Below, piece by piece: positions 1 through 64,000 of a DNA stretch of 64,000 bases. Every line of letters starts with the position of its first letter. Within the stretch, counting starts at the first letter, position 1. Below the pieces are notes generated by a model. That model had not been told where the DNA came from, searched no databases, and saw only the letters and a list, made by a program, of their open reading frames with translations. The stretch is from assembly GCA_036245805.1 (NCBI GenBank), contig BTRK01000005.1:12586001-12650000 (forward strand). Direction: 5' to 3'. This DNA comes from Pristionchus mayeri. Taxonomy: Eukaryota; Nematoda; Chromadorea; Rhabditida; Neodiplogasteridae. The translations under genes were made by a program, and so were the position numbers.

Positions 1-264
1 TAACCACCATAGTTTGAGCATTCATGCTTCAGAGAAAACAGAAAATTGAGAAATGTTGCGTTTTCGATGGATTAATTTTCGTAATTTTAACTGGATCCTG
101 TTCTCGCCTCTCTGATTGGGCAATGCTGGTAGGGTGCGCATATGAAAGAGTATGCAAGGCCTCATTAGTAATCAATATCCCGAAGTTCATCTATCAATCC
201 AACAAGAAGATGGAAGGCAAAATTTCAAAATTCCACAGGACTTATGCAACAACCTAATACATTC

Positions 265-984
265 AAAGCCAATTTTCTCAAAAATGTAGGTAAAGGCGCA
301 AACCAAATTTTCACAGTAAATGCAGCTCATCAAGAGCTTTCGAATAAGTGGTTTATGGAAAAAGTACGACTTCTTAAACACCATCTTTGTCAAACTTATC
401 TTTTCCTTATCATTTGAACTTTATTTTCAACAAGAAATGTCCCTCTCACACCGCTCTCTTCACAGAGCGAGATAGAAAATGATTGATCTCTCTCATTTTC
501 CTGTTGAAAATAAAGTTCAAATGATAAGGAAAAGATTAGTTTGACAAAGATGGTGTTTAAGAAATCGTATTTTTTCCACAAACCTATTCGAAAGCTCTTG
601 ATGAGCTGCATTTACTGCGAAAATTTGGTTTGCGCCTTTACCTACATTTTTGAGAAAATTGGCTTTGAATGTAGCACCGTTAAAATTGATTTTTATGGGA
701 TATGGTTTACAAGGATCGATATACCGCGAAAAATGAGTGGGGGACACTCAGAGGAGTATTTTCGTCTATCTATCACTAGAATCGCTAAAATTGTGGTCAA
801 AGTGGGAGCAGTCTGCAGCCGACCCGGTATAGGGAGCTCCAAAATGAAGTATGCAAATTGTGACTTTGGGGGTCAGTCAGGCATGCCTTGGGATAAACAA
901 AACCGGCAAGAAGTCATTTGCCGATTTTCCCTCCAATCCCAATAATAGCGATTCTAGCTCGAATCTCTCGTGAGAGGCGTGATA
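265..984. repeat. Foldback repeat family A, copy 1 (5' truncated)
   Basis: Two arms are inverted copies of one another: about 265-410 reads as the reverse complement of about 520-680, with a pair of inverted segments (near 405-440 and 505-535) around the centre. The right arm continues to 984 and ends in CTCTCGTGAGAGGCGTGAT. A second copy at 60841-61871 has the same arm sequence and both ends, which shows that the left end of this copy is missing. Short open frames inside are mirror images in the two arms and are not treated as genes. Likely a non-autonomous foldback DNA transposon. Confidence 0.8.
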
Positions 985-1266
985 TCCAGCTGAAATTGCA
1001 CTGCTTGTGACTTTCGAACATGATCTCTTCAACGCTTTCATTATCAGCGCCAGACAACGATGTACCCATTTCGTCTGACTTTTGATCACGATTTCTGCAT
1101 CACCCCTTATCTCGTATTTGTGCATAGCCTATGCCCTAGACTACTGGCTCCTAACAAACGCCGCGCCGATGCTTCCCCATTCTCATCATCGACTAAAACG
1201 TGGAAGGACGAGATAAGCAGATAAGATACGTCGAGGAAAACTTTTTCAGGGATAGTCCTAAAGCTA
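985..1266. other. Intergenic stretch without recognisable features
   Basis: Between the foldback repeat and the mariner element. I see no supported gene, RNA or repeat here. Confidence 0.5.
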
Positions 1267-2511
1267 TTAGGTTGAACGGAAAGTCTTTATAAACTGTTTT
1301 GCTGGATCACTGCTCTGTGCAGGAGACCTTTGGTGTTCCCTCGCCTCTAGTGCATAACATATGACAAAGGGACTGTGTGGTCAATAACTCCCCATTCCAC
1401 TCCTTTCATTCTGCCACTAGTAAGACCACGATGTTTGTTCCCACGGCCTTGCACATCCGCAACGTTCTGTTATTCGTATTCCTCTCTCACACTACAATGA
1501 AGGAATCGGAACGTCAGTTGACTGAAGTTTACGAGTCATATGCCCCTCACTACCAGACCTTACGCAATTGGTACCAACGCTTCGAGAAGGGCGACTTTTC
1601 CATGGATGACCGGTCTGGGAGGCCACCCGAGCTGGATTTGGATGCGCTACGGACCGTAGTGGAATCGGATCCTTTCCAAAGCACCAGCGATATGGCAGCC
1701 ACACTTGGGGTATCGCAAACAAACCATCGTAAAAGGTTTGGTCTCCTTTGGCAAGATGAAGAAGCTAGGCCGTTTCATACCCCACGAATTAACCCAAGAC
1801 CAGCTTGACCACCGTGTCGACGATTCCCTTTCTCTACTCACTCTTCACGCTGCAGATCGATGGTTGGATCGTCTCATAACAGGGGACGAGAAGTGGGTCT
1901 ACTATGAGAATCACCATAGGAGGATACAGTGGGTGGATGCCAATGAGACCCCACAGGACGTCGCAAAGCCTGACCTTCAACCCAAGAAAATCTTACTCTC
2001 TGTCTGGTGGGGAGTGGATGTCCCGATTTACTAGGAGTTCCTACCTGAGGGCGGACAATTACTGGAGATGTCTACACGAAACAACTACGGAATCTCAAGA
2101 AGGCAGTCGCACAATCTCCCCTGAACTGCAAGAAAGTGTACTATCAACACGATAACGCCCGAGCCCATGTTGCACGGCAGGTCAAGCAGGAGCTGTCCAA
2201 ATATGGCTGGATGGTTCTCCCTCATCCACCGTATTCTCCTGACTTGGTCCCCTCGGATTATTGGTTGTTCTCGGATCTGACCCGTCATCTCGATCAGAGA
2301 TCCTTCACTTCCCGTGGAGCGATCGAGGCCGCACTCAAGCAATATTTTGATTCGCGCCGAGATGGGTTCTATAAGGAGGGAATCCATAAGTTGCCTGAAC
2401 GTTGGAGATTTGTCGTAGATAACAATGGTGCATACGTTTGATTTCGCTCTTGCGCTTAATTGTCAGAAGAAGGGAAATAAAAAGTTTATAAAGACTTTCC
2501 GTTCAACCTAA
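1267..2511 (+). mobile_element. mariner-family transposon, complete ends
   Basis: Terminal inverted repeats begin TTAGGTTGAACGGAAAGTCT at 1267 and mirror this at 2484-2511; TA dinucleotides flank both ends (1265-1266 and 2512-2513), the expected mariner target duplication. The element lies about 130 bp upstream of the first recognisable lectin exon, where that gene's signal-peptide exon would be expected. Confidence 0.93.
1431..2441 (+). pseudogene. mariner transposase, frameshifted
   Basis: The N-terminal helix-turn-helix region (HIRNVLLF..., NWYQRFEKGDF, RSGRPP) lies in one frame to about 1735. The middle part with the first catalytic motif (TGDEKWVYYEN) continues in a second frame from about 1710 to 2034, where a stop occurs. 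The C-terminal part (DVYTKQLRNL, QHDNARAHVA, YSPDLVPSDYWLF) is in a third frame from about 2067. The spacing between the second and third catalytic Asp is 34 residues, the DD34D signature of mariner. At least two frameshifts make this copy inactive. The start at 1431 is chosen because HIRNVLLF matches the usual mariner N-terminus. Confidence 0.9.
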
Positions 2512-2638
2512 TATTATCACAATGATACTGCACTGACTCAAAAAAACATTACTTGTAGCGCTTGTAATATTTGTTTACACTGCGCAATTCTAAATGGTGT
2601 CAAGAAAAGATGAGTGCCAGTGCGGAAGCCATTCCTAG

Positions 2639-4827
2639 TTCAGGCCTCATTCACGCGTCTTGCCCTAGCGGGTTCGAACTCGTTCGAGATGGTGAATGCA
2701 GAGGTCAGCAATCGAAGATCACTTCCAGCTTCGCACAGGCATCAACCAACGTTATCTCGCAGTGCGCAAGTATTGGCGGGAAGCCGATCATAATTCACAA
2801 TGCTGAGGTATTTTTGCTAATCGTGAATCAGTAGATTGCTGCCTACTGTTTGGAAAACATGTATTTTAGCATCATTATTACTGGCGAAAAACAGCACCAC
2901 CTACGAACAATGGCTACATGATTCTGGGTGAATTTGCAACATATTGTGCAACCTAATACATTGATGAATACGTTTGTCGATGAGTAGAAAGTAAAACATC
3001 TTAAATATCTCAGGCTTGATCTGTAACTCGAACACGCGCCAGTGGCAGTGGGCCGATGGATCGGGCATCGATTACAAGCCAATCGGCGGGAACAACGGAT
3101 ACAATCCAGGTACATACAATTATCAACTTGTTTTGTCATCTGCCGACGTCATCTGCCTACGTCTTAAAAGCCCATTGTCAGCACTGGATATCGAGTGCAA
3201 GGCCGGAATCAGCTGGTGGATGGACTTCCATGGCTACTGGGACATAGGCAAGTCGCAAACATAATTGTATCGACTTGGCGCAATTTTAAAACAATTTAGA
3301 TGTTCCATAGCATTCTGATTGTATTACATGAAAACACTGTTTAGATCAGATTATCAATTTCACTGCATCTTCAATATAAATATAACTTTTAGGTAACTCC
3401 GATAAACCCTTCACCGTGTTTGCCTTCTGCACCACGCAACTGCAGCAACCAACGGGTGATGGATGCAAGAGTTTCGAGGACGATACCGATGATGGAGTCT
3501 GCTATCAGGTAGGCAAGATGAGGTTATGGGACATGGACCTACGAAAATCACAGATCAAATGACTTGGAAACTTTTTTGGGTTCATTTTCGATAGATTCGA
3601 ATTCAAAATGCATATCATATACTACTAGGCGTGTTCAGGTTGGACCAGCAGCACAGAGCTTCCAAGAAGCTCAGAAAGCCTGTGAGAACCTCGGAGCGTC
3701 CGTAGCTTCCGTCCACAATCAACAGGTATCCAAAGCATGTGATTCAAAAAGTGATTCAAAAGTTGACAGGAAAACACCTTCATTCGCAAGATTGCTGCCT
3801 CTCATGGTGCTGTGAATGGAGTGTTCTTGGGTGCGAAAGGACAGGACAATCAGTTCTCATGGATCGACGGGTCCGCCTGGGACTACAAGAACTTCTATCC
3901 TGGTCAGAACTGCTCGTATTTCTACTTTAGAATCAACACTTTTGAATAAAATTATTCCTCTCAGGTTTTCCCATCTCCGGCCGTGGTGACTGCCTCGCGA
4001 TGGACACCCTCTCCAATTCAGGAGAGTGGATGAACATGGACTGTTCGTCGAAGATACCTGTAGCATGCGCGCGACAAGGCAAGTTTGCATTTGCAGCATA
4101 TGTAAATTTGTGCATCGTATTTCGTAATCTGTAGTTTAAATCTTCCAAAAACTATCGAATTTGTATAAGTAGTAGTCTATTCCAGCCGATCCCCGTCCCA
4201 TCTGCTCGGCTGGACCCTGGAAGGAGGGCGATGTGGTAAGTAGCACCTTCGGAAATCTTTTGTATCGAGAACAATTCAGATCTACTCGCCTGGTTATCCC
4301 TATGACGCTTCGATTCCCTGTGACTATGTTCTACAAGTCGACGAGGGAAAGAAGGTGCACGTAGAGGTACCATTGAGATTGACGTGGTATACGAGTTGGG
4401 AGATTGTTCTTGTTGATTCGACCCCACCAAAACGATTGTTGTACTTTTTGTTATCATAGTATTGTATCAACTGTTCAGGTTCAAATACTGGAAGCCAACA
4501 CATGTTGTGACCATTTACTTCTCGAGGACAAAATGTTGGGAGGAAATATCGTTGCCAAGTGAGTTGAACAACTCAGTGTTTCACCTCACTATTGCCGATT
4601 ATTGGAAGAAGATATAATTTTAAAAAAACACACGATTGTAAGTTATTATGTTATTCAGTTTGACCGGCGAGATCTCGGGCAAGACCTACACTACCGACTC
4701 ATCCAATTTCATGAGAGTCTCGTGGCAGCCGAATGGAGGAGTGAATGTCAGGGGAATGCAGGTAATATAGGCAATGAGAGTGATGATTAAAAATTCTGAA
4801 TTGCAGATTACCTTCCGTGCCGTATAA
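2639..4827 (+). CDS. C-type lectin (two CTLD) plus CUB secreted protein, 5' exon not found
   Basis: Exons read as 2639-2807, 2870-2927, 3014-3109, 3182-3247, 3393-3508, 3639-3725, 3770-3902, 3965-4078, 4186-4235, 4280-4366, 4479-4558, 4659-4761 and 4807-4827, all in phase. The first half (CPSGFELVRDGECRG, WQWADG, GYWDIG) is one lectin-like domain; exons 5-8 form a second CTLD (FQEAQKACENLGA, WIDGSAWDYKNFYPG, GDCLAMDT, ACARQ); the last five form a CUB domain (IYSPGYPYDASIPCDY, CCDHLLLED, SWQPNGGVNVRG) ending ITFRAV. Two introns begin with GC (donors at 3248 and 4079, GCAAGT). The family is secreted in nematodes and often linked to pathogen or cuticle contact, which is inference here. The signal-peptide exon is unresolved: a hydrophobic frame near 2545-2585 has no ATG, and a mariner element ends 130 bp upstream of the first exon. 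Three paralogues follow on the minus strand. Confidence 0.85.
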
Positions 4828-5733
4828 AAGTTTGAGAAAACTGAATTTAGGAAGAACTGAGTTCAATGATCAATTGTATTTATTTGTACCCTTCTAATTA
4901 TCTAAGCACAATAAAATTCAGTCGAGTATGTCTGTCCGCACATGCAACACAACAATCTGCTACAAAAAAACAAACACACTTTTTCAAAACGTATTCGGAA
5001 TCACATTGAAATATTTTATAATGTTTTATTCATAACAGTGGTTAAGGCGCTTCAAATTTAGCGTCGACCAGGTACGTAGTCCGGGTAGTTCTCGGGTCGG
5101 GACGCAATCCAACCGATGCTGGCCGGAATCCCGCAACGACCGGCTTCGCACGCACCCCCGGCACATGTTAGTCCCTGCAAAAATTTTCAGATCACCATTT
5201 TAGACCATTTGAAAGGAAAAATCAAATAATAAATACATCAATTCATCAATAATTGGGGGAATCTTCCAATTTGTGTTTGGAAACTACTAAAGCACCTCCA
5301 TAACGGTGCCGTCCTCGTTTCTGTATCCGACAGTGCAGTCGAGATTGTATTTATCCTGCAAATGAACACACTTTTTTTTTAAATCCGTAAACACCCAAAG
5401 CCGGACACATCAAGTATCGAACACGAGAAGTGACTTTATTTTACCCTTTTCAATGCATTAGGAGGAATATGAGTCGGTTCGTAGTCGAAGATGTGCGAGC
5501 TCCAGTACATGTTGTCCTTATCTTCCTTGCACCTGCAGCAACATTTATTGTTAACATGCAAACCGATTAGCGATACAAAACATGATGCAAAATAATTGAT
5601 TCAAAAACGAAAATGATACAAAAGATGTGATACAAAAGTGTAAAATGATACAAAAGTAGGAAGAATACACGAACTTGCTGAGAAACTCAGCATCGGCACA
5701 GGGTCCGCCGCGCCACTTGAGATACGTGTGCTC

Positions 5734-8700
5734 TAGGGATGACAAAACGGAACGGAAGTCGGCGAGTTGCCGGCGAGACAGGCCATTTCTGGCTCTTGCC
5801 GGCTTGAGGAGGGGGAGGGAAGCGCCCTTGCCGGCAAGGTTGACCTTTCAACGGGAGAGTAGTCGGCGCGCCGATAAGAGCCGGCCGGCCGGTAGATCAA
5901 GGCGGTCAGGAAGGGAATACAGAACCATTTCGAGCATAGTATTCAAAGTTGGGTGGGTGTTTGGTGTGAACTAATTGGAGTAATGTTAAAACAATCTATT
6001 AAATCATCATTACGCAATATTACGTCATTCTTATGAAATATGACGTTTTTAGTCAAGAAAACTCGTCAAACTTGATGAAAATTATGGGTTAAGAAGGCGT
6101 TTGATGCGGGGCGATTTCGCCATCAATCGCATTTATCGATTTCGTCATAACAATGCAATATGGCGTCATCCTTATGCAATTTCGCCCATTTTACATATAA
6201 TTCACCGTAAGCTCAACGCCAATCGGACGTTTTCGAATTCAATCGTATTTAACGATTTCGTCATCACTACCTAATATTGCGCCATTATAATGAAATTTCG
6301 TCCATTTCACTCATCATTCACCGTAAACTCAACTAAACTGATCGGCAGAATAGTCATTAGATCCGAGGCAATCTCGCCTTCAATCGTACTTAAAAAATCT
6401 TATGATATTTTCTCGTATTTTACTCATATTTCAGCGCATCCACCTCTCATATTTCAGCGCATCCACCACTTTATCAAAGACAGCTGCAATTCTGAATCTT
6501 TACTCATCACTCGCCTTCCCTTCTACTACCTGCATTCCCCTGAAAAATCTTATGATATTTTCTCGTATTTTACTCATATTTCAGCTCATATCCACCACTT
6601 TATCCGAAGTTTCAAAGACAGCTACGAGACTATTTACATACGCGCAAAGTTCATTGACAGCGCAGGGTTGTGGCTAGCTCGTTTATGTTTCACTTGTTCT
6701 ACGTAATTTTCGCCTCGTTCTTGGGGTAATTTGGCTACAGTATCCCATTGCGAGCGCAATATCTTCGTGGTGGGACGCCCTAGCATCCATTCGTGTTACC
6801 CCTTCTTTAAATCGATAGCTCTCGTCGAGACGATCACATTGATACTGATTGCTCAGTTTTTCTGCCCACGGACTCTGGTGTGCGCACCCAAGTTGGAATC
6901 AAGCTTCAAGAGGCGGCGAAGCTTGGTTGCCACTTGGAAATCGCTCTGATCTCTCGATTTCTGATATTGTATTTGGATAATGTCATGGGTTTCATGTCTT
7001 CTTCAAATTCTGGTTTTCTGTTTTGAACAACTGCTACACAGCTCGGAAGGTGATCTGCAATTCTGAATCTTTACTCATCATTCGCCTTCCCTTCTACTAC
7101 CTGCATTCCCCTGAAAAATCTTATGATATTTTCTCGTATTTTACTCATATTTCAGCGCATCCACCACTTTATCCGAAGTTTCAAAGACAGCTACGAGGCT
7201 ATTTACATACGCGCAAAGTTCATTGACAGCGCAGGGTTGTGGCTAGCTCGTTTATGTTTCACTTGTTCTACGTAATTTTCGCCTCGTTCTTGGGGTAATT
7301 TGGCTACAGTATCCCATTGCGAGCGCAATATCTTCGTGGTGGGACTCCCTAGCATCCATTCGTGTTACCCCTTCTTTAAATCGATAGCTCTCGTCGAGAT
7401 GATCACATTGATACTGATTGCTCAGTTTTTCTGCCCACGGACTCTGGTGTGCGCACCCAAGTTGGAATCAAGCTCCAAGAGGCGGCGAAGCTTGGTTGCC
7501 ACTTGGAAATCGCTCTGATCTCTCGATTTCTGACATTGTATTTGGATAATGTCATGGGTTTCATGTCTTCTTCAAATTCTGGTTTTCTGTTTTGAACAAC
7601 TGCTACACAGCTCGGAAGGTGATCTGCAATTCTGAATCTTTACTCATCACTCGCCTTCCCTTCTACTACCTGCATTCCCCTGAAAAATCTTATGATATTT
7701 TCTCGTATTTTACTCATATTTCAGCGCATCCACCACTTTATCCGAAGTTTCAAAGACAGCTACGAGGCTATTTACATACGCGCAAAGTTCATTGACAGCG
7801 CAGGGTTGTGGCTAGCTCGTTTATGTTTCACTTGTTCTACGTAATTTTCGCCTCGTTCTTGGGGTAATTTGGCTACAGTATCCCATTGCGAGCGCAATAT
7901 CTTCGTGGTGGGACTCCCTAGCATCCATTCGTGTTACCCCTTCTTTAAATCGATAGCTCTCGTCGAGATGATCACATTGATACTGATTGCTCAGTTTTTC
8001 TGCCCACGGACTCTGGTCTGCGCACCCAAGTTGGAATCAAGCTCCAAGAGGCGGCGAAGCTTGGTTGCCACTTGGAAATCGCTCTGATCTCTCGATTTCT
8101 GACATTGTATTTGGATAATGTCATGGGTTTCATGTCTTCTTCAAATTCTGGTTTTCTGTTTTGAACAACTGCTACACAGCTCGGAAGGTGATCTACAATT
8201 CTGAATCTTTACTCATCACTCGCCTTCCCTTCTACTACCTGCATTCCCCTGAAAAATCTTATGATATTTTCTCGTATTTTACTCATATTTCAGCGCATCC
8301 ACCACTTTATCCGAAGTTTCAAAGACAGCTACGAGGCTATTTACATACGCGCAAAGTTCATTGTCAGCGCAGGGTTGTGGCTAGCTCGTTTATGTTTCAC
8401 TTGTTCTACGTAATTTTCGCCTCGTTCTTGGGGTAATTTGGCTACAGTATCCCATTGCGAGCGCAATATCTTCGTGGTGGGACTCCCTAGCATCCATTCG
8501 TGTTACCCCTTCTTTAAATCGATAGCTCTCGTCGAGATGATCACATTGATACTGATTGCTCAGTTTTTCTGCCCACGGACTCTGGTGTGCGCACCCAAGT
8601 TGGAATCAAGCTCCAAGAGGCGGCGAAGCTTGGTTGCCACTTGGAAATCGCTCTGATCTCTCGATTTCTCTCGCTTCGAATTCCAAGTTGAAATCAAACA

Positions 8701-9678
8701 TATTTCAAACTTGGAATCAAGAAGAGACAATGCGGGGTAGTATAGAAAAATGAAAACCGTTTCCCAAGTGGCTACCAAACATGGGCGCCACTTGGAAACC
8801 ACTTTTGTATTTTATGCGAACTTGAGTTCGCACACCAGAGGAGGGCAGAAAAAAGTCTTGAACTAAGGGAGGGAGGGGCCATAAACGAAGGATAGAAGGA
8901 CTTGATCATGACCCTCATTTGCAGGTAAACAGGCTGACCTTTTTTCGCCACTCTAGTTGTTGACAGATGTTCAAATTCCCCCTTGATCAATATCACTCTC
9001 TCTCTCTCTCTTCCTATCGATCTCTACCTGAAGTCCGCACATCGAATTGTGAGGGAAATGGAAGAAATTTAATTATGATGACGTAATATTAGGTAGTGAT
9101 GACGAAATCGTTAAATACGATTGAATTTGAAAATGTCCCATATCGAATAACTCCTTTACTGATGATTGGCGTTGAGCTTACGGTGAATTATATGTAAAAT
9201 GGGCGAAATTGCATAAGGATGACGCCATATTGCATTGTTATGACGAAATCGATAAATGCGATTGATGGCGAAATCGCCCCGCATCAAATGGTTTCTTAAC
9301 CCATGATTTTCATCAAGTTTGACAAGTTTTCTTGACTAAAAACGTAATATTTCGTAAAAATAACGTAATATTGCGTAATGATGATGTAATAGGTTGTTTT
9401 AACATTACTCCAATTAGTTCACACCAAACACCCACCCAACTTTGAATACTATGCTCGAAATGGTTCTGTATTCCCTTCCTGACCGCCTTGATCTACCGGC
9501 CGGCCGTCTCTTATCGGCGTGCCGACAACTCTCCCGTTGAAAGGTCAACCTTGCCGGCAAGGGCGCTTCCCTCCCCTCCTCGAGCCGGCAAGAGCCAGTT
9601 GAAAGGGCGGCCTTGCCGGCAAGGTGTGGAAATCGAGTCTTTTCCGACAAGATGCCGACTTCCGTTTTGTCATCATTA
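5734..9678. mobile_element. Non-autonomous hAT-type element with 8 bp target duplication
   Basis: Both ends carry inverted copies of TAGGGATGACAAAACGG (left 5734; right TAATGATGACAAAACGG in reverse). The flanks are identical 8-mers GTGTGCTC at 5726-5733 and 9679-9686, the length expected for hAT. Inverted similarity runs several hundred bases inward at both ends (5734-6290 against 9065-9678), including GC-rich blocks with repeated GCCGGC. No transposase frame is seen. The interior contains a 569 bp tandem array and a CT microsatellite near 8994-9015. It sits in a coding exon of the transthyretin-like gene. Confidence 0.9.
6390..8690. repeat. 569 bp tandem array (about four units) with captured lectin-gene 3' end
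   Basis: Identical open frames recur at 6731, 7300, 7869 and 8438, and at 7023, 7592 and 8161, so the period is 569 bp; a first partial unit lies at about 6390-6545. Within each unit, for example 7531-7683, about 153 bp matches 10570-10723, which is the end of the minus-strand lectin/CUB gene: the tail of the GVNVRGMQ exon, its intron, the ITFRAV-stop exon and 3' flank. The rest of the unit holds an exon-like frame (FKDSYEAIYIRAKFIDSAG after a TTTCAG acceptor, e.g. 7155-7260) of unknown origin. Unit-to-unit differences are few, pointing to recent amplification. Confidence 0.85.
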
Positions 9679-11205
9679 GTGTGCTCGTTGCAGTGCGCGT
9701 AAATGGCGATGAAGAAATCGGTGCTTTGCATCTGCCACAATATTTATTTTAAAATTTAAAATAATATACTTTTTTTTAAATTTGCTAATAAGATTATGTG
9801 ATTTCCCACCTCAACGTTGCTGCCCTTTATTTCTGATTCAACATAGAAGTAGCCATCCTCGCCAACCAGGCCCATGTCTTCGAAATCGTGGGGATCCCCT
9901 GAATACCAAAATATATCTTTATTGACAACAAACAAAGAACAAACAAAGCATTGTTTGTATTTTTTGTTGTTGTGTTAACTGGTTTACAACAACAACGAAC
10001 AAAGAGAAAACAACAACAGAAATTTTAAAAAAAGGAAAATAAACTCACAGAATCCGTGGTCCTCCTCGAAGAGCAGGACGAGCGCATCGGTCATCGGAAT
10101 CCACTGGCCCGTGGTGTTGATGCATCCGAGTCGGCCGGTCACTTCCACCTGTTTGTTGACTATGTTTTATATTGACTACCAATCGTTTCCGAAAAATCTC
10201 TTATGTTATTTGTCATAATTTATGAGGGAAATATCAAAGATCACCTTTCGTTCATCGTAAATGCGGGGAACTCGGCTACGGGTCAGCAAAGCATCGGAGA
10301 GGAGAAGGAGAGAAAGAAGGAGAATGATGAGCTGGAAAAGTATTAACAAAGTCGTTTCACGAAATTCAGAAAAATGTTCCCGAAAATAGCAGAAATTACA
10401 ATTATACCTTCATAATCAGAAGGGAGAAAGAGAGGAAGTGACCACCCTGGAGGAGAAGGAAAATAGTGAATGAATGACAATGAATGATGTTTACGAGATT
10501 CTTTATCAGATAATTCAATTAGAGAAAAGCAAAGGAGAGCAATTTATCTTAAACAACAGTGTACTTATTTGACATTGTATTTGGATAATGTCATGGGTTT
10601 CATGTCTTCTTCAAATTCTGGTTTTCTGTTTTGAACAACTGCTACACAGCTCGGAAGGTGATCTGCAATTCTGAATCTTTACTCATCACTCGCCTTCCCT
10701 TCTACTACCTGCATTCCCCTGACATTCACTCCTCCATTCGGCTGCCACGAGACTCTCATGAAGTTCGACGAGTCGGTAGTGTAGATCTTGCCGGAGATTT
10801 CTCCCGTCAAACTGAATAACATAGAATTTTAATTTTTTTTAATTGAGAAATTATAATGGTATTTGTGAAATTCAACTCACTTGGCTACAATATTTCCTTC
10901 CAGTGTTTTATCCTCGAGAATCAGCCGATCGCAGCAAGTGTTCGCCTCTAGCAGTTGAATCTTAAAGGAGTGCTCCGGGGAATGTCCAGCCACCCGAACT
11001 GGCAAAAGGGTGTTGTAGATGACACTCATCCGATCAGAGATCACTTTGTACGGAATGCTACAGACGCCGCTAAGGGGCTGTGGGCTATCAAAGCTTTGCA
11101 ATCAGCGCAGGCAATGCGCGCAAATTTGAAAGTTTATAAACTTGGGATACTGTAAGTTATCAGAAAGTGTTCGAAAAATGAGGACATTTTAGCAATAAAC
11201 AGGTG

Positions 11206-11276
11206 CTTTGGACAGGAGTCGAACCTACGACCGACTGATCGCCAGACAAATGCCTTATCCATTAGGACACGCGGCC
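11206..11276 (-). pseudogene. tRNA-like sequence (degenerate, tRNA-Arg-like)
   Basis: The minus strand begins GGCCGCGTGTCCTAATGG and contains a B-box-like GGTTCGACTCC, so both internal promoter boxes resemble those of a tRNA. The acceptor stem does not close (3' side TGTCCAAAGC) and the anticodon arm appears altered, so I do not assign an anticodon. Lies inside the 11.5 kb element near its left end. Confidence 0.5.
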
Positions 11277-11660
11277 ATATGTGGGGCGACATTCTGCCAT
11301 ACTCTATCCCCCCTCAAAAACAAACGGTCGTTAATAAATTCGGGTTTAGACTGATGTCAGATAACCACAATAATAGATAATGTGAATGATAATCAATATG
11401 AAATATGATTCTAATGTAACAAAACGACGACATCTGAACTACACTCATGCAACACTTACTCTCCCATCATGCAAGGGGGGGCAGTGACCTTTCCTTGATC
11501 TACCCGAGTCTCATCGTCCCTTTCGGATGACATTTGCATGATTTTCCTTACCGATTTACATCCACGGCGCCCGATTGCGCTTTCATTTGGTTGTTTCATT
11601 GCTACTTGTGTTGTTTCTAGACCTTACAGAACTTATCTCTCGTTTCGTATTTCAGAGAGA

Positions 11661-12492
11661 ATGGAGGATTTCTCGACTCTAGAGGAGGCTATGGCAGCAC
11701 TCGGCAAGATGCAGAAGATGGAGAAGAAGGAACAGCAGGTCTTCCTATCATCTGTGGATCAGGAGGAGGCGATCACTTGTCACTGTGAGTGCTGCCCTCC
11801 TCGTCAGTCTCAGGAAGAGGGAGACTACTGTTGCGCCTCTCTCTTTTCTCTCCCTCTGCTCAAGAAGGGAATCCTTCTCCGTGATGGACTACTCGCCAAG
11901 CTGAAGGAGCGAGGATCTCACAGTTGCATCACTAAGGATCCTCTCTTCGTCGACTGCATTCTCAAGGAGGAGGTGAGTCACATTCATAGATACCGGACAC
12001 CCAATGACCTATCATTTTTTTACTGTACTATTGAAAACTTTAAAAAAACATAGAATCGTATCCTCTCACTACATTTATCGATTAAATTCGCAGCTACCGT
12101 ATGCCTTGCCACACATTGCAACCTACCGTAACTTTAGTCGTTCAACTTTCTAATGACCTACCACGTACTAAGAAACAGATAGGAATGGCTAATATTACTA
12201 ATGAAATATTTCGAAGATTGCACTGGCATCTGCTGAGACGTTCTCCATGCTGAGCGGAGAGCCGATCACTGATCAAAACAAGTGAGAACAATTGCGATAT
12301 CTACTCCGTTTGATGCGACTATTCAGGGCTCTCCGCTACGGCGCCTACCGTCACTTCGTGGCCAAGGCCATCGGACATCTGGGAAAGGGTGTCCGCATTC
12401 GACTACCCTCGTGCTTTGTGCATACAGTTAGAGAGAAATGGCCTAGCGCCAACTACATTGGTTTCTCGCTTTCTGAAATAAATGACATGTGA
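11661..12492 (+). CDS. P2RX7 C-terminal ('ballast') domain protein encoded by the transposon
   Basis: Three exons, 11661-11972, 12217-12281 and 12327-12492, join in phase to give about 180 residues. Motifs in order: HCECC, a second pair of adjacent cysteines (DYCC), SCITKDPLFVDC, then RYGAYRHF, GKGVRIRLPSC and IGF near the end. This order (cysteine cluster, C-I-T, R.-AYR, LPSC, Y.GF) is that of the cytoplasmic zinc-binding domain of vertebrate P2X7 receptors, here without any channel. The ATG is five bases after a TTTCAG acceptor (11650-11655), as expected for trans-splicing in nematodes. AATAAA follows the stop at once, and the THAP transposase starts 121 bp downstream, so the two genes may form an operon. 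Its role in transposition is unknown. Confidence 0.75.
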
Positions 12493-12613
12493 ACGAATAA
12501 AGTTTATTATCATATATTTTCTAATATTTTCCCGATCGGAATACGTTGAGTTCGGAATAACCATATCTGCACTATTTCTTTTCCTATTGCTAGACTATTC
12601 TCCCATTCCCAGG

Positions 12614-15368
12614 ATGCCCACCTGTGTAGCCTGTGGTACCAGCTCTGGGTCGAAGTTTCTCTTCCACCAGTTCACCGAGAAGAACAATCTCCGACCCCAG
12701 TGGCTCACTGCCCTTACCAAGGATGATGCCGCTAAGGCGGCGTTGGACATCTTCCTTCGTTCTACCCCAGGAAAACAGTACGTGTGTACTTCCCACTTCT
12801 CCCCCACTTCCTACAATGTCACCCCCACTACCCGTGTGCTCAAGCCCGATGCCGTTCCCATGTCGATGGTCAGTGACACATTTATTCACAAGAAAGATTT
12901 TTATCGAAGAAGAAATAAATACAAATCATTCGACTAGTGCCTTATTACAGAGGCCTTCGCCGACTATCTACCGTAATCCTACCGACTCCTACCCCACACC
13001 TAACTCGCCTTCTCCCACTCCTGTCCCTCTTCTCGCTCGTCCTCCTCCCTCCTTCCGACTCGCCGACGCGCCTGTTCCCCCATGTTGTCGCTGCTGCTGC
13101 AAGAAGGAAACTGTTAGTTTCACGTTTCTCATTAATATTTTTTTGAAAGTTGTATACCCAATGTTTTCTGCCCACAAATCTACTGATTTCAGCCTGCCGA
13201 GCTCAAGAGTGACCCCAACTGGACAGCTCCCACTCCCACCATCAAGAACCTCCCCGGATCCGAGTACTTCCTCATAAGCAAGACTAGTCTAGTCGAGTTG
13301 CTATCCTCATGCAACTCGTGCACTTCCGGTCAGCGCAATCTGACCTTCGTGGAAGATGCGCATGCACTCTCGTGCAAGTGCGAATGCACGAGTTGTGGGA
13401 AGGAGTACAAGTGGTCCAATAGCCCCGTGCTAAGGACCGCTAACACTTCCTCGAAGGAGAAATTAAGGAAGGTGAACGTAGACTTGGTCGTGGGATCGAC
13501 AGTAACTGCAATTGGAACTGCTGTCAGTTATTCGTTAGATGATTCCTTAAGGAAGGTCTTAAAAGAAAACGACCCTCTTCACCTCACTTATAGAGACTCA
13601 ACCACTTCCTCAATAACGTTGGTCTCAATTCCATCTCAAAGTCTGCCTACCACGACCTGAAGAAGAACTACGTCCTTCCCGCTGTTCATCAAATTTTCAC
13701 CAAGGCACAGGAGGGAGTTTTTGCACGACTCAAGGAGAGACTGGACAATGTATTTCATTTGAATGCTAAAACACGCATGACTATCCTAGGGAGAAGAACT
13801 TCATTTGGCTGGGGACGGTTCGTTCGACAGCAGAGGATACTCGGCAGAATGGTGCCGATATTTTCTTGTGGATGCACAGACTGGGGAGGCACTGATTCAC
13901 GTTCTGATGAATAAGAAAGAAACCAGCAGCAGCGGCACACTGGAGGTACTGTATAACAGAATATGAAAGAGAGGAACTATAGTAGAAATGGACTATGATC
14001 CACTCTCACCTCAGCGAAATGAAACGCGAATGATGCTAGTCCTACGCAGGTAACCTGTCTTGAGAAGGCGCTCAACGCCCTTGCGGACAAGATTGGAGGG
14101 GTTGCACGCATCAGCACCTTGGTGACTGACAGGCACGGAGCGGTGATAAAGATGATGCGCGATCGATTCCCATCGATTCGGCACTTCTTCGACCCGTGGC
14201 ATTACTTCAGGAATCTGACAATGAGCCTGTTGAAGGTGAATACATTGAGACCCGATTTTTTCTCCATAAAGAAATCTTTCCCATCTCTCTCATTCTCTCA
14301 TGTCTCTCCAAATTACAGATCACCAAGCCGAACTACATGACGACAGTCAAGTTCTGGACACGCAGAATCATTAACAAGGCTTACGATTCGGTGGTCAAAG
14401 CACAGGGAGATGGAACAGTTGCTAGCGAGATGTTCCGATCTACTCTTCACTGCATGTGCGGAGTGCACGACTTTTCGAGCGTGAGTCTCCCCTCTCCCCT
14501 ATGTCTACTCTTACATTATAGGACCCCTCCTTCACAACATTCAAGAAGTGCCTCCACTCTCCTCCATCGCCCGGTTCCCCTACCTCAAGGAAGACAGCAG
14601 AGCCTACAAAAGGCTCAAGTCCATCGTTTTCACGGAGAAAAACATCGAGGACATCAAGAATGTCAGCTGGCTTCTCAAAACGAGCACTGTTGAAAGCCTC
14701 AATGCTATCTCCTGGAAATACGCTCCGAAGGAGAACTATTTTGATAGGTACAGGAACAACCCCTTCTCGCACTTGAATACAATAAATAACAGAAACGGCC
14801 ACGAGCTGAGGACTATGATGGCGATGCTGCACTGGAATGAGCTAAAGAAAGACGAGGTGGATGGGACTAGGATTGTTGTAAGCGCCATTTTAATTTATTT
14901 TCGAGTAATGCGCAATTAAGACGGGAACCCGATCATACTACAACAACACGCTGAAGAAGCAAGTAAATAGAAACGTCAAATCGCCAGCAAGGAATGTTTG
15001 GCGGGACGCAGTCAAACAGACTGCTTATCAGGTCCGCTCAAAATGGTTGCTTGCCTATTATGCATTTCCAGATTCGCGCCTCTCTCTCTTCCACGCCCTA
15101 TGCTGCTATCAAGCAGGAACAGAATGATATACGGATGGAGAAGGTCCAACCCTAGTCTTTCCACTCTAACCTATTTGTACAGGAGGAGTGGAATCGGAAT
15201 AACACTCCTGTGGTACCTCTTCCCGGAGACTCTAACCTGGAGGAATCAGATGACGAGGATGACGTCTCCCTCCAGCACGACAGCGGATGTGCAGGCGCAC
15301 TTCTTGAAGAGATTCGAATGGAGCTGGAAGAGGATGAAGATTTACTCAATCAGCTGATCACCCACTAG
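12614..15368 (+). CDS. Kolobok-type transposase with N-terminal THAP domain
   Basis: Exons: 12614-12868, 12951-13112, 13193-13522, 13594-13749, 13790-13945, 14050-14235, 14319-14480, 14522 (or 14590)-14877, 14921-15031, 15072-15143, 15183-15368; about 710 residues. The first exon is a THAP zinc finger (C..C near the start, W, YVCTSHF, LKPDAVP). A Pro/Ser-rich linker and CCRCCCK follow. The core has SCNSC, CKCECTSCGKEYKW, then the candidate catalytic parts GDGSFDSRGYSAEW, TDRHGAVIKMMRDRFPSIRH and FDPWHYF, and YAPK with TMMAMLHWN. The acidic tail ends QLITH. Exon 8 is 356 nt if it starts at 14522, which breaks the frame by one base after KKCLH. An acceptor at 14589 would keep the frame but drop a conserved Cys-His segment, so this copy may carry a 1 bp lesion. 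Confidence 0.78.
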
Positions 15369-15602
15369 AAGTTACATTTGTTTCGTCATGTTTTGGTTGT
15401 TGTTAATATTAAAGTGTTCACTAAATGAATCCCATTGGACAGAAAATAAGTGCAAAAATATTGATCCCATGAAATAAAAAAGACACGACAGCTAAATAAT
15501 TGGCGAACACGGTATAATGCAATTATCCTGAGGGTATGTGAGTGCTTAAAAAGTGATTTCTCCGCTATTTCTTATGGAAACAAAATAATCAGGGGTGGTA
15601 CC

Positions 15603-16014
15603 TTATCCCTGAAGACGATGCTACCGGGCACGATGTACTTCTTCAGCTTCTCGTAGAGGTCCGAGCCCTTCCCCGCCTGGAAGAGGAGCTAAATATTAAC
15701 AATGTTGTTACAAATGACAGAAAACGGAAGGAAAACCCCATTGAAATACACTGCTGGTTTGAACAACGAAAACAAGAACTGACCCTGAGCGACCAGATAT
15801 CGTTGTCGTGCGAGATCTTGATCGCGCCAGCGACGAGTCCCACCCGGACAAGAATCCTGAAATTCAAATTTATAAACTTAACGGTTTAAACTATAAGTTC
15901 CTATAAATGGCAAGAAAACAGTGTTCAATCAACCCAATTTTAGCTGTGATGAGGCAGTAAAAGACTTACTTTCCGGTCTTCCACATGAAGCTCTCGTCGA
16001 TCAGTGGTTGTGCT
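15603..16014 (-). pseudogene. Possible ISXO2/Merlin-type transposase fragment
   Basis: Three minus-strand exon-like blocks with plausible splice ends encode QPLIDESFMWKTGK, then ILVRVGLVAGAIKISHDND, then KGSDLYEKLKKYIVPGSIVF-RDK. The pattern ID-E-S.., hydrophobic V-G, and K.Y..PGS...-DK resembles the DDE core of ISXO2-like (IS1595/Merlin) transposases. No complete gene is visible. The assignment is by pattern only; it could be another host-gene fragment. Confidence 0.35.
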
Positions 16015-16684
16015 ACCTAAATCAAGGGTAAAATTGAATAACAATCGCAACAAAACACGAGAAAAACTACAGAAGCCGACAAAAGAAACGATCAAACGTG
16101 ACGGAAGATGGCGGAGCACAGAACACTAAACATAGAAATGGCAACTCTACAGCAGTTGGTACTACACTCCACTACAGCTTGAACTATGATTCAAACTAAT
16201 TAAAGGGATTTGGCATTATATCATGAATTTATTTCATTTCACTTTAAATGACCAAATATTATGATAAAGGTAAATAAAAAATAATACAAATTAATATAAT
16301 AATTAATTTATGCAGTTAAAAGTACGGTATTGAAATACCCAGTACGAGAGTAACGTTGATTCGCTATGGTCCGCTAAACAGCGATATGGTGGGATTTGGC
16401 AGTTTGCCAAGTTCCTCTTGGAGCTTCTGATTCTTTTCCGACGTCTCTTGGCATTTTCTTTGTATTATTGGCTCATTCAGTACTTATTTTCTAGTTTGCT
16501 TCAAGCTAATCACTATTTTGAACATTCCCGCTTGAAATTCACGACACGAACCCAGTCAATCACGCTAGAATGTTGTTTCGTTGAACCAGCCTGATGACCT
16601 TCGTCTCTTTACCGTGGCGTGTGTTTTATTGTTTGTTAAACTATAATATTGTGCGCATTACAGAGGGCCATACCGTCCCTCACC

Positions 16685-16775
16685 ATGCCCGAGAAGTTCC
16701 AGTACATCCATCGTGTGATGAACACCAACATCGATGGGAACAAGATGATCCCTTTCGCCCCTCCCTCCCAGCAAG
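16685..16775 (+). pseudogene. Ribosomal protein S18 N-terminal exon fragment
   Basis: After a TTACAG acceptor, the frame reads MPEKFQYIHRVMNTNIDGNK, very close to the start of eukaryotic RPS18, then departs into PPSQQ and meets a donor-like site. It is isolated from the rest of RPS18, so it is a captured or retro-copied fragment inside the 11.5 kb element. Confidence 0.75.
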
Positions 16776-17019
16776 GTTTGTCCCGTTTACTTTGGTTCTC
16801 AATTCTTTAGTTTGACTCATCTTTCCTGGGAAAATTGCCCAACTTTCTCCTTATCGCACTCTCTATTGCTTCATGACTGGCGAAAGAGCACGTAAAAGAA
16901 GAGTCAGGTTTTTTCGACACACTCTGCGACATTGTTATTTCGTGTACTATATTCATGTGTTTAGTGGGCAGGATTTGTAGGTAGAAAACATGTCCTGTAC
17001 TTCATCTTATTCCGTTCAG

Positions 17020-17130
17020 GGAGTCGACCGGCGATAAGTTTGCCCTCAAGTGGATCGACACTTCCTCCAAGTTCGGCCACGGACGCTTCCAGACCACTGC
17101 CGAAAAGAAGGCCTTCATGGGCATTGACAG
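17020..17130 (+). pseudogene. Ribosomal protein L3 C-terminal exon fragment
   Basis: Preceded by TTCAG and followed by GT, the frame reads [20 protein letters not shown] then [11 protein letters not shown], matching the C-terminal end of eukaryotic RPL3. It continues IDR instead of the normal lysine-rich end. It lies 245 bp downstream of the RPS18 piece in the same orientation. Confidence 0.75.
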
Positions 17131-17836
17131 GTACGCTTATTTTTTTCGATCAAATTATGTGTCTTGATTTCGTTCCTGGTTTGAAAAAAAGGAATACTTT
17201 GGTACAAATCGTTCATGGCCAACTGTTTCACCACAACTTCTAATTAGCCACGCGAATTTCATGTTTTAATTTTGAGCCTTTCAAAGCAACGCCCATAGCT
17301 CACTAATAGGTTATTATTTATCTCTACTATACAATTAATATTTATATTGATTTATAAATATTAAATTGTTTATTTTTAAAATATTTGCAGCTCGAAATAC
17401 GCTTAACGATTATCGATTTTTCTTAAATGTTTTGATTGGTTGTCCTTATGGATTTCGACAGCTTTAAAATATTCTCCTTATATTTGCCGTTCGAAAATGG
17501 TGCTGTGAGCAATATAATATGAAAAATAAAGCAATTTAGAGATAAATTTAGACGGCGACTTGATTTGAAGAATAATTTTCACATGGTTTTTTTCCATTTT
17601 TTCTCTCGATTATTTTTTGTTTCGTTCTACAACTTGCTAAAGCCACGCTCACCTCAGGCTACTTGTGCAATATGCTTTGCCTTCATTCTCATGGCATTTG
17701 GGATGATTTTAGATATTGTGTTTTGCTTCGTGGTGAGAACAATGGGCCGTGAAGGGAAATGATAGGCTTAGGCACACTTCGCCGGATCCATTTTAGTAAT
17801 TATTTTATCGAGGGCTTATTACCAGCGCCAGCATTT

Positions 17837-18031
17837 CTGCATTATGTCGTACCAGAATGAGCGGAGTAGGAATGAGGAGGAAGTATGACAGGATAGGATA
17901 GGTGATGGTCGAAAATTATTTACTAAAATTACTAACTAACCGTAACGTATGGTACTCTTCAGCTATACCGTCATACCCTATCCTATCATACCTCCTCCTC
18001 ATTCGTACCCCGCTCATTCTGGTACGACATA
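17837..18031. repeat. Inverted repeat inside the 11.5 kb element
   Basis: ATGTCGTACCAGAATGAGCG at about 17845 onwards and its reverse complement ending about 18031 form an imperfect hairpin of roughly 60 bp arms around a 75 bp centre. It lies just upstream of the RPS2 fragments. Confidence 0.75.
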
Positions 18032-18065
18032 CTGCAGAAGTGCCCCAGTGCCTATATCATTTCAG

Positions 18066-18713
18066 GAGTTCGAGATCATCGACTACTCCTGCTCCAACCT
18101 GAAGGATGAGGGTCTCAAGATCATGCCCAGAAGCAGACCAGGTTTGTAATATTGTGAATAGATGAAAAAAGATGTATCGCCTGGTCCGACATAACGCAAA
18201 ATTGACAATGCGCGTTCAAGGACGTTTGTTGTACTCGTGTACTTCGAACAATATCGATATGCTCGACATTTATGTTATTGCAGAGCCGGATACTGCACCC
18301 GCTTCAAGGCCTTCGTCGCTATTGAAGATTTATTGGCGGATCCCGGTGAGTGGGTGCTCTTTATCACGTCAGCACCATAACATTCCTGCTTTGGTACCAT
18401 TTAGGACGAAATCGGCATGTCGGTACCAGACACGTATCGGTACCAGGAATGTATCACGTAGTACCACGAGGTACCAGACCGTCGAATGGTACTAGAAATT
18501 CCATATTATCCCGAATGAATACTTTTTTAAAACCCTGATAACAAGTGCCTCGAGCGAGTTAAAAATAAAAATACGATTGCAGTATTTTGAAAAAGTTTTT
18601 CTCCCTTGTGTCATAAAAATATTTTCTTATGCAGTGGTGGACGCGGAGGAAAGGAAGGAGACAAGGAGTGGATGCCCGTGACCAAGGTCGGACGTCTCGC
18701 CAAGGACATATAG
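18066..18713 (+). pseudogene. Ribosomal protein S2 exon fragments in shuffled order
   Basis: Three exon-like blocks: 18066-18141 (EFEIIDYSCSNLKDEGLKIM), 18294-18345 (AGYCTRFKAFVAIEDLL) and 18635-18713 ([20 protein letters not shown], ending in a stop). All match eukaryotic RPS2, but the last block corresponds to the N-terminus, so the order is rearranged. Each is bordered by AG/GT-like sites. The spacer 18380-18490 has several GGTACC-type repeats. Confidence 0.75.
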
Positions 18714-18840
18714 GTTGGCTAGTGTTGATTTTGTGAAGACAAAAAAAGTATTAGCTGGGTTGGTCGAAAAGTGTACATTGACAATAACATGCTTCTTTTT
18801 ATTTACTGACAAATATAACAAATTGCGGGTACAGTAATAA

Positions 18841-21821
18841 CTAGATTTCAACACTGCGCTGGGAAACCTCAAATTCTTCGTCCTCGCTAGAATCCTCGAA
18901 GTCCAATTGCTCTTCTTCATACATGTCGTATCCCGACTCTCGCTTTGCCTTCTCCTTCATATCCCACCAGTTCACAAGCTCGTCAAACACATCGTCCTCA
19001 GGGATTCCCAATCTCGCGATTTCACGCGCCTCGCTTAGCTCCTCCCGCACTTTCAAGCTCTCCGCCAATATCTGGAAATAAATATATGTGGAATTTATTT
19101 TAGTTGTATTTCGGGAATGCTAATTATTCACCTCGCCCCTCCAAACATGGGTACCCGCTCCTCTCTTTCTTTTGATTGCTCCCACCAATCGTCCTTTCCT
19201 CTTGAGAACGGTGTTCCCTATTTCGGCTCTCTGCCCAAGTAGGTCATCGAGCATAAGGCCGTTGTAATGTAGCATCGATACTAGCATTTTGAGCTTGTAG
19301 TACGGGGGCGAGCTGCAGTTATTACACCCTAACTCTGATCTATTTGGCCATTGTTTTACTAACCATGCTAGCATCTTCGGGGCATACATCAAGCTCAGTG
19401 AGTGATAACACTCATTGATCGATGTATCGATCAATGAGGCAGCAGTCAAAAAGGCCTTTTCGAACTTTGGCGCAAAGACCAATGTGCGAATCAACTCGAG
19501 CTCATCCGAATTTGCCTGAGAAAAATGGTATAATTTCGAATACGGTCTCTCAGATTGACTAACCAGCAGTATCTCTCGCTTTTCGCCCTTCTTCAGCTTC
19601 TTTAGTCTACCATGCTCGCACTTGGTAACAATTTCGAAGCCATCGCCCTATTATTGAATTATTTTATTGCTATCGCACTATTTGTTCACCTTTTTCCATT
19701 TATGCTTCCCCTGGATGTGCATGACGAACGACCTAACTACTTCTAGTGCACGTTTTCGATCTTTCAATAGAGGGTATTTATTATGGACGCAATATAGATG
19801 GTTGAAAAACTTCTGATAAATTGAAGCGAGTGCGGGATTGGCCTTTACGAGCTAAATAGTCATTATTTTTTAAAAGAAATATATGTTCTCGTCCCAACCT
19901 TCCACCATTCTTTTCTTATCGGCCGCTGGACGTGCCACCAATCATTGAGTACTTCAATATGTGCAGTCTTGGGCTCCTCTCGCAGTTTCTTATTAACCAT
20001 TGCATTTTGGTCACCAACTCGCGTGCTGAGCATACAACGTCTTTCCTCTTAGATACAACATTAGATCACGTTATCTCTATCCCTGCATCGATAAGCTCAA
20101 CCAGAGCTCTCTTTACTCCCTCGGACTCCATACGAATCGAAATTCCATCTAGAATAGGTATTATTTTTTCGGAATTCACAATCCCTTATACCTATCCCTG
20201 GCATATTCTTATGCACCGCAACTCCTGCCAAAGCCAGTTTCGTATGACAATCAATTACGGTGTCCTTATTATTCGTCGAGGTGAAGCCGGGGCAGTCGAA
20301 CTGACCATCTATTGAAACTTGCAGCCCCTTACCCTAAACGCTCAATTTAATGATCATGCTTTATAGCTTCCTATTTACCGCCGATGCGTTCACTGCTACT
20401 TCCCGCACTATTTCCTGCATCTCCTCGTGCACTCGCTCAATTGCAACACTCCCTATTTCGCTTACTACTTTCCGCATTTGTCTTTCCGACGACATATCCA
20501 TTCCTAGCAAATTCGCCCAATCATGCAATCTCTGAAGTTTTTAGTTTAAATTTTTTCATAGTATTTTTCCTCACCCTCAGGTCTCATGCCTGTGATGAAA
20601 GATGCGATGGGAATGAAATGATTGGCCGAGTACACTTGGCTTTTCCCTCTCCCAACCTTCTCCTGTCCTTCCCATTTGATGCTAGCCTTGCATTCCAGGC
20701 AATCGTAGTTCACTATCAGCGCACTACCCTCTGTCCTCGTCTCGATTAGACTTCGATCGAGCCGAGCCCCGCACTCTTCACACCGTTGAAACAAGCGCAT
20801 CAGGCAGCTATGCTCAATAATTCCATAGCGCCTGGCTACATCAATACTCTCGGCCTCTTCCTCATCAATCTCATGATCCTCCTCCTCATGCATGCTATCT
20901 TGGGAATACCGATATTCCGTATCCTAGAATCTATTTATTCTAGCGTATCCCTCATAGCCCACTAACCTCGGGTTCCACAGTAGTCATAGTAGCTGTGGAA
21001 ACAGCACTTTTAAATTTCTTGGGCACAACTTCATCAGTATCATTCCAGGAATCGACATCGATTGAATCGTTGAGGGAGAGGGAGGCGGTCGACCAAACTG
21101 GCTGAATTTTTTTCTCTTCGTTTTTCATTGTTCTCTTTTCGTTTGTATATCATCACATTGTTTTTCCAGTGATTTGTTTTCATATCAATACTCGTTGTAG
21201 TAATAGAATATATAATTTCTGAAAAATATAGCATAAAGACTGACATTGAGAGTGTCCTCATATGAGAGTGGCGACAGTGGAGCACGAGGGGATCTCGTCT
21301 CACTCTGAATGTCTCTAGCTGATGATTGAGATATATTTAGTAACGAATGATAGTAAGGCCAAGTGGGTAAGGATATTGTTGAACAGGACTCGCCCGCTCA
21401 TGCCATGATGCTGATTCATGCAACCGAGAGTTGTGTTCTGCCTTGGGATGGAGGTCAGCTGGCCTCGTGGTTCGAAGGGGTACGGTAGGGAGAGTGAGAG
21501 ATCTTGCGGGAACAGCTCTATGCTGGAAGCCCACATTGTGAATGAATCTTGTTGCATTTATACTAGATAGCAGGCAGTAAAGGTAGGGGAACTCACGTCA
21601 ATGGGAAGGTCGTCGATCTGCTTGTCGAAATGGCGTTCACACCATCGGGGATCTTTTTTCTGGCGATGCTTGTTGAGCAGATCCGCCGTCTCCTCATCAT
21701 CTTTGTTCAATCGTAGAACCCATTCCCTCTGTTTAACAGGACGACTAGCGGGGGGAAATCGTTTGGTCCATAGCGCAACTTCGTTGCACAAGAAACACCG
21801 TTTATATCTCGCTAATTCCAT
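18841..21821 (-). CDS. Second, divergent Kolobok-type THAP transposase
   Basis: The first exon (21597-21821) encodes a THAP-like C2CH module (KRCFLCNE, REWVLRL, WCERHFDK). One or two linker exons between 21550 and 21240 are uncertain. Later exons give PKKFKSAVSTATMTTVEPE (about 21000), MHEEEDHEIDEEEAESIDVA and CEECGARLD...NYDCLECKASIKW (20580-20935), SERQMRKVVSEIGSVAIERV (20398-20535), SIDGQFDCPGF (20160-20330), RMESEGVKRALVELIDAGIE (to about 20070), DWWHVQRPIRKEWW, KCEHGRL, the SINECYHSLSLMYAPK and LVSMLHYN blocks (19120-19515) and an acidic C-terminus (18841-19073). A TGA in the straight reading at 20066 is avoided by a 45 bp GT-AG intron that restores GDQN...HIEVLNDWWH. The gene appears intact. 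It converges on the plus-strand transposase and is clearly a diverged relative. Confidence 0.72.
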
Positions 21822-24800
21822 GATGCTGAATCAGATATTGTGTGTTCGATAAATATGGGTAATGGAAAAACTTGAAACTACACAAAAAATCGATGAAAAT
21901 ACGGTAAAAATGGAAATACGGAAAATTGGTGTAGAGCGAGCGTGCGCCTCAACTTTCCGCAGTTTCTGCACCCAGTCTAGAACGCGGCTCCGGTCTTGAA
22001 CTTTGATCTTCATTCTCCACTTAACAATTAATTTTTATTTTTATTTATTTTTGCAAAAATGATCGGAAAGGTGATAGATTTCATATGAGCGTCAATGTTC
22101 TAAGAGTGCCAGGTCCCTTTAATATGTCGTTATGATAAGATGAAACAGCTATTGTACGCGGTTAGCAAACAATCAAGTGTTTGAATGGTCAGAAAAACCA
22201 CATTACACTGATACGCCGTAATTCGAAGGATTTTGGTGCTCCAAGTAAGTTAACGCGATACAAAACGATAGAGCGCGTATCCAATTATTACAATTCAATA
22301 AACAAAGATCGAAAATAAAGCGAAAACAAACATTAGAAAGAGAAGAAACTGATGCTCGAATGGCGCTTTCAGTTTGCGATTTGTTGGCTAATTGCCATGC
22401 CAATACCGTATTCACTTGAGAGCGCTAAATTTTTGTTGCGAGAGTTTTCATGTATGAATTCCCCGGAGCACTCCTTTAACTTTCACTAATTGCCATATAA
22501 TTCTCGAATAAAGGTATCCACTTTCTCATAATATCTGAACAAGGTAATGACGAGCATACCTCTACTTGCACCTTCTTCCCCTCATCGACCTCGAGGAAAT
22601 AATCACATGGAATCGAGGCATCGTACGGAAAACCGGGTGAGTAGATCTGTATTTTAAGTGATTGAAAAGATTACTGACGTTCCGACTTACCACATCGCCC
22701 TCCTTCCAGGGACCTGTCGAGCATGTGGGACGGGGATCGGCTGCAACAATATATCAGGTTGATTCATAATTTTCGCTCCAAGACTTTTCTATAGTTTACT
22801 CGCTTGTAGTTCCCTTGTGTGCAGGACTACTTTTTCATTATTTCATTGGCAATAGGTGCACACAAATTATTTGTTTTAAGTGAATATACTCCACTTTGTT
22901 CCGCAGTAACAATTTTTTTCGAAATCGTGACGAATTGTACGGTTTTGGAGTGTTTAGTTCAATCCGTTCCTAAAACATAACAAACGTGATAAAATCGCTC
23001 AACGTTTGTGAAGTCACTAAGTAAGGATCAATGTTTCCAAGAAACACTTGAAAATATAATTTCAGATCTCCGGAAAAGCGCGCATTGTGAAAACTAGCGA
23101 AACCGACCATCGAAATTCGAATTTTTTTTTCCAAACGTGACTTTTGAAACGAATGCTGAATAAGCCCAATTATTATATGGTAGCATCGTCTCGATATGAT
23201 CCGTCGCTTCTGATAAATTATAGACCATTAGCTCGTTCATCAGAAATTACCAGCTCCTAGACACAAATTCCGCAAGATTCAAGAACTCAGAACTAAGAAA
23301 TTATTCCTTATCTTATCACGCAGTTTCAAGGCTGATCCGGCGCCCGTCTATTATATGAATGCCCATTCCAAATACTTTACGAAAATGTTGTTGTTGTGGC
23401 GCTTCCTTGCTTTCGTAATGAGTAAGATTCCATCAAAATGCCTACGCCAAATTTCAAGTGTATGGCATTTCGGTCCTTGGTATTTCAGTAGAATCGATCA
23501 TGCACAAAGAAATGTAAGAATTGATAAAGTCTGAAAGAATTGTAGTTCAAAAACTTCAGGTTCGAAAATGGAGCGAAAATTATGAATCAACCTAATAATT
23601 ATAAAATGTGGATAGGCCAGATATAGTGAAGAGTTATCAATGTATGGAACTGGCGAACTCGCCTTGACGCGCGCAAGCAACAGGCAATTTCGACGAGCAG
23701 TCCGTGTTCAGCCACTCTCCCGAATTGGAGAGAGTGTCCATCGCGAGGCAGTCACCTCTACTAGCGATCGGGAATCCTAGGATAATTGTGATTCAAAATT
23801 TACTGATTCAAAAAGAGAACGACTCTGACCAGGATAGAAGTTCTTGTAGTCCCAGGCGGACCCATCTATCCATGAGAACAGATTGTCCTGTCCTTTCGCA
23901 CCCAAGTACACTCCATTCACTGCACCATGAGAGGAAGCGAGCTTGCGAATGAAAGAGTTTTCCTGAATTCCATCTTTTGAATCATATTCTTGTGGTACCT
24001 GCTGACTGTGGACTGAAGCGACGCGCGCTCCGAGGTTCTCGCACGTGTTCTGCGCGTCTTGGAAGTTTTGAGCTGCAGGGCCGACCTGCATCATTAATCA
24101 TAGTTATGAAGCTCATCCGAAACCACACTCTACTAGCTTGTTTCGTAACCTCAAAGTCAAGTTTAGTTCAAAATATGTAGCACCTGTTAGCAGACTCCAT
24201 CATCACAATCATTCTCGAAGCTGTCGCATCCATCTCCAGCCGGTTGCTGCAATCGTCTATATCAATTGAAAAGCTGCAGCAACGCTATGTTCAGTCCTAG
24301 AGATCGCGCTTTAGTATACCTGATTAGGACGATTGATTATATGACTTGTAAAAATGAATGGCAGTGAAGCTTACCTGCAGTTGAGTGGTGCAGAACACTG
24401 GTACGATGAATATGTTGCAAATGTTTCCTGATTGGTATATTGATTATTCCATGAATCATTTTTTTCAGGCAAATCATGAACTCACCACAATCCCAGTAGC
24501 CTTTCGTGTTGATAAACCAGGTCCATCCCTCATTGCACTCAAAGTCCAGAGCTAAAATGTCTGCATTTCCTGTGATCATGAACGTTTTTTTTATTTTTCC
24601 AGTAAGAATAGACTCTGTTCACACCGAGTGAATTGTGACCAGCTACATTTTGCTTTCCCGCTACCATTTTACGGCCAGTTACTGGATATTAGGCGGCTCT
24701 TAGGGGGCAGAGTTTACAACGCAACTGGGGCACCTACCGGGATGATATCCGTAGGATCCGCCGACTGGCCTGTAGTCGATGTCGGTTCCGTCAGACCACT

Positions 24801-25104
24801 GCCACTGGTTCGTGCGGGTGTTGCACTCCAATCCTAGGATAATGTCTAGTGTAGGGTTCTCTGATTGGAATGGTTCTGTATAATTTTCAGATATGTTTCA
24901 TGTACAATATAGATCCTCTGTGTAGCGAACATGAAACATATAAAAAAAAATGATACAAAACCATTTCAATAAGAGAATCCTAGTATATTGGTCATCATTT
25001 ACCATAAACTGTCAGAAAAAAAAACAAAAAAAACAAACCGAGAACAGTGTACTGGATGGGAGATTGTGGCACGCGCTCCGTCCAGTAATCCTGATGCTGA
25101 AACA

Positions 25105-25652
25105 CATGTTTAGTGCTCGGCCCTCGCCAGGAGCTTCTTGCATCTCTTCAGTCTCTTTTCCTTGTGAATGGCAGTCAGACCATGGCCCTTTCGCATCTTG
25201 TAATGGTGAGACATGAGTCCAGAATGGACGATCTTGCGGACCGAATGCTCGTCAATCCCGAGGTCATGGGTCATCTTCCTCATAGATCTCTTGGGATTGC
25301 GTGCAACTCGCTTCTGCACGATTTTCTTGTTCTTCTGAGTGACAGCGGAGTAGTGTCTGCCCACTCTAGGACGGTCCTTAGTCGTGCCAAGCTCCTTTAA
25401 ACGGCGGATGGTCTTGAACACGGTCGGACGGGAAACACGTAGTTTCTTCGAGATTTCAGCTGGTCTCTCTCCAGTAGCCCAAAGGTCAAAAATTGTTTGC
25501 CGGTGGGGTCGAACCATGACTAGGGGAAACTATTTGAAGTGCGCGTTGAATACCTCTTACTATTTGCTAAATCGTGGTATAACATGTATTAATAGGTTTC
25601 CAGGAATGATAATTGAGTTCAAACTTTGTTTCCATACTTTCTCCGCACCCTG
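25105..25652 (-). pseudogene. Tc1/mariner-type transposon, 3' truncated
   Basis: The frame from 25517 down to 25110 begins MVRPHRQTIFDLWATGERPA and continues with paired helix-turn-helix motifs (SRPTVFKTIRRLKELGTTKD, SVRKIVHSG) and a KEKRLKRCKKLLAR block, as in Tc1-like DNA-binding domains. It stops before any catalytic Asp. The 5' terminus CAGGGTGCGGAGAAAGTATG (minus strand, from 25652) next to a TA fits a transposon end. It lies in the first intron of the lectin gene. Confidence 0.75.
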
Positions 25653-25671
25653 TAATGCGACTTCAAATAAT

Positions 25672-26219
25672 GGGGGGGGGGGGGGGTGACAACTGCACAA
25701 CCGACATTTGCACAACAATTCACCATTAATTTGCGAATGGGCGTAGCGACGGAGGAGTTGCTTCATTGTAACCAGTATGTGCTGCCCTACATTTGCATAT
25801 ACAAATCTTGTTACCAGGCGAACTTGAGTTTCACTCCATATCTATGTATAGGGGTTCATGGTCAAAAATTGAGAATTTGAGTGGAAAATCATGGATAGAT
25901 AAATCCCAAATACAGCGACAAATCGATACCCGTGTTACTGGGTTTGAGTAGTTAATGAGACTCATGAATAACGGTTAGTCACGGTATTTGGGGTTTATCT
26001 AACCACGATTTTTCACTCAAATTCTCACTTTTGGACCATGAACATAGATATAAAGTGAAGCTCAGGTTCGTCTGGTAACAAAATTGACATATACAAATGT
26101 AGGGCAGCACATACTGGTTAAAATGTAGCAACTCCCAAGTCGCTACGTCCAATCGCAAATTAATGGTGAATTGTTGTGCAAATGTCGGTTGTGCAGTTGT
26201 CACAACCCCCCCCCCCCCC
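25672..26219. repeat. Foldback repeat family B, small copy
   Basis: A near-perfect palindrome of about 548 bp. It starts with a run of G and TGACAACTGCACAACCGAC, and ends with the mirror image followed by a run of C. The arms meet around 25945. The arm sequence (TTGTAACCAGTATGTGCTG, GGGTTCATGGTC, GAAAATCATGG) is clearly related to the arms of the 3.6 kb element at 43215-46785. It lies in an intron of the second lectin gene. Confidence 0.88.
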
Positions 26220-26491
26220 AAATTATTGACTGCAAACCTCGGCATTGTGGATGATGATCGGCTTTCCACCAATCTTATTGCACTGCGAAACGACGTTTTT
26301 TCTTCCTTCGCAGAATTCAGATTCGATTGTAGACTGCAGTCCTCTACACTCCCCATCTCGAACCAGTTCGAATCCATCGGGACAAGATGCGAGAGAGGTC
26401 TGATTAAGGGTTGTATTGCTAAAGTATCTAGCTGATCTCAATATAAATCGCAGTATTTGCCGTTTTTTAATCTTGATAGACCACACTACTA

Positions 26492-27387
26492 TTAGCTTGG
26501 TAAGAAAGTTCTGTCGCGTTTCTCGTGTTTTACATTTTGGTTTATTCTGCCCTTCAAAGTTGATATAATCTTCATACGATCTTCAGAAGTCTAATAGTGC
26601 TTGGTTACTCTTTCGAGAACATTTTATCACAGTACTCTCCAATTACTAATTCTGACATACTCGATTGCCAAATTCAGCGAAATTGATGACCAACCCTATT
26701 TTTTATTTGTTCATGGTCGAAAGAAGCAATGTGATATAGGTATAACTAACATGGCATTGTAGAGTTCAGCAAGTGGGCATGTTTTTTATTGCATAACAAT
26801 GAGAACTTGGATTGTGTCAGGTTGGAATCAGCGCTAGTTCTGAAAATTTCACTGAATTGAATTCCGTTGTTAAGCATTTCTCATCCCTGAAAATTTAGCG
26901 ATTGACCCATAAGCTGAATTGTAGTGAGCGGTGAAGCACTCGACATGATTAGTGTTTACCCTAAATGGGAAAGTGGTGCACCTAACTGTTCGTAAGCTAC
27001 AGTTTTTCAAATGATGAAACCGAAAATTGTTCTTTGAAATCAGCATTTTTTGCAATCTACAGCTTCCCACACATATCGAATGCCGGATGTAATTTGATAA
27101 TATGGATGCGCGACTCTAGTGTTATCACCCTTCAAAGCAGTAGCAGCAATTGATAGCTCTTATTCAAACGGCTGAGATAAAAAAATAACACCATAAAATC
27201 GTCATTTTCAGAATTTTTTAGATTTTATTTATTTACTCGCTTTATATGCGAAATATAATCGACTGAAACCTGTTGATGTATACTACTTATATCACTTCAT
27301 CTTATGTTAAATTGATTTTCCAGACGATTTATTCAGTCAAGAAAAAATGGAAAAATAGTACGCGACAGAACTTTCTTACCAACCTAA
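26492..27387. mobile_element. mariner-type element without transposase (896 bp)
   Basis: The ends TTAGCTTGGTAAGAAAGTTC and its mirror (GAACTTTCTTACCAACCTAA at 27368-27387) are flanked by TA (26490-26491, 27388-27389). No transposase frame longer than about 66 codons is visible, so this is a decayed or non-autonomous copy. Confidence 0.75.
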
Positions 27388-29283
27388 TATATCACAGGTA
27401 TCACGAGTCAGTGGAGGGAGCCAAGAAAATTTTTTTTCAAACAATTCTCAAATCGTCCATACTATGGTATAATACAGGTATAGGGGCAATAATTCGAATG
27501 AACTTGGTCATTTGAGCCAAAGCCGGCTTTTAGGAATATCCCGGTTTTAGAGTCGGACATACTGAATTTCAGTTCACAGATTAGCTACAGGGATGGTTTT
27601 GGTGTCAAAAAATGCGGGAAAATATGACAAATAACTTTGCATTGACGAACTTTGAGTGGGACAAATTTTAAAATTTTTATGATCGAAAAATCAATATTTG
27701 GATAAGAAAAAAATCCATTTATCCATCACGCAGGGTACTTGCAGGGAATTTTATTGCAGAATATGCAAGAGGGTGTCCACTAGTATCATAAGAAAAAATA
27801 TTAGCCAAATCGATGATGGGGTCTTTTTTGATATATTCACTCAAAGTGGTACCACTGAGGTGATTATGTGAAAATAATTCTCATATTCTAGAAGCTTATT
27901 CAAATTTCGATTGGTCTAGAACAATTTTATTCTATGCTAAGAAATGCTCAATCAAATTCGTTGACAAAAGATACGTTTTACCATTTTCAAAAAAGTCGAT
28001 TTTCAAAATCTGGTTTTTGCTGTATTGGAGGTCTTGCAAAATATCAATTTCGAATAGACGGCCCTCATGTTCTAGCATATTCTTAAATTAGGTTTCGAGT
28101 ACTGTGGAAATTCGTAAAAAAATCTAATACCAAAGCCTATTATGATCTAGAAACCCACCTTCGAAAATGCCCGATCGAGGTGCTCAAAAACTATTAAATT
28201 GCGAATCTGATGATATTTCGTGAACATCTTTCAGTTTTATGCATTAAAAATCATTTCTCATTCAGAGGCACCAGAATATGGAGTGCGCACAATCATATAT
28301 TGCTAATTCCAGAAAACAATTTTCATCGCTTTTTCAACAATTATTATATTCTCAAATCGATTAAACTATGCATATCTTTGCGTGTGCTGCCGTATCTGGA
28401 TGAAAAATGATTTTTGATGCATAACATTGACAGATGTTCACGAAATATCATCAGATTCGCAATTTAATAGTTTTTGAGCACCTCGATCGGGCATTTTCGA
28501 AGGTGGGTTTCTAGTTCATAAGAGGCTTTGGTATTAGATTTTTTACGAATTTCCACAGTACTCGAAACCCAATTTAAGAATATGCTAGAACATGAGGGCC
28601 GTCTATTCGAAATTGATATTTTGCAAGACCTCCAAAACAACAAAAACCAGATTTTGAAAATCGACTTTTTTGAAAATGGTAAATCGTATCATTTTTCAAC
28701 GAATTTGATTGAGCATTTCTTAGCATAGAATAAAATTGTTCTAAACCAATCGAAATTTGAATAAGCTTCTAGAATATGAGAATTATTTTCGCATAATCAC
28801 CTCAGTGGAACCACTTTGAGTGAATATATCAAAAAAGACCCCATCATCGATTTGGCTAATATTTTTTCGTATGATACTAGTGGAGACCCTCTTGCACATT
28901 CTGCAATAAAATTCTCTGCAAGTACCCTGCGTGATGGATAAATGGATTTTTTTCTTATCCAAATATTGATTTTTCGATCATAAAAATTTTAAAATTTGTC
29001 CCACTCAAAGTTCGTCAACTGCAAAGTTATTCGTCATATTTTTCCGCATTTTTTTCACCAAAACCATCCCTGTAGCTAATCTGTGAGCTGAAATTCAGTA
29101 TGTCCGACTCTAAAACCGGGATATTCCTAAAAGCCGGCTCTGGCTCAAATGACCAAGTTCATTCGAATTATTGCCCCTATACCTGTATTATACCATAGTA
29201 TGGACGATTTGAGAATTGTTTGAAAGAAAATTTTCTTGAAGAGGCAATTTTTGCTTCATCGACTCGCGATACATGTGATATAT
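27388..29283. repeat. 1.9 kb long palindrome (family C)
   Basis: The two halves are reverse complements over roughly 900 bp each with a centre near 28320. For example, the CCAAAGCCGGCTTTTAGG block near 27520 mirrors CCTAAAAGCCGGCTCTGG near 29130, and the 28150-28230 segment mirrors 28430-28520. The outer ends read TATATCACAGGTATC and its near mirror. No protein-coding signal is seen. It abuts the mariner-type element. Confidence 0.9.
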
Positions 29284-29744
29284 ATTTTTTATTAAACAAA
29301 ACTCACGTAATAACGAAAAAGAGACGATGAAGCTCAACATACTCGTTGATCGTGGCACCCTGTCGATAGCAATTAACCGTCACTATCGGCCACCATGATC
29401 ACTATCGGCCGTTGGCATGCACGCGAATTATCAAACTCCGCCCACTTTGAATGAAATCCATTTTCTAAATTACATCAGCCACCGAAATTACCAAAGTTTT
29501 TTTTTTAAATTAAAAACATATTTGCATTGCTGCATACAACGATATGGTATTATATTATATTTTGTTCTTGTGAATGTAAATTCGACATTTCGGGAGTTAA
29601 CCGATAAATGTCCAATTTTACAATTGCTCAGCCAAAATTAGTCAGCGACTAGTAGTCACTTGCCAAAATCCGATTTGATTGTAGGCTTTCCGGAGAATGT
29701 GTATCTCCAACCAGACAAGTGTTTGATTAAAGGACACAATACAT

Positions 29745-30137
29745 TAGGGTTGCACGAACGAGATCGGGATCGGGAAATCCGCACTCTCTTCCCAGCCTCT
29801 CTCACTCTCTCCCCCCAAATTCGCGTGCACGCGCCGAACCTGCCAGTGGGCACGAAAATCCCGACATTGAACGAATTTTTCGCTTCTCCCTCCCTCCCTT
29901 CCCTTGGACTGATCGGAAGTGATAGGGCGCTCTCCAAGGCGAGCGAGTCATGAGAAGGGAAGGGGGGAAAGAGCGCGAAAAATTAGTAATATGTCGGGAT
30001 TTTCGTGCCCACCGGCGCCTTTCCCCGAAATTTCGTGGGGGAAGAGGAGCGCAACCTCTCTAAAGAGCACATGCGAGAGGGAGAAGGGAAGGGGTGCCAG
30101 AGGGGACGAAATTGCCGATCCCGATCGTGCAACCCTA
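29745..30137. mobile_element. hAT-type MITE, 393 bp
   Basis: The left end TAGGGTTGCACGAACGAGAT and right end ATCGTGCAACCCTA are inverted, and both are flanked by the 8-mer CAATACAT (29737-29744 and 30138-30145), the hAT target-duplication length. TAGGGTTGCA is a common hAT terminus. The interior is GC-rich with no gene. Confidence 0.92.
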
Positions 30138-30145
30138 CAATACAT

Positions 30146-31430
30146 ACAAAAATCATTTTTGTGAAATTCATGTTATCAAATACTTCAATTCGGGAGCGAG
30201 AACTCAACATTCAATGAATTATGATATTTTTTTGCTTCCAAACATTGCATTTTTGATTTGGTTGTTCTGTTCATTTGCACGTTAGCAGTAAAATTACTTA
30301 AAAATTTTGATCGTCAAGTTAGAAAAAAATCAATAGACTTTTCCTTCGTGGGGAAAGTCCCCAATACATTTCCCTCATACCCTATTGCAGTGCCCAGCCC
30401 TTTCGACGTTGGGTTGATGATGCCATGGACACGCATCGAAACAAAGTGCAAGATAGTGTAGTCAAACATCAGTATTGTGAGACATCAATTTTGTGATCAG
30501 ATTCCGACATTCATTGCGTTGATAAGCTCGTGAGGCAACGATCCCGATCACAAGCCATATGTACGATTATTTGCGTCAGCGTGACAACGAAACAAAGTGC
30601 TGGGAAACAATGAGGTAGTAAACGTAAATGTTATGCATGAGCGTGGTGAGAGTGGAAGTAATAGAGAGAGTTTATTACAATACGGGACAATGTTAATTAT
30701 GGAAGACAACGAGTAGTAAATAGGAGAGAGGTGGTTGTAGAAAGGGAGTATCGCATCCCTAGACTACACGGGTCACCTACACGGCTAATAGGGAGCGACC
30801 GGACTAGCAACAATCCAGGACGACGGGGAAGAGAACAGACCGGACTCTCAAGAAGGGCGCGGGATAAGGCAAGCTATTCCCAGCCAGGCGGAATCATATA
30901 ACTTGTGGAACGGATAATTAGATGACTACGGTAAGTGAGTGCGGCTGTGTCAGACTTATGATCTAGCCTCGTACACAGCAGTAAATATTCATTCCAATGA
31001 TACGTTGTCATGCAGATGACTCAAAAAGTAAATGAAAAGTGTACGTCCTTGTATCATATTCTCACTTTGTTGTGAACCAAAGTAAGTGAGGACATTCAAT
31101 ATACAAAATCAATTGTAAATATACTTATGTGTATGAGAATTTTACTGAAATCATCTTTCATAGAGCTAGCTTGTTGCAATGTTTCATCAGAAAAATCATC
31201 GAAACAGCGTGTGGAAACATTAGTATTGTGATCAGATTCCGATATTCACTGCATTGATAAGCTCGTGATGCAACGATCTTGGTTATAAGCAAAATTGAAT
31301 GTACGCTTATTTGTGAGACAGGCAATGCGAATGGGGCAAAAGTCAACCTACAGCGCACTGATCATGAATATATCAGGAATGTGAGTAGGAAATGTAGGCC
31401 GTGATGCACTGATCGACAAGCATTCTTCTA
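30146..31430. repeat. Gene-free stretch with a ~100 bp direct repeat
   Basis: About 30490-30580 and about 31228-31320 share TGTGATCAGATTCCGA and TTGATAAGCTCGTGA in the same orientation, 740 bp apart, perhaps the flanks of an old insertion. The part 30640-30910 is purine-rich and has no frame or RNA that I can support. Confidence 0.55.
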
Positions 31431-32322
31431 TTAGGTTGGTGCAAAAATTTCGTTACAAAATCACGATTAATGTTTTCGAGCACTATCTAGCTTCGGTCAT
31501 GAGCAGTCCTCATGTGGTTTCTTGTATAATGTGTGTGCTCTAAATAGCGCACATGGCATCGCACCTTATCAATCAGAAATTCCTATGAAGCAACATTTCA
31601 AATTCTGAGAATTTCAATTTCTTCAGAACTTTTGAATTGATAACTACTCCCTGCTCAGAAATAATTGCGCCGCTACAACACCATTTCCGTGAAGTGTGAT
31701 GACTAGCTATCCTACTATGGCTAGTGATCGGCATCAATCTTAAAACAATCTGAGAAAACAGGCTCGCATTCCGGAATAATGGGGGTCCTGCATCTGTCAG
31801 ATTGTGAATATTTTCATAGAGAGTTTTAGCTGGATGAGCTTGGGGTCTCACATGAAACATAATCAGAAGTACCTACCACGAGGAAGCTACCGTAGCAAGT
31901 TCATAAAGAATGATCTTTCCATTCGAGAGATTTTGCAATTATGGATTTGAACCTCAAATTTGAACGACGAAATCGGCCTTTTTCGCCTCACTAGTAATCC
32001 GTGGAAGCCAGAAACTCCCATTTAGCGTGTTCAATGGAATCATCCACCCTTACTCATCAGTTTCTCTGAAGGATGTTGGCTGTATGGAATTCGTTTAGTT
32101 TTAGCGATGGTTTGTGTTGAGCACCCAAAAACATGGTAATTTTGCTAATTTTAACTCATCAAATTTTTTCTACGGAACGACATTGGATCGATCTAGTAGA
32201 CACCAACCATTGTTATGACCTAGCACTGCTTCAAATAATACCCTGGTGGTATTTGATTCAGAAGAAGGATCCACAAGGAAATATGCAAAATGCCTTGTAA
32301 CGAAACTTTTGCACCAACCTGA
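31431..32322. mobile_element. mariner-type element, degenerate (892 bp)
   Basis: The left end TTAGGTTGGTGCAAAAATTT follows a TA (31429-31430) and the right end AAACTTTTGCACCAACCTGA mirrors it. No intact transposase frame is visible; a minus-strand frame at 31573-31860 has no recognisable mariner motif. Confidence 0.75.
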
Positions 32323-32529
32323 TGCATCAGTTTGCGTCATAAAAATTTGCTTTCGAGGAATTGAAACAAATCTGCTATGTTTGATTCTGCTGAAAATTTC
32401 AGTCGCAATCTGGTATGCATCAACATTTACGTCGTTACACCCACATTAAATCTACTGCAACGAATTTGATCAACTCGGCACGGTCGTTTACAGTTAAGAG
32501 ACCAGGCGAAAACAGTGAATTCTTGACTG

Positions 32530-34046
32530 TCATCTATAAGAGAGACTATCTGAGTCAGTGAAGATATGCTTGGCAAAGTCGAAAAATCGAATTTCTCCAT
32601 AATGTGTGTGTGGATAGTACTCGGTGAGTATATCACGTTGGCACATTATGGAAACATCTAGAACGCGCTTTCCACGATTACCTAGGTTAGTATAGGTATT
32701 TCGCAATTTTTCGAAATTTTCTCTTTTCCAACCATTTCGAATGAACCATACCTTGAAAAATACAGAAAAATCCGATGATCATCCACACCAAATTCCATCT
32801 TCCTAGCTTTCCAACTCTTCGTGAAAATTCAAAAAAATCGATATATTTAGCAAACAAAAAATTACAGCATTTCCAAATGGGTGGGTAGGTCCCTTTTTTA
32901 TTTGAGGGCTGCGTAGTGCAGCCTTAGCTCATTCTTCAGAAAAATTATGAAAAATATTCGAGGACCAGTTTTCGTGAAGTTTTAAATAATGTCATCATTT
33001 CTGAAATAAAGCCAGTTCGTAATAAAGTTTCAGACTACCGTATCCAACTTTTAGAAGCGGTTTTCTCAGGCAAAAGGAAAGGGAATGAAGTGGAGATGGT
33101 GTTTGATGACTGGTCGACCTAAGTTGCATCACACATCACCAAATACATTATGCCAACTTTCATTTGTCGCCTACCGTAACACTAATTACCGCTATCTGAG
33201 GACTGTAGACGCACCAACACTGCATAATATAAAGTTAAATCACGGTGTTACTACGGGTTAGAATAGTCAGATGTTCTGAAGGACGATAAGGAATTAATTG
33301 TATAATTAATAAATTATTGTATGTCCTCATTCTTGCAATTAAAATCATTTGTTGTATATACAGTACTCAGATATCGGTAATTAGAGTTACGGTAGGCGAC
33401 AAGTTAAAGTTGGCATAATGCATTTGGTGATATGTGATGTAACTTGGGTCGACCAGTCATCTAACCCCATCTCCACTTCATTCCCTATCCTTTTGCCTGA
33501 GAAAACCGCTTCTAAAAGTTGGATACGGTAGTCTGAAACTTTATTACGAACTGACTTTATTTCAGAAATGATGACATTATTTAAAATTTCACGAAAACTG
33601 GTCCTCGAATATTTTTCATAATTTTTTTGAAGAATGAGCTAAGGCTGCACTACGCAGCCCTCAAATAAAAAAGGGACCTACCCACCATTTGAAAATGCTG
33701 TAATTTTTTGTTTGTTAAATATATCGATTTTTTTGATTTTCCACGAAGAGTTGGGAAGCTAGGAAGATGGAATTTGGTGTGGATGATCATCGGATTTTTC
33801 TGTATTTTTCAAGGTATGGTTCATTCGAAATGGTTGGAAAAGAGAAAATTTCGAAAAATTGCGAAATACCTATACTAACCTACTTAATCGTGGAAAGGGC
33901 GTTCTAGATGTTTCCATAATGTGCCAACGTGATATACTCACCGAGTACTATCCTCACACACATTATGGAGAAATTCGATTTTTCGAACTTTGCCAAGGTT
34001 CTTCACAAATAAGTTCACTCACTCAGATAGTCTCTCATAATAGCTT
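32530..34046. repeat. 1.5 kb long palindrome (family D)
   Basis: The halves 32530-33280 and 33295-34046 are near-perfect reverse complements, e.g. TTAGTATAGGTATTTCGC near 32690 against GCGAAATACCTATACTAA near 33862. The ends read TATAAGAGAGACTATCTG and its mirror. No gene is seen. It lies between the second and third lectin genes. Confidence 0.9.
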
Positions 34047-34197
34047 CCTTATTCCAGTGTTATAGTCATATGTTCTTCCATTCATATTATGTAGCAACTA
34101 CAATTCAAAGGGATTCAGCTATTTATCACTTCGACAAAAACAAGAACATTTGGGTCAAACACTGGTCCATTCGATCGATTCTCCATCGCTAGATGAG

Positions 34198-36568
34198 CTA
34201 CACACCACGGAATTTCATCTACAATTTTCGAATAATATTTAGTGCATTTACAATTTATTGTTAATTTATAAATTCCTTACCATCATTCCCCTCACATTCA
34301 CGCCCCCATTCGGTTGCCATGAAATTCTCATCATGCTCGAAGAGTCGGTGGTGAAGAACTTGTCCGTAACTTCTCCGGTCAGACTGAGAATATACGTCTT
34401 TTGAATCAACGAGGCCTAATGCTTTCACGACGGCGAGTACAAAAACTAGCCCTTTGTGGTCGCGATTCAAGGTGTCATAATCTATGCCCTTACTTGGCGA
34501 CAACATGCCCTCCGAGGACATCATCCTCCAGAAGCAATCAATCGCAGCATGAATTTGCCTCGTGGACGAGAATCTGTAATGAAGAAGTGATTCAAAAGAT
34601 GATTCAAAAGACGATTAACCTCCACTTCAACTCTCTTCCCAGCATCGACAGTCAGGCTATACTCATATGGAATCGAGGCATCGTAGGGGTATCCGGGGGA
34701 GTAGATCTGTATTTTTTTAATTGTGATTTGCAAACGAAAATTATGATTTTCAACGCCTACCACTTCGCCCTCCTTCCAGGGACCATTGTTGCAAGTGGGT
34801 CTAGGCTGCGCTGAAATTTGCTTCTTTCCAGTCGTAATTGATACACTCGTTACCTTGTTTGGCGCAGGCGACTGGTAATTTCAAGGAGCAATCCTCGTTC
34901 ATCCACTGCCCCGATGCTGCTAATGTGTCCATCGCTAGACACTCCCCGTCAGCACTCTTGGGGAAACCTCAAAGCATTTTTATATTTGTTACGATATTCA
35001 TTCGTGCCATTTTTTATGTTTATTGGAATTGATGCAGTTTATGCTTACTGAGTTGCAATTTGGTAAATTCATATTTATTTGTGAATCACCTACCAGGATA
35101 GAAGTTGTCGAAGTCCCAATCGGTTCCATCAATCCATCCGAATGTCTTATCCTTTCCGGTGATGTTGGCACCAATGAACACCCCGTTCACAGCTCCTTTG
35201 GAGACTGCCAGTCGACGAATGAACGAGTTTTCCTGTGATATGTATGCCAATTTCGAAAATATTTTCAAATGTCACCTGCTGATTGTGAATCGACGCCATG
35301 GTAGAGCCCATGTTTCTGCAGGTTGTCTGGGCTTCATTCCAGGTTTGCGCGTTCGAGGATACCTAGTATGTTGTATCAGTGCAAAGTCAACTACAAAAGC
35401 CGATATTTTATCCAATGCTGTACATCTATTCAACATGAACATGGATCGTACTTGATAGCAGGTCCCATCATCACCATCGTCAGCGAAGGTGTCGCATCCG
35501 TCTCCGGTCGGTTGCTGCAGCTGCGTGGTGCAGTAGACTTGGACCGTCGAGTTTCCCGTCCACCATCCTCCTCCAAGTAGTATTGCAATACGTACATCTC
35601 ACACTATATTTGTTTATCACCTTTTTTCATGAAAATCATCAAGCACAATCTAAGGTAAGTGTAATTCGCGATGATGTTCATACAAACGAGTTTGCTCACC
35701 ATAGCTCCAATATCCATTGGGAAGGATTTGCCAGGTGTCACATTGAACACACTGCAAGTCGAGTTCTGGAAATGGTTAATGTAGTCAGGATTTGCATTCA
35801 TCCACGGAATCTCCGATAAAATATATAAATACTGGAGCGAAAACAATCAAATGAAGAGAACCTGGACTGTGACCGCCTCCAGGAGTGCGATAATCCAGCG
35901 GTGTGCCATCCGACCATTCCCACCTCTTTCCAACCGAGTTACAGACCAAACCTGCCAATAAATCCCGATTGTGGGTGCGAATTAGACATGGACATAGGTC
36001 ATCCTACTTTAAAAAGGAATAAAAACTTTTAGTCGTTGAAAACAAGCTCACCTAGTACCAGGTAGGTGTGCTCGTCAGTCGGAGCCAGCGCTGCATAGTA
36101 TTGTTGATGCTGAAAAGTATTCTTCTTCGATTGACCGTTTTACAGTATCATCGATTAATGATATGCCAACAATCAACAGGCGTGTGAAAATATAATTGCA
36201 TACATTGAAATGAATTAGAGAATGCGGAACCCACCTCCTCATCACGGATAATGGGTGATTTCTCGCCCATTTCTTCACATATCTTAATGGCAATGTTCGA
36301 TGCTTCTCCGTATACGGCGGTGGAGAAGGTAGTGAACAACCCTCGGCACTCGCCGTCCCTCACAAGATCGAAGCCCGGTGGGCATGAGGAGAGTGCGAAT
36401 TCTTAAATTGTTCCACAGATTATATCAGGGGTATACATTAAATTTTGCACATATCATCGACATTTAGTTTAATTGTATGTCCGAACATTAGTGCAAGTTT
36501 TCCGCGGAGTACGATTAACACTCACGCAGAATGCAAAGAAGCACCAGAGATGTCCTCATCTTCGCCAT
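34198..36568 (-). pseudogene. C-type lectin (two CTLD) plus CUB gene with an in-frame stop in the CUB domain
   Basis: The start ATG is at 36566-36568 with signal peptide MRTSLVLLCIL (exon 36526-36568). Later exons encode SSCPPGFDLVRDGECRG (about 36232-36406), HQQYYAALAP (36052-36110), WEWSDGTPLDY (about 35860-35955), the NGYWSYG exon (about 35700-35770), TTQLQQPTGDGCD (about 35460-35570), the CTLD core (WNEAQTTCRNMGS, WIDGTDWDFDNFYPG, GECLAMDT, ACAKQ) and the CUB exons down to MKFRGV and a stop at 34198. In the exon 34494-34573 the paralogous CCD-R becomes CCD-TGA (34538-34540), cutting off the last third of the CUB domain. One CUB cysteine (IPCDY in paralogues) is Tyr (IPYEY). The protein may be truncated yet still secreted. 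Confidence 0.78.
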
Positions 36569-37051
36569 AACGAGTCCAGTTGCAACGAGAGAAATGTGCT
36601 CTTATCAGTTGATTGAATCGCTCATGTCATACTGTAGTCATGCACCGAATTTTCCAATTTTTGGTCTGAATCACGATTGAGATAGTCATGAGTCCAGAGT
36701 AACAAGCTCGTACCTGCGTGTGCATGGGCTCAAGACGCATAATATTTCATCACGTGCGAATGAATGAAATCGTTTTGCAAGTAGAGCATGATCATTGAAA
36801 TAATGTTTTGGCAAACAAAATGCGAAATATATTCTATTTCCTTCAACTTGACAAATGTTTACATCCCGTGAGCTTGTTTTTTTCAAAAGAAATCAATTGC
36901 TAAAACGAGGACAATACGTTGCAACCAACTCAGCAAATAAGAACAAGCATTTATCAAGTTATAACACAAATTCAAAAACGCAAGTCTAATTTTGTAAATC
37001 TTCGATGCGAGCAACGTTGCCTTTCCATTCTTCATAACGATTGCACGTCTC

Positions 37052-39776
37052 TTAAACACCACGGTATGTCATCTGAAACAATGCATGTTCAAATTCGCAT
37101 AACATATCTCATTCACCTGCAGCCCTCTCACATTCAATCCTCCGTTAGGAATCCACGAGACTCGCATGAAGTTGGACGATGCGGTAGTGTAGGTCTGACC
37201 CGAGATCTCACCTGTCAAACTTTAAAAAAAACTATGTTTGTGTTTGCAAAGATGTTTTTACAACTTTTATGTTCTCCGTCAACTTTTTTCGATTGGTGCA
37301 ACTTTCCATGGGCATATTTCAATATTGCATGATAGCATAATGTTTCTTACTTCGCGACTAGATTTCCTCCGAGAACGTCATCTTCCAGGACCAGAAAGTC
37401 GCAGCAATTGTTGGCCTCTAGCATTTGTACCTGCGCATTGACCCCACATTTTTACATTTGGTTACCACGGAATACCTCCACCTCAACCTTCTTGCCCTCT
37501 TCTACCGAGAGGAAAAAGTCGCATGGTGTCGATGAATCATAGGGAAATCCGGGAGAATAGATCTTAACAAGGCAAATCGGTAAGAAATCAATAACCTTAC
37601 AAAAATAATTACTCACCACTTCGCCCTCCTTCCAGGGACCCGATGAACATGTTGGTCGCGGATCGGCTGAATACATGATTGCCAATCGTTCGAAAAAAAA
37701 AGAGACAAAAATGACTTGTAGAGCGCACCTTTCCTCGAACAAGCAACGGCTAATTTCGATGAGCACACCATGTTCATCCACTCTCCCGAGTTAGAGAAGG
37801 TGTCCATCGCAAGGCAATCTCCTCTCCCGGATATGGGAAATCCTAGACATTTTTGGTTCAAAAGCGAAAGATCTGGGAATCGGCTCTTAATCGAAATAAA
37901 TGAACAGACCTGGATAGAAGTTCTTGAAGTCCCATGGAGATCCATCGATCCATGAAAACTGATTTCCTTGTCCACTGGCACCAATGAAAACGCCGTTCAC
38001 AGCTCCTTGTGCAACGGCCAGCTTGCGAATGAAGGAGTTCTCCTGAGCATCGTCTTCTTTTGTTTTTCTCTTGTTTTTGTTGTTCACTTGGTAATCACTT
38101 TTTTTCAAAATTAAAATTATCATATTGAAATACCTGTTGGTTGTGAATCGATGGAACAGTTGTTCCGAGATTCTCACACGATTTCTGCGCGTCTTGGAAG
38201 CTCTGAGCATTCGGGATGACCTGAATAGCATTATAAAAGATGCCGAAAAATGATTCAAAATTATGATTCAAAAAAGTCCAAACCTGATAGCACATTCCAT
38301 CGTCAGTATCTTCTCCGAAGCTGCCACACCCGTCGCCTTTCGGCTGCTGAAGTTGAGTGGTGCAGAAGGCTGGCAGCGTGTGTATAAGGGTTGAGTTTCC
38401 TGTAATTTACTTATGCATAGTTTTTTTCCGCATAGGACAGGGGGGCGAGCAGACCGATAACGGGAGTGAGAGGGAAATGATCAAGCCGGGATTTCCGTAT
38501 CCCGTTTAGACATCCCTATTTTATACCGCGCCAGCAGTCCGAACTGAAGGGGATCACCAGAGGGCGATAGGCGAAATCACCTTTACAATTTCAATACAAA
38601 TTCCTTCTCACCCGTGTTCCAGTATCCCGTGTTGCTCATCCACCAGCTGACGTTTTTCTTGCAGAGCTGGTCCAGAGCTGAATATAGCATACTTTTCGGA
38701 AACTGGCGTCATCGATAACCCAATCTCAATCATTTCAGTGTATAGTCAAATTCCAATAAAAAGACAATAAGGCATGGTCACTTTTCCAAATCGTGAGCAC
38801 ACCTGTATTGTATCCCTGATCCAGTCCCGTGGGCTTGTAGTCAACGTGCGAGCCGTCGGCCCATTCCCATCGGTTGCTGTCCGTGTTGCACACCAGACCT
38901 GAAAGATTCTGGCTATTGATGGCCACACAACGTAGCAACCGTTGTCTATTGCAGGAATCTCACGAAATATTCACCATATTCCAATCAACCTACCAATGAC
39001 CATGTATCCCTCGTTCTTCTCCGGTGCAAGCTTCTCCCAGTACGATTGATGCTTAATTGATTAATATTAGGCATTATGTAGGCTAAGCACGAATGGTTTG
39101 CTTCATGAAACTAAAAGTATATTCTTCACAAAAAGAAATAGAGTTCAACAAAGTATTACATTATCTTTTAGTTCTATGCACTTTCTCGCGGATCGACCGG
39201 TCCCGAGAGTTAGAATAATGAAGAGAGCTTGGTATCGTTTCTCGAACTACTACGAAGGCTTGCAAAACGCACTTCCTGGTTGTGAATGATGATCGGCTTC
39301 CCGTCGACCTTCGAGCACTCCGAGGCGATATTCGCTTCTGCCTAAAAGAAAGGCAAATATACGGTGCGAGTAAACTCTTATAAAAAGATGGCTACGCACG
39401 GCGGCTACTTGTATTTGATATATCATGACAAGAGATAAAGAGAGAAAGACCTAGTAATGATCAAAGGGAATATTCGGTGTTGTGATTAGGTTGCGATGAC
39501 CGGCTTTTGCTAGAACTAAGCTTTCCCAAATATCAACGGTGTTTCTAGGTGACGGTACCTGAGCAAATGTTGTTGAGATGATGGCCTGCTGTCCTCTGCA
39601 CTCGCCATCTCTTACCAGTTCGAATCTCTCGGGGCAGGAAGAGTACACAAATTCTGAAAATGGTGGTTGCATAGAAATCATATTTGCTCTATTGAAGTGT
39701 TCAGTAGAATCTATTTTGGAAAACCTGTAGGAAATGGCTCACGCAGTATCGAGAGTAGCAGCAGTGATGTCTTCAT
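37052..39776 (-). CDS. C-type lectin (two CTLD) plus CUB secreted protein, apparently intact
   Basis: The start exon 39743-39776 encodes MKTSLLLLSIL, a signal peptide. The next exons hold SSCPERFELVRDGECRG (about 39555-39650) and KVDGKPIIIHNQE (39271-39340). The single exon seen in the paralogues is split in two here. Then follow HQSYWEKLAPEKNEG (38993-39050), WEWADGSHVDYK (about 38803-38898), WWMSNTGYWNTG (about 38612-38677), TTQLQQPKGDGC (about 38284-38400), FQDAQKSCENLG (38134-38220), WIDGSPWDFKNFYPG (37910-38043), GDCLAMDT...ACSRK, ADPRPTC, the CUB exons and MTYRGV with stop at 37052. No stop or frameshift was found. It is the third of three minus-strand paralogues. Confidence 0.85.
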
Positions 39777-40117
39777 ATTGACCAGGGCGTTGTGTGATGG
39801 AGAGCGACGAAACATGAGGGCTTATCAGTATTCTTCATTGTCACGCTTGGCCTTTTCTGCTTTGTGGTCGGCATCAGCCTCGATAGAGAGCGAGTCCAGA
39901 GACTGAGGGATGAATGTTAGTCTCATAGGAGAGGTTAATATATAGTTTGTGCTGTCCATCACCATCGAAAAAGTAGGATTAAGTCGGCAAAAAGATATTT
40001 CTGCTTTGTGTAGCTTCATCACGGCGTAATGAGCATGATCATGAGCATTTTTTACACAGTTGGTGGCATAGGAAAAATTAAAAACAAAAATGTTAAAAAA
40101 ATTACAACTAAAAAGTC

Positions 40118-40191
40118 TGCTCCATGGGAGGATCGAACTCCCGACCTCGGCATTATAAGTACCACGCGCTAACCAACTGCGCCAATGGAGC
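40118..40191 (-). tRNA. tRNA-Ile (anticodon UAU)
   Basis: The minus strand gives a 74 nt cloverleaf: acceptor GCTCCAT pairing with ATGGAGC, D-arm GGCGCAGTTGGTTAGCGC, anticodon loop CTTATAA, T-loop GTTCGATCC. The anticodon TAT reads the AUA codon. No intron. A near-identical copy lies at 47500 on the other strand. Confidence 0.95.
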
Positions 40192-40426
40192 GTTGTCTCC
40201 ATTAGTTAGGAAGGAGCTATTGTTATGAAATGTGGTGCAATATAATACAAAAATTCTAATGGTTGGTATGATAGTTTTATTGCAATCACCCTCAAATGCA
40301 AGTGTAACAACAATCTGTATTTCTATGTGAGCAAAGGCGTAATATATACAAAAAAAACAACAAAAAAACAAATTTGATTTATTTCCACGACGATTGCAAG
40401 TCTTCAAAATATCGTGCAGTGTTAGT

Positions 40427-42223
40427 TGCAGTATCCGACTGAATAGAAATAACCGATGTTCGAAGGCCTCTGAAAAAAATAATTCAGAAATCAAACCGAT
40501 AACAACAGTGAATTTACATCCGTATCCTCGCTTGCTTTCGTAATTGCGGATGATATTTTATCAGCATAACAGTAAGAATCGAAGCGCATAGCGCATTTGC
40601 CTGTAAGTATTAGCATTCGAAATCCGGATCACCGTCTTCATTCATCATATTCTCTCTACAGTGTAGTATGAATACACTTTCACGTTAATTTCTAACTATA
40701 GTAAGTATCCATTAACGGGCAAACATAAACCGAGCAATTATAGACCCACGCAGCTGTAGCACATATCGCTGTAGCCGATTACGAAGGGATTGCCCGATTG
40801 CAAACAAATTACTGATGATGTTCCGATAACGCACTGAAAATGTTAGTTCGCACTTTTATTTTGTAAATACCATTTAAAGGGCATACTAGGTTATTCTAGT
40901 CATGGCTTCTGAGAACAACGTGTTATCTTCGTGTTAAAAGTAATAGGACAAGAGATAAATACCGTATGACCCACCTTCACGCAGAAAACTACGTGTTATC
41001 TTCGTGTTAAAAGTAATAGGACAAGGGATAAATACCGTATGACCCACCTTCACGCAGAAAACGACGTGTTATCTTCGTGTTAAAAGTAATAGGACAAGGG
41101 ATAAATACCGTATGACCCACCTTCACGCAGAAAACGACAATGTTAACCGGACGAATTGCTGCTGACATTTGATATGCCTCTTTGACCTGCACATCATTTT
41201 GTTTTCATTGTCATAATCAATTTCCAAAAGCATGAAGTACTTGATGAATACCTGATACTTTGCGTTCAAATTTTCAAAATCAGCCAGATATCGCTTTCCA
41301 GTTAAACGCACAGAAAGTGAATTCGTCTAAAATTATATTGTCATCGTAAGCTATGTGAAGAGTCCAACCACGAGTGTTAGGAGATCGCAAGTAAGTAGAA
41401 GCGCACCGGCAATAACAAATTGATCGTCTAAAACACGTGTTTTTACGGATATTAATTGTATCCACATACAGCCAAAGGCGAGCACACCCACGAGACCGGC
41501 GAATGCAATCTGAGAAAATGAATATAACGTTATCGGAAAACATATATTTCCCACCGCCAAGATGACGTATGATATCAACACGACGTAAGCACCAGAGGTA
41601 TTGTGATATTTCTCGGGACTTCTCGTAGAAATGATTCGTTCGAGCGCAATGGCTATCTAAATTTGACATTGACTAACTAAGCTTAAAAGTGCAGTGTGTT
41701 CAAGATTGCAAAGGATATACTCGAAACATAAATCAATACAAATGCAGTGGCCTTTGCACCATTTCTATGAATTCCTCACCTCGGAAATTGTACAGAACAC
41801 CGTGCATGTAGTGCTAAGCTCATAGAAAAATTGACGAATAGCTTAAAATTTAGATGTGATTTAATAAACCTAACAAGACTCACGAGGGCTCTTATTCGAC
41901 TGAGCTAAGTAGCCTTTCTCGTCGAAAAAACTGACTATCCAGAGGCCAATGCTTGACATGAATAGGGCAAGGTATCCCAACAACCAAGCATTGCAAAGGA
42001 ACCTTAATACGGTAAAAATGGAGTTAATATTAATGTACTTTAAAGAATATATAGAAAAAATTGTTTTAATATAACCCGAAACCTGCAATTGGGATGTAGT
42101 GGGGTTCGCCGAACAAGGATGAGCAGGAATGAGATGGGAACACTGGCGGCTATATTGCACCCGATTGCAATCACGGGAATGATCGGATGCGTATTGAAGA
42201 AGTCGTTCATGGGTGCGAATATC
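40427..42223 (-). CDS. Nematode serpentine chemoreceptor-like protein (Sra/Srab/Sre-like), approximate model
   Basis: Minus-strand exons give successive hydrophobic segments: MNDFFNTHPIIPVIAIGCNI and HPNC (about 42085-42223), NAWLLGYLALFMSSIGLWIV (about 41890-42000), TTCTVFCTISE then IAIALERIISTRSPEKYHN with YVILAVGNICFPITLY and GLVGVLAFGCMW (about 41350-41820), LADFENLNAKYQ, VKEAYQMSAAIRPVNIVVF, a TM6 exon (about 40753-40838), ALCASILTVMLIKYHPQL (about 40519-40612) and a short tail ending near 40427. The ER after the third segment and the KYQ..EA..-PV block fit nematode Sra/Srab/Sre-class receptors. The exact class is uncertain and the first exon was not located. A 75 bp triplication (about 40905-41138) hits one exon/intron border. 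Confidence 0.6.
40905..41138. repeat. 75 bp tandem triplication across an exon/donor border
   Basis: Three near-identical units contain ACGTGTTATCTTCGTG, TAATAGGACAAG, TACCGTATGACCCACC and TTCACGCAGAAAA. On the minus strand each unit holds the end of a receptor exon (VFCVKV) and its splice donor (GTGGGTCATACGG). Confidence 0.85.
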
Positions 42224-43214
42224 TAAATAAAGTATTGAATGTGTTAGTTAGCGTCAAATGCCGCGTTAATGTGAATACTCATTTCGAGAAACGACACTAC
42301 GAACTCTTCAGTCGTATAATCTCTGGCTGAACATCGAGAGATTGTGAAGAATGAAGAGACGAGGGAATTATTCTCGAACTCTGGTGAAAAATATTGCGAT
42401 GCTGACTAGAAAGTCCACTAGCATTTGTCTTGAAAAGGATGAAGCACATGCGACTAAAAATAACAATCAATTTAGTGAACGAGAAATACGTATTGTGAGA
42501 GGTGTTTTCCAGGGAAAGGGGAAAATACTCACAGGAAGCGTGATTTAACCTTACCCGATGAAGATATCTAGACATTAGATTGATAAATATATAGAAACTA
42601 ACATTCAAATAATTACTGGTCGTGTGGGAAAGAAATATAGATGGTACTTCCCGAAACTGCACTCACGGAAGAACTCAACTAGGCCAATTGATGAAACCTA
42701 ATGCACCTAGAGTCGATTCAACTACCTGTGTAGAAATGCATGGCTAGAATGTGAACACAGCCTAGCGACGGAGTGCAGGAATGCTAGAAATAAATGGTTG
42801 ATTTTAGAGATTTCTGGAATACGGCAACAAGATTGTATGCTAGCCGCGTGAGAATTACCGGAGAGAATTTATGGAAAGCATGCACCGTAAAAGAAACAAA
42901 ATTAATACATCAATTTTGAAAGCGAAGATGTTGAAAATTGATTGGCCGAAATAGCCACTAGACAGGATAGCAATTTCGCATTCAAATACGACATTGCTCT
43001 CATCTGATCTCGTGCCTCGAAATGTTATTAAAATATGCATTGTATCAATACACATTCTCGGAATAAAACATATTTTTCGACTGAATAAACGAACACATTT
43101 CGCCTTAACTTCCGGCTCATCTCCACAGCATTGACGATACTGAATAGTAACCGTCCGTGATTACTACCTTCACAGATACAATAAGCAGTTATTCTCGTAA
43201 CCGCCAATGAGAAA
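42224..43214. other. Gene-free stretch
   Basis: Upstream region of the chemoreceptor-like gene. Short frames on both strands show no domain or splice logic I can support. A missing first receptor exon might lie here. Confidence 0.4.
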
Positions 43215-43734
43215 TAGTGGTTAGCGTTTGTCAGTTTAAAGGGAGGGTGACATTTGCCAAACGGACATTTTCCAAACGAGCCACTGTTCGCTGGCAATTT
43301 AGCATAGCAACTTGGTAGTTGTTTTATTGTAACCAGTTTATGCTCCCTTACAATTACTTATATAAAACTTGTTAGCAGGCGATCATGAGTTTCACTCGTC
43401 ACCGACGACCCGGGGTTCATGGTCCAAAATTCAGAATTTGAGTAGAAAATCATGGTTAGATAAACACATTGTGCCGTAACCAATCGATATTCCAGTGTGC
43501 CAGTAACGTTACGCGGGGTTGTGTGTTAAGGATAAAAAATGGACGTAACTGTTGAGAGCCTGTTTAAAACGTTGTAAAAGGCTCGTGAGGCCGAGGGCGA
43601 TCCGAAAAAGTTGGAATGGGGTTTCGCCCCATTCCAACTTTTTCGGATCTTCCTCGGCCTCACGAGCCTTTCACAACGCTCACGCTACGAGGAGTGAGAG
43701 CAGGTTGGGATGATTTTACAACAGCGATAGAGTA

Positions 43735-45470
43735 TGGACAGTGGTGTGTGGTGGGTTACGGTAGCGTGCATTTAACTTTTATGTGATTTAGTAAATCACA
43801 CCATGGTGCGTGGTGTGGGTATACTGTAGCGTGCATTTAACTTTTCTGCGATTTAGTAAATCACACCATGGTGTGTGGTGTGGTGGGTTACGGTAGCGTG
43901 CATTTAACTTTTCTGCGATTTAGTAAATCACACCATGGTGTGTGGTGTGGTGGGTTACGGTAGCGTGCAATTAACTTTTCTGCGATTTAGTAAATCACAC
44001 CATGGTGTGTGGTGTGGTGGGTATACTGTAGCGTGCATTTAACTTTTCTGCGATTTAGTAAATCACACCATGGTGTGTGGTGTGGTGGGTTACGGTAGCG
44101 TGCATTTAACTTTTCTGCGATTTAGTAAATCACACCATGGTGTGTGGTGTGGTGGGTTACGGTAGCGTGCATTTAACTTTTCTGCGATTTAGTAAATCAC
44201 ACCATGGTGTGTGGTGTGGTGGGTATACTGTAGGTGGGTTACGGTAGCGTGCATTTAACTTTTCTGCGATTTAGTAAATCACACCATGGTGTGTGGTGTG
44301 GTGGGTTACGGTAGCGTGCATTTAACTTTTCTGCGATTTAGTAAATCACACCATGGTGTGTGGTGTGGTGGGTATACTGTAGGTGGGTTACGGTAGCGTG
44401 CATTTAACTTTTCTGCGATTTAGTAAATCACACCATGGTGTGTGGTGTGGTGGGTTACAGTAGCGTGCATTTAACTTTTCTGCGATTATGGTGTGTGGTG
44501 TGGTGGCTTACGGTAGCGTGCATTTAACTTTTCTGCGATTTAGTAAATCACACCATGGTGTGTGGTGTGGTGGCTTACGGTAGCGTGCATTTAACTTTTC
44601 TGCGATTTAGTAAATCACACCATGGTGTGTGGTGTGGTGGGTTACGGTAGCGTGCATTTAACTTTTCTGCGATTTAGTAAATCACACCATGGTGTGTGGT
44701 GTGGTGGGTATACTGTAGCGTGCATTTAACTTTTCTGCGATTTAGTAAATCACACCATGGTGTGTGGTGTGGTGGGTTACGGTAGCGTGCATTTAACTTT
44801 TCTGCGATTTAGTAAATCACACCATGGTGTGTGGTGTGGTGGGTAACGGTAGCGTGCATTTAACTTTTCTGCGATTTAGTAAATCACACCATGGTGTGTG
44901 GTGTGGTGGCTTACGGTAGCGTGCATTTAACTTTTCTGCGATTTAGTAAATCACACCATGGTGCGTGGTGTGGTGGGTTACGGTAGCGTGCATTTAACTT
45001 TTCTGCGATTTAGTAAATCACACCATGGTGTGTGGTGTGGTGGGTTACAGTAGCGGGCATTTAACTTTTCTGCGATTTAGTAAATCACACCATGGTGTGT
45101 GGTGTGGTGGGTAACGGTAGCGTGCATTTAACTTTTCTGCGATTTAGTAAATCACACCATGGTGTGTGGTGTGGTGGGTTACGGTAGCGTGCATTTAACT
45201 TTTCTGTGATTTAGTAAATCACATTTAGTAAATCACACCATGGTGCGTGGTGTGGTGGGTTACGGTAGCGTGCATTTAACTTTTCTGTGATTTAGTTAAT
45301 CACACCATGGTGCGTGGTGTGGGTTACGGTAGCGTGCATTTAAGTTTTCTGTGTTTTGATAAAATGCACCATGGTGTGTGGTGTGATGGGTTACGGTAGC
45401 GTGCATTTAAGTTTTCTGCGTTTTGGGAAAATGCATTATGGTGTAATGCACCCTCGTGGTATACGGTAGG
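43735..45470 (+). repeat. ~67 bp satellite array, about 25 units
   Basis: Units read GGTTACGGTAGCGTGCATTT, AACTTTTCTGCGATTTAGTA, AATCACACCATGGTGTGTGG, TGTGGTGG. Each unit contains two short perfect dyads, GATTTAGTAAATC and CACACCATGGTGTG. Some units are joined by a shortened TGTAGGTGGGTTACGG junction, and the last few diverge (GCGTTTTG, GATAAAATGC). Confidence 0.95.
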
Positions 45471-45985
45471 CGTCACAGACAAACAGACAGACAGACAGAC
45501 GCTACGACATTATAGGAATACGAGAAAGCCTCTCTTGCCCCGTTAGTTTTTTAAACGGTTGTCACATATTGCGAGTTATCATAAACATTAAAGAACATTC
45601 ATAATCGGTAGAGTGACAACGGTGCCTCACATTTTCTAAGGTGCATTTACTGAAGCCAAATTTGTCAACCTCCATCAGATATTTTTCGATTCACCTTCGG
45701 CTTCACGAATTTTCGCAATTGCTGCGGGAATGCGTAGATGCGTTTGCGAATGTTATAAATTTCGTTTCCAATTTTAAGTATGAATAGTTGTACACGACAA
45801 TTGAGATCTGGCTTCGCCCCATCGCTACTTTTTCAAATCACCCTCGACCTCACGAGCCTTTCGCAGCGCTCACGCTGCGGGGATGAGTGCATATTGGAAA
45901 TCAATTTCACGGAAACAGTGCTCGGAAACGTCACATGGTTAAAGTCATAGCCTTTTAAGACGATTTTGAAGCGAATTACAGCAAC

Positions 45986-46011
45986 TTAGGGTTAGGGTTA
46001 GGCTTAGGGTT
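45986..46011 (+). repeat. Interstitial telomere-like repeat
   Basis: Reads TTAGGG, GTTAGG-phase repeats with one TTAGGC unit, about four units. TTAGGC is the usual nematode telomere hexamer; the TTAGGG majority is unusual. Confidence 0.7.
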
Positions 46012-46785
46012 AAAGGTCAAAGTTCACAGATCAAAGATCAAAGATTAAATTCTGATAGCGCTCGTCAGGAGGGTTCATATGGTCCATGTGCTAGCCTTCT
46101 TGGATGATTTTGAAGCGAGTTACGGCAGCTTAGGCTTAAAGATCAAAGATCAAAGATCAAAGATCAAATATGCAAATTTTAGAACTGCTCGTCTTGGGGA
46201 TGCCAACGGTCAAGGTCCCAAACCAAGACGATGCGTTTGAAGCGAGATATGAGAGAAAAAACTAAAAAAAGATAAAAAAATCAGAGTCCAAAGATCAAAG
46301 ATTAAAGATCAAGTATCAAATTCTAAAAGCGCTCGTCGAGAGGGTCCATATGGTCAAGGTTTTAGCCTTCTAGGATGAGTTGGAAGCGAGTTATTACGAT
46401 TTTTAGAAAAAAAGCGTTACAGACAAACGGACTAACGGACAGACAGACGCTACGACATTATAGTCAATAGGAATCTATATCACGAACCAGTAACGACTGT
46501 GTACCAGTAACATGGACGTCGATTGGTTACGGCGTTAGGTGTTCATCGAACCATGATTTTCTACTCAAATTCTCAATTTTGAACGATGAACCCCGGGTCG
46601 TTCGTGACGAGTGTAACTCATGATCGCCTGCTAACAAGATTTATATAAGCAATTGTATGGGAGCATACACTGGTTACAATAAAATAGCTACCAAGTTGCT
46701 ATGCTAAATTGCTTTACGGTGGCTACGGTGGCTCGTTTGGCAAATGTCCGTTTGGCAAATGTCACCCTCCCCAGTTTAAAAACTG

Positions 46786-47499
46786 ATGACGATTATGCGT
46801 CAAATGTAGCGTTAATATGCACTTATGTTGGCATCTTGAAGTGTGTGAATGAGAACAACAACGGTTTAGAGATGAAGAAAATTGTGAGAACCGACTTAGA
46901 CGGAAACAAATAGCAAAACAATTGGTATAATATTTCGTGATTTGGATATGCCTATTGAACATATATAGACATGTACATAACTTGAATTTGAAATAGTGGA
47001 TAATAGATCTGTTCATGGTAGGAGGTAGGATCTATGTCGGCAAATTCGTTTGCCACCAAAAGATCCTATAAAATGGCCTCGGACTATATAAAAATAAGCG
47101 ATATAAATAATTGGCGGTTTTTTATAGAAGTTGAAAAAATCGAGGGCAATACCATTCAGATGAGTATATTTAATAATTTTCGTTGATAATTTCCGGAAAG
47201 CAATGCGGATTGAAGCATTCGTATTTCCTCGATTTTCGAATCTGCTTACATTTCAAGAAGTGTGGAAGTCGATGCGCTATAGCAGCCACCTGTAAACACA
47301 TTCCAACTTCAAAGTAGATGTTATAAAAAATGCCCCTTTTTCCCCCACACCCTCGCATCTCAATCGATCTACTCGATCTATGGAGGATGAATGTGAGAAG
47401 AAGAGACGAATAGTCACATGCAGCATTTGCATAGCTATCTTCCAAGATGCCGCATCTCCTCGCGCGATCTTTGGTGCATCTGCTTAGATTTCCGAATGT
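46786..47499. other. Gene-free stretch
   Basis: Between the foldback element and the tRNA. I see nothing beyond short unsupported frames. Confidence 0.45.
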
Positions 47500-47573
47500 G
47501 CTCCATTGGCACAGTTGGTTGGCGCGTGGTACTTATAATGCCGAGGTCGGGAGTTCGATCCTCCCATGGAGCA
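47500..47573 (+). tRNA. tRNA-Ile (anticodon UAU), second copy
   Basis: A 74 nt cloverleaf with acceptor GCTCCAT/ATGGAGC, anticodon loop CTTATAA and T-loop GTTCGATCC. It differs from the copy at 40118-40191 at two D-arm positions (GGCACAGTTGGTTGGCGC), one of which weakens a D-stem pair. Confidence 0.93.
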
Positions 47574-48333
47574 GAGCTTTTTTGCTGATTTTCTTTGGTA
47601 GGTTTTCACGGTCCCATGGGAATGGGTACAATGATGTTGCTGAAAAGGTAGCTAGCGAGCTGGCATATCATATGTAAATTAGCGATGTGAAATCGTTCCC
47701 TATTGCTGTCATCTAATCACTATCGGGTTGTCATAACCAGCGCATGACTCCTTTTCAAGAGTTTTCAGATATTGTTATTGAACCCAAACATGATGTGATT
47801 GTTTTTATTTTAAGGACGGAGGGTTATCATGAATTTTTGTGTGATTGCGTAAAAGTGCATTAAGCGCGCTTTCTACGAACACGGGGGGATGCCATCATTA
47901 GCTGATATTCCCCACCTACGCTGAAAGTAGTAAAAATGTTCGGTAAAGGTCATGCTTTCTGAATGGCATGAAGCACAGAGAACAGTACAATTATTGTAGC
48001 ATATCGTGACCTATTTTACGGATTCTGCGGATCTTCGTCTCTCTATTGTTCGATGTCCGAGGTGAGGGTATGAATGCAAAAAAATGCAAAAAAAAACCCG
48101 ATGATATAACGCTTTTAAACCCGATATAGCAGAAGTTTCTGAATTCGTAAATATGTAGAGCAGATTAACTGTTTCGTTGTGCCCCCTAACATCGGTAGAT
48201 TCAAATACTTGGAGATAGCGCTAGCCGTAGAGCGGATTTACTCGACAACCATCGTAAATGCAAATTCCAGTGCTCTTTCATAAAGTGAGCGTGTCCGGTT
48301 ATATTTGACAACTTACAAGTACTTCTCCATCAG
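47574..48333. other. Stretch upstream of the first Str receptor
   Basis: No supported feature. The first exon of the downstream receptor gene is expected in the last few hundred bases but was not identified. Confidence 0.4.
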
Positions 48334-50612
48334 ATATTCTTAAACACGGCTGCTGCGATTTCCGTTATTGGAAATGGGACGTAGTTGTTGCTGCTGATGA
48401 CCTACACGAGCAAGCAATTGGGAACCTACCGAGTTCTCCTTGCCACTTTTGCCGTCACGGACATCTTCATATCGCTGTTCCATGCATGGTATATTCCGGT
48501 CAGTTGGTCTACGTCATGGTTTGTAAAGAAACCTTCACTCTGCACACAATCTGATCAGTCTAATATGAGAGTACGCAGAAAGTTGAATGTGAAACTAATC
48601 TGTGATAGATTGACAGCACACGATCATCATTAAGATGTTCATTCTGCGCGAGTATGGCTATGTCTTCTTCGGATATGGAACAATCTCAAAGAACGGAAAG
48701 ATAATCTCCAATGTGAATCTCTTGTATTCGATCATATTCTTCACTCCATTCTACCTACTCTGTCTGCATTTCATTTATCGATACTTGTCGCTATCGAGGT
48801 TCGCCGGCCTTTCAATCTTATCTTCGCCAAAAATACTCTTCTTCTTCAGGCCAAATTTGATCCGAAAGTGGTACTTTATGCCGCTTTGTGCCGCATATTT
48901 TACGTTTTTCACAGCACTCACCAGTGCAATGACAATTCTCGGGTAAATGGAGAAAAATATCGAAAGTGCCGATTGAATAAGTGATGTCATAGGACAAAAA
49001 AGGGCACGCCTGCTCGATTTCACGACATTCTTGATCACTTGGAACTTCGAGAAGGAATAGTGCCGAATGTGCTGTTCGTCGACTATCTGGTAAAACTGTT
49101 CATTATTTTATTTTAGAAACATATTTCGAAAACAAATAACGAATCTTCAGGACGATAACCAACACATCAACTGGGAGGAAGTGGTTGAAGTCTTTCTGTG
49201 CATCTGCAGTGGGGGCCATACAGTCCTTATTTCTCTGCTCAGTATCAATGCGATCACGAAAGCCATTCGAATTAGGTTTGAGAACGATCTCTGACTGTCT
49301 GGTTTGAGGGTACCTGATGTTCTTATGTAGTGTATGACTAAAGGTTCCATCAAACCAGACGACACTTTGCGAAGTTGCGCATATTCCTTACAGCGCTCTG
49401 GAGATCAGCGCCCGTAGAATGCACGTCCACCTGTTCCGCGCGTTGCTCGTTCAGGTATGAGTGTATGACAAGCTGAATACACTAACTATATCCGTATAGT
49501 TCCTCGTGCCTCTTTTCTTCTCGCTCTTGCCCATGACGCTAATATTTCTCGTTCCTGCAACCGGGATTTCCTTTGGCGAATTTGGCAATATCTTTGGCCT
49601 CTGCGTCTCGGTGTTTCCCGCCCTCGATCTATTATTCGTAATCCTTGCTTACGGAAGGTATTTAGTTAATAAATTACAAATTTAATTAAATTTTTTGTGT
49701 CCGGAAAGTTCGTATAACTTTTTGTTTTTATTTTTTATTCAATGCTTTACAATTCTCAGTGACCAATGTATACCCCCTTCTTTCTCACTACCTCCCTCCA
49801 GCGATTGGGCAGGGTCTCGATTCCTCTCTTCCAGAATGCGGGTTTCTTCGAGACCGCCCAGTTCACGAAAGCCCTCACAACTTCATCTCGATTCTTGAAC
49901 TTCTTTCCTTTGCAGAAGTCAGAGAGAGAGCGGAAGCAGTGGTAGTCGCATGGGGAGAGATCCGGGGAATACGGTGAATCCTCTCGATCTTCAGCTCGTC
50001 CATTTTCTTCTGGGTCATCTTCGCTCGATGTGGGCGAGCATTGTCCATCAGAGGAAGAATTTTGCCCTGGTTCAGGAGTTTTCTGCTGTTCGGGGGAGAG
50101 GTCATGGGGAATCACTTGTGGGAGTTTCGGCTTCTTCCCAGATCGATGGAGGATATCGAACACCGTTGATCTGGGAGTACCAGTATCCTTCTTCAACTCA
50201 CGCACACTGGCCATGGGCTTGCGCTTCAGTGTGCGGAGAACGAGAGGCTGATCGAGGGAGGGAGGGCGTCCAGAGCGGGGTTGATCATCGAGACCAAACT
50301 CCCCTTTCTTGAAGCGGGAGAACCACTTATAGCAGAAGGGTATGGAGGGGGCGTCAGCTCCTTCCGACTGGGCCAGGGCAGAGTGGGCCTTCTTCACGGA
50401 TCGGCCAAGACGGTAGTAATGAAGTAAAACTGCTCGGAGGTAGAGATGGGAGTCCATCACAAGAATCAATGTAGCAACTAGGAGACTGATTAAATCCTCT
50501 CGCTACTCAACGTCAGAATGATGCAATACATTGTTGACAAACAGATTGCGCAATCACTGCATTTGATCGCGAACTGACTTTTTTCCGCAGCATTATACGG
50601 ACACCCCAATAA
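48334..50612 (+). pseudogene. Str-class seven-transmembrane chem-receptor, 5' incomplete, one in-frame stop
   Basis: Exons: 48334-48498, 48635-48942, 48993-49089, 49151-49275, 49394-49454, 49500-49657 and 50591-50612, joined in phase. Hallmarks of the nematode Str family are SKQLGTYRVLLATFAVTDIF, FTPFYLLCLHFIYRYLSLSR, EISARRMHVHLFRALLVQ and FPALDLLFVILAYG. The first listed exon contains TAG (48382-48384) between ISVIGNGT and LLLLMTY where paralogues are open, so the copy may be dead. An acceptor at that TAG could instead start the exon. The last intron carries a truncated mariner. Confidence 0.72.
49697..50475 (-). mobile_element. Truncated mariner with internally deleted transposase
   Basis: The minus-strand frame 50469-49756 (237 codons, open) begins MILVMDSHLYLRAVLLHYYR, has helix-turn-helix motifs and LDDQPRSGRPPS, then jumps to YSPDLSPCDYH and the C-terminal GIETLPNRWREVV block. 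The first catalytic Asp region is absent, and the MDNARPHRAKM motif is in another frame (49875-50105). One terminus GTGTCCGGAAAGTTCGTATA is present at 49697, but its mirror is missing near 50475. It lies in the last intron of the Str gene, opposite strand. Confidence 0.82.
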
Positions 50613-51080
50613 TTAAGGTTCCGTTCGACCTTGTCGAATTGGGTGCGAGTGATCTTCGGAAATCCGGAGAAACCGAGCGAAAATATTGCGTTCGCTCAAT
50701 CAATAGTGCACCACTCTATGACTACACAGGGAATTGGACGATTCAGACAATGGTGATGGCATATCTTGTGTGTTCTGAGAAATTCTAATTAACAATAGAT
50801 ATCGAAAACAACTGTGATTTTGTGAATCCATAACAACAAGTGCAGTAAATATGAATATGACCTTCGTTCCCTTGTGCATATTGTTAGTATAGAAAAATAG
50901 CTAGTCATGTGCCTAGGAATAACAATATTTATTCAATTAGCGAGTTTAATTACAATAAACAAGAATGACTGCAAAATGTTCACATCACAACGATAATTAG
51001 TGAGTTTACCATATATCACGAGTGTTTATAAACGTGCACATGTACAAACATAGAAACGCAATTTACATGATAGATCGAAA
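50613..51080. other. 3' flank of Str gene, duplicated at 52680-53220
   Basis: About 50640-50780 (AATTGGGTGCGAGTGATCTT, TCAATCAATAGTGC) and parts up to 51180 resemble about 52740-53270. This marks an old segmental duplication that also copied the adjacent small gene. Confidence 0.6.
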
Positions 51081-52021
51081 TTATTTCATTGTTTTTGAAT
51101 CGGAATTCGATAATTGCGGTTTTTGAGTGGGATATTTTGCCGCAGCAATTTCTTCACGACGCTTTCTCACTTGCCTGTAAATTGTAAGAATTCTTTTGGG
51201 TTTAAATTCACAGGAACTAGAGCTAAAATTAGCATATTAGCTGTATATTTACTTACGTCCTGATTGTATACTCGATCAATCTGAGCAGCAGGTTGATTTC
51301 TGCCAGTTCTCTCTTCAATTCTGATTGTTTCATCCTCATTTCGTGATCGGCTTGGCCAATCTGAAATATCGCTCTTCCAATTCACTTTGTAAGATCAAAA
51401 ATAACTACGTGTGACTACTAATACTAGTGGAACAATTTGACGTCATGGTTGTAAAAAGCACATACATAATGCACGCGCATTACCTATATCTTGTAGGTTC
51501 ATAACATGTTGGACTACTATCTCTTAATCCGAGTTCACCAAGTCTCTCGCTCTGCCCTTCATTCGCATCAGCCTTGATCGTTTTCGAAGTGGTGTCCGTG
51601 AATTAAATCGCCGAATGTCACACAATATGGAACAGGCAATATCCACGTACGGGTGCTTCTGAAAGACGAGCTTTACTCATCAAACCTTTATAGTCCACTG
51701 AGTTATTCTTGAACTATGTCAATTTGTTTGATTTTCGCGCGGTTTTCCCGTCACTACTCCTTGACAAATAATAAGACCGCTCTCTTTTCAGGAAATATCC
51801 ATTTCTGTCCTTCCTTCATCATAAGCACACCTCTTACTAATTATTTCGCATTTGCATATACTTATATAATGTAAACTAACACCAATAACGGTATCCTCGA
51901 TGCTGTCCAGTTGTTGTTCTAGCTCATACTCTTTGAAGGCGAGTCGATCCCAGTCGCGAAGCAGTTCAGGTTCCACTTCAGATTCGTCAACATCAACGGG
52001 AAAACAGAACGGAGTGGCCAT
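51081..52021 (-). CDS. Small charged coiled-coil protein, unknown function, paralogue 1
   Basis: Exons: about 51885-52021 (MATPFCFPVDVDESEVEPEL, ELEQQLDSIEDTVI), about 51535-51665 (KHPYVDIACSILCDIRRFNS, RMKGRARDLVN), about 51255-51362 (MRMKQSELKRELAEINLLLR) and 51081-51175 (VRKRREEIAAAKYPTQKP, stop). The predicted protein is about 155 residues, acidic at the start and basic at the end, with helical heptad-like stretches. No signal peptide or membrane segment is seen. The same exon order is found in the gene at 53215-55292, which supports the model. I do not recognise the family. Confidence 0.65.
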
Positions 52022-53214
52022 TCCGTACTGTTGCGGAAATCTTTTTTTTTTTAATAATCGGGATAACCACATTCGTGAATGTACATGAGGACACTAGGTC
52101 GGATGAGAACTGTGACGCCAAGACTCCTTTGATAGATCAAAGTAAGCATGACGTCATAGTTAACATCCGTAGTGCCTGCTTGAGTAATAATATGATCGGC
52201 AGGAAATGCTTTCGCACACATGCTTTAAAATCAGCACTGTATTTTTCGCTGTACGGCATATATGTAGAATTGCTAAATTCTCTCAGATAGTCACTCATAT
52301 ATACATGCACATACAGATGACACCGGCATCATTGTTTGTTTGCGATTTGCTAATTATTAACAACGTTGAATTTCTAAATGGTAAATGTTACCTATGGATA
52401 CACGCCAACACAGTCGGTGCTAGAAATATAATTCGAAGTTTCAAGACGTTAATCTTCTCAGATATCACCAGTATACTTGACGCGATCGAGAAATCACAAA
52501 AAAAAGTTTAGCCTTACCATTCATGCAACACAGACACTTAAAATTGTGGCGTACGAAGTTGTCTACTGTGTTAGGTCTTGTAGCGAGGGCTGTTGCATTT
52601 AAAGTGCATAAGCAAGATTGTGCACTACGCAAATAACGCGCAATTGAGCATCGCCACATCAATTGGAGCTATTTCAAATATAGTTTTTTTTTCATGTTGT
52701 GATGTGAGCTGATATTCAACACATACAGAATTGCAATACATAGTTGGGTGCGTGGTATCTTCAGAAACCCGGAAAAGCCAGTGAAAATATTGCTCTGGCT
52801 CAATCAATAGTACCGCATTTCTATGATTACATAGGGAATTGGTGGTACAGCAATATCTTCATAATTCTACTCATCGAGGAGAATTAGAAAATATCGAAAA
52901 CATATCGTATTTTTAGAAGCCATAAAAAGAGAACCCACATTATTGTCGTAAGAATGCACTTCAGTCCCGTGTGGATTTTGAGAGCATGTAAAAATAGCTT
53001 GGCATGTTGTCAGAAGTGACAGCTTATTTCAATAAGCCATAGAATATGGAAAAAAAAACAGATTTGATAATGATCATTTACAAACATGAATGTAAAAAGT
53101 GGAAGTCACAATACTCCATAGTGTTGTCATTGTGTGTTTCCAAGCGTGTAAATGTACAAATATGGCAATGCAATTTACATGACCGGACGGAACATCGTCG
53201 TCGATTATGAATTC
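52022..53214. other. Intergenic region with degenerate duplicate of the Str 3' flank
   Basis: About 52690-53214 resembles 50640-51160. No Str coding exon remains readable. The rest shows nothing I can support. Confidence 0.5.
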
Positions 53215-55292
53215 GATAACTTTTTCGAAAATATTGCAGGAGCAATTTCTTCTCGACGCTTCCTCACTTGTCTGCAGAATACTTGTTATTACATTTTTTA
53301 AAATTTTTTTATAAAAAATAATTTATGAGAGGAATCGCGAGAGAATTGCCTATATTCGAGGGTTTGCGGCGGTAGGAACCAAACTCAATGTACCAGGATA
53401 CAATTTGGCACAAAGTATTTCAAATTATGCTCTTTCAAACTGCGTTGACGGAATTGCGATATCTCTCGTCATCTTCGAGATTCAGAAGGTCAAACTTGGA
53501 ACACTCACTTTTTGGGGGTCAAATCGGGACCACTTAATCGGTCATAAGTCGGTTCAAAATTGAGATAGAACCTCGTTCTTTTTTTCCAAAGAAAACTACC
53601 ACCATGCGCGAGCTAAATAGAGGGGAGGAAGAGGGAGGTCAGGCGGCGAGAGTGCCAGACGGTTAGAGCGCGCGCTCCCGGGGGATTCTAGCCCGTTTCG
53701 GCCATCTTCTCGGTTCTCTAGCGCGCTTCAACGAAAATATATCAACTCACTTTCAACAGATGAATTGTTTAGCTTGTTATGCTTTACATTTCTAGCCATG
53801 GCTATTCTCACTATGCCTATGTTTACCTTAAATACAGTTTTGCGATTTTCCTTAGATTACTGAGATGAAATACCGTGTTTACAGATGCGCCATGTCTTCG
53901 AGACGTTTCGAGGTATGTTTATACCCCATTTCAATCTGATTTTATTCAAAAGGACCCATCTCACAAGCTGAAGAGGGTCAAAATATCGATTTTTGAATTC
54001 TAGGTCATACCGTAGTTTTTGACAAACGAAAGTACTATAACTATGGGGGAAACAATTTAACATGATCTTTTAGATGATTTTCGATATATTTGAGCCCAAT
54101 TTCGACCAACTGGAGTTTTGGAAATGCCATTGTCTGGAACCCATTTTGGGGCTACCGTACTTAAGCCAGCACCATTTTTTTATACATGCCCCGATTTCCT
54201 TGATTTTTTGACTCAGGTTAGGCACTTATAGGCACTATTGATCGTGCGTATAGGCTTTGTGAGGAAATTCCGATTTTCCGGGCATTTTTGGTGCAGGCGA
54301 CCATCCCGTACCAGAGAGTGGACAAGGAATGATATCCTCAACATAAACGTTATAGCGCATGGTGGTAGCTTTCTTTGGAAAAAAAAGAACGAGGTTCTAT
54401 TTCAATTTTGAACCGACTTATGACCGATTAAGTGGTCCCGATTTGACCCCCAAAAAGTGAGTGTGCCAAGTTTGGCCTTCTGAATCTCGAAGACGACGAT
54501 AGATATCGAAATTCGGTCAACGCAGTTTTAAAGAGCATAATTTGAAATACTTTGTGCCAAAATGGTATCCTGATATATCGAGTTTGATTCTACTGCCGTA
54601 GGGTAGGCAATTATCTCGCGATTCGTCTCTTATACAAGTGGTACCAACGGTTATTCATTAATTCGAATGAGTATTTACGCACTCCTGGATTTTATCTTCA
54701 ATCTGCCTGAGTAACTGCTTGATCTCGAAAAGTTCTCTCTTGAGTTCTGCTTGCAGCATCCCTATTTCTTGATCGACTAGACCAATCTGAAAATATTTTC
54801 TATGAATATTGGACTACACGATCGCAGCCAATAAAATAAATCAAAGTGTAGTTGATTCGCTGTTTTTGTTTTCTATGATCCAAATATGTTCTTTCAGGGA
54901 AAGAAATTGATATCCAATATTTTAAATATTCTCACCAACTCTTTCGCTTTTCCCTTCATTTGCGCCAGAATCGATCGCTTTAGAAGTGATGTCCGTGAGT
55001 TAATCCTCCGAATGTCACACAATATCGTGCATGCAATCTCCAGATACGGGTACTTCTGCAATACGAGCTTCATAGGGGGAGCAAGTAATGATAAACGAAA
55101 TCCTAAATTTGAAATTTGAAGTGTTTGAACTGATAAATAAAGTAAACTAACCTCAACAATGGCATCTTCTACGTGATCCAATTGCTGACCTAGCTCATAC
55201 TCCGTGAACGCCAGTCGATCCCACTCATAAAGCAACCCTGGTTCCACTTCAGATTCGTCGATATCCACCGGAAAGTAGGACGGAGTGGCCAT
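53215..55292 (-). CDS. Small charged coiled-coil protein, unknown function, paralogue 2
   Basis: Start ATG at 55290-55292. Exons encode MATPSYFPVDIDESEVEPGL and ELGQQLDHVEDAIVE (about 55152-55292), KYPYLEIACTILCDIRRINS and QMKGKAKELV (about 54930-55055), MLQAELKRELFEIKQLLRQI (about 54680-54785) and VRKRREEIAPAIFSKKL (53215-53279). It is a close paralogue of the gene at 51081-52021. The last intron is about 1.4 kb long because a palindromic element (53330-54634) sits in it. Function unknown. Confidence 0.62.
53330..54634. repeat. 1.3 kb foldback element (family E) in an intron
   Basis: Left arm about 53330-53620 mirrors right arm about 54370-54634 (AAGTGGTCATAAGTCGG-type blocks, CTTTGTGCCAAA, CGCGAGA near the tips). 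The ~750 bp centre is unique. Its tip (TATAAGAGACGAATCGCGAG on the right, minus strand) resembles the tip of the 32530 palindrome. Confidence 0.85.
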
Positions 55293-55349
55293 ACGGAAAA
55301 GAGGCAGTCTGCAATTAAGAACATTAAAAATAAAGTAGTACAACATTCA

Positions 55350-56951
55350 GCAAGTAATCATGCAATATCGCGCGCTCGTTATCAGATCCCTAAATGTACG
55401 CGAGATTCACTGAATTACTGTATGAACTCGATGATTCGGCATGGAAATTTTCGAAATTGAGTTGGATACACCCATATCAGTTTGTCGTGACTTGCCTACT
55501 CACTGTTATTTATCAACTCATGCAACATTCAAAGATCAGTGCTCGCCGGACTGATCAAAAGATTAAAAAATCACTTTATATGCAATAACATTCGTCATTT
55601 CTCCACAAAACTGCACATCATCTTTGGTCTTCTCCGTGAATTATAATACTTCGCTCCAGTTGACGGCGGTTGTAAAGACTAACAGGTTGATAAGAGACCG
55701 GCAGTGCGTGCGTAAAAAATCAACGTTTACCCCACATTGTTTCGGGCAATGATCATTCCCGATAACATCATCCTCTGGCCACAGTATCAGTGTGATTTCA
55801 TGTTGAATTTTGAGAAAAAAGTTAGAGTGCAATTGAAAAATAGCTCAAGTGATTACATTCTATGGATGACATTCGAAAATTCATGGCTTCGTTTTCTGTG
55901 GCATATCATAATTTCGGCTTAGTTATTTTGTGAAGCATACTCATGCTATTCAATATTTCAGCTTAGTAAAATGATTCAATAAATGACGTTGGCATTTATC
56001 CCACCATTATCACATCTCCAATATTGAATAGCATGCAACCGAAAGCATCTAAATTACGACGGCATTTGATATTGCAGTAATGATATCGTGACACAACGAA
56101 ATGCCAAAGTGTCAGATATTCAATCACGTGCCCTGATCAGTATATCGCATGATTTGATCATACGAACTTCAATTATTTGTTTTTCCTTTGTTGGATGGAG
56201 GATACCGACGATAAATCAGGTTCACCTTCTTTCCAAAATCTTCGCAGGAAACAATTTTGAAAACAACATGCTCTTCTCTTTTTCATTATTAACACTGCAT
56301 TAGCATGCATTTGCGTGTGGGTGGAGGCGCCGCTCGTCATACAATGGACCAGAGTTCAATACCCATTAGACCAAACAATGGGCAAGGAAAAACACAGTCT
56401 AATTAATAATCCCTCTGGGCAATGCTTTGGTGAGTGAAGGCGAGGAATTCTAAATTAGAGGGAACGTGTGGGACAACAGATGGAGGTGGTAAGTACAGGC
56501 TTAAAAAATCGTACTTCGGTCTCATGAGATACCTACATGTATCCTTTTGAATTTCCTTTTGAATTGACTTGGGAGAAATCACCGAAATTGTCTTTTTATT
56601 CAAAAAAGTGAGTTATTGAAACTTGTTTCGTCTGAATTAATTTAGGCTTTTGGTCGTATTGCATGTATAACACGAGTAATCTTTCCACTGCAAAATTGAA
56701 GCGTTCTTCAATAGATCCCGTGCTTCCCTGTAATGCTTGCTGAGCCTGTGAACAAAGCAAGAAAATTGGTAATGACGGAATTGGATCTTATGATTTTCAG
56801 CGGTAATGAACCACCTGACCATTGTGGCGGAAATATTATAGCATAATTGAAAGATACGCAAAGGTCAGCGAGCGATAGTTCACCCAAGCATGTGGCTTAT
56901 TTAGCGTATTACGCTGATGCTTCCCTACATTGCCTCTATTTCTCAGCAATG
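55350..56951. other. Mostly gene-free stretch; one possible minus-strand exon
   Basis: At about 56590-56750 on the minus strand, after a TTCACAG acceptor, a frame reads AQQALQGSTGSIEERFNFAV and continues ERLLVLYMQYDQKPKLIQ to a stop. It looks like a terminal exon but no partner exon was found. The remainder shows nothing I can support. Confidence 0.35.
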
Positions 56952-58499
56952 ATGGAATCACTGGCGGACGCAATCGAAAATGCTCATCTTGGTAAGTGAC
57001 GGCTATGGACCAGCCTTGCTTTTTTCAAATTAGTAACATTAAAATAGTACTTTTCCAGTTGGCGGAGTTATCCTCAATTGTTTGTTGTTGTACGCGATTC
57101 GCAAGTTCACGAAGAAATCACTCGGCACCTACAAACAACTTCTCACAATTTTCGCCGCTTACGACATTTTTCTCAGTGTTTTACATTCTGCAGTGAAACC
57201 GGTAAACTGTTTCGTCGTTTTCATTTTTTTTATTTCTGATTTAGAAAGTGGTCATTATCGGGACGACGTTCGGCGTCTGATGCGTTTACGAGGATCGGGT
57301 AGGATATTTCGAAAATAAAATATAAATATAAAAAAAATAAAAATAATCTCAGGTTGTTAGCAGCTTCTTCGTTGCATGTTTCACTGTTCCATTCGCCCTG
57401 ATGATCATTCATTTCATTTATCGATTCTGGTCGATTCGCCATCCCGAATTGACAGAACTTTTCTCGAATAAGAAGTTTATCGCTGCTGCTTCTTCCTATC
57501 CAGTGGCAGCGTTGATTTCGTGGTAAGTATGCCTAATCAAGTTTAGACAAGAGCGATTGCAAAACTACTGCTCTAGTACGGTATCCATTGCCGAATGCGG
57601 GGGAAACCAGGGCTTGTTATTGGTATAAGATTCGTGTTTTGAGGTATCTAATCGCTTACTTTGGATCAACAGGAGATGGTGACGACGCTGGGAAACTACT
57701 CCTTCAAGCGGAATCGAGAAGGAGATACGGAAAGGAGATGAGCGAAGGATGGCTGGTTATGAATCACTGGGTGAGAAACGATGGCACAGGGACGGACCAG
57801 TACCGTCGAATGAGTTCCGTATACCAACATTTTAACCATAGAAATCCCGTGTGAAAACACTGGGTAGAGTACTTTCTAGTTTTGGTTGTTGCTAGAGCCA
57901 TAACGATTGAAGCGTTAAGAAATACAATTTCAGGAGAACGGATACTTCAATAGTCGCGTCATATTTTGCCTCATCAGTGTGGATGTGATTATGGTAGTTT
58001 CATTCTCTATAGCCTCAACTCTCGCCGGACTAACCTATTACTACATTAAACGCGCGGATACAATCTCCCTCCAGTCAAATAACATGCAACTGAAGCTGTT
58101 TATCGCTGTGTGTGCCCAGGTACTCAAACCGGTTTGGTGAGAGATAGGAAATATTACAAGTGTAGACGTTCGTCCCATTAATCTTCGTGTATATCCCTTA
58201 TGGTTGTGTTCTCAACTTCCCCTTTCTCCGACTTCCCATATTTAAACTTGACGACGCCTGTATGCTGCTCACTTCGTGCTTTCCTGCGTGGGATGCAGTC
58301 ATCATGATCCTGCTAATGAAGGACTACCGGTAGGTAAATAATAATTTAGAATTCAACGTGAAACTAATACAGGACGGGATTGCTAAGGATGTTCAAGAAG
58401 AAGGAGGCCATTATGCCCACAACAGTCTGGAAGACAAATACCAGTTCAATACCCACCGTCTCATATGCATCATCATCATCTATTGCACCAATCGCGTGA
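56952..58499 (+). pseudogene. Str-class seven-transmembrane chemoreceptor, possible in-frame stop
   Basis: The start ATG at 56952 gives MESLADAIENAHL, then exon 57059-57201 (CLLLYAIRKFTKKSLGTYKQ, FAAYDIFLSVLHSAVKP), about 57245-57298 (KVVIIGTTFGV), 57354-57521 (PFALMIIHFIYRFWSIRHPE), exons around 57580-57770 (GKEMSEGWLVMNHW), about 57935-58120 (ENGYFNSRVIFCLISVDVIM, KLFIAVCAQ), about 58167-58330 (TFVPLIFVYIPYGCVLNFPF, LMKDYR) and about 58374-58499 (LLRMFKKKEAIMPTTVWK). HFIYRF and the D...K-DYR end are Str hallmarks. In the third exon, the frame forced by the neighbours meets TGA after FGV (about 57278), so this copy may be inactive. Confidence 0.7.
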
Positions 58500-58825
58500 C
58501 ATAGCTGTTGGCATTTTAAATTAATTGTAACATTTCATAGACTTCATTCAAGAGAGATGTAAAAATAATGAATATTGCGGCAAATTGCATTACAGACTCA
58601 CGAGACAACGATATCAATGATATAACACTGTTTTGTCATATAACAGTCATGTAACACTACATCAATTTACTGTACAAGCAATCTGCGCCGCTTGAGAGAC
58701 AACATCGGCTATTGTATATTGGTCTTGTTAGTGAATTATCAACTTTTAAAAATATTGTATACGTTAAGCAAGGTGCATACAAGCTTACAATAGATTAGAT
58801 GATTACAGAACGTATCATGAAGCGC
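58500..58825. other. Short gap between convergent genes
   Basis: 3' flanks of the Str gene (+) and of the MOSC gene (-). Nothing else seen. Confidence 0.5.
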
Positions 58826-60703
58826 TCAAAGTGCGCAATTCTTGTATTTGGCGTAGACAGTCTGACCAACGTGAATGTATCCGGGTTTGATCAGGCCTGC
58901 ATGGATAATACAGCTTTCAATACCAATACCAATACACTAATTCATACCAGCATTGATTCCGAAAACGGGCGCTTGTCCGTGCTTCTCACGTAAGGGACCT
59001 TCAGGAGCCAGACGGATTCTAAAGATTACAAATTTACCATTTTTGGGTTTTAATAGGGTAATCAAGTATGAAGAAAGGTTGAGACATCTGCCTAGATATG
59101 GAGGGAGGCAGGAGAAAAAACAATAACTTCATGGAATGGAGTGATCTCACTCTCTCATTCGTTTCAATGGCTGCATCTCACTGCTCTTCACTCCAATATC
59201 CGGATTGACGGTTATAAGGACGCATCTGAAAATGATCAGAGCTACACATTGTAACTAGCAATGGGGATGGTGAAGAATTCATTGCGGACTGTCGAAATAG
59301 GCCTGGTAGAATCTATGGTTATCAATCGAAGCCCGTTTGATAAATTTACTTACCACTCATTGCAAAAACCGAAATGTAAAAGAAACTGCAAATATGTCCA
59401 CTAAATGTATAATACTCTCTATGGACACGTGATTGGTACTATTCGACGCTTCAATTCCCTAATTAACCTCGTGCATGGTTTATAACACATCAGCTCGACT
59501 CCGCCGATTCGAACCTCCGCCCAACGATCTTCGTCCCATGCGGGACTCAAATCGACGACGATATTAGCACGGAACCATTCTGACGAGATCTGCAGATCGT
59601 TATTATCGATATAATGATCAGTTTTTTCGAGACACAGATGGTAGTCTGGCAGAGTGAGAACGTTGGTTCGAATCCCATCCACGACAAGACTGCTTTTACA
59701 GAACTAACGTCATAGGTGCTGGCTTTACAAAGAAGGAGGGAGTGAAAGTAGTATGACGGGCTATTCAGTGAGTGATAAATTATAGCTCTGCGCTTATTGT
59801 AATAATGCCCTCCTTCATTAAAAAATATCAGTGTAAATGTTGCTCATTGAAAGTGTTCTAAAGTTCCTCAGCATGTTACACTTTACGAAACTAAACATTG
59901 TACAAACGCACCGGAGTTTCCATTTCTTTGTTCAATGCTTTCAATGATTCTTCAGTTGATATGTGATACGGAGAAAGATCCACGTAGCGGACCTCAATAG
60001 CACAATTCTAAATCGAGTACTCTCAAGAAACGGACAGGGTCTGAGCGTTTGGGAAACGGATTCATCGACCAGCCGGGATCCACTGTGCAAGGCCGGCCAT
60101 TGAATAGGTCGTCCCGGAAGTATATCAGTCGGATGCCTACGGTTGTTGATATTCGATCGGCTTTTCATGGGAGCGTGTAAAATGAAAAGATGATTACCCG
60201 AAATGTTCTTGCTAATTCTTACCTGTCATTTCCAGGTACTCGGTGAAAAATTTCGCGGCAGCTTCGCCACAGTCAAGCCCGTCTACTGGCAAGCCGAGTT
60301 TCCTGCGAGGCGGCATTTACCAGATGGTGTTGTGCACCAAAAAACTCACGTTGCTCGGCGCACAATGCGCTGTTCGATAACGTCGGCCAACATGACGCTG
60401 ACTGACTCTCCCTCGGGTGTTGATAGGGTGAGCACACCGTCGGCGACTTTCACCTGAAGAGGCATGGTCACAAACGACACTAGATCGCACAATCACCATC
60501 GGATGATAACCACAACACTAGTGTTTTTCACATTTCGGACATATGCGGCGAATTGTAAACACATTTCGCACCTGGATAAGCATCATTCGCGGGGCGTCGC
60601 GTGCAGTGAGCATCACTCCCGTGTCCTCGTAAATGGCAGTGAATTCGCGATCGCGATTTTCGCCAAATCGAGGACCCAACTCATCGCAGTAGAGGGAGAA
60701 CAC
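58826..60703 (-). CDS. MOSC-domain protein, mitochondrial amidoxime-reducing component (mARC)-like, 5' exons missing
   Basis: Minus-strand exons 60572-60703, 60350-60453, 60223-60302, 60036-60136, 59912-60007, 59468-59589, 59151-59225, 58944-59020 and 58826-58896. In order they encode DREFTAIYEDTGVMLTARDA-PRMMLIQ (MOSC N-terminal barrel), VDGLDCGEAAAKFFTEYL, IRLIYFRDDL, VRYVDLSPYHISTEESLKAL, FRANIVVDLSPAWDEDRWAE, GGVELMCYKPCTRCVLITV, PVFGINA and GYIHVGQTVYAKYKNCAL with a stop. FRANIVVD, W.E.RIG and CTRC belong to the MOSC domain; the last cysteine can bind molybdenum cofactor in mARC enzymes, which reduce N-hydroxylated compounds with cytochrome b5. The N-terminal targeting and first MOSC_N exons are not found; a 1 kb foldback repeat begins 137 bp upstream and may separate them. 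Confidence 0.85.
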
Positions 60704-60840
60704 CTTAGAGGGAAGGATAGAAAAGAATTGAAGTCATTCTCTCTATCACAACTCCATAATAGGGACTAGTTGTATGTACACACAACTTATAAATGAGTGT
60801 TTTTTAACAAGGATCTCTAACATTTAATCATTACTTACTT

Positions 60841-61871
60841 ATCACGCCTTTCACGAGAGAATCGAGCTAGAATCGCAATTATTTGGAATGGAAGGAAAAT
60901 CTTGAAATTGGTTCTGACTAGTTTTGGGCACCTTGAGGTATTCCTAGTAGTCCCCCAAAGTCTTATTTTGCATACTTCATTTTCAAGCACCCAGCATGAG
61001 GTCGGAGATCGGCACCTCCTCCTTTCACGGCGAATATCTCATTTCTCGTGTAAGATAATCGAACTTTGCACTCTGAGTGACCCCCACTATTTTTTCGAGC
61101 TCTATCGACCCATCCAAACCGTTTCCGCCAAAAGTAAATTTCAACCATGCAACATTCACGACAGATTTTCTCGAAAATGTAAGCAAAGGAGCAGCTCAAA
61201 ATATCACAGTACATGCAGCGCATCAAGAGCTTTAGAATGAATGGCTTGCGCCGAAAATACGATCCCATTGGTGAGACTTGTGCCGATTTTAGATTTCCTT
61301 ATCATTTGAACTTCATTTTCAACAGAATAATTTACACTCACACCGCTCTCATCGGAGAAAGCGATCAAGAATGATCGTTTTCACTATTTATTTCTGTTGA
61401 AAATATAGTTCAAATGATAAGGATATCTAAAATCGGCACAAGTCTCACCAATGAGATCGTATTTCCGGCGCAAGCCATTCATTCTAGACCTCTTGATGCG
61501 CTGCATGTACTGTGAAATTTTGATCTGCTCCTTTGCCTACATTTTCGAGAAAATCTGCAATGAATGTAGCATGGTTAATATTTACTTTTAGGAGAAACGG
61601 TTTACATGGGCCGATAGAGCTCGAAAAATTAGTGGGGGTCACTCAGAGTGCAACGTTTGATTATCTTACACGAGAAATGAGATATTCGCCGTGAAAGGAG
61701 GCGGTGCCGATCTCCGACCTGATGCTGGGTGCTTGAAAATGAAGTATGCAAAATAAGACTTTGGGGGACTACTAGGAATACCTCAAGGTGCCCACAACTA
61801 GTCAGAACCAATTTCAAGATTTCCCTTCCATTCCGTGTTTCAGCTCGAATCTCTCGTGGGAGGCGTGTTAT
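60841..61871. repeat. Foldback repeat family A, copy 2, complete
   Basis: A 1.03 kb near-perfect palindrome. It starts ATCACGCCTTTCACGAGAGA and ends in the mirror form TCTCGTGGGAGGCGTGTTAT; the centre is near 61355. Mirror frames (e.g. LILHTSFSSTQH in both arms) show the symmetry at protein-translation level. Same family as 265-984. Confidence 0.92.
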
Positions 61872-63687
61872 GCTATCATTATATCGTCGCGCGGGGGCGT
61901 AGATTTAAATTATTTATAGTGTTAAAACGCTGTCTCGGTAATAACGGAGGGGTAGGTGGCACATAGCTTCAAAATCATCTCAGGAAGTTCAAACTTTGGG
62001 ATGAGAGTGTCTATGGGTGGGATACACTTCAGCCAAAAAATTAGACCCAAAAGTTGATCTTTGAACTTTCAGATCGAAATTTTTTATCGTGAACTTAGCC
62101 CCATGTATTATATACCGTTCGATAGAGCATAAACAGTTATATCAGAATCCCGGTTTTCGTTATCGTAGAGCATCGGGTATTCATAAAATCGATAATTATG
62201 TAAAATTTTCATTTTTTTCATACTTTCAGACAAATATTTCGTCAAGTTCCAATTGCGGCTACCCCGCAGCAATTGGATATATGGTGTGAAATTTGATGCT
62301 GAATCCGAAAAAAAATACTAGAATGTGATCCGAGGTGCCGGACACGTGCTATGTATGAAAAACTAGCAATCAATTTCCGACGCGGGTTCGATTCCGCTTG
62401 GCGGAATGAACTTTTACCAATTTTTTTTCTCGCTTAGGTGTGCTTGTTTTCAACATTTATGAACTTTGGATGATATTCCGTGTCATTTTGAAATGTTTCC
62501 ATTAGTTTCAAGTAGAGATTTACTTTATCTGATATAATATCTCAATTTATGCACGTTTCAGAGAGGAAGGCAGAACTTCCACTTGTACAAGAAGTGGACG
62601 AAACAATCAACATCAATAGCAAACTAAACTAATTCCAGAATATTTGAATCTTCTATAGTACCTTCGCCTTAGTGTACGTTGATGTTCTATAGGCATCCAT
62701 CTCTCCGGCGATGACACGAGCCAAGACAGCACCAATATGGAAATGCATATGTTTGCTCTCTAGATATTAGGTTGTAACATAAGTTTTGTCGCATTTCGGA
62801 GGTTCACAATATTTCCATGAAGGATACTTCTCAAACATTATCAATGCCTGACCTCCTAGTATATGTTTGGGGTGTTCATGCACATTCAAACCATAGGGTA
62901 GAGCTGAACTGCGCACGCTGGCTATGCGAAAAATATTAATATGAACTGATTTAAATTTGGTGCAGATTTTATTAATTCGTTTGATCGGGTGCTAGTTCGC
63001 AGAGATGAATAATGAACCAAACTTCTACAGCATGGTGATATACCCCGTCAATGCTCTTTCAAAATATACTCCAGATATGGTGCTATGTTGAGCGGAACCA
63101 AAGATATACTTCACTGAGTGTAAGGTTAGCCGCTGATTAGTAGCCAACTTGACCAACTCTTCTGAATCCAGAATTGCAACAACAGTGACTAACATAAGTG
63201 CGTTCAATTACCACTCATGGAGGTATAATTTATCATTAAACAAGTGAGAGAAAGAACACTCCACTTGTGGGAAATTTGAATTTTTATTAATTCAATTCGC
63301 GCACAATTTTACCAAAATTTGCAAGTTTAGGTGTTTCGAATTAAAGATTGTCATTCAAAAGCTATTTATTTCCAAACTTATCCCAAGTAGATACTAGTAA
63401 GGGAAGGGTTTATGGTTCGGATGGACACAACAAATCAGATATTGAACATGTGTGCGAGGTAGGAATATGAACAAAGTGCCGATTTCAGTAGTTTAATTTA
63501 CATACCATCGTTCTGAATGGAGCCACTTATCTCAACAGAACCCAATCTACCCCAAACTTTGTCTGCACACTGACCACTTTGGGTGAACTATATTCCACCA
63601 CTATTTGGATCTGGATATCTCGATTTCGATTTTCGATTTCGATCGATTTTAACACATTTATCTAGAGGTCATTAGATTCTCGGGAGA
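61872..63687. other. Gene-free stretch with an isolated exon-like end and a tRNA T-arm-like motif
   Basis: At about 62560-62632 (+), after TTTCAG, a frame ERKAELPLVQEVDETININS ends in a stop; no partner exon is visible. At 62380-62402 a GCGGGTTCGATTCCGC motif resembles a tRNA T-arm but no cloverleaf closes. Nothing else is supported. Confidence 0.4.
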
Positions 63688-64000
63688 TCAGGCGAGAGCT
63701 CTGATGTGCATGGTGTTCCAGTTAGAGCTTCGTGCTTGATTGAGAAAATTTGGGCCTGTTGCTTTGCGGAAAGAGTCGCTCCATCTCGTGATTGGGCGGC
63801 CGCGGCTCCTCTTTCTCCGCGGAATCCATTCGATCACAGATCGGCTCCACTTCCGGCAATCATCATTCGCGATCTTATGCAACCAAAACCATTTCCTTTT
63901 CTGAGCAGTGCGAACGAAGTCCTGAACTCTAGTTGAATCTCGCAACCTCTCATTAGAGACATGATCGAGCACAGTACAGCCAACCATCCAACGTTCCATT
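63688..64000 (-). pseudogene. RTE-type LINE, C-terminal end of reverse transcriptase ORF
   Basis: A minus-strand frame entering from the window edge reads MERWMVGCTVLDHVSNERLR, KRKWFWLHKIANDD, RGRPITRWSDSFRKATGPNF, the layout seen after the polymerase domain of RTE/BovB-class LINEs (RWM.G...D...NE.. then RGRP..RW.D). The rest of the element, if present, lies beyond the window. Confidence 0.8.

Follow-up and report, generated by a model that had tools for sequence, protein, structure and literature searches.

Kolobok transposons with a KolX gene, as well as gene capture by DNA transposons of animals, have already been published. The Kol0 lineage with KolX (Kolobok-1_XT and relatives), for which vertebrates, annelids, cnidarians and sponges are named as hosts, has in common with the outer element described below the TTAA target site, the RR...YY termini and the combination of a transposase with a KolX/P2X7-ballast protein, while the lineages KolobokP/E/H/D carry extra proteins, nucleases or helicases (PMC9587614). 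The Xenopus Koloboks (XKol) and their T2-MITEs likewise share AGGRR termini, TTAA, transposases with THAP and DDE parts, the presence of MITEs and similar sizes; the zinc finger of the Xenopus transposases may have a counterpart here, and the main text of their description does not mention capture (PMC6004289). Animal Pack-TIRs are TIR transposons bearing pieces of host genes; 323 of 370 cases are hAT or TcMariner elements, and neither Kolobok nor nematodes appear in the main text of that survey (PMC8277862). Pack-TYPE elements are defined as nonautonomous (PMC8903248). In C. elegans, the DNA transposon Turmoil-1 is described as having fragments of two host protein-coding genes within its inverted repeats (PMC2572040). 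We found no published report of gene capture by a Kolobok in the open-licence literature.

The locus that we compare with these systems lies in the genome of the free-living nematode Pristionchus mayeri (290.8 Mb), in a stretch of 64,000 nucleotides that is called the window here. Positions 10966-22475 very probably represent two different Kolobok transposons, one nested inside the other, delimited as follows:

10962-10965: TTAA target-site duplication, outer left
10966-22475: outer Kolobok, 5,591 bp minus the insert, with an 18-bp perfect TIR, a TTAA duplication, a KolX gene and a THAP transposase
10966-10983, plus strand: outer left TIR AGGAGTGCTCCGGGGAAT
16200-16203: TTAA duplication, inner left
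16204-22118: inner Kolobok, 5,915 bp, with the ends AGGGATTTGGCA... and ...TGCCAGGTCCCT (AGGGA...TCCCT)
22119-22122: TTAA duplication, inner right
22458-22475, minus strand: outer right TIR
22476-22479: TTAA target-site duplication, outer right

The nesting is concluded from three observations. The inner part is bounded by a separate pair of ends with a TTAA duplication of its own. A 99.0% identical copy of 16199-22122 (L069) is flanked by different DNA, so the inner element also stands alone. Finally, a related outer copy (L049) has an uninterrupted site at about C5:49132550; it aligns to the window up to 16203 and resumes at 22119, with an overlap of exactly 4 bases, TTAA. The outer Kolobok is very probably the older one, into which an inner Kolobok of another, recently active family inserted later at a TTAA. 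The initial annotation had given the TTAA duplications, the perfect 18-bp inverted repeat and the coordinates correctly, and they belong to the outer element; its single large multi-gene member is really a 5.6-kb Kolobok into which one of 5.9 kb from another family has inserted, and the apparent giant transposon is corrected to a nest. The inner end pair with its own TTAA and, at 16667-18706, the pieces of ribosomal-protein genes had been invisible to that reading.

The superfamily that had been proposed appears to be right, as judged from the TTAA duplication, the AG...CT termini, the THAP domain, the catalytic D/D/E with DxxH and the KolX gene. The termini of piggyBac are CCY...RGG. The ends here are AGG, as unlike piggyBac as had been claimed, which rules out this superfamily, and no piggyBac model is among the Pfam matches. 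A P element has an 8-bp target duplication and a P-type transposase; P element and THAP9 are ruled out by the 4-bp TTAA, and no P-type transposase model is among the Pfam matches either. As to the grouping of the transposases, suggested earlier as a check, relatives of the two (P0001 and P0008) align with each other through the DDE motifs (22% identity, E 2e-28), Pfam names the shared domain 'Mutator-like transposase' (PF20700), and the 4-bp TTAA and KolX speak for Kolobok.

The inner element contains the following:

16667-16780, plus strand: fragment of the first exon of RPS18 (uS13), host-gene identity 89.5% (114 columns)
17032-17123, plus strand: fragment of an exon of RPL3 (uL3), host-gene identity 94.6% (92 columns)
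17831-18043: foldback of 213 bp with 70-nt arms, 90%
18045-18328, plus strand: RPS2 (uS5) exon 3, intron and exon 4, 74% over 327 aligned columns including the intron
18620-18706, plus strand: RPS2 upstream exon with splice acceptor, 92% identical (88 columns)
18841-21821, minus strand: transposase of the inner element (gene B), with DDE and a THAP-like first exon

The right end of this element together with TTAA occurs in 114 exact copies genome-wide, and a gene-B-like transposase lies within 4 kb of 39 of the best 40 right ends scored. Among the listed matches, at least 38 gene-B exons (window included) have at least 96% identity across 151 or more of 175 residues; these copy counts are lower bounds. 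By eye, gene B shows the motifs SIDGQFD, VGDQN, DWWH and SINECYHSL, with Cys/His residues (HLYCVH...KCEHG) between DxxH and the catalytic E. Both transposases of the two THAP-plus-transposase genes annotated initially stand, as does the THAP domain of the first; in the second, gene B, the THAP match of the first exon (0.034) is below the Pfam cut-off, with a C2CH pattern recognisable by eye, and P0008, a P. pacificus relative of gene B, has no THAP match in Pfam. Relatives of gene B are found in P. mayeri, P. pacificus, P. entomophagus and P. fissidentatus. Stop codons in gene B are confined to the stretches between exons aligned to relatives, and, over the parts aligned to relatives, the copies in L068, L069 and the window have open transposase exons. 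Because these exons are open, the inner element is probably a self-mobile, gene-capturing element. No KolX gene was found in it.

The captured exons originate from three host ribosomal-protein genes, RPS18, RPL3 and RPS2, and are 83-95% identical to them. Within the RPS2 piece at 18045-18328, the aligned bases are 95% identical in exon 3, 73% in the intron and 83% in exon 4. The order of RPS2 is permuted, with the upstream exon sitting after exons 3-4. The best PDB matches are uS13 (1.1e-9), uL3 (8.7e-12) and, with three pieces joined in one query, uS5 (7.2e-15). In L068, intron sequence of RPS18 is also included. Host gene fragments thus lie inside a TIR- and TSD-bounded element, as in a Pack-TIR. 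In comparison to the animal Pack-TIRs surveyed (PMC8277862), however, this Kolobok retains its own transposase exons, and in contrast to Turmoil-1 as described (PMC2572040) the fragments are internal, partly intron-containing, permuted and derived from three ribosomal-protein genes. Where the KolobokP/E/H/D accounts list nucleases or helicases (PMC9587614), the element of gene B has host gene fragments instead; their presence also sets it apart from the Xenopus Koloboks as described, where capture is not mentioned in the main text (PMC6004289). The host RPS2 introns have two ceN39 H/ACA snoRNAs; a capture of snoRNAs is ruled out, since the captured introns of the window and L068 do not score. 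Next to the RPS18 gene of the host (L056) there is sequence similar to the foldback at 17831-18043.

How far have the pieces spread? After subtraction of three matches at C4:29.04-29.05 Mb (the host gene plus a partial copy close by) from 34, there are 31 RPS18-fragment loci. The 46 RPS2 matches minus the host row leave 33 in a main and 12 in a second group, and the 35 RPL3 matches minus seven host rows leave 28, which merge into 16 loci. At least 45 RPS2-fragment loci are thus listed besides the host gene, and the window's subfamily comes on top. A gene-B-like transposase lies within 4 kb of 29 of the 31 RPS18 loci and of 32 of the 33 main RPS2 loci (about 0.4% by chance), and RPS2 lies within 3 kb of 30 of the 31 RPS18 loci. 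On C1-C5, the exact TTAA right end is present within 6.5 kb of 25/28 RPS18, 26/29 main RPS2 and 6/11 second-group RPS2 loci. In the second group, none of 12 loci has a gene-B-like match within 6 kb; in L072, the sole copy read, a deletion has removed this part of the gene. As a control, RPL4 (PF00573) gave one genome match and no fragment swarm; this single control is weak, because the match is incomplete and contains two TGA, so that even the host gene is poorly recovered.

The order RPS18, RPS2 exons 3-4, RPS2 upstream exon is identical in the window, L068 and L072. The transposase of L068 is about 60% identical to that of the window, while L072 is a deletion relative of L068 (74-85% DNA identity in the transposase remnant) and, being closer to it, not a fully separate witness. 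The TTAA+AGG left end was not recognised in L068 or in 3 kb of L072. In the window's subfamily, RPS2 exons 3-4 are found in all seven copies read (window, L051-L055, L069) and the upstream exon in six of these, L055 being without that stretch; the RPS18-RPL3 part is seen in both copies read for it (window, L069). Among the elements compared, RPL3 was seen in this subfamily only; RPS18 and RPS2 are also present in L068/L072.

We are highly confident in an overall explanation in which Koloboks are nested and the inner lineage took up genomic DNA from ribosomal-protein genes of the host, then multiplied with it. The shared permuted order and intron content suggest that RPS2 and RPS18 were captured probably before the window's subfamily and the L068/L072 group diverged from their common ancestor, and that RPL3 would have been acquired additionally in the window's subfamily. 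Separate captures of RPS18 are possible, because no change that sets the pieces of both the window and L059 apart from the host stands out by eye. The most likely route would be gap repair or template switching following excision, after which the lineage would have multiplied with the pieces as passengers, which is what they look like, while its own transposase exons stayed open. A Kolobok lineage with open transposase exons has spread rearranged and partly intron-containing ribosomal-protein pieces into dozens of genomic positions, and DNA-level capture by an animal TIR transposon may be traced stepwise in one genome, first RPS18 and RPS2, then RPL3. Divergence between subfamilies is lower in the ribosomal-protein exons than in neighbouring DNA, which counts against the explanation in that drift alone, following a single capture, would not be expected to give this pattern.

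Could the captured exons protect the element? We consider it improbable that a self-mobile Kolobok lineage keeps and renews exon pieces from host ribosomal-protein genes as a shield against germline small-RNA silencing, with selection acting on nucleotide identity to mRNAs of essential genes that are highly expressed in the germline (camouflage or hostage). If this were true, silencing the element would silence host ribosomal mRNAs, or the pieces would mark element transcripts as self, and the signature would be exon-only, codon-blind conservation, at which the divergence comparison hints. In five of six pairs, exon positions differ by 0.09-0.15 between subfamilies compared to 0.20-0.27 in the neighbouring positions (Fisher 0.03 to 7e-5, the pairs not being independent), codon-level constraint is not clear, and the number of RPS2-fragment loci would also fit. 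On the other hand, the L072-L074 pair shows no difference (p 0.60), and gene conversion with host exons as donors, repeated capture or poor AT-rich alignment give the same pattern. The system offers a place to test captured essential-gene sequence as protection from small-RNA silencing.

Ribosomal-protein genes commonly yield processed pseudogenes. That the pieces are such pseudogenes, or separate later insertions instead of captures by the transposon, is highly improbable, even though they are short, a repeat in which no Kolobok ends were recognised (L073) also holds RPL3 pieces and none of 13 RPL3 loci on C1-C5 is near the inner right end. Retained introns rule out processed pseudogenes, the host intron being kept with its splice sites for RPS2 and RPS18 intron sequence being present in L068, and the same permuted order in three copies also speaks against this reading. 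In addition, 18 of 330 four-way columns are common to the elements against the host, where host-side changes would look alike.

Still harder to credit is that the pieces make up a chimeric gene of the transposon that codes for a functional protein. The pieces lie on one strand, the RPS2 splice-site dinucleotides are retained, and exon positions are the more conserved ones in the same five of six pairs; against this, the former ATG of RPS18 reads ATA in the window, the RPS18 frame is broken in L059, and the summed pN/pS against the host is 0.62 for the RPS2 upstream exon in five element copies, where by our estimate a value near 0.5 is expected without protein-level constraint after capture.

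The outer element contributes the following features:

11204-11272, minus strand: tRNA-like sequence at the outer left end, Rfam 24.3 bits, below the cut-off of 29
11661-12492, plus strand: KolX gene, 180 aa with 9 Cys, P2X7 cytoplasmic-ballast domain (P2RX7_C, PF20478)
12614-15359, plus strand: outer transposase (gene A), THAP and DDE, 9 exons by manual splice reading
15578-15840, minus strand: shared segment, 72-74% identity to six 2.2-3.8 kb outer relatives

Its sequence identifies it as a member of a KolX-bearing (Kol0-type) Kolobok family, extending this type to a nematode, outside the hosts named for Kol0 (PMC9587614). The search for other copies with the same ends, which had been recommended, returned 434 exact occurrences of the 18-mer and none of the sequence read backwards, so the repeat is not due to chance; TTAA directly precedes 415 of the 434. 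The termini AGGAG...CTCCT fit both 5'-RR...YY-3' (PMC9587614) and the AGGRR given for T2-MITE (PMC6004289). The separate cysteine-rich gene noticed at the outset is KolX (PF20478 4.5e-11, above the Pfam cut-off), with exons at 11661-11972, 12217-12281 and 12327-12492 by manual splice reading, and its first exon has eight other copies at 77-83% identity. Gene A has the motifs GDGSFD, VTDRHG, DPWH and STVESLN and, between DxxH and the catalytic E, Cys/His residues HCMCGVHD...KKCLH, all by eye. There is a frame break in exon 8 (14522-14877); the protein read across it matches PF20700 (1.2e-12) and THAP (1.8e-8, above the cut-off). A P. pacificus relative (P0004) has a KolX-like N-terminus by eye, and Pfam does not list PF20478 for it. 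The outer transposase would bind the AGGAG ends via its THAP domain, with TTAA as the insertion target. The outer ends recur on the 2.2-3.8 kb copies and on MITEs of about 288 bp, both of which were presumably moved in trans.

These relatives also bear on the barely credible alternative of one 11.5-kb Kolobok that evolved to hold, between a single end pair, two transposase genes as well as KolX and cargo: one perfect 18-bp end pair and one TTAA duplication enclose everything, and the size by itself is not unusual, since full-length Xenopus Koloboks are given as 6.8-13.9 kb (PMC6004289), but six outer relatives (L039-L043, L045) have no DNA match to the inner part between their ends, and that part has its own ends and duplication, a solo copy and an empty site in a related outer copy.

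Three minor observations concern the outer family. The tRNA-like sequence received no ARAGORN call. The shared segment at 15578-15840, considered as a host-gene capture, gave no PDB match with one peptide and no Pfam match above cut-off. On C1, exact end pairs 4.9-6.5 kb apart were rejected as full-length copies, L035 and L036 each being two MITE-like pairs with mirror-image flanks; the paired exact ends of L032 and L033 have mirror-image flanks too.

Pristionchus mayeri is a free-living diplogastrid nematode, in which the initial annotation had described a single large multi-gene transposon at 10966-22475; the window spans C5:12586001-12650000. The coordinates, the TTAA flanks (10962-10965 and 22476-22479) and the perfect 18-bp inverted repeat are borne out; the single giant 11.5-kb element is rejected in favor of a nest of two, because the inner part has its own ends, with TTAA, an uninterrupted site in a related outer copy (L049) and a stand-alone copy (L069). 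The gene-capturing inner Kolobok is the part of interest.

Termini of the two elements (window positions)
10966-22475: outer element; terminal inverted repeat of 18 bp, perfect, AGGAGTGCTCCGGGGAAT
16204-22118: inner element, 5,915 bp; TTAA on either side; ends AGGGATTTGGCA and AGGGACCTGGCA

L049 matches the window up to 16203 and resumes from 22119, with the four bases TTAA (L049 6852-6855) belonging to both matches. The printed junctions are concordant, so 16204-22118 is an insertion within the outer element. Without it, the outer element measures 5,591 bp. At L069 the inner element stands by itself, bordered by TTAA and different flanks, and is 99.0% identical to the window across 16199-22122. 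The inner right end with TTAA has 114 exact occurrences in the genome; the best 40 of 131 candidates from a DNA search are all at least 98% identical, and a gene-B-like transposase lies within 4 kb of 39 of these 40. Near-identical copies of this second transposase are spread over the genome: at least 38 matches, counting the window, are at least 96% identical across 151 or more of 175 residues.

The initial annotation had proposed looking for further copies with the outer ends and TTAA. Across the 73-contig genome (290,818,952 bases) the outer 18-mer has 434 exact occurrences, 415 of them with TTAA in front, and none read backwards. TTAA lies outside every outer-type end with up to two mismatches in 20 stretches examined, while the two three-mismatch matches there (L043, L048) have no TTAA and were taken as chance. 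Twelve MITE-like copies (283-295 bp, mean identity 0.85) carry outer ends. Six relatives of 2.2-3.8 kb (L039-L043, L045) are 83-90% identical to the window element over the left (245-389 aligned bp) and right (157-351 bp) ends, and none matches the transposase exons at the DNA level; L040 and L045 share 98.9% identity. Four loci (L032, L033, L035, L036) have outer-family ends with mirror-image flanks, as in large inverted repeats; within each of L035 and L036 there are two MITE-like pairs. A tRNA-like sequence in the outer left end (11204-11272, minus strand) scores slightly under the Rfam cut-off; it may derive from a captured tRNA or have arisen by chance.

The separate cysteine-rich gene noted initially is present: 11661-12492 encodes a 180-aa protein with 9 cysteines that matches P2RX7_C (PF20478, 4.5e-11) and is KolX, the accessory protein described for Kol0 lineage Koloboks (PMC9587614). 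Adjoining it is gene A (12614-15359; THAP 1.8e-8, PF20700 1.2e-12), with nine exons as read by splice sites; in the window copy exon 8 has a frame break relative to L049, and L049 itself has a stop further downstream. Among the matches listed, KolX is encoded at eight other loci (77-83% identity over the first exon), all eight (L010-L017) with TTAA and AGGGGTGCTCC(G/A)GGGAAT at the corresponding left position. Because the flank CTTTTTAA is common to L014, L015 and L017, these may be segmental duplicates and not separate insertions. Relatives from P. pacificus and P. fissidentatus show 44-59% identity, and the only further match of the protein search is a tick protein (27%). Dozens of KolX-like genes genome-wide (about 43% identity, 117-aa open frames) appear to constitute another abundant KolX-bearing family.

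Gene A and gene B have relatives in P. pacificus, P0001 and P0008 respectively, whose catalytic regions align with each other (22% identity, E 2e-28). D, D, DxxH and E stand at corresponding places in both transposases. The initial assignment to Kolobok is upheld in that the target duplication (TTAA, 4 bp), the AG termini and the presence of KolX agree with a Kolobok, with Pfam naming the common domain Mutator-like. Both genes had been described as THAP-plus-transposase; this applies to gene A and to the gene B transposase, whereas the putative THAP domain of gene B is unproven because its exon alone scores only 0.034 and P0008 has no Pfam THAP match.

The stretch from the inner left end to the 3' end of gene B contains pieces of three ribosomal-protein (RP) genes, all on the plus strand, with PDB matches to uS13/RPS18 (1.1e-9), uL3/RPL3 (8.7e-12) and, from three pieces joined as query, uS5/RPS2 (7.2e-15).

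Host genes of the captured pieces
C4:29044955-29045410: RPS18
C1:21370200-21372204: RPL3
around C4:28630886: RPS2

Identity to host DNA is 89.5% for RPS18 (114 columns), 94.6% for RPL3 (92 columns), 92.0% for the RPS2 upstream exon (88 columns) and 74.0% for RPS2 exons 3-4 (327 columns, intron included). The latter piece comprises exon 3, intron and exon 4, splice sites included, differing from the host over aligned bases by 5%, 27% and 17%, respectively, and the upstream exon is placed after it, so that the order is permuted. RPS2 was evidently captured at the DNA level. A small foldback sequence of the inner element (17831-18043) also occurs beside host RPS18 (L056, 2390-2456 and 2819-2941), and each of two host RPS2 introns holds a ceN39 H/ACA snoRNA. 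In L071 (C4:28630300-28631800) these two lie on the minus strand at 755-882 and 999-1126; they score 43.1 and 40.5 bits against a cut-off of 35.

The cargo recurs across the inner lineage. A second subfamily (L059-L068) shows about 60-63% identity in most scored gene-B rows; its member L068 has open transposase exons. From RPS18, L068 carries exon 1 (91% over 125) and a longer exon/intron stretch (78% over 339); from RPS2 it carries exons 3-4 together with their intron (79% over 371) as well as the upstream exon (87% over 124). L072, with the same cargo order and a partly deleted transposase, is nearer to L068 (74-85% in the transposase remnant) than to the window. A further element (L049/L074) carries the RPS2 upstream exon twice, 92% (121) and 90% (92); the 1.2 kb read showed neither RPS2 exons 3-4 nor RPL3. 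The window and L069 both have the RPL3 piece, which was not found in L068 or L072.

A gene-B-like transposase lies within 4 kb of 29 of 31 RPS18-fragment loci (chance, about 0.4%); 30 of the 31 have an RPS2 piece within 3 kb. The main RPS2 group has such a transposase at 32 of its 33 loci, whereas within 6 kb it was found at 0 of 12 loci of a second RPS2 group and 0 of 16 RPL3 loci. For contigs C1-C5 the list of ends is complete; there, an exact inner right end lies within 6.5 kb of RPS18 (25/28), main RPS2 (26/29), second-group RPS2 (6/11) and RPL3 (0/13) loci. The RPL3 pieces there come from different portions of the gene; at the one locus read (L073) they sit in another repeat, with no TTAA+AGG ends in its 3 kb. 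Besides the host gene there are 16 RPL3-fragment loci, 7 with multiple pieces; two lie about 43-46 kb past the window, at C5:12692756-12696421.

When host, window, L068 and L072 are aligned over RPS2, the three elements agree against the host in 18 of 330 columns. This fits one ancestral RPS2 capture, or could reflect changes on the host's side; the permuted order common to the elements is the stronger argument for one capture.

Could the RP cargo be more than a passenger? The passenger reading is the simplest, because the start codon is lost in the window (RPS18 has ATA), the RPS18 frame is broken in another copy (L059), and the RPS2 upstream exon has a summed pN/pS of 0.62 against the host over five element copies. 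Eight of 11 codon changes in the window RPS18 are nonsynonymous. However, RP-exon positions differ less than neighboring positions between subfamilies in five of six pairs (for example 44/301 vs. 175/693, p 1.7e-4, and 60/432 vs. 218/945, p 6.6e-5; L072-L074 shows no difference, 10/108 vs. 42/371, p 0.60), the pairs being not independent and AT-rich DNA aligning poorly. This lower divergence does not fit simple drift; it may stem from gene conversion, from repeated capture or from selection on nucleotide identity.

KolX-bearing Koloboks (PMC9587614) and Kolobok size, termini and MITEs (PMC6004289) were already known; for TIR transposons of animals (PMC8277862) and for a nematode transposon (PMC2572040), gene capture is likewise on record. 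Within the open-licence literature, which leaves subscription papers mostly outside, we found neither a description of a Kolobok capturing host genes nor one of a swarm of elements with RP pieces.

Elsewhere in the window, 43000-46000 is strongly skewed in GC (up to +0.25) and in AT (to -0.21), which suggests a long strand-biased sequence. Two tRNA-Ile(TAT) genes (40118-40191 and 47499-47574) lie on opposite strands, 7.3 kb apart.
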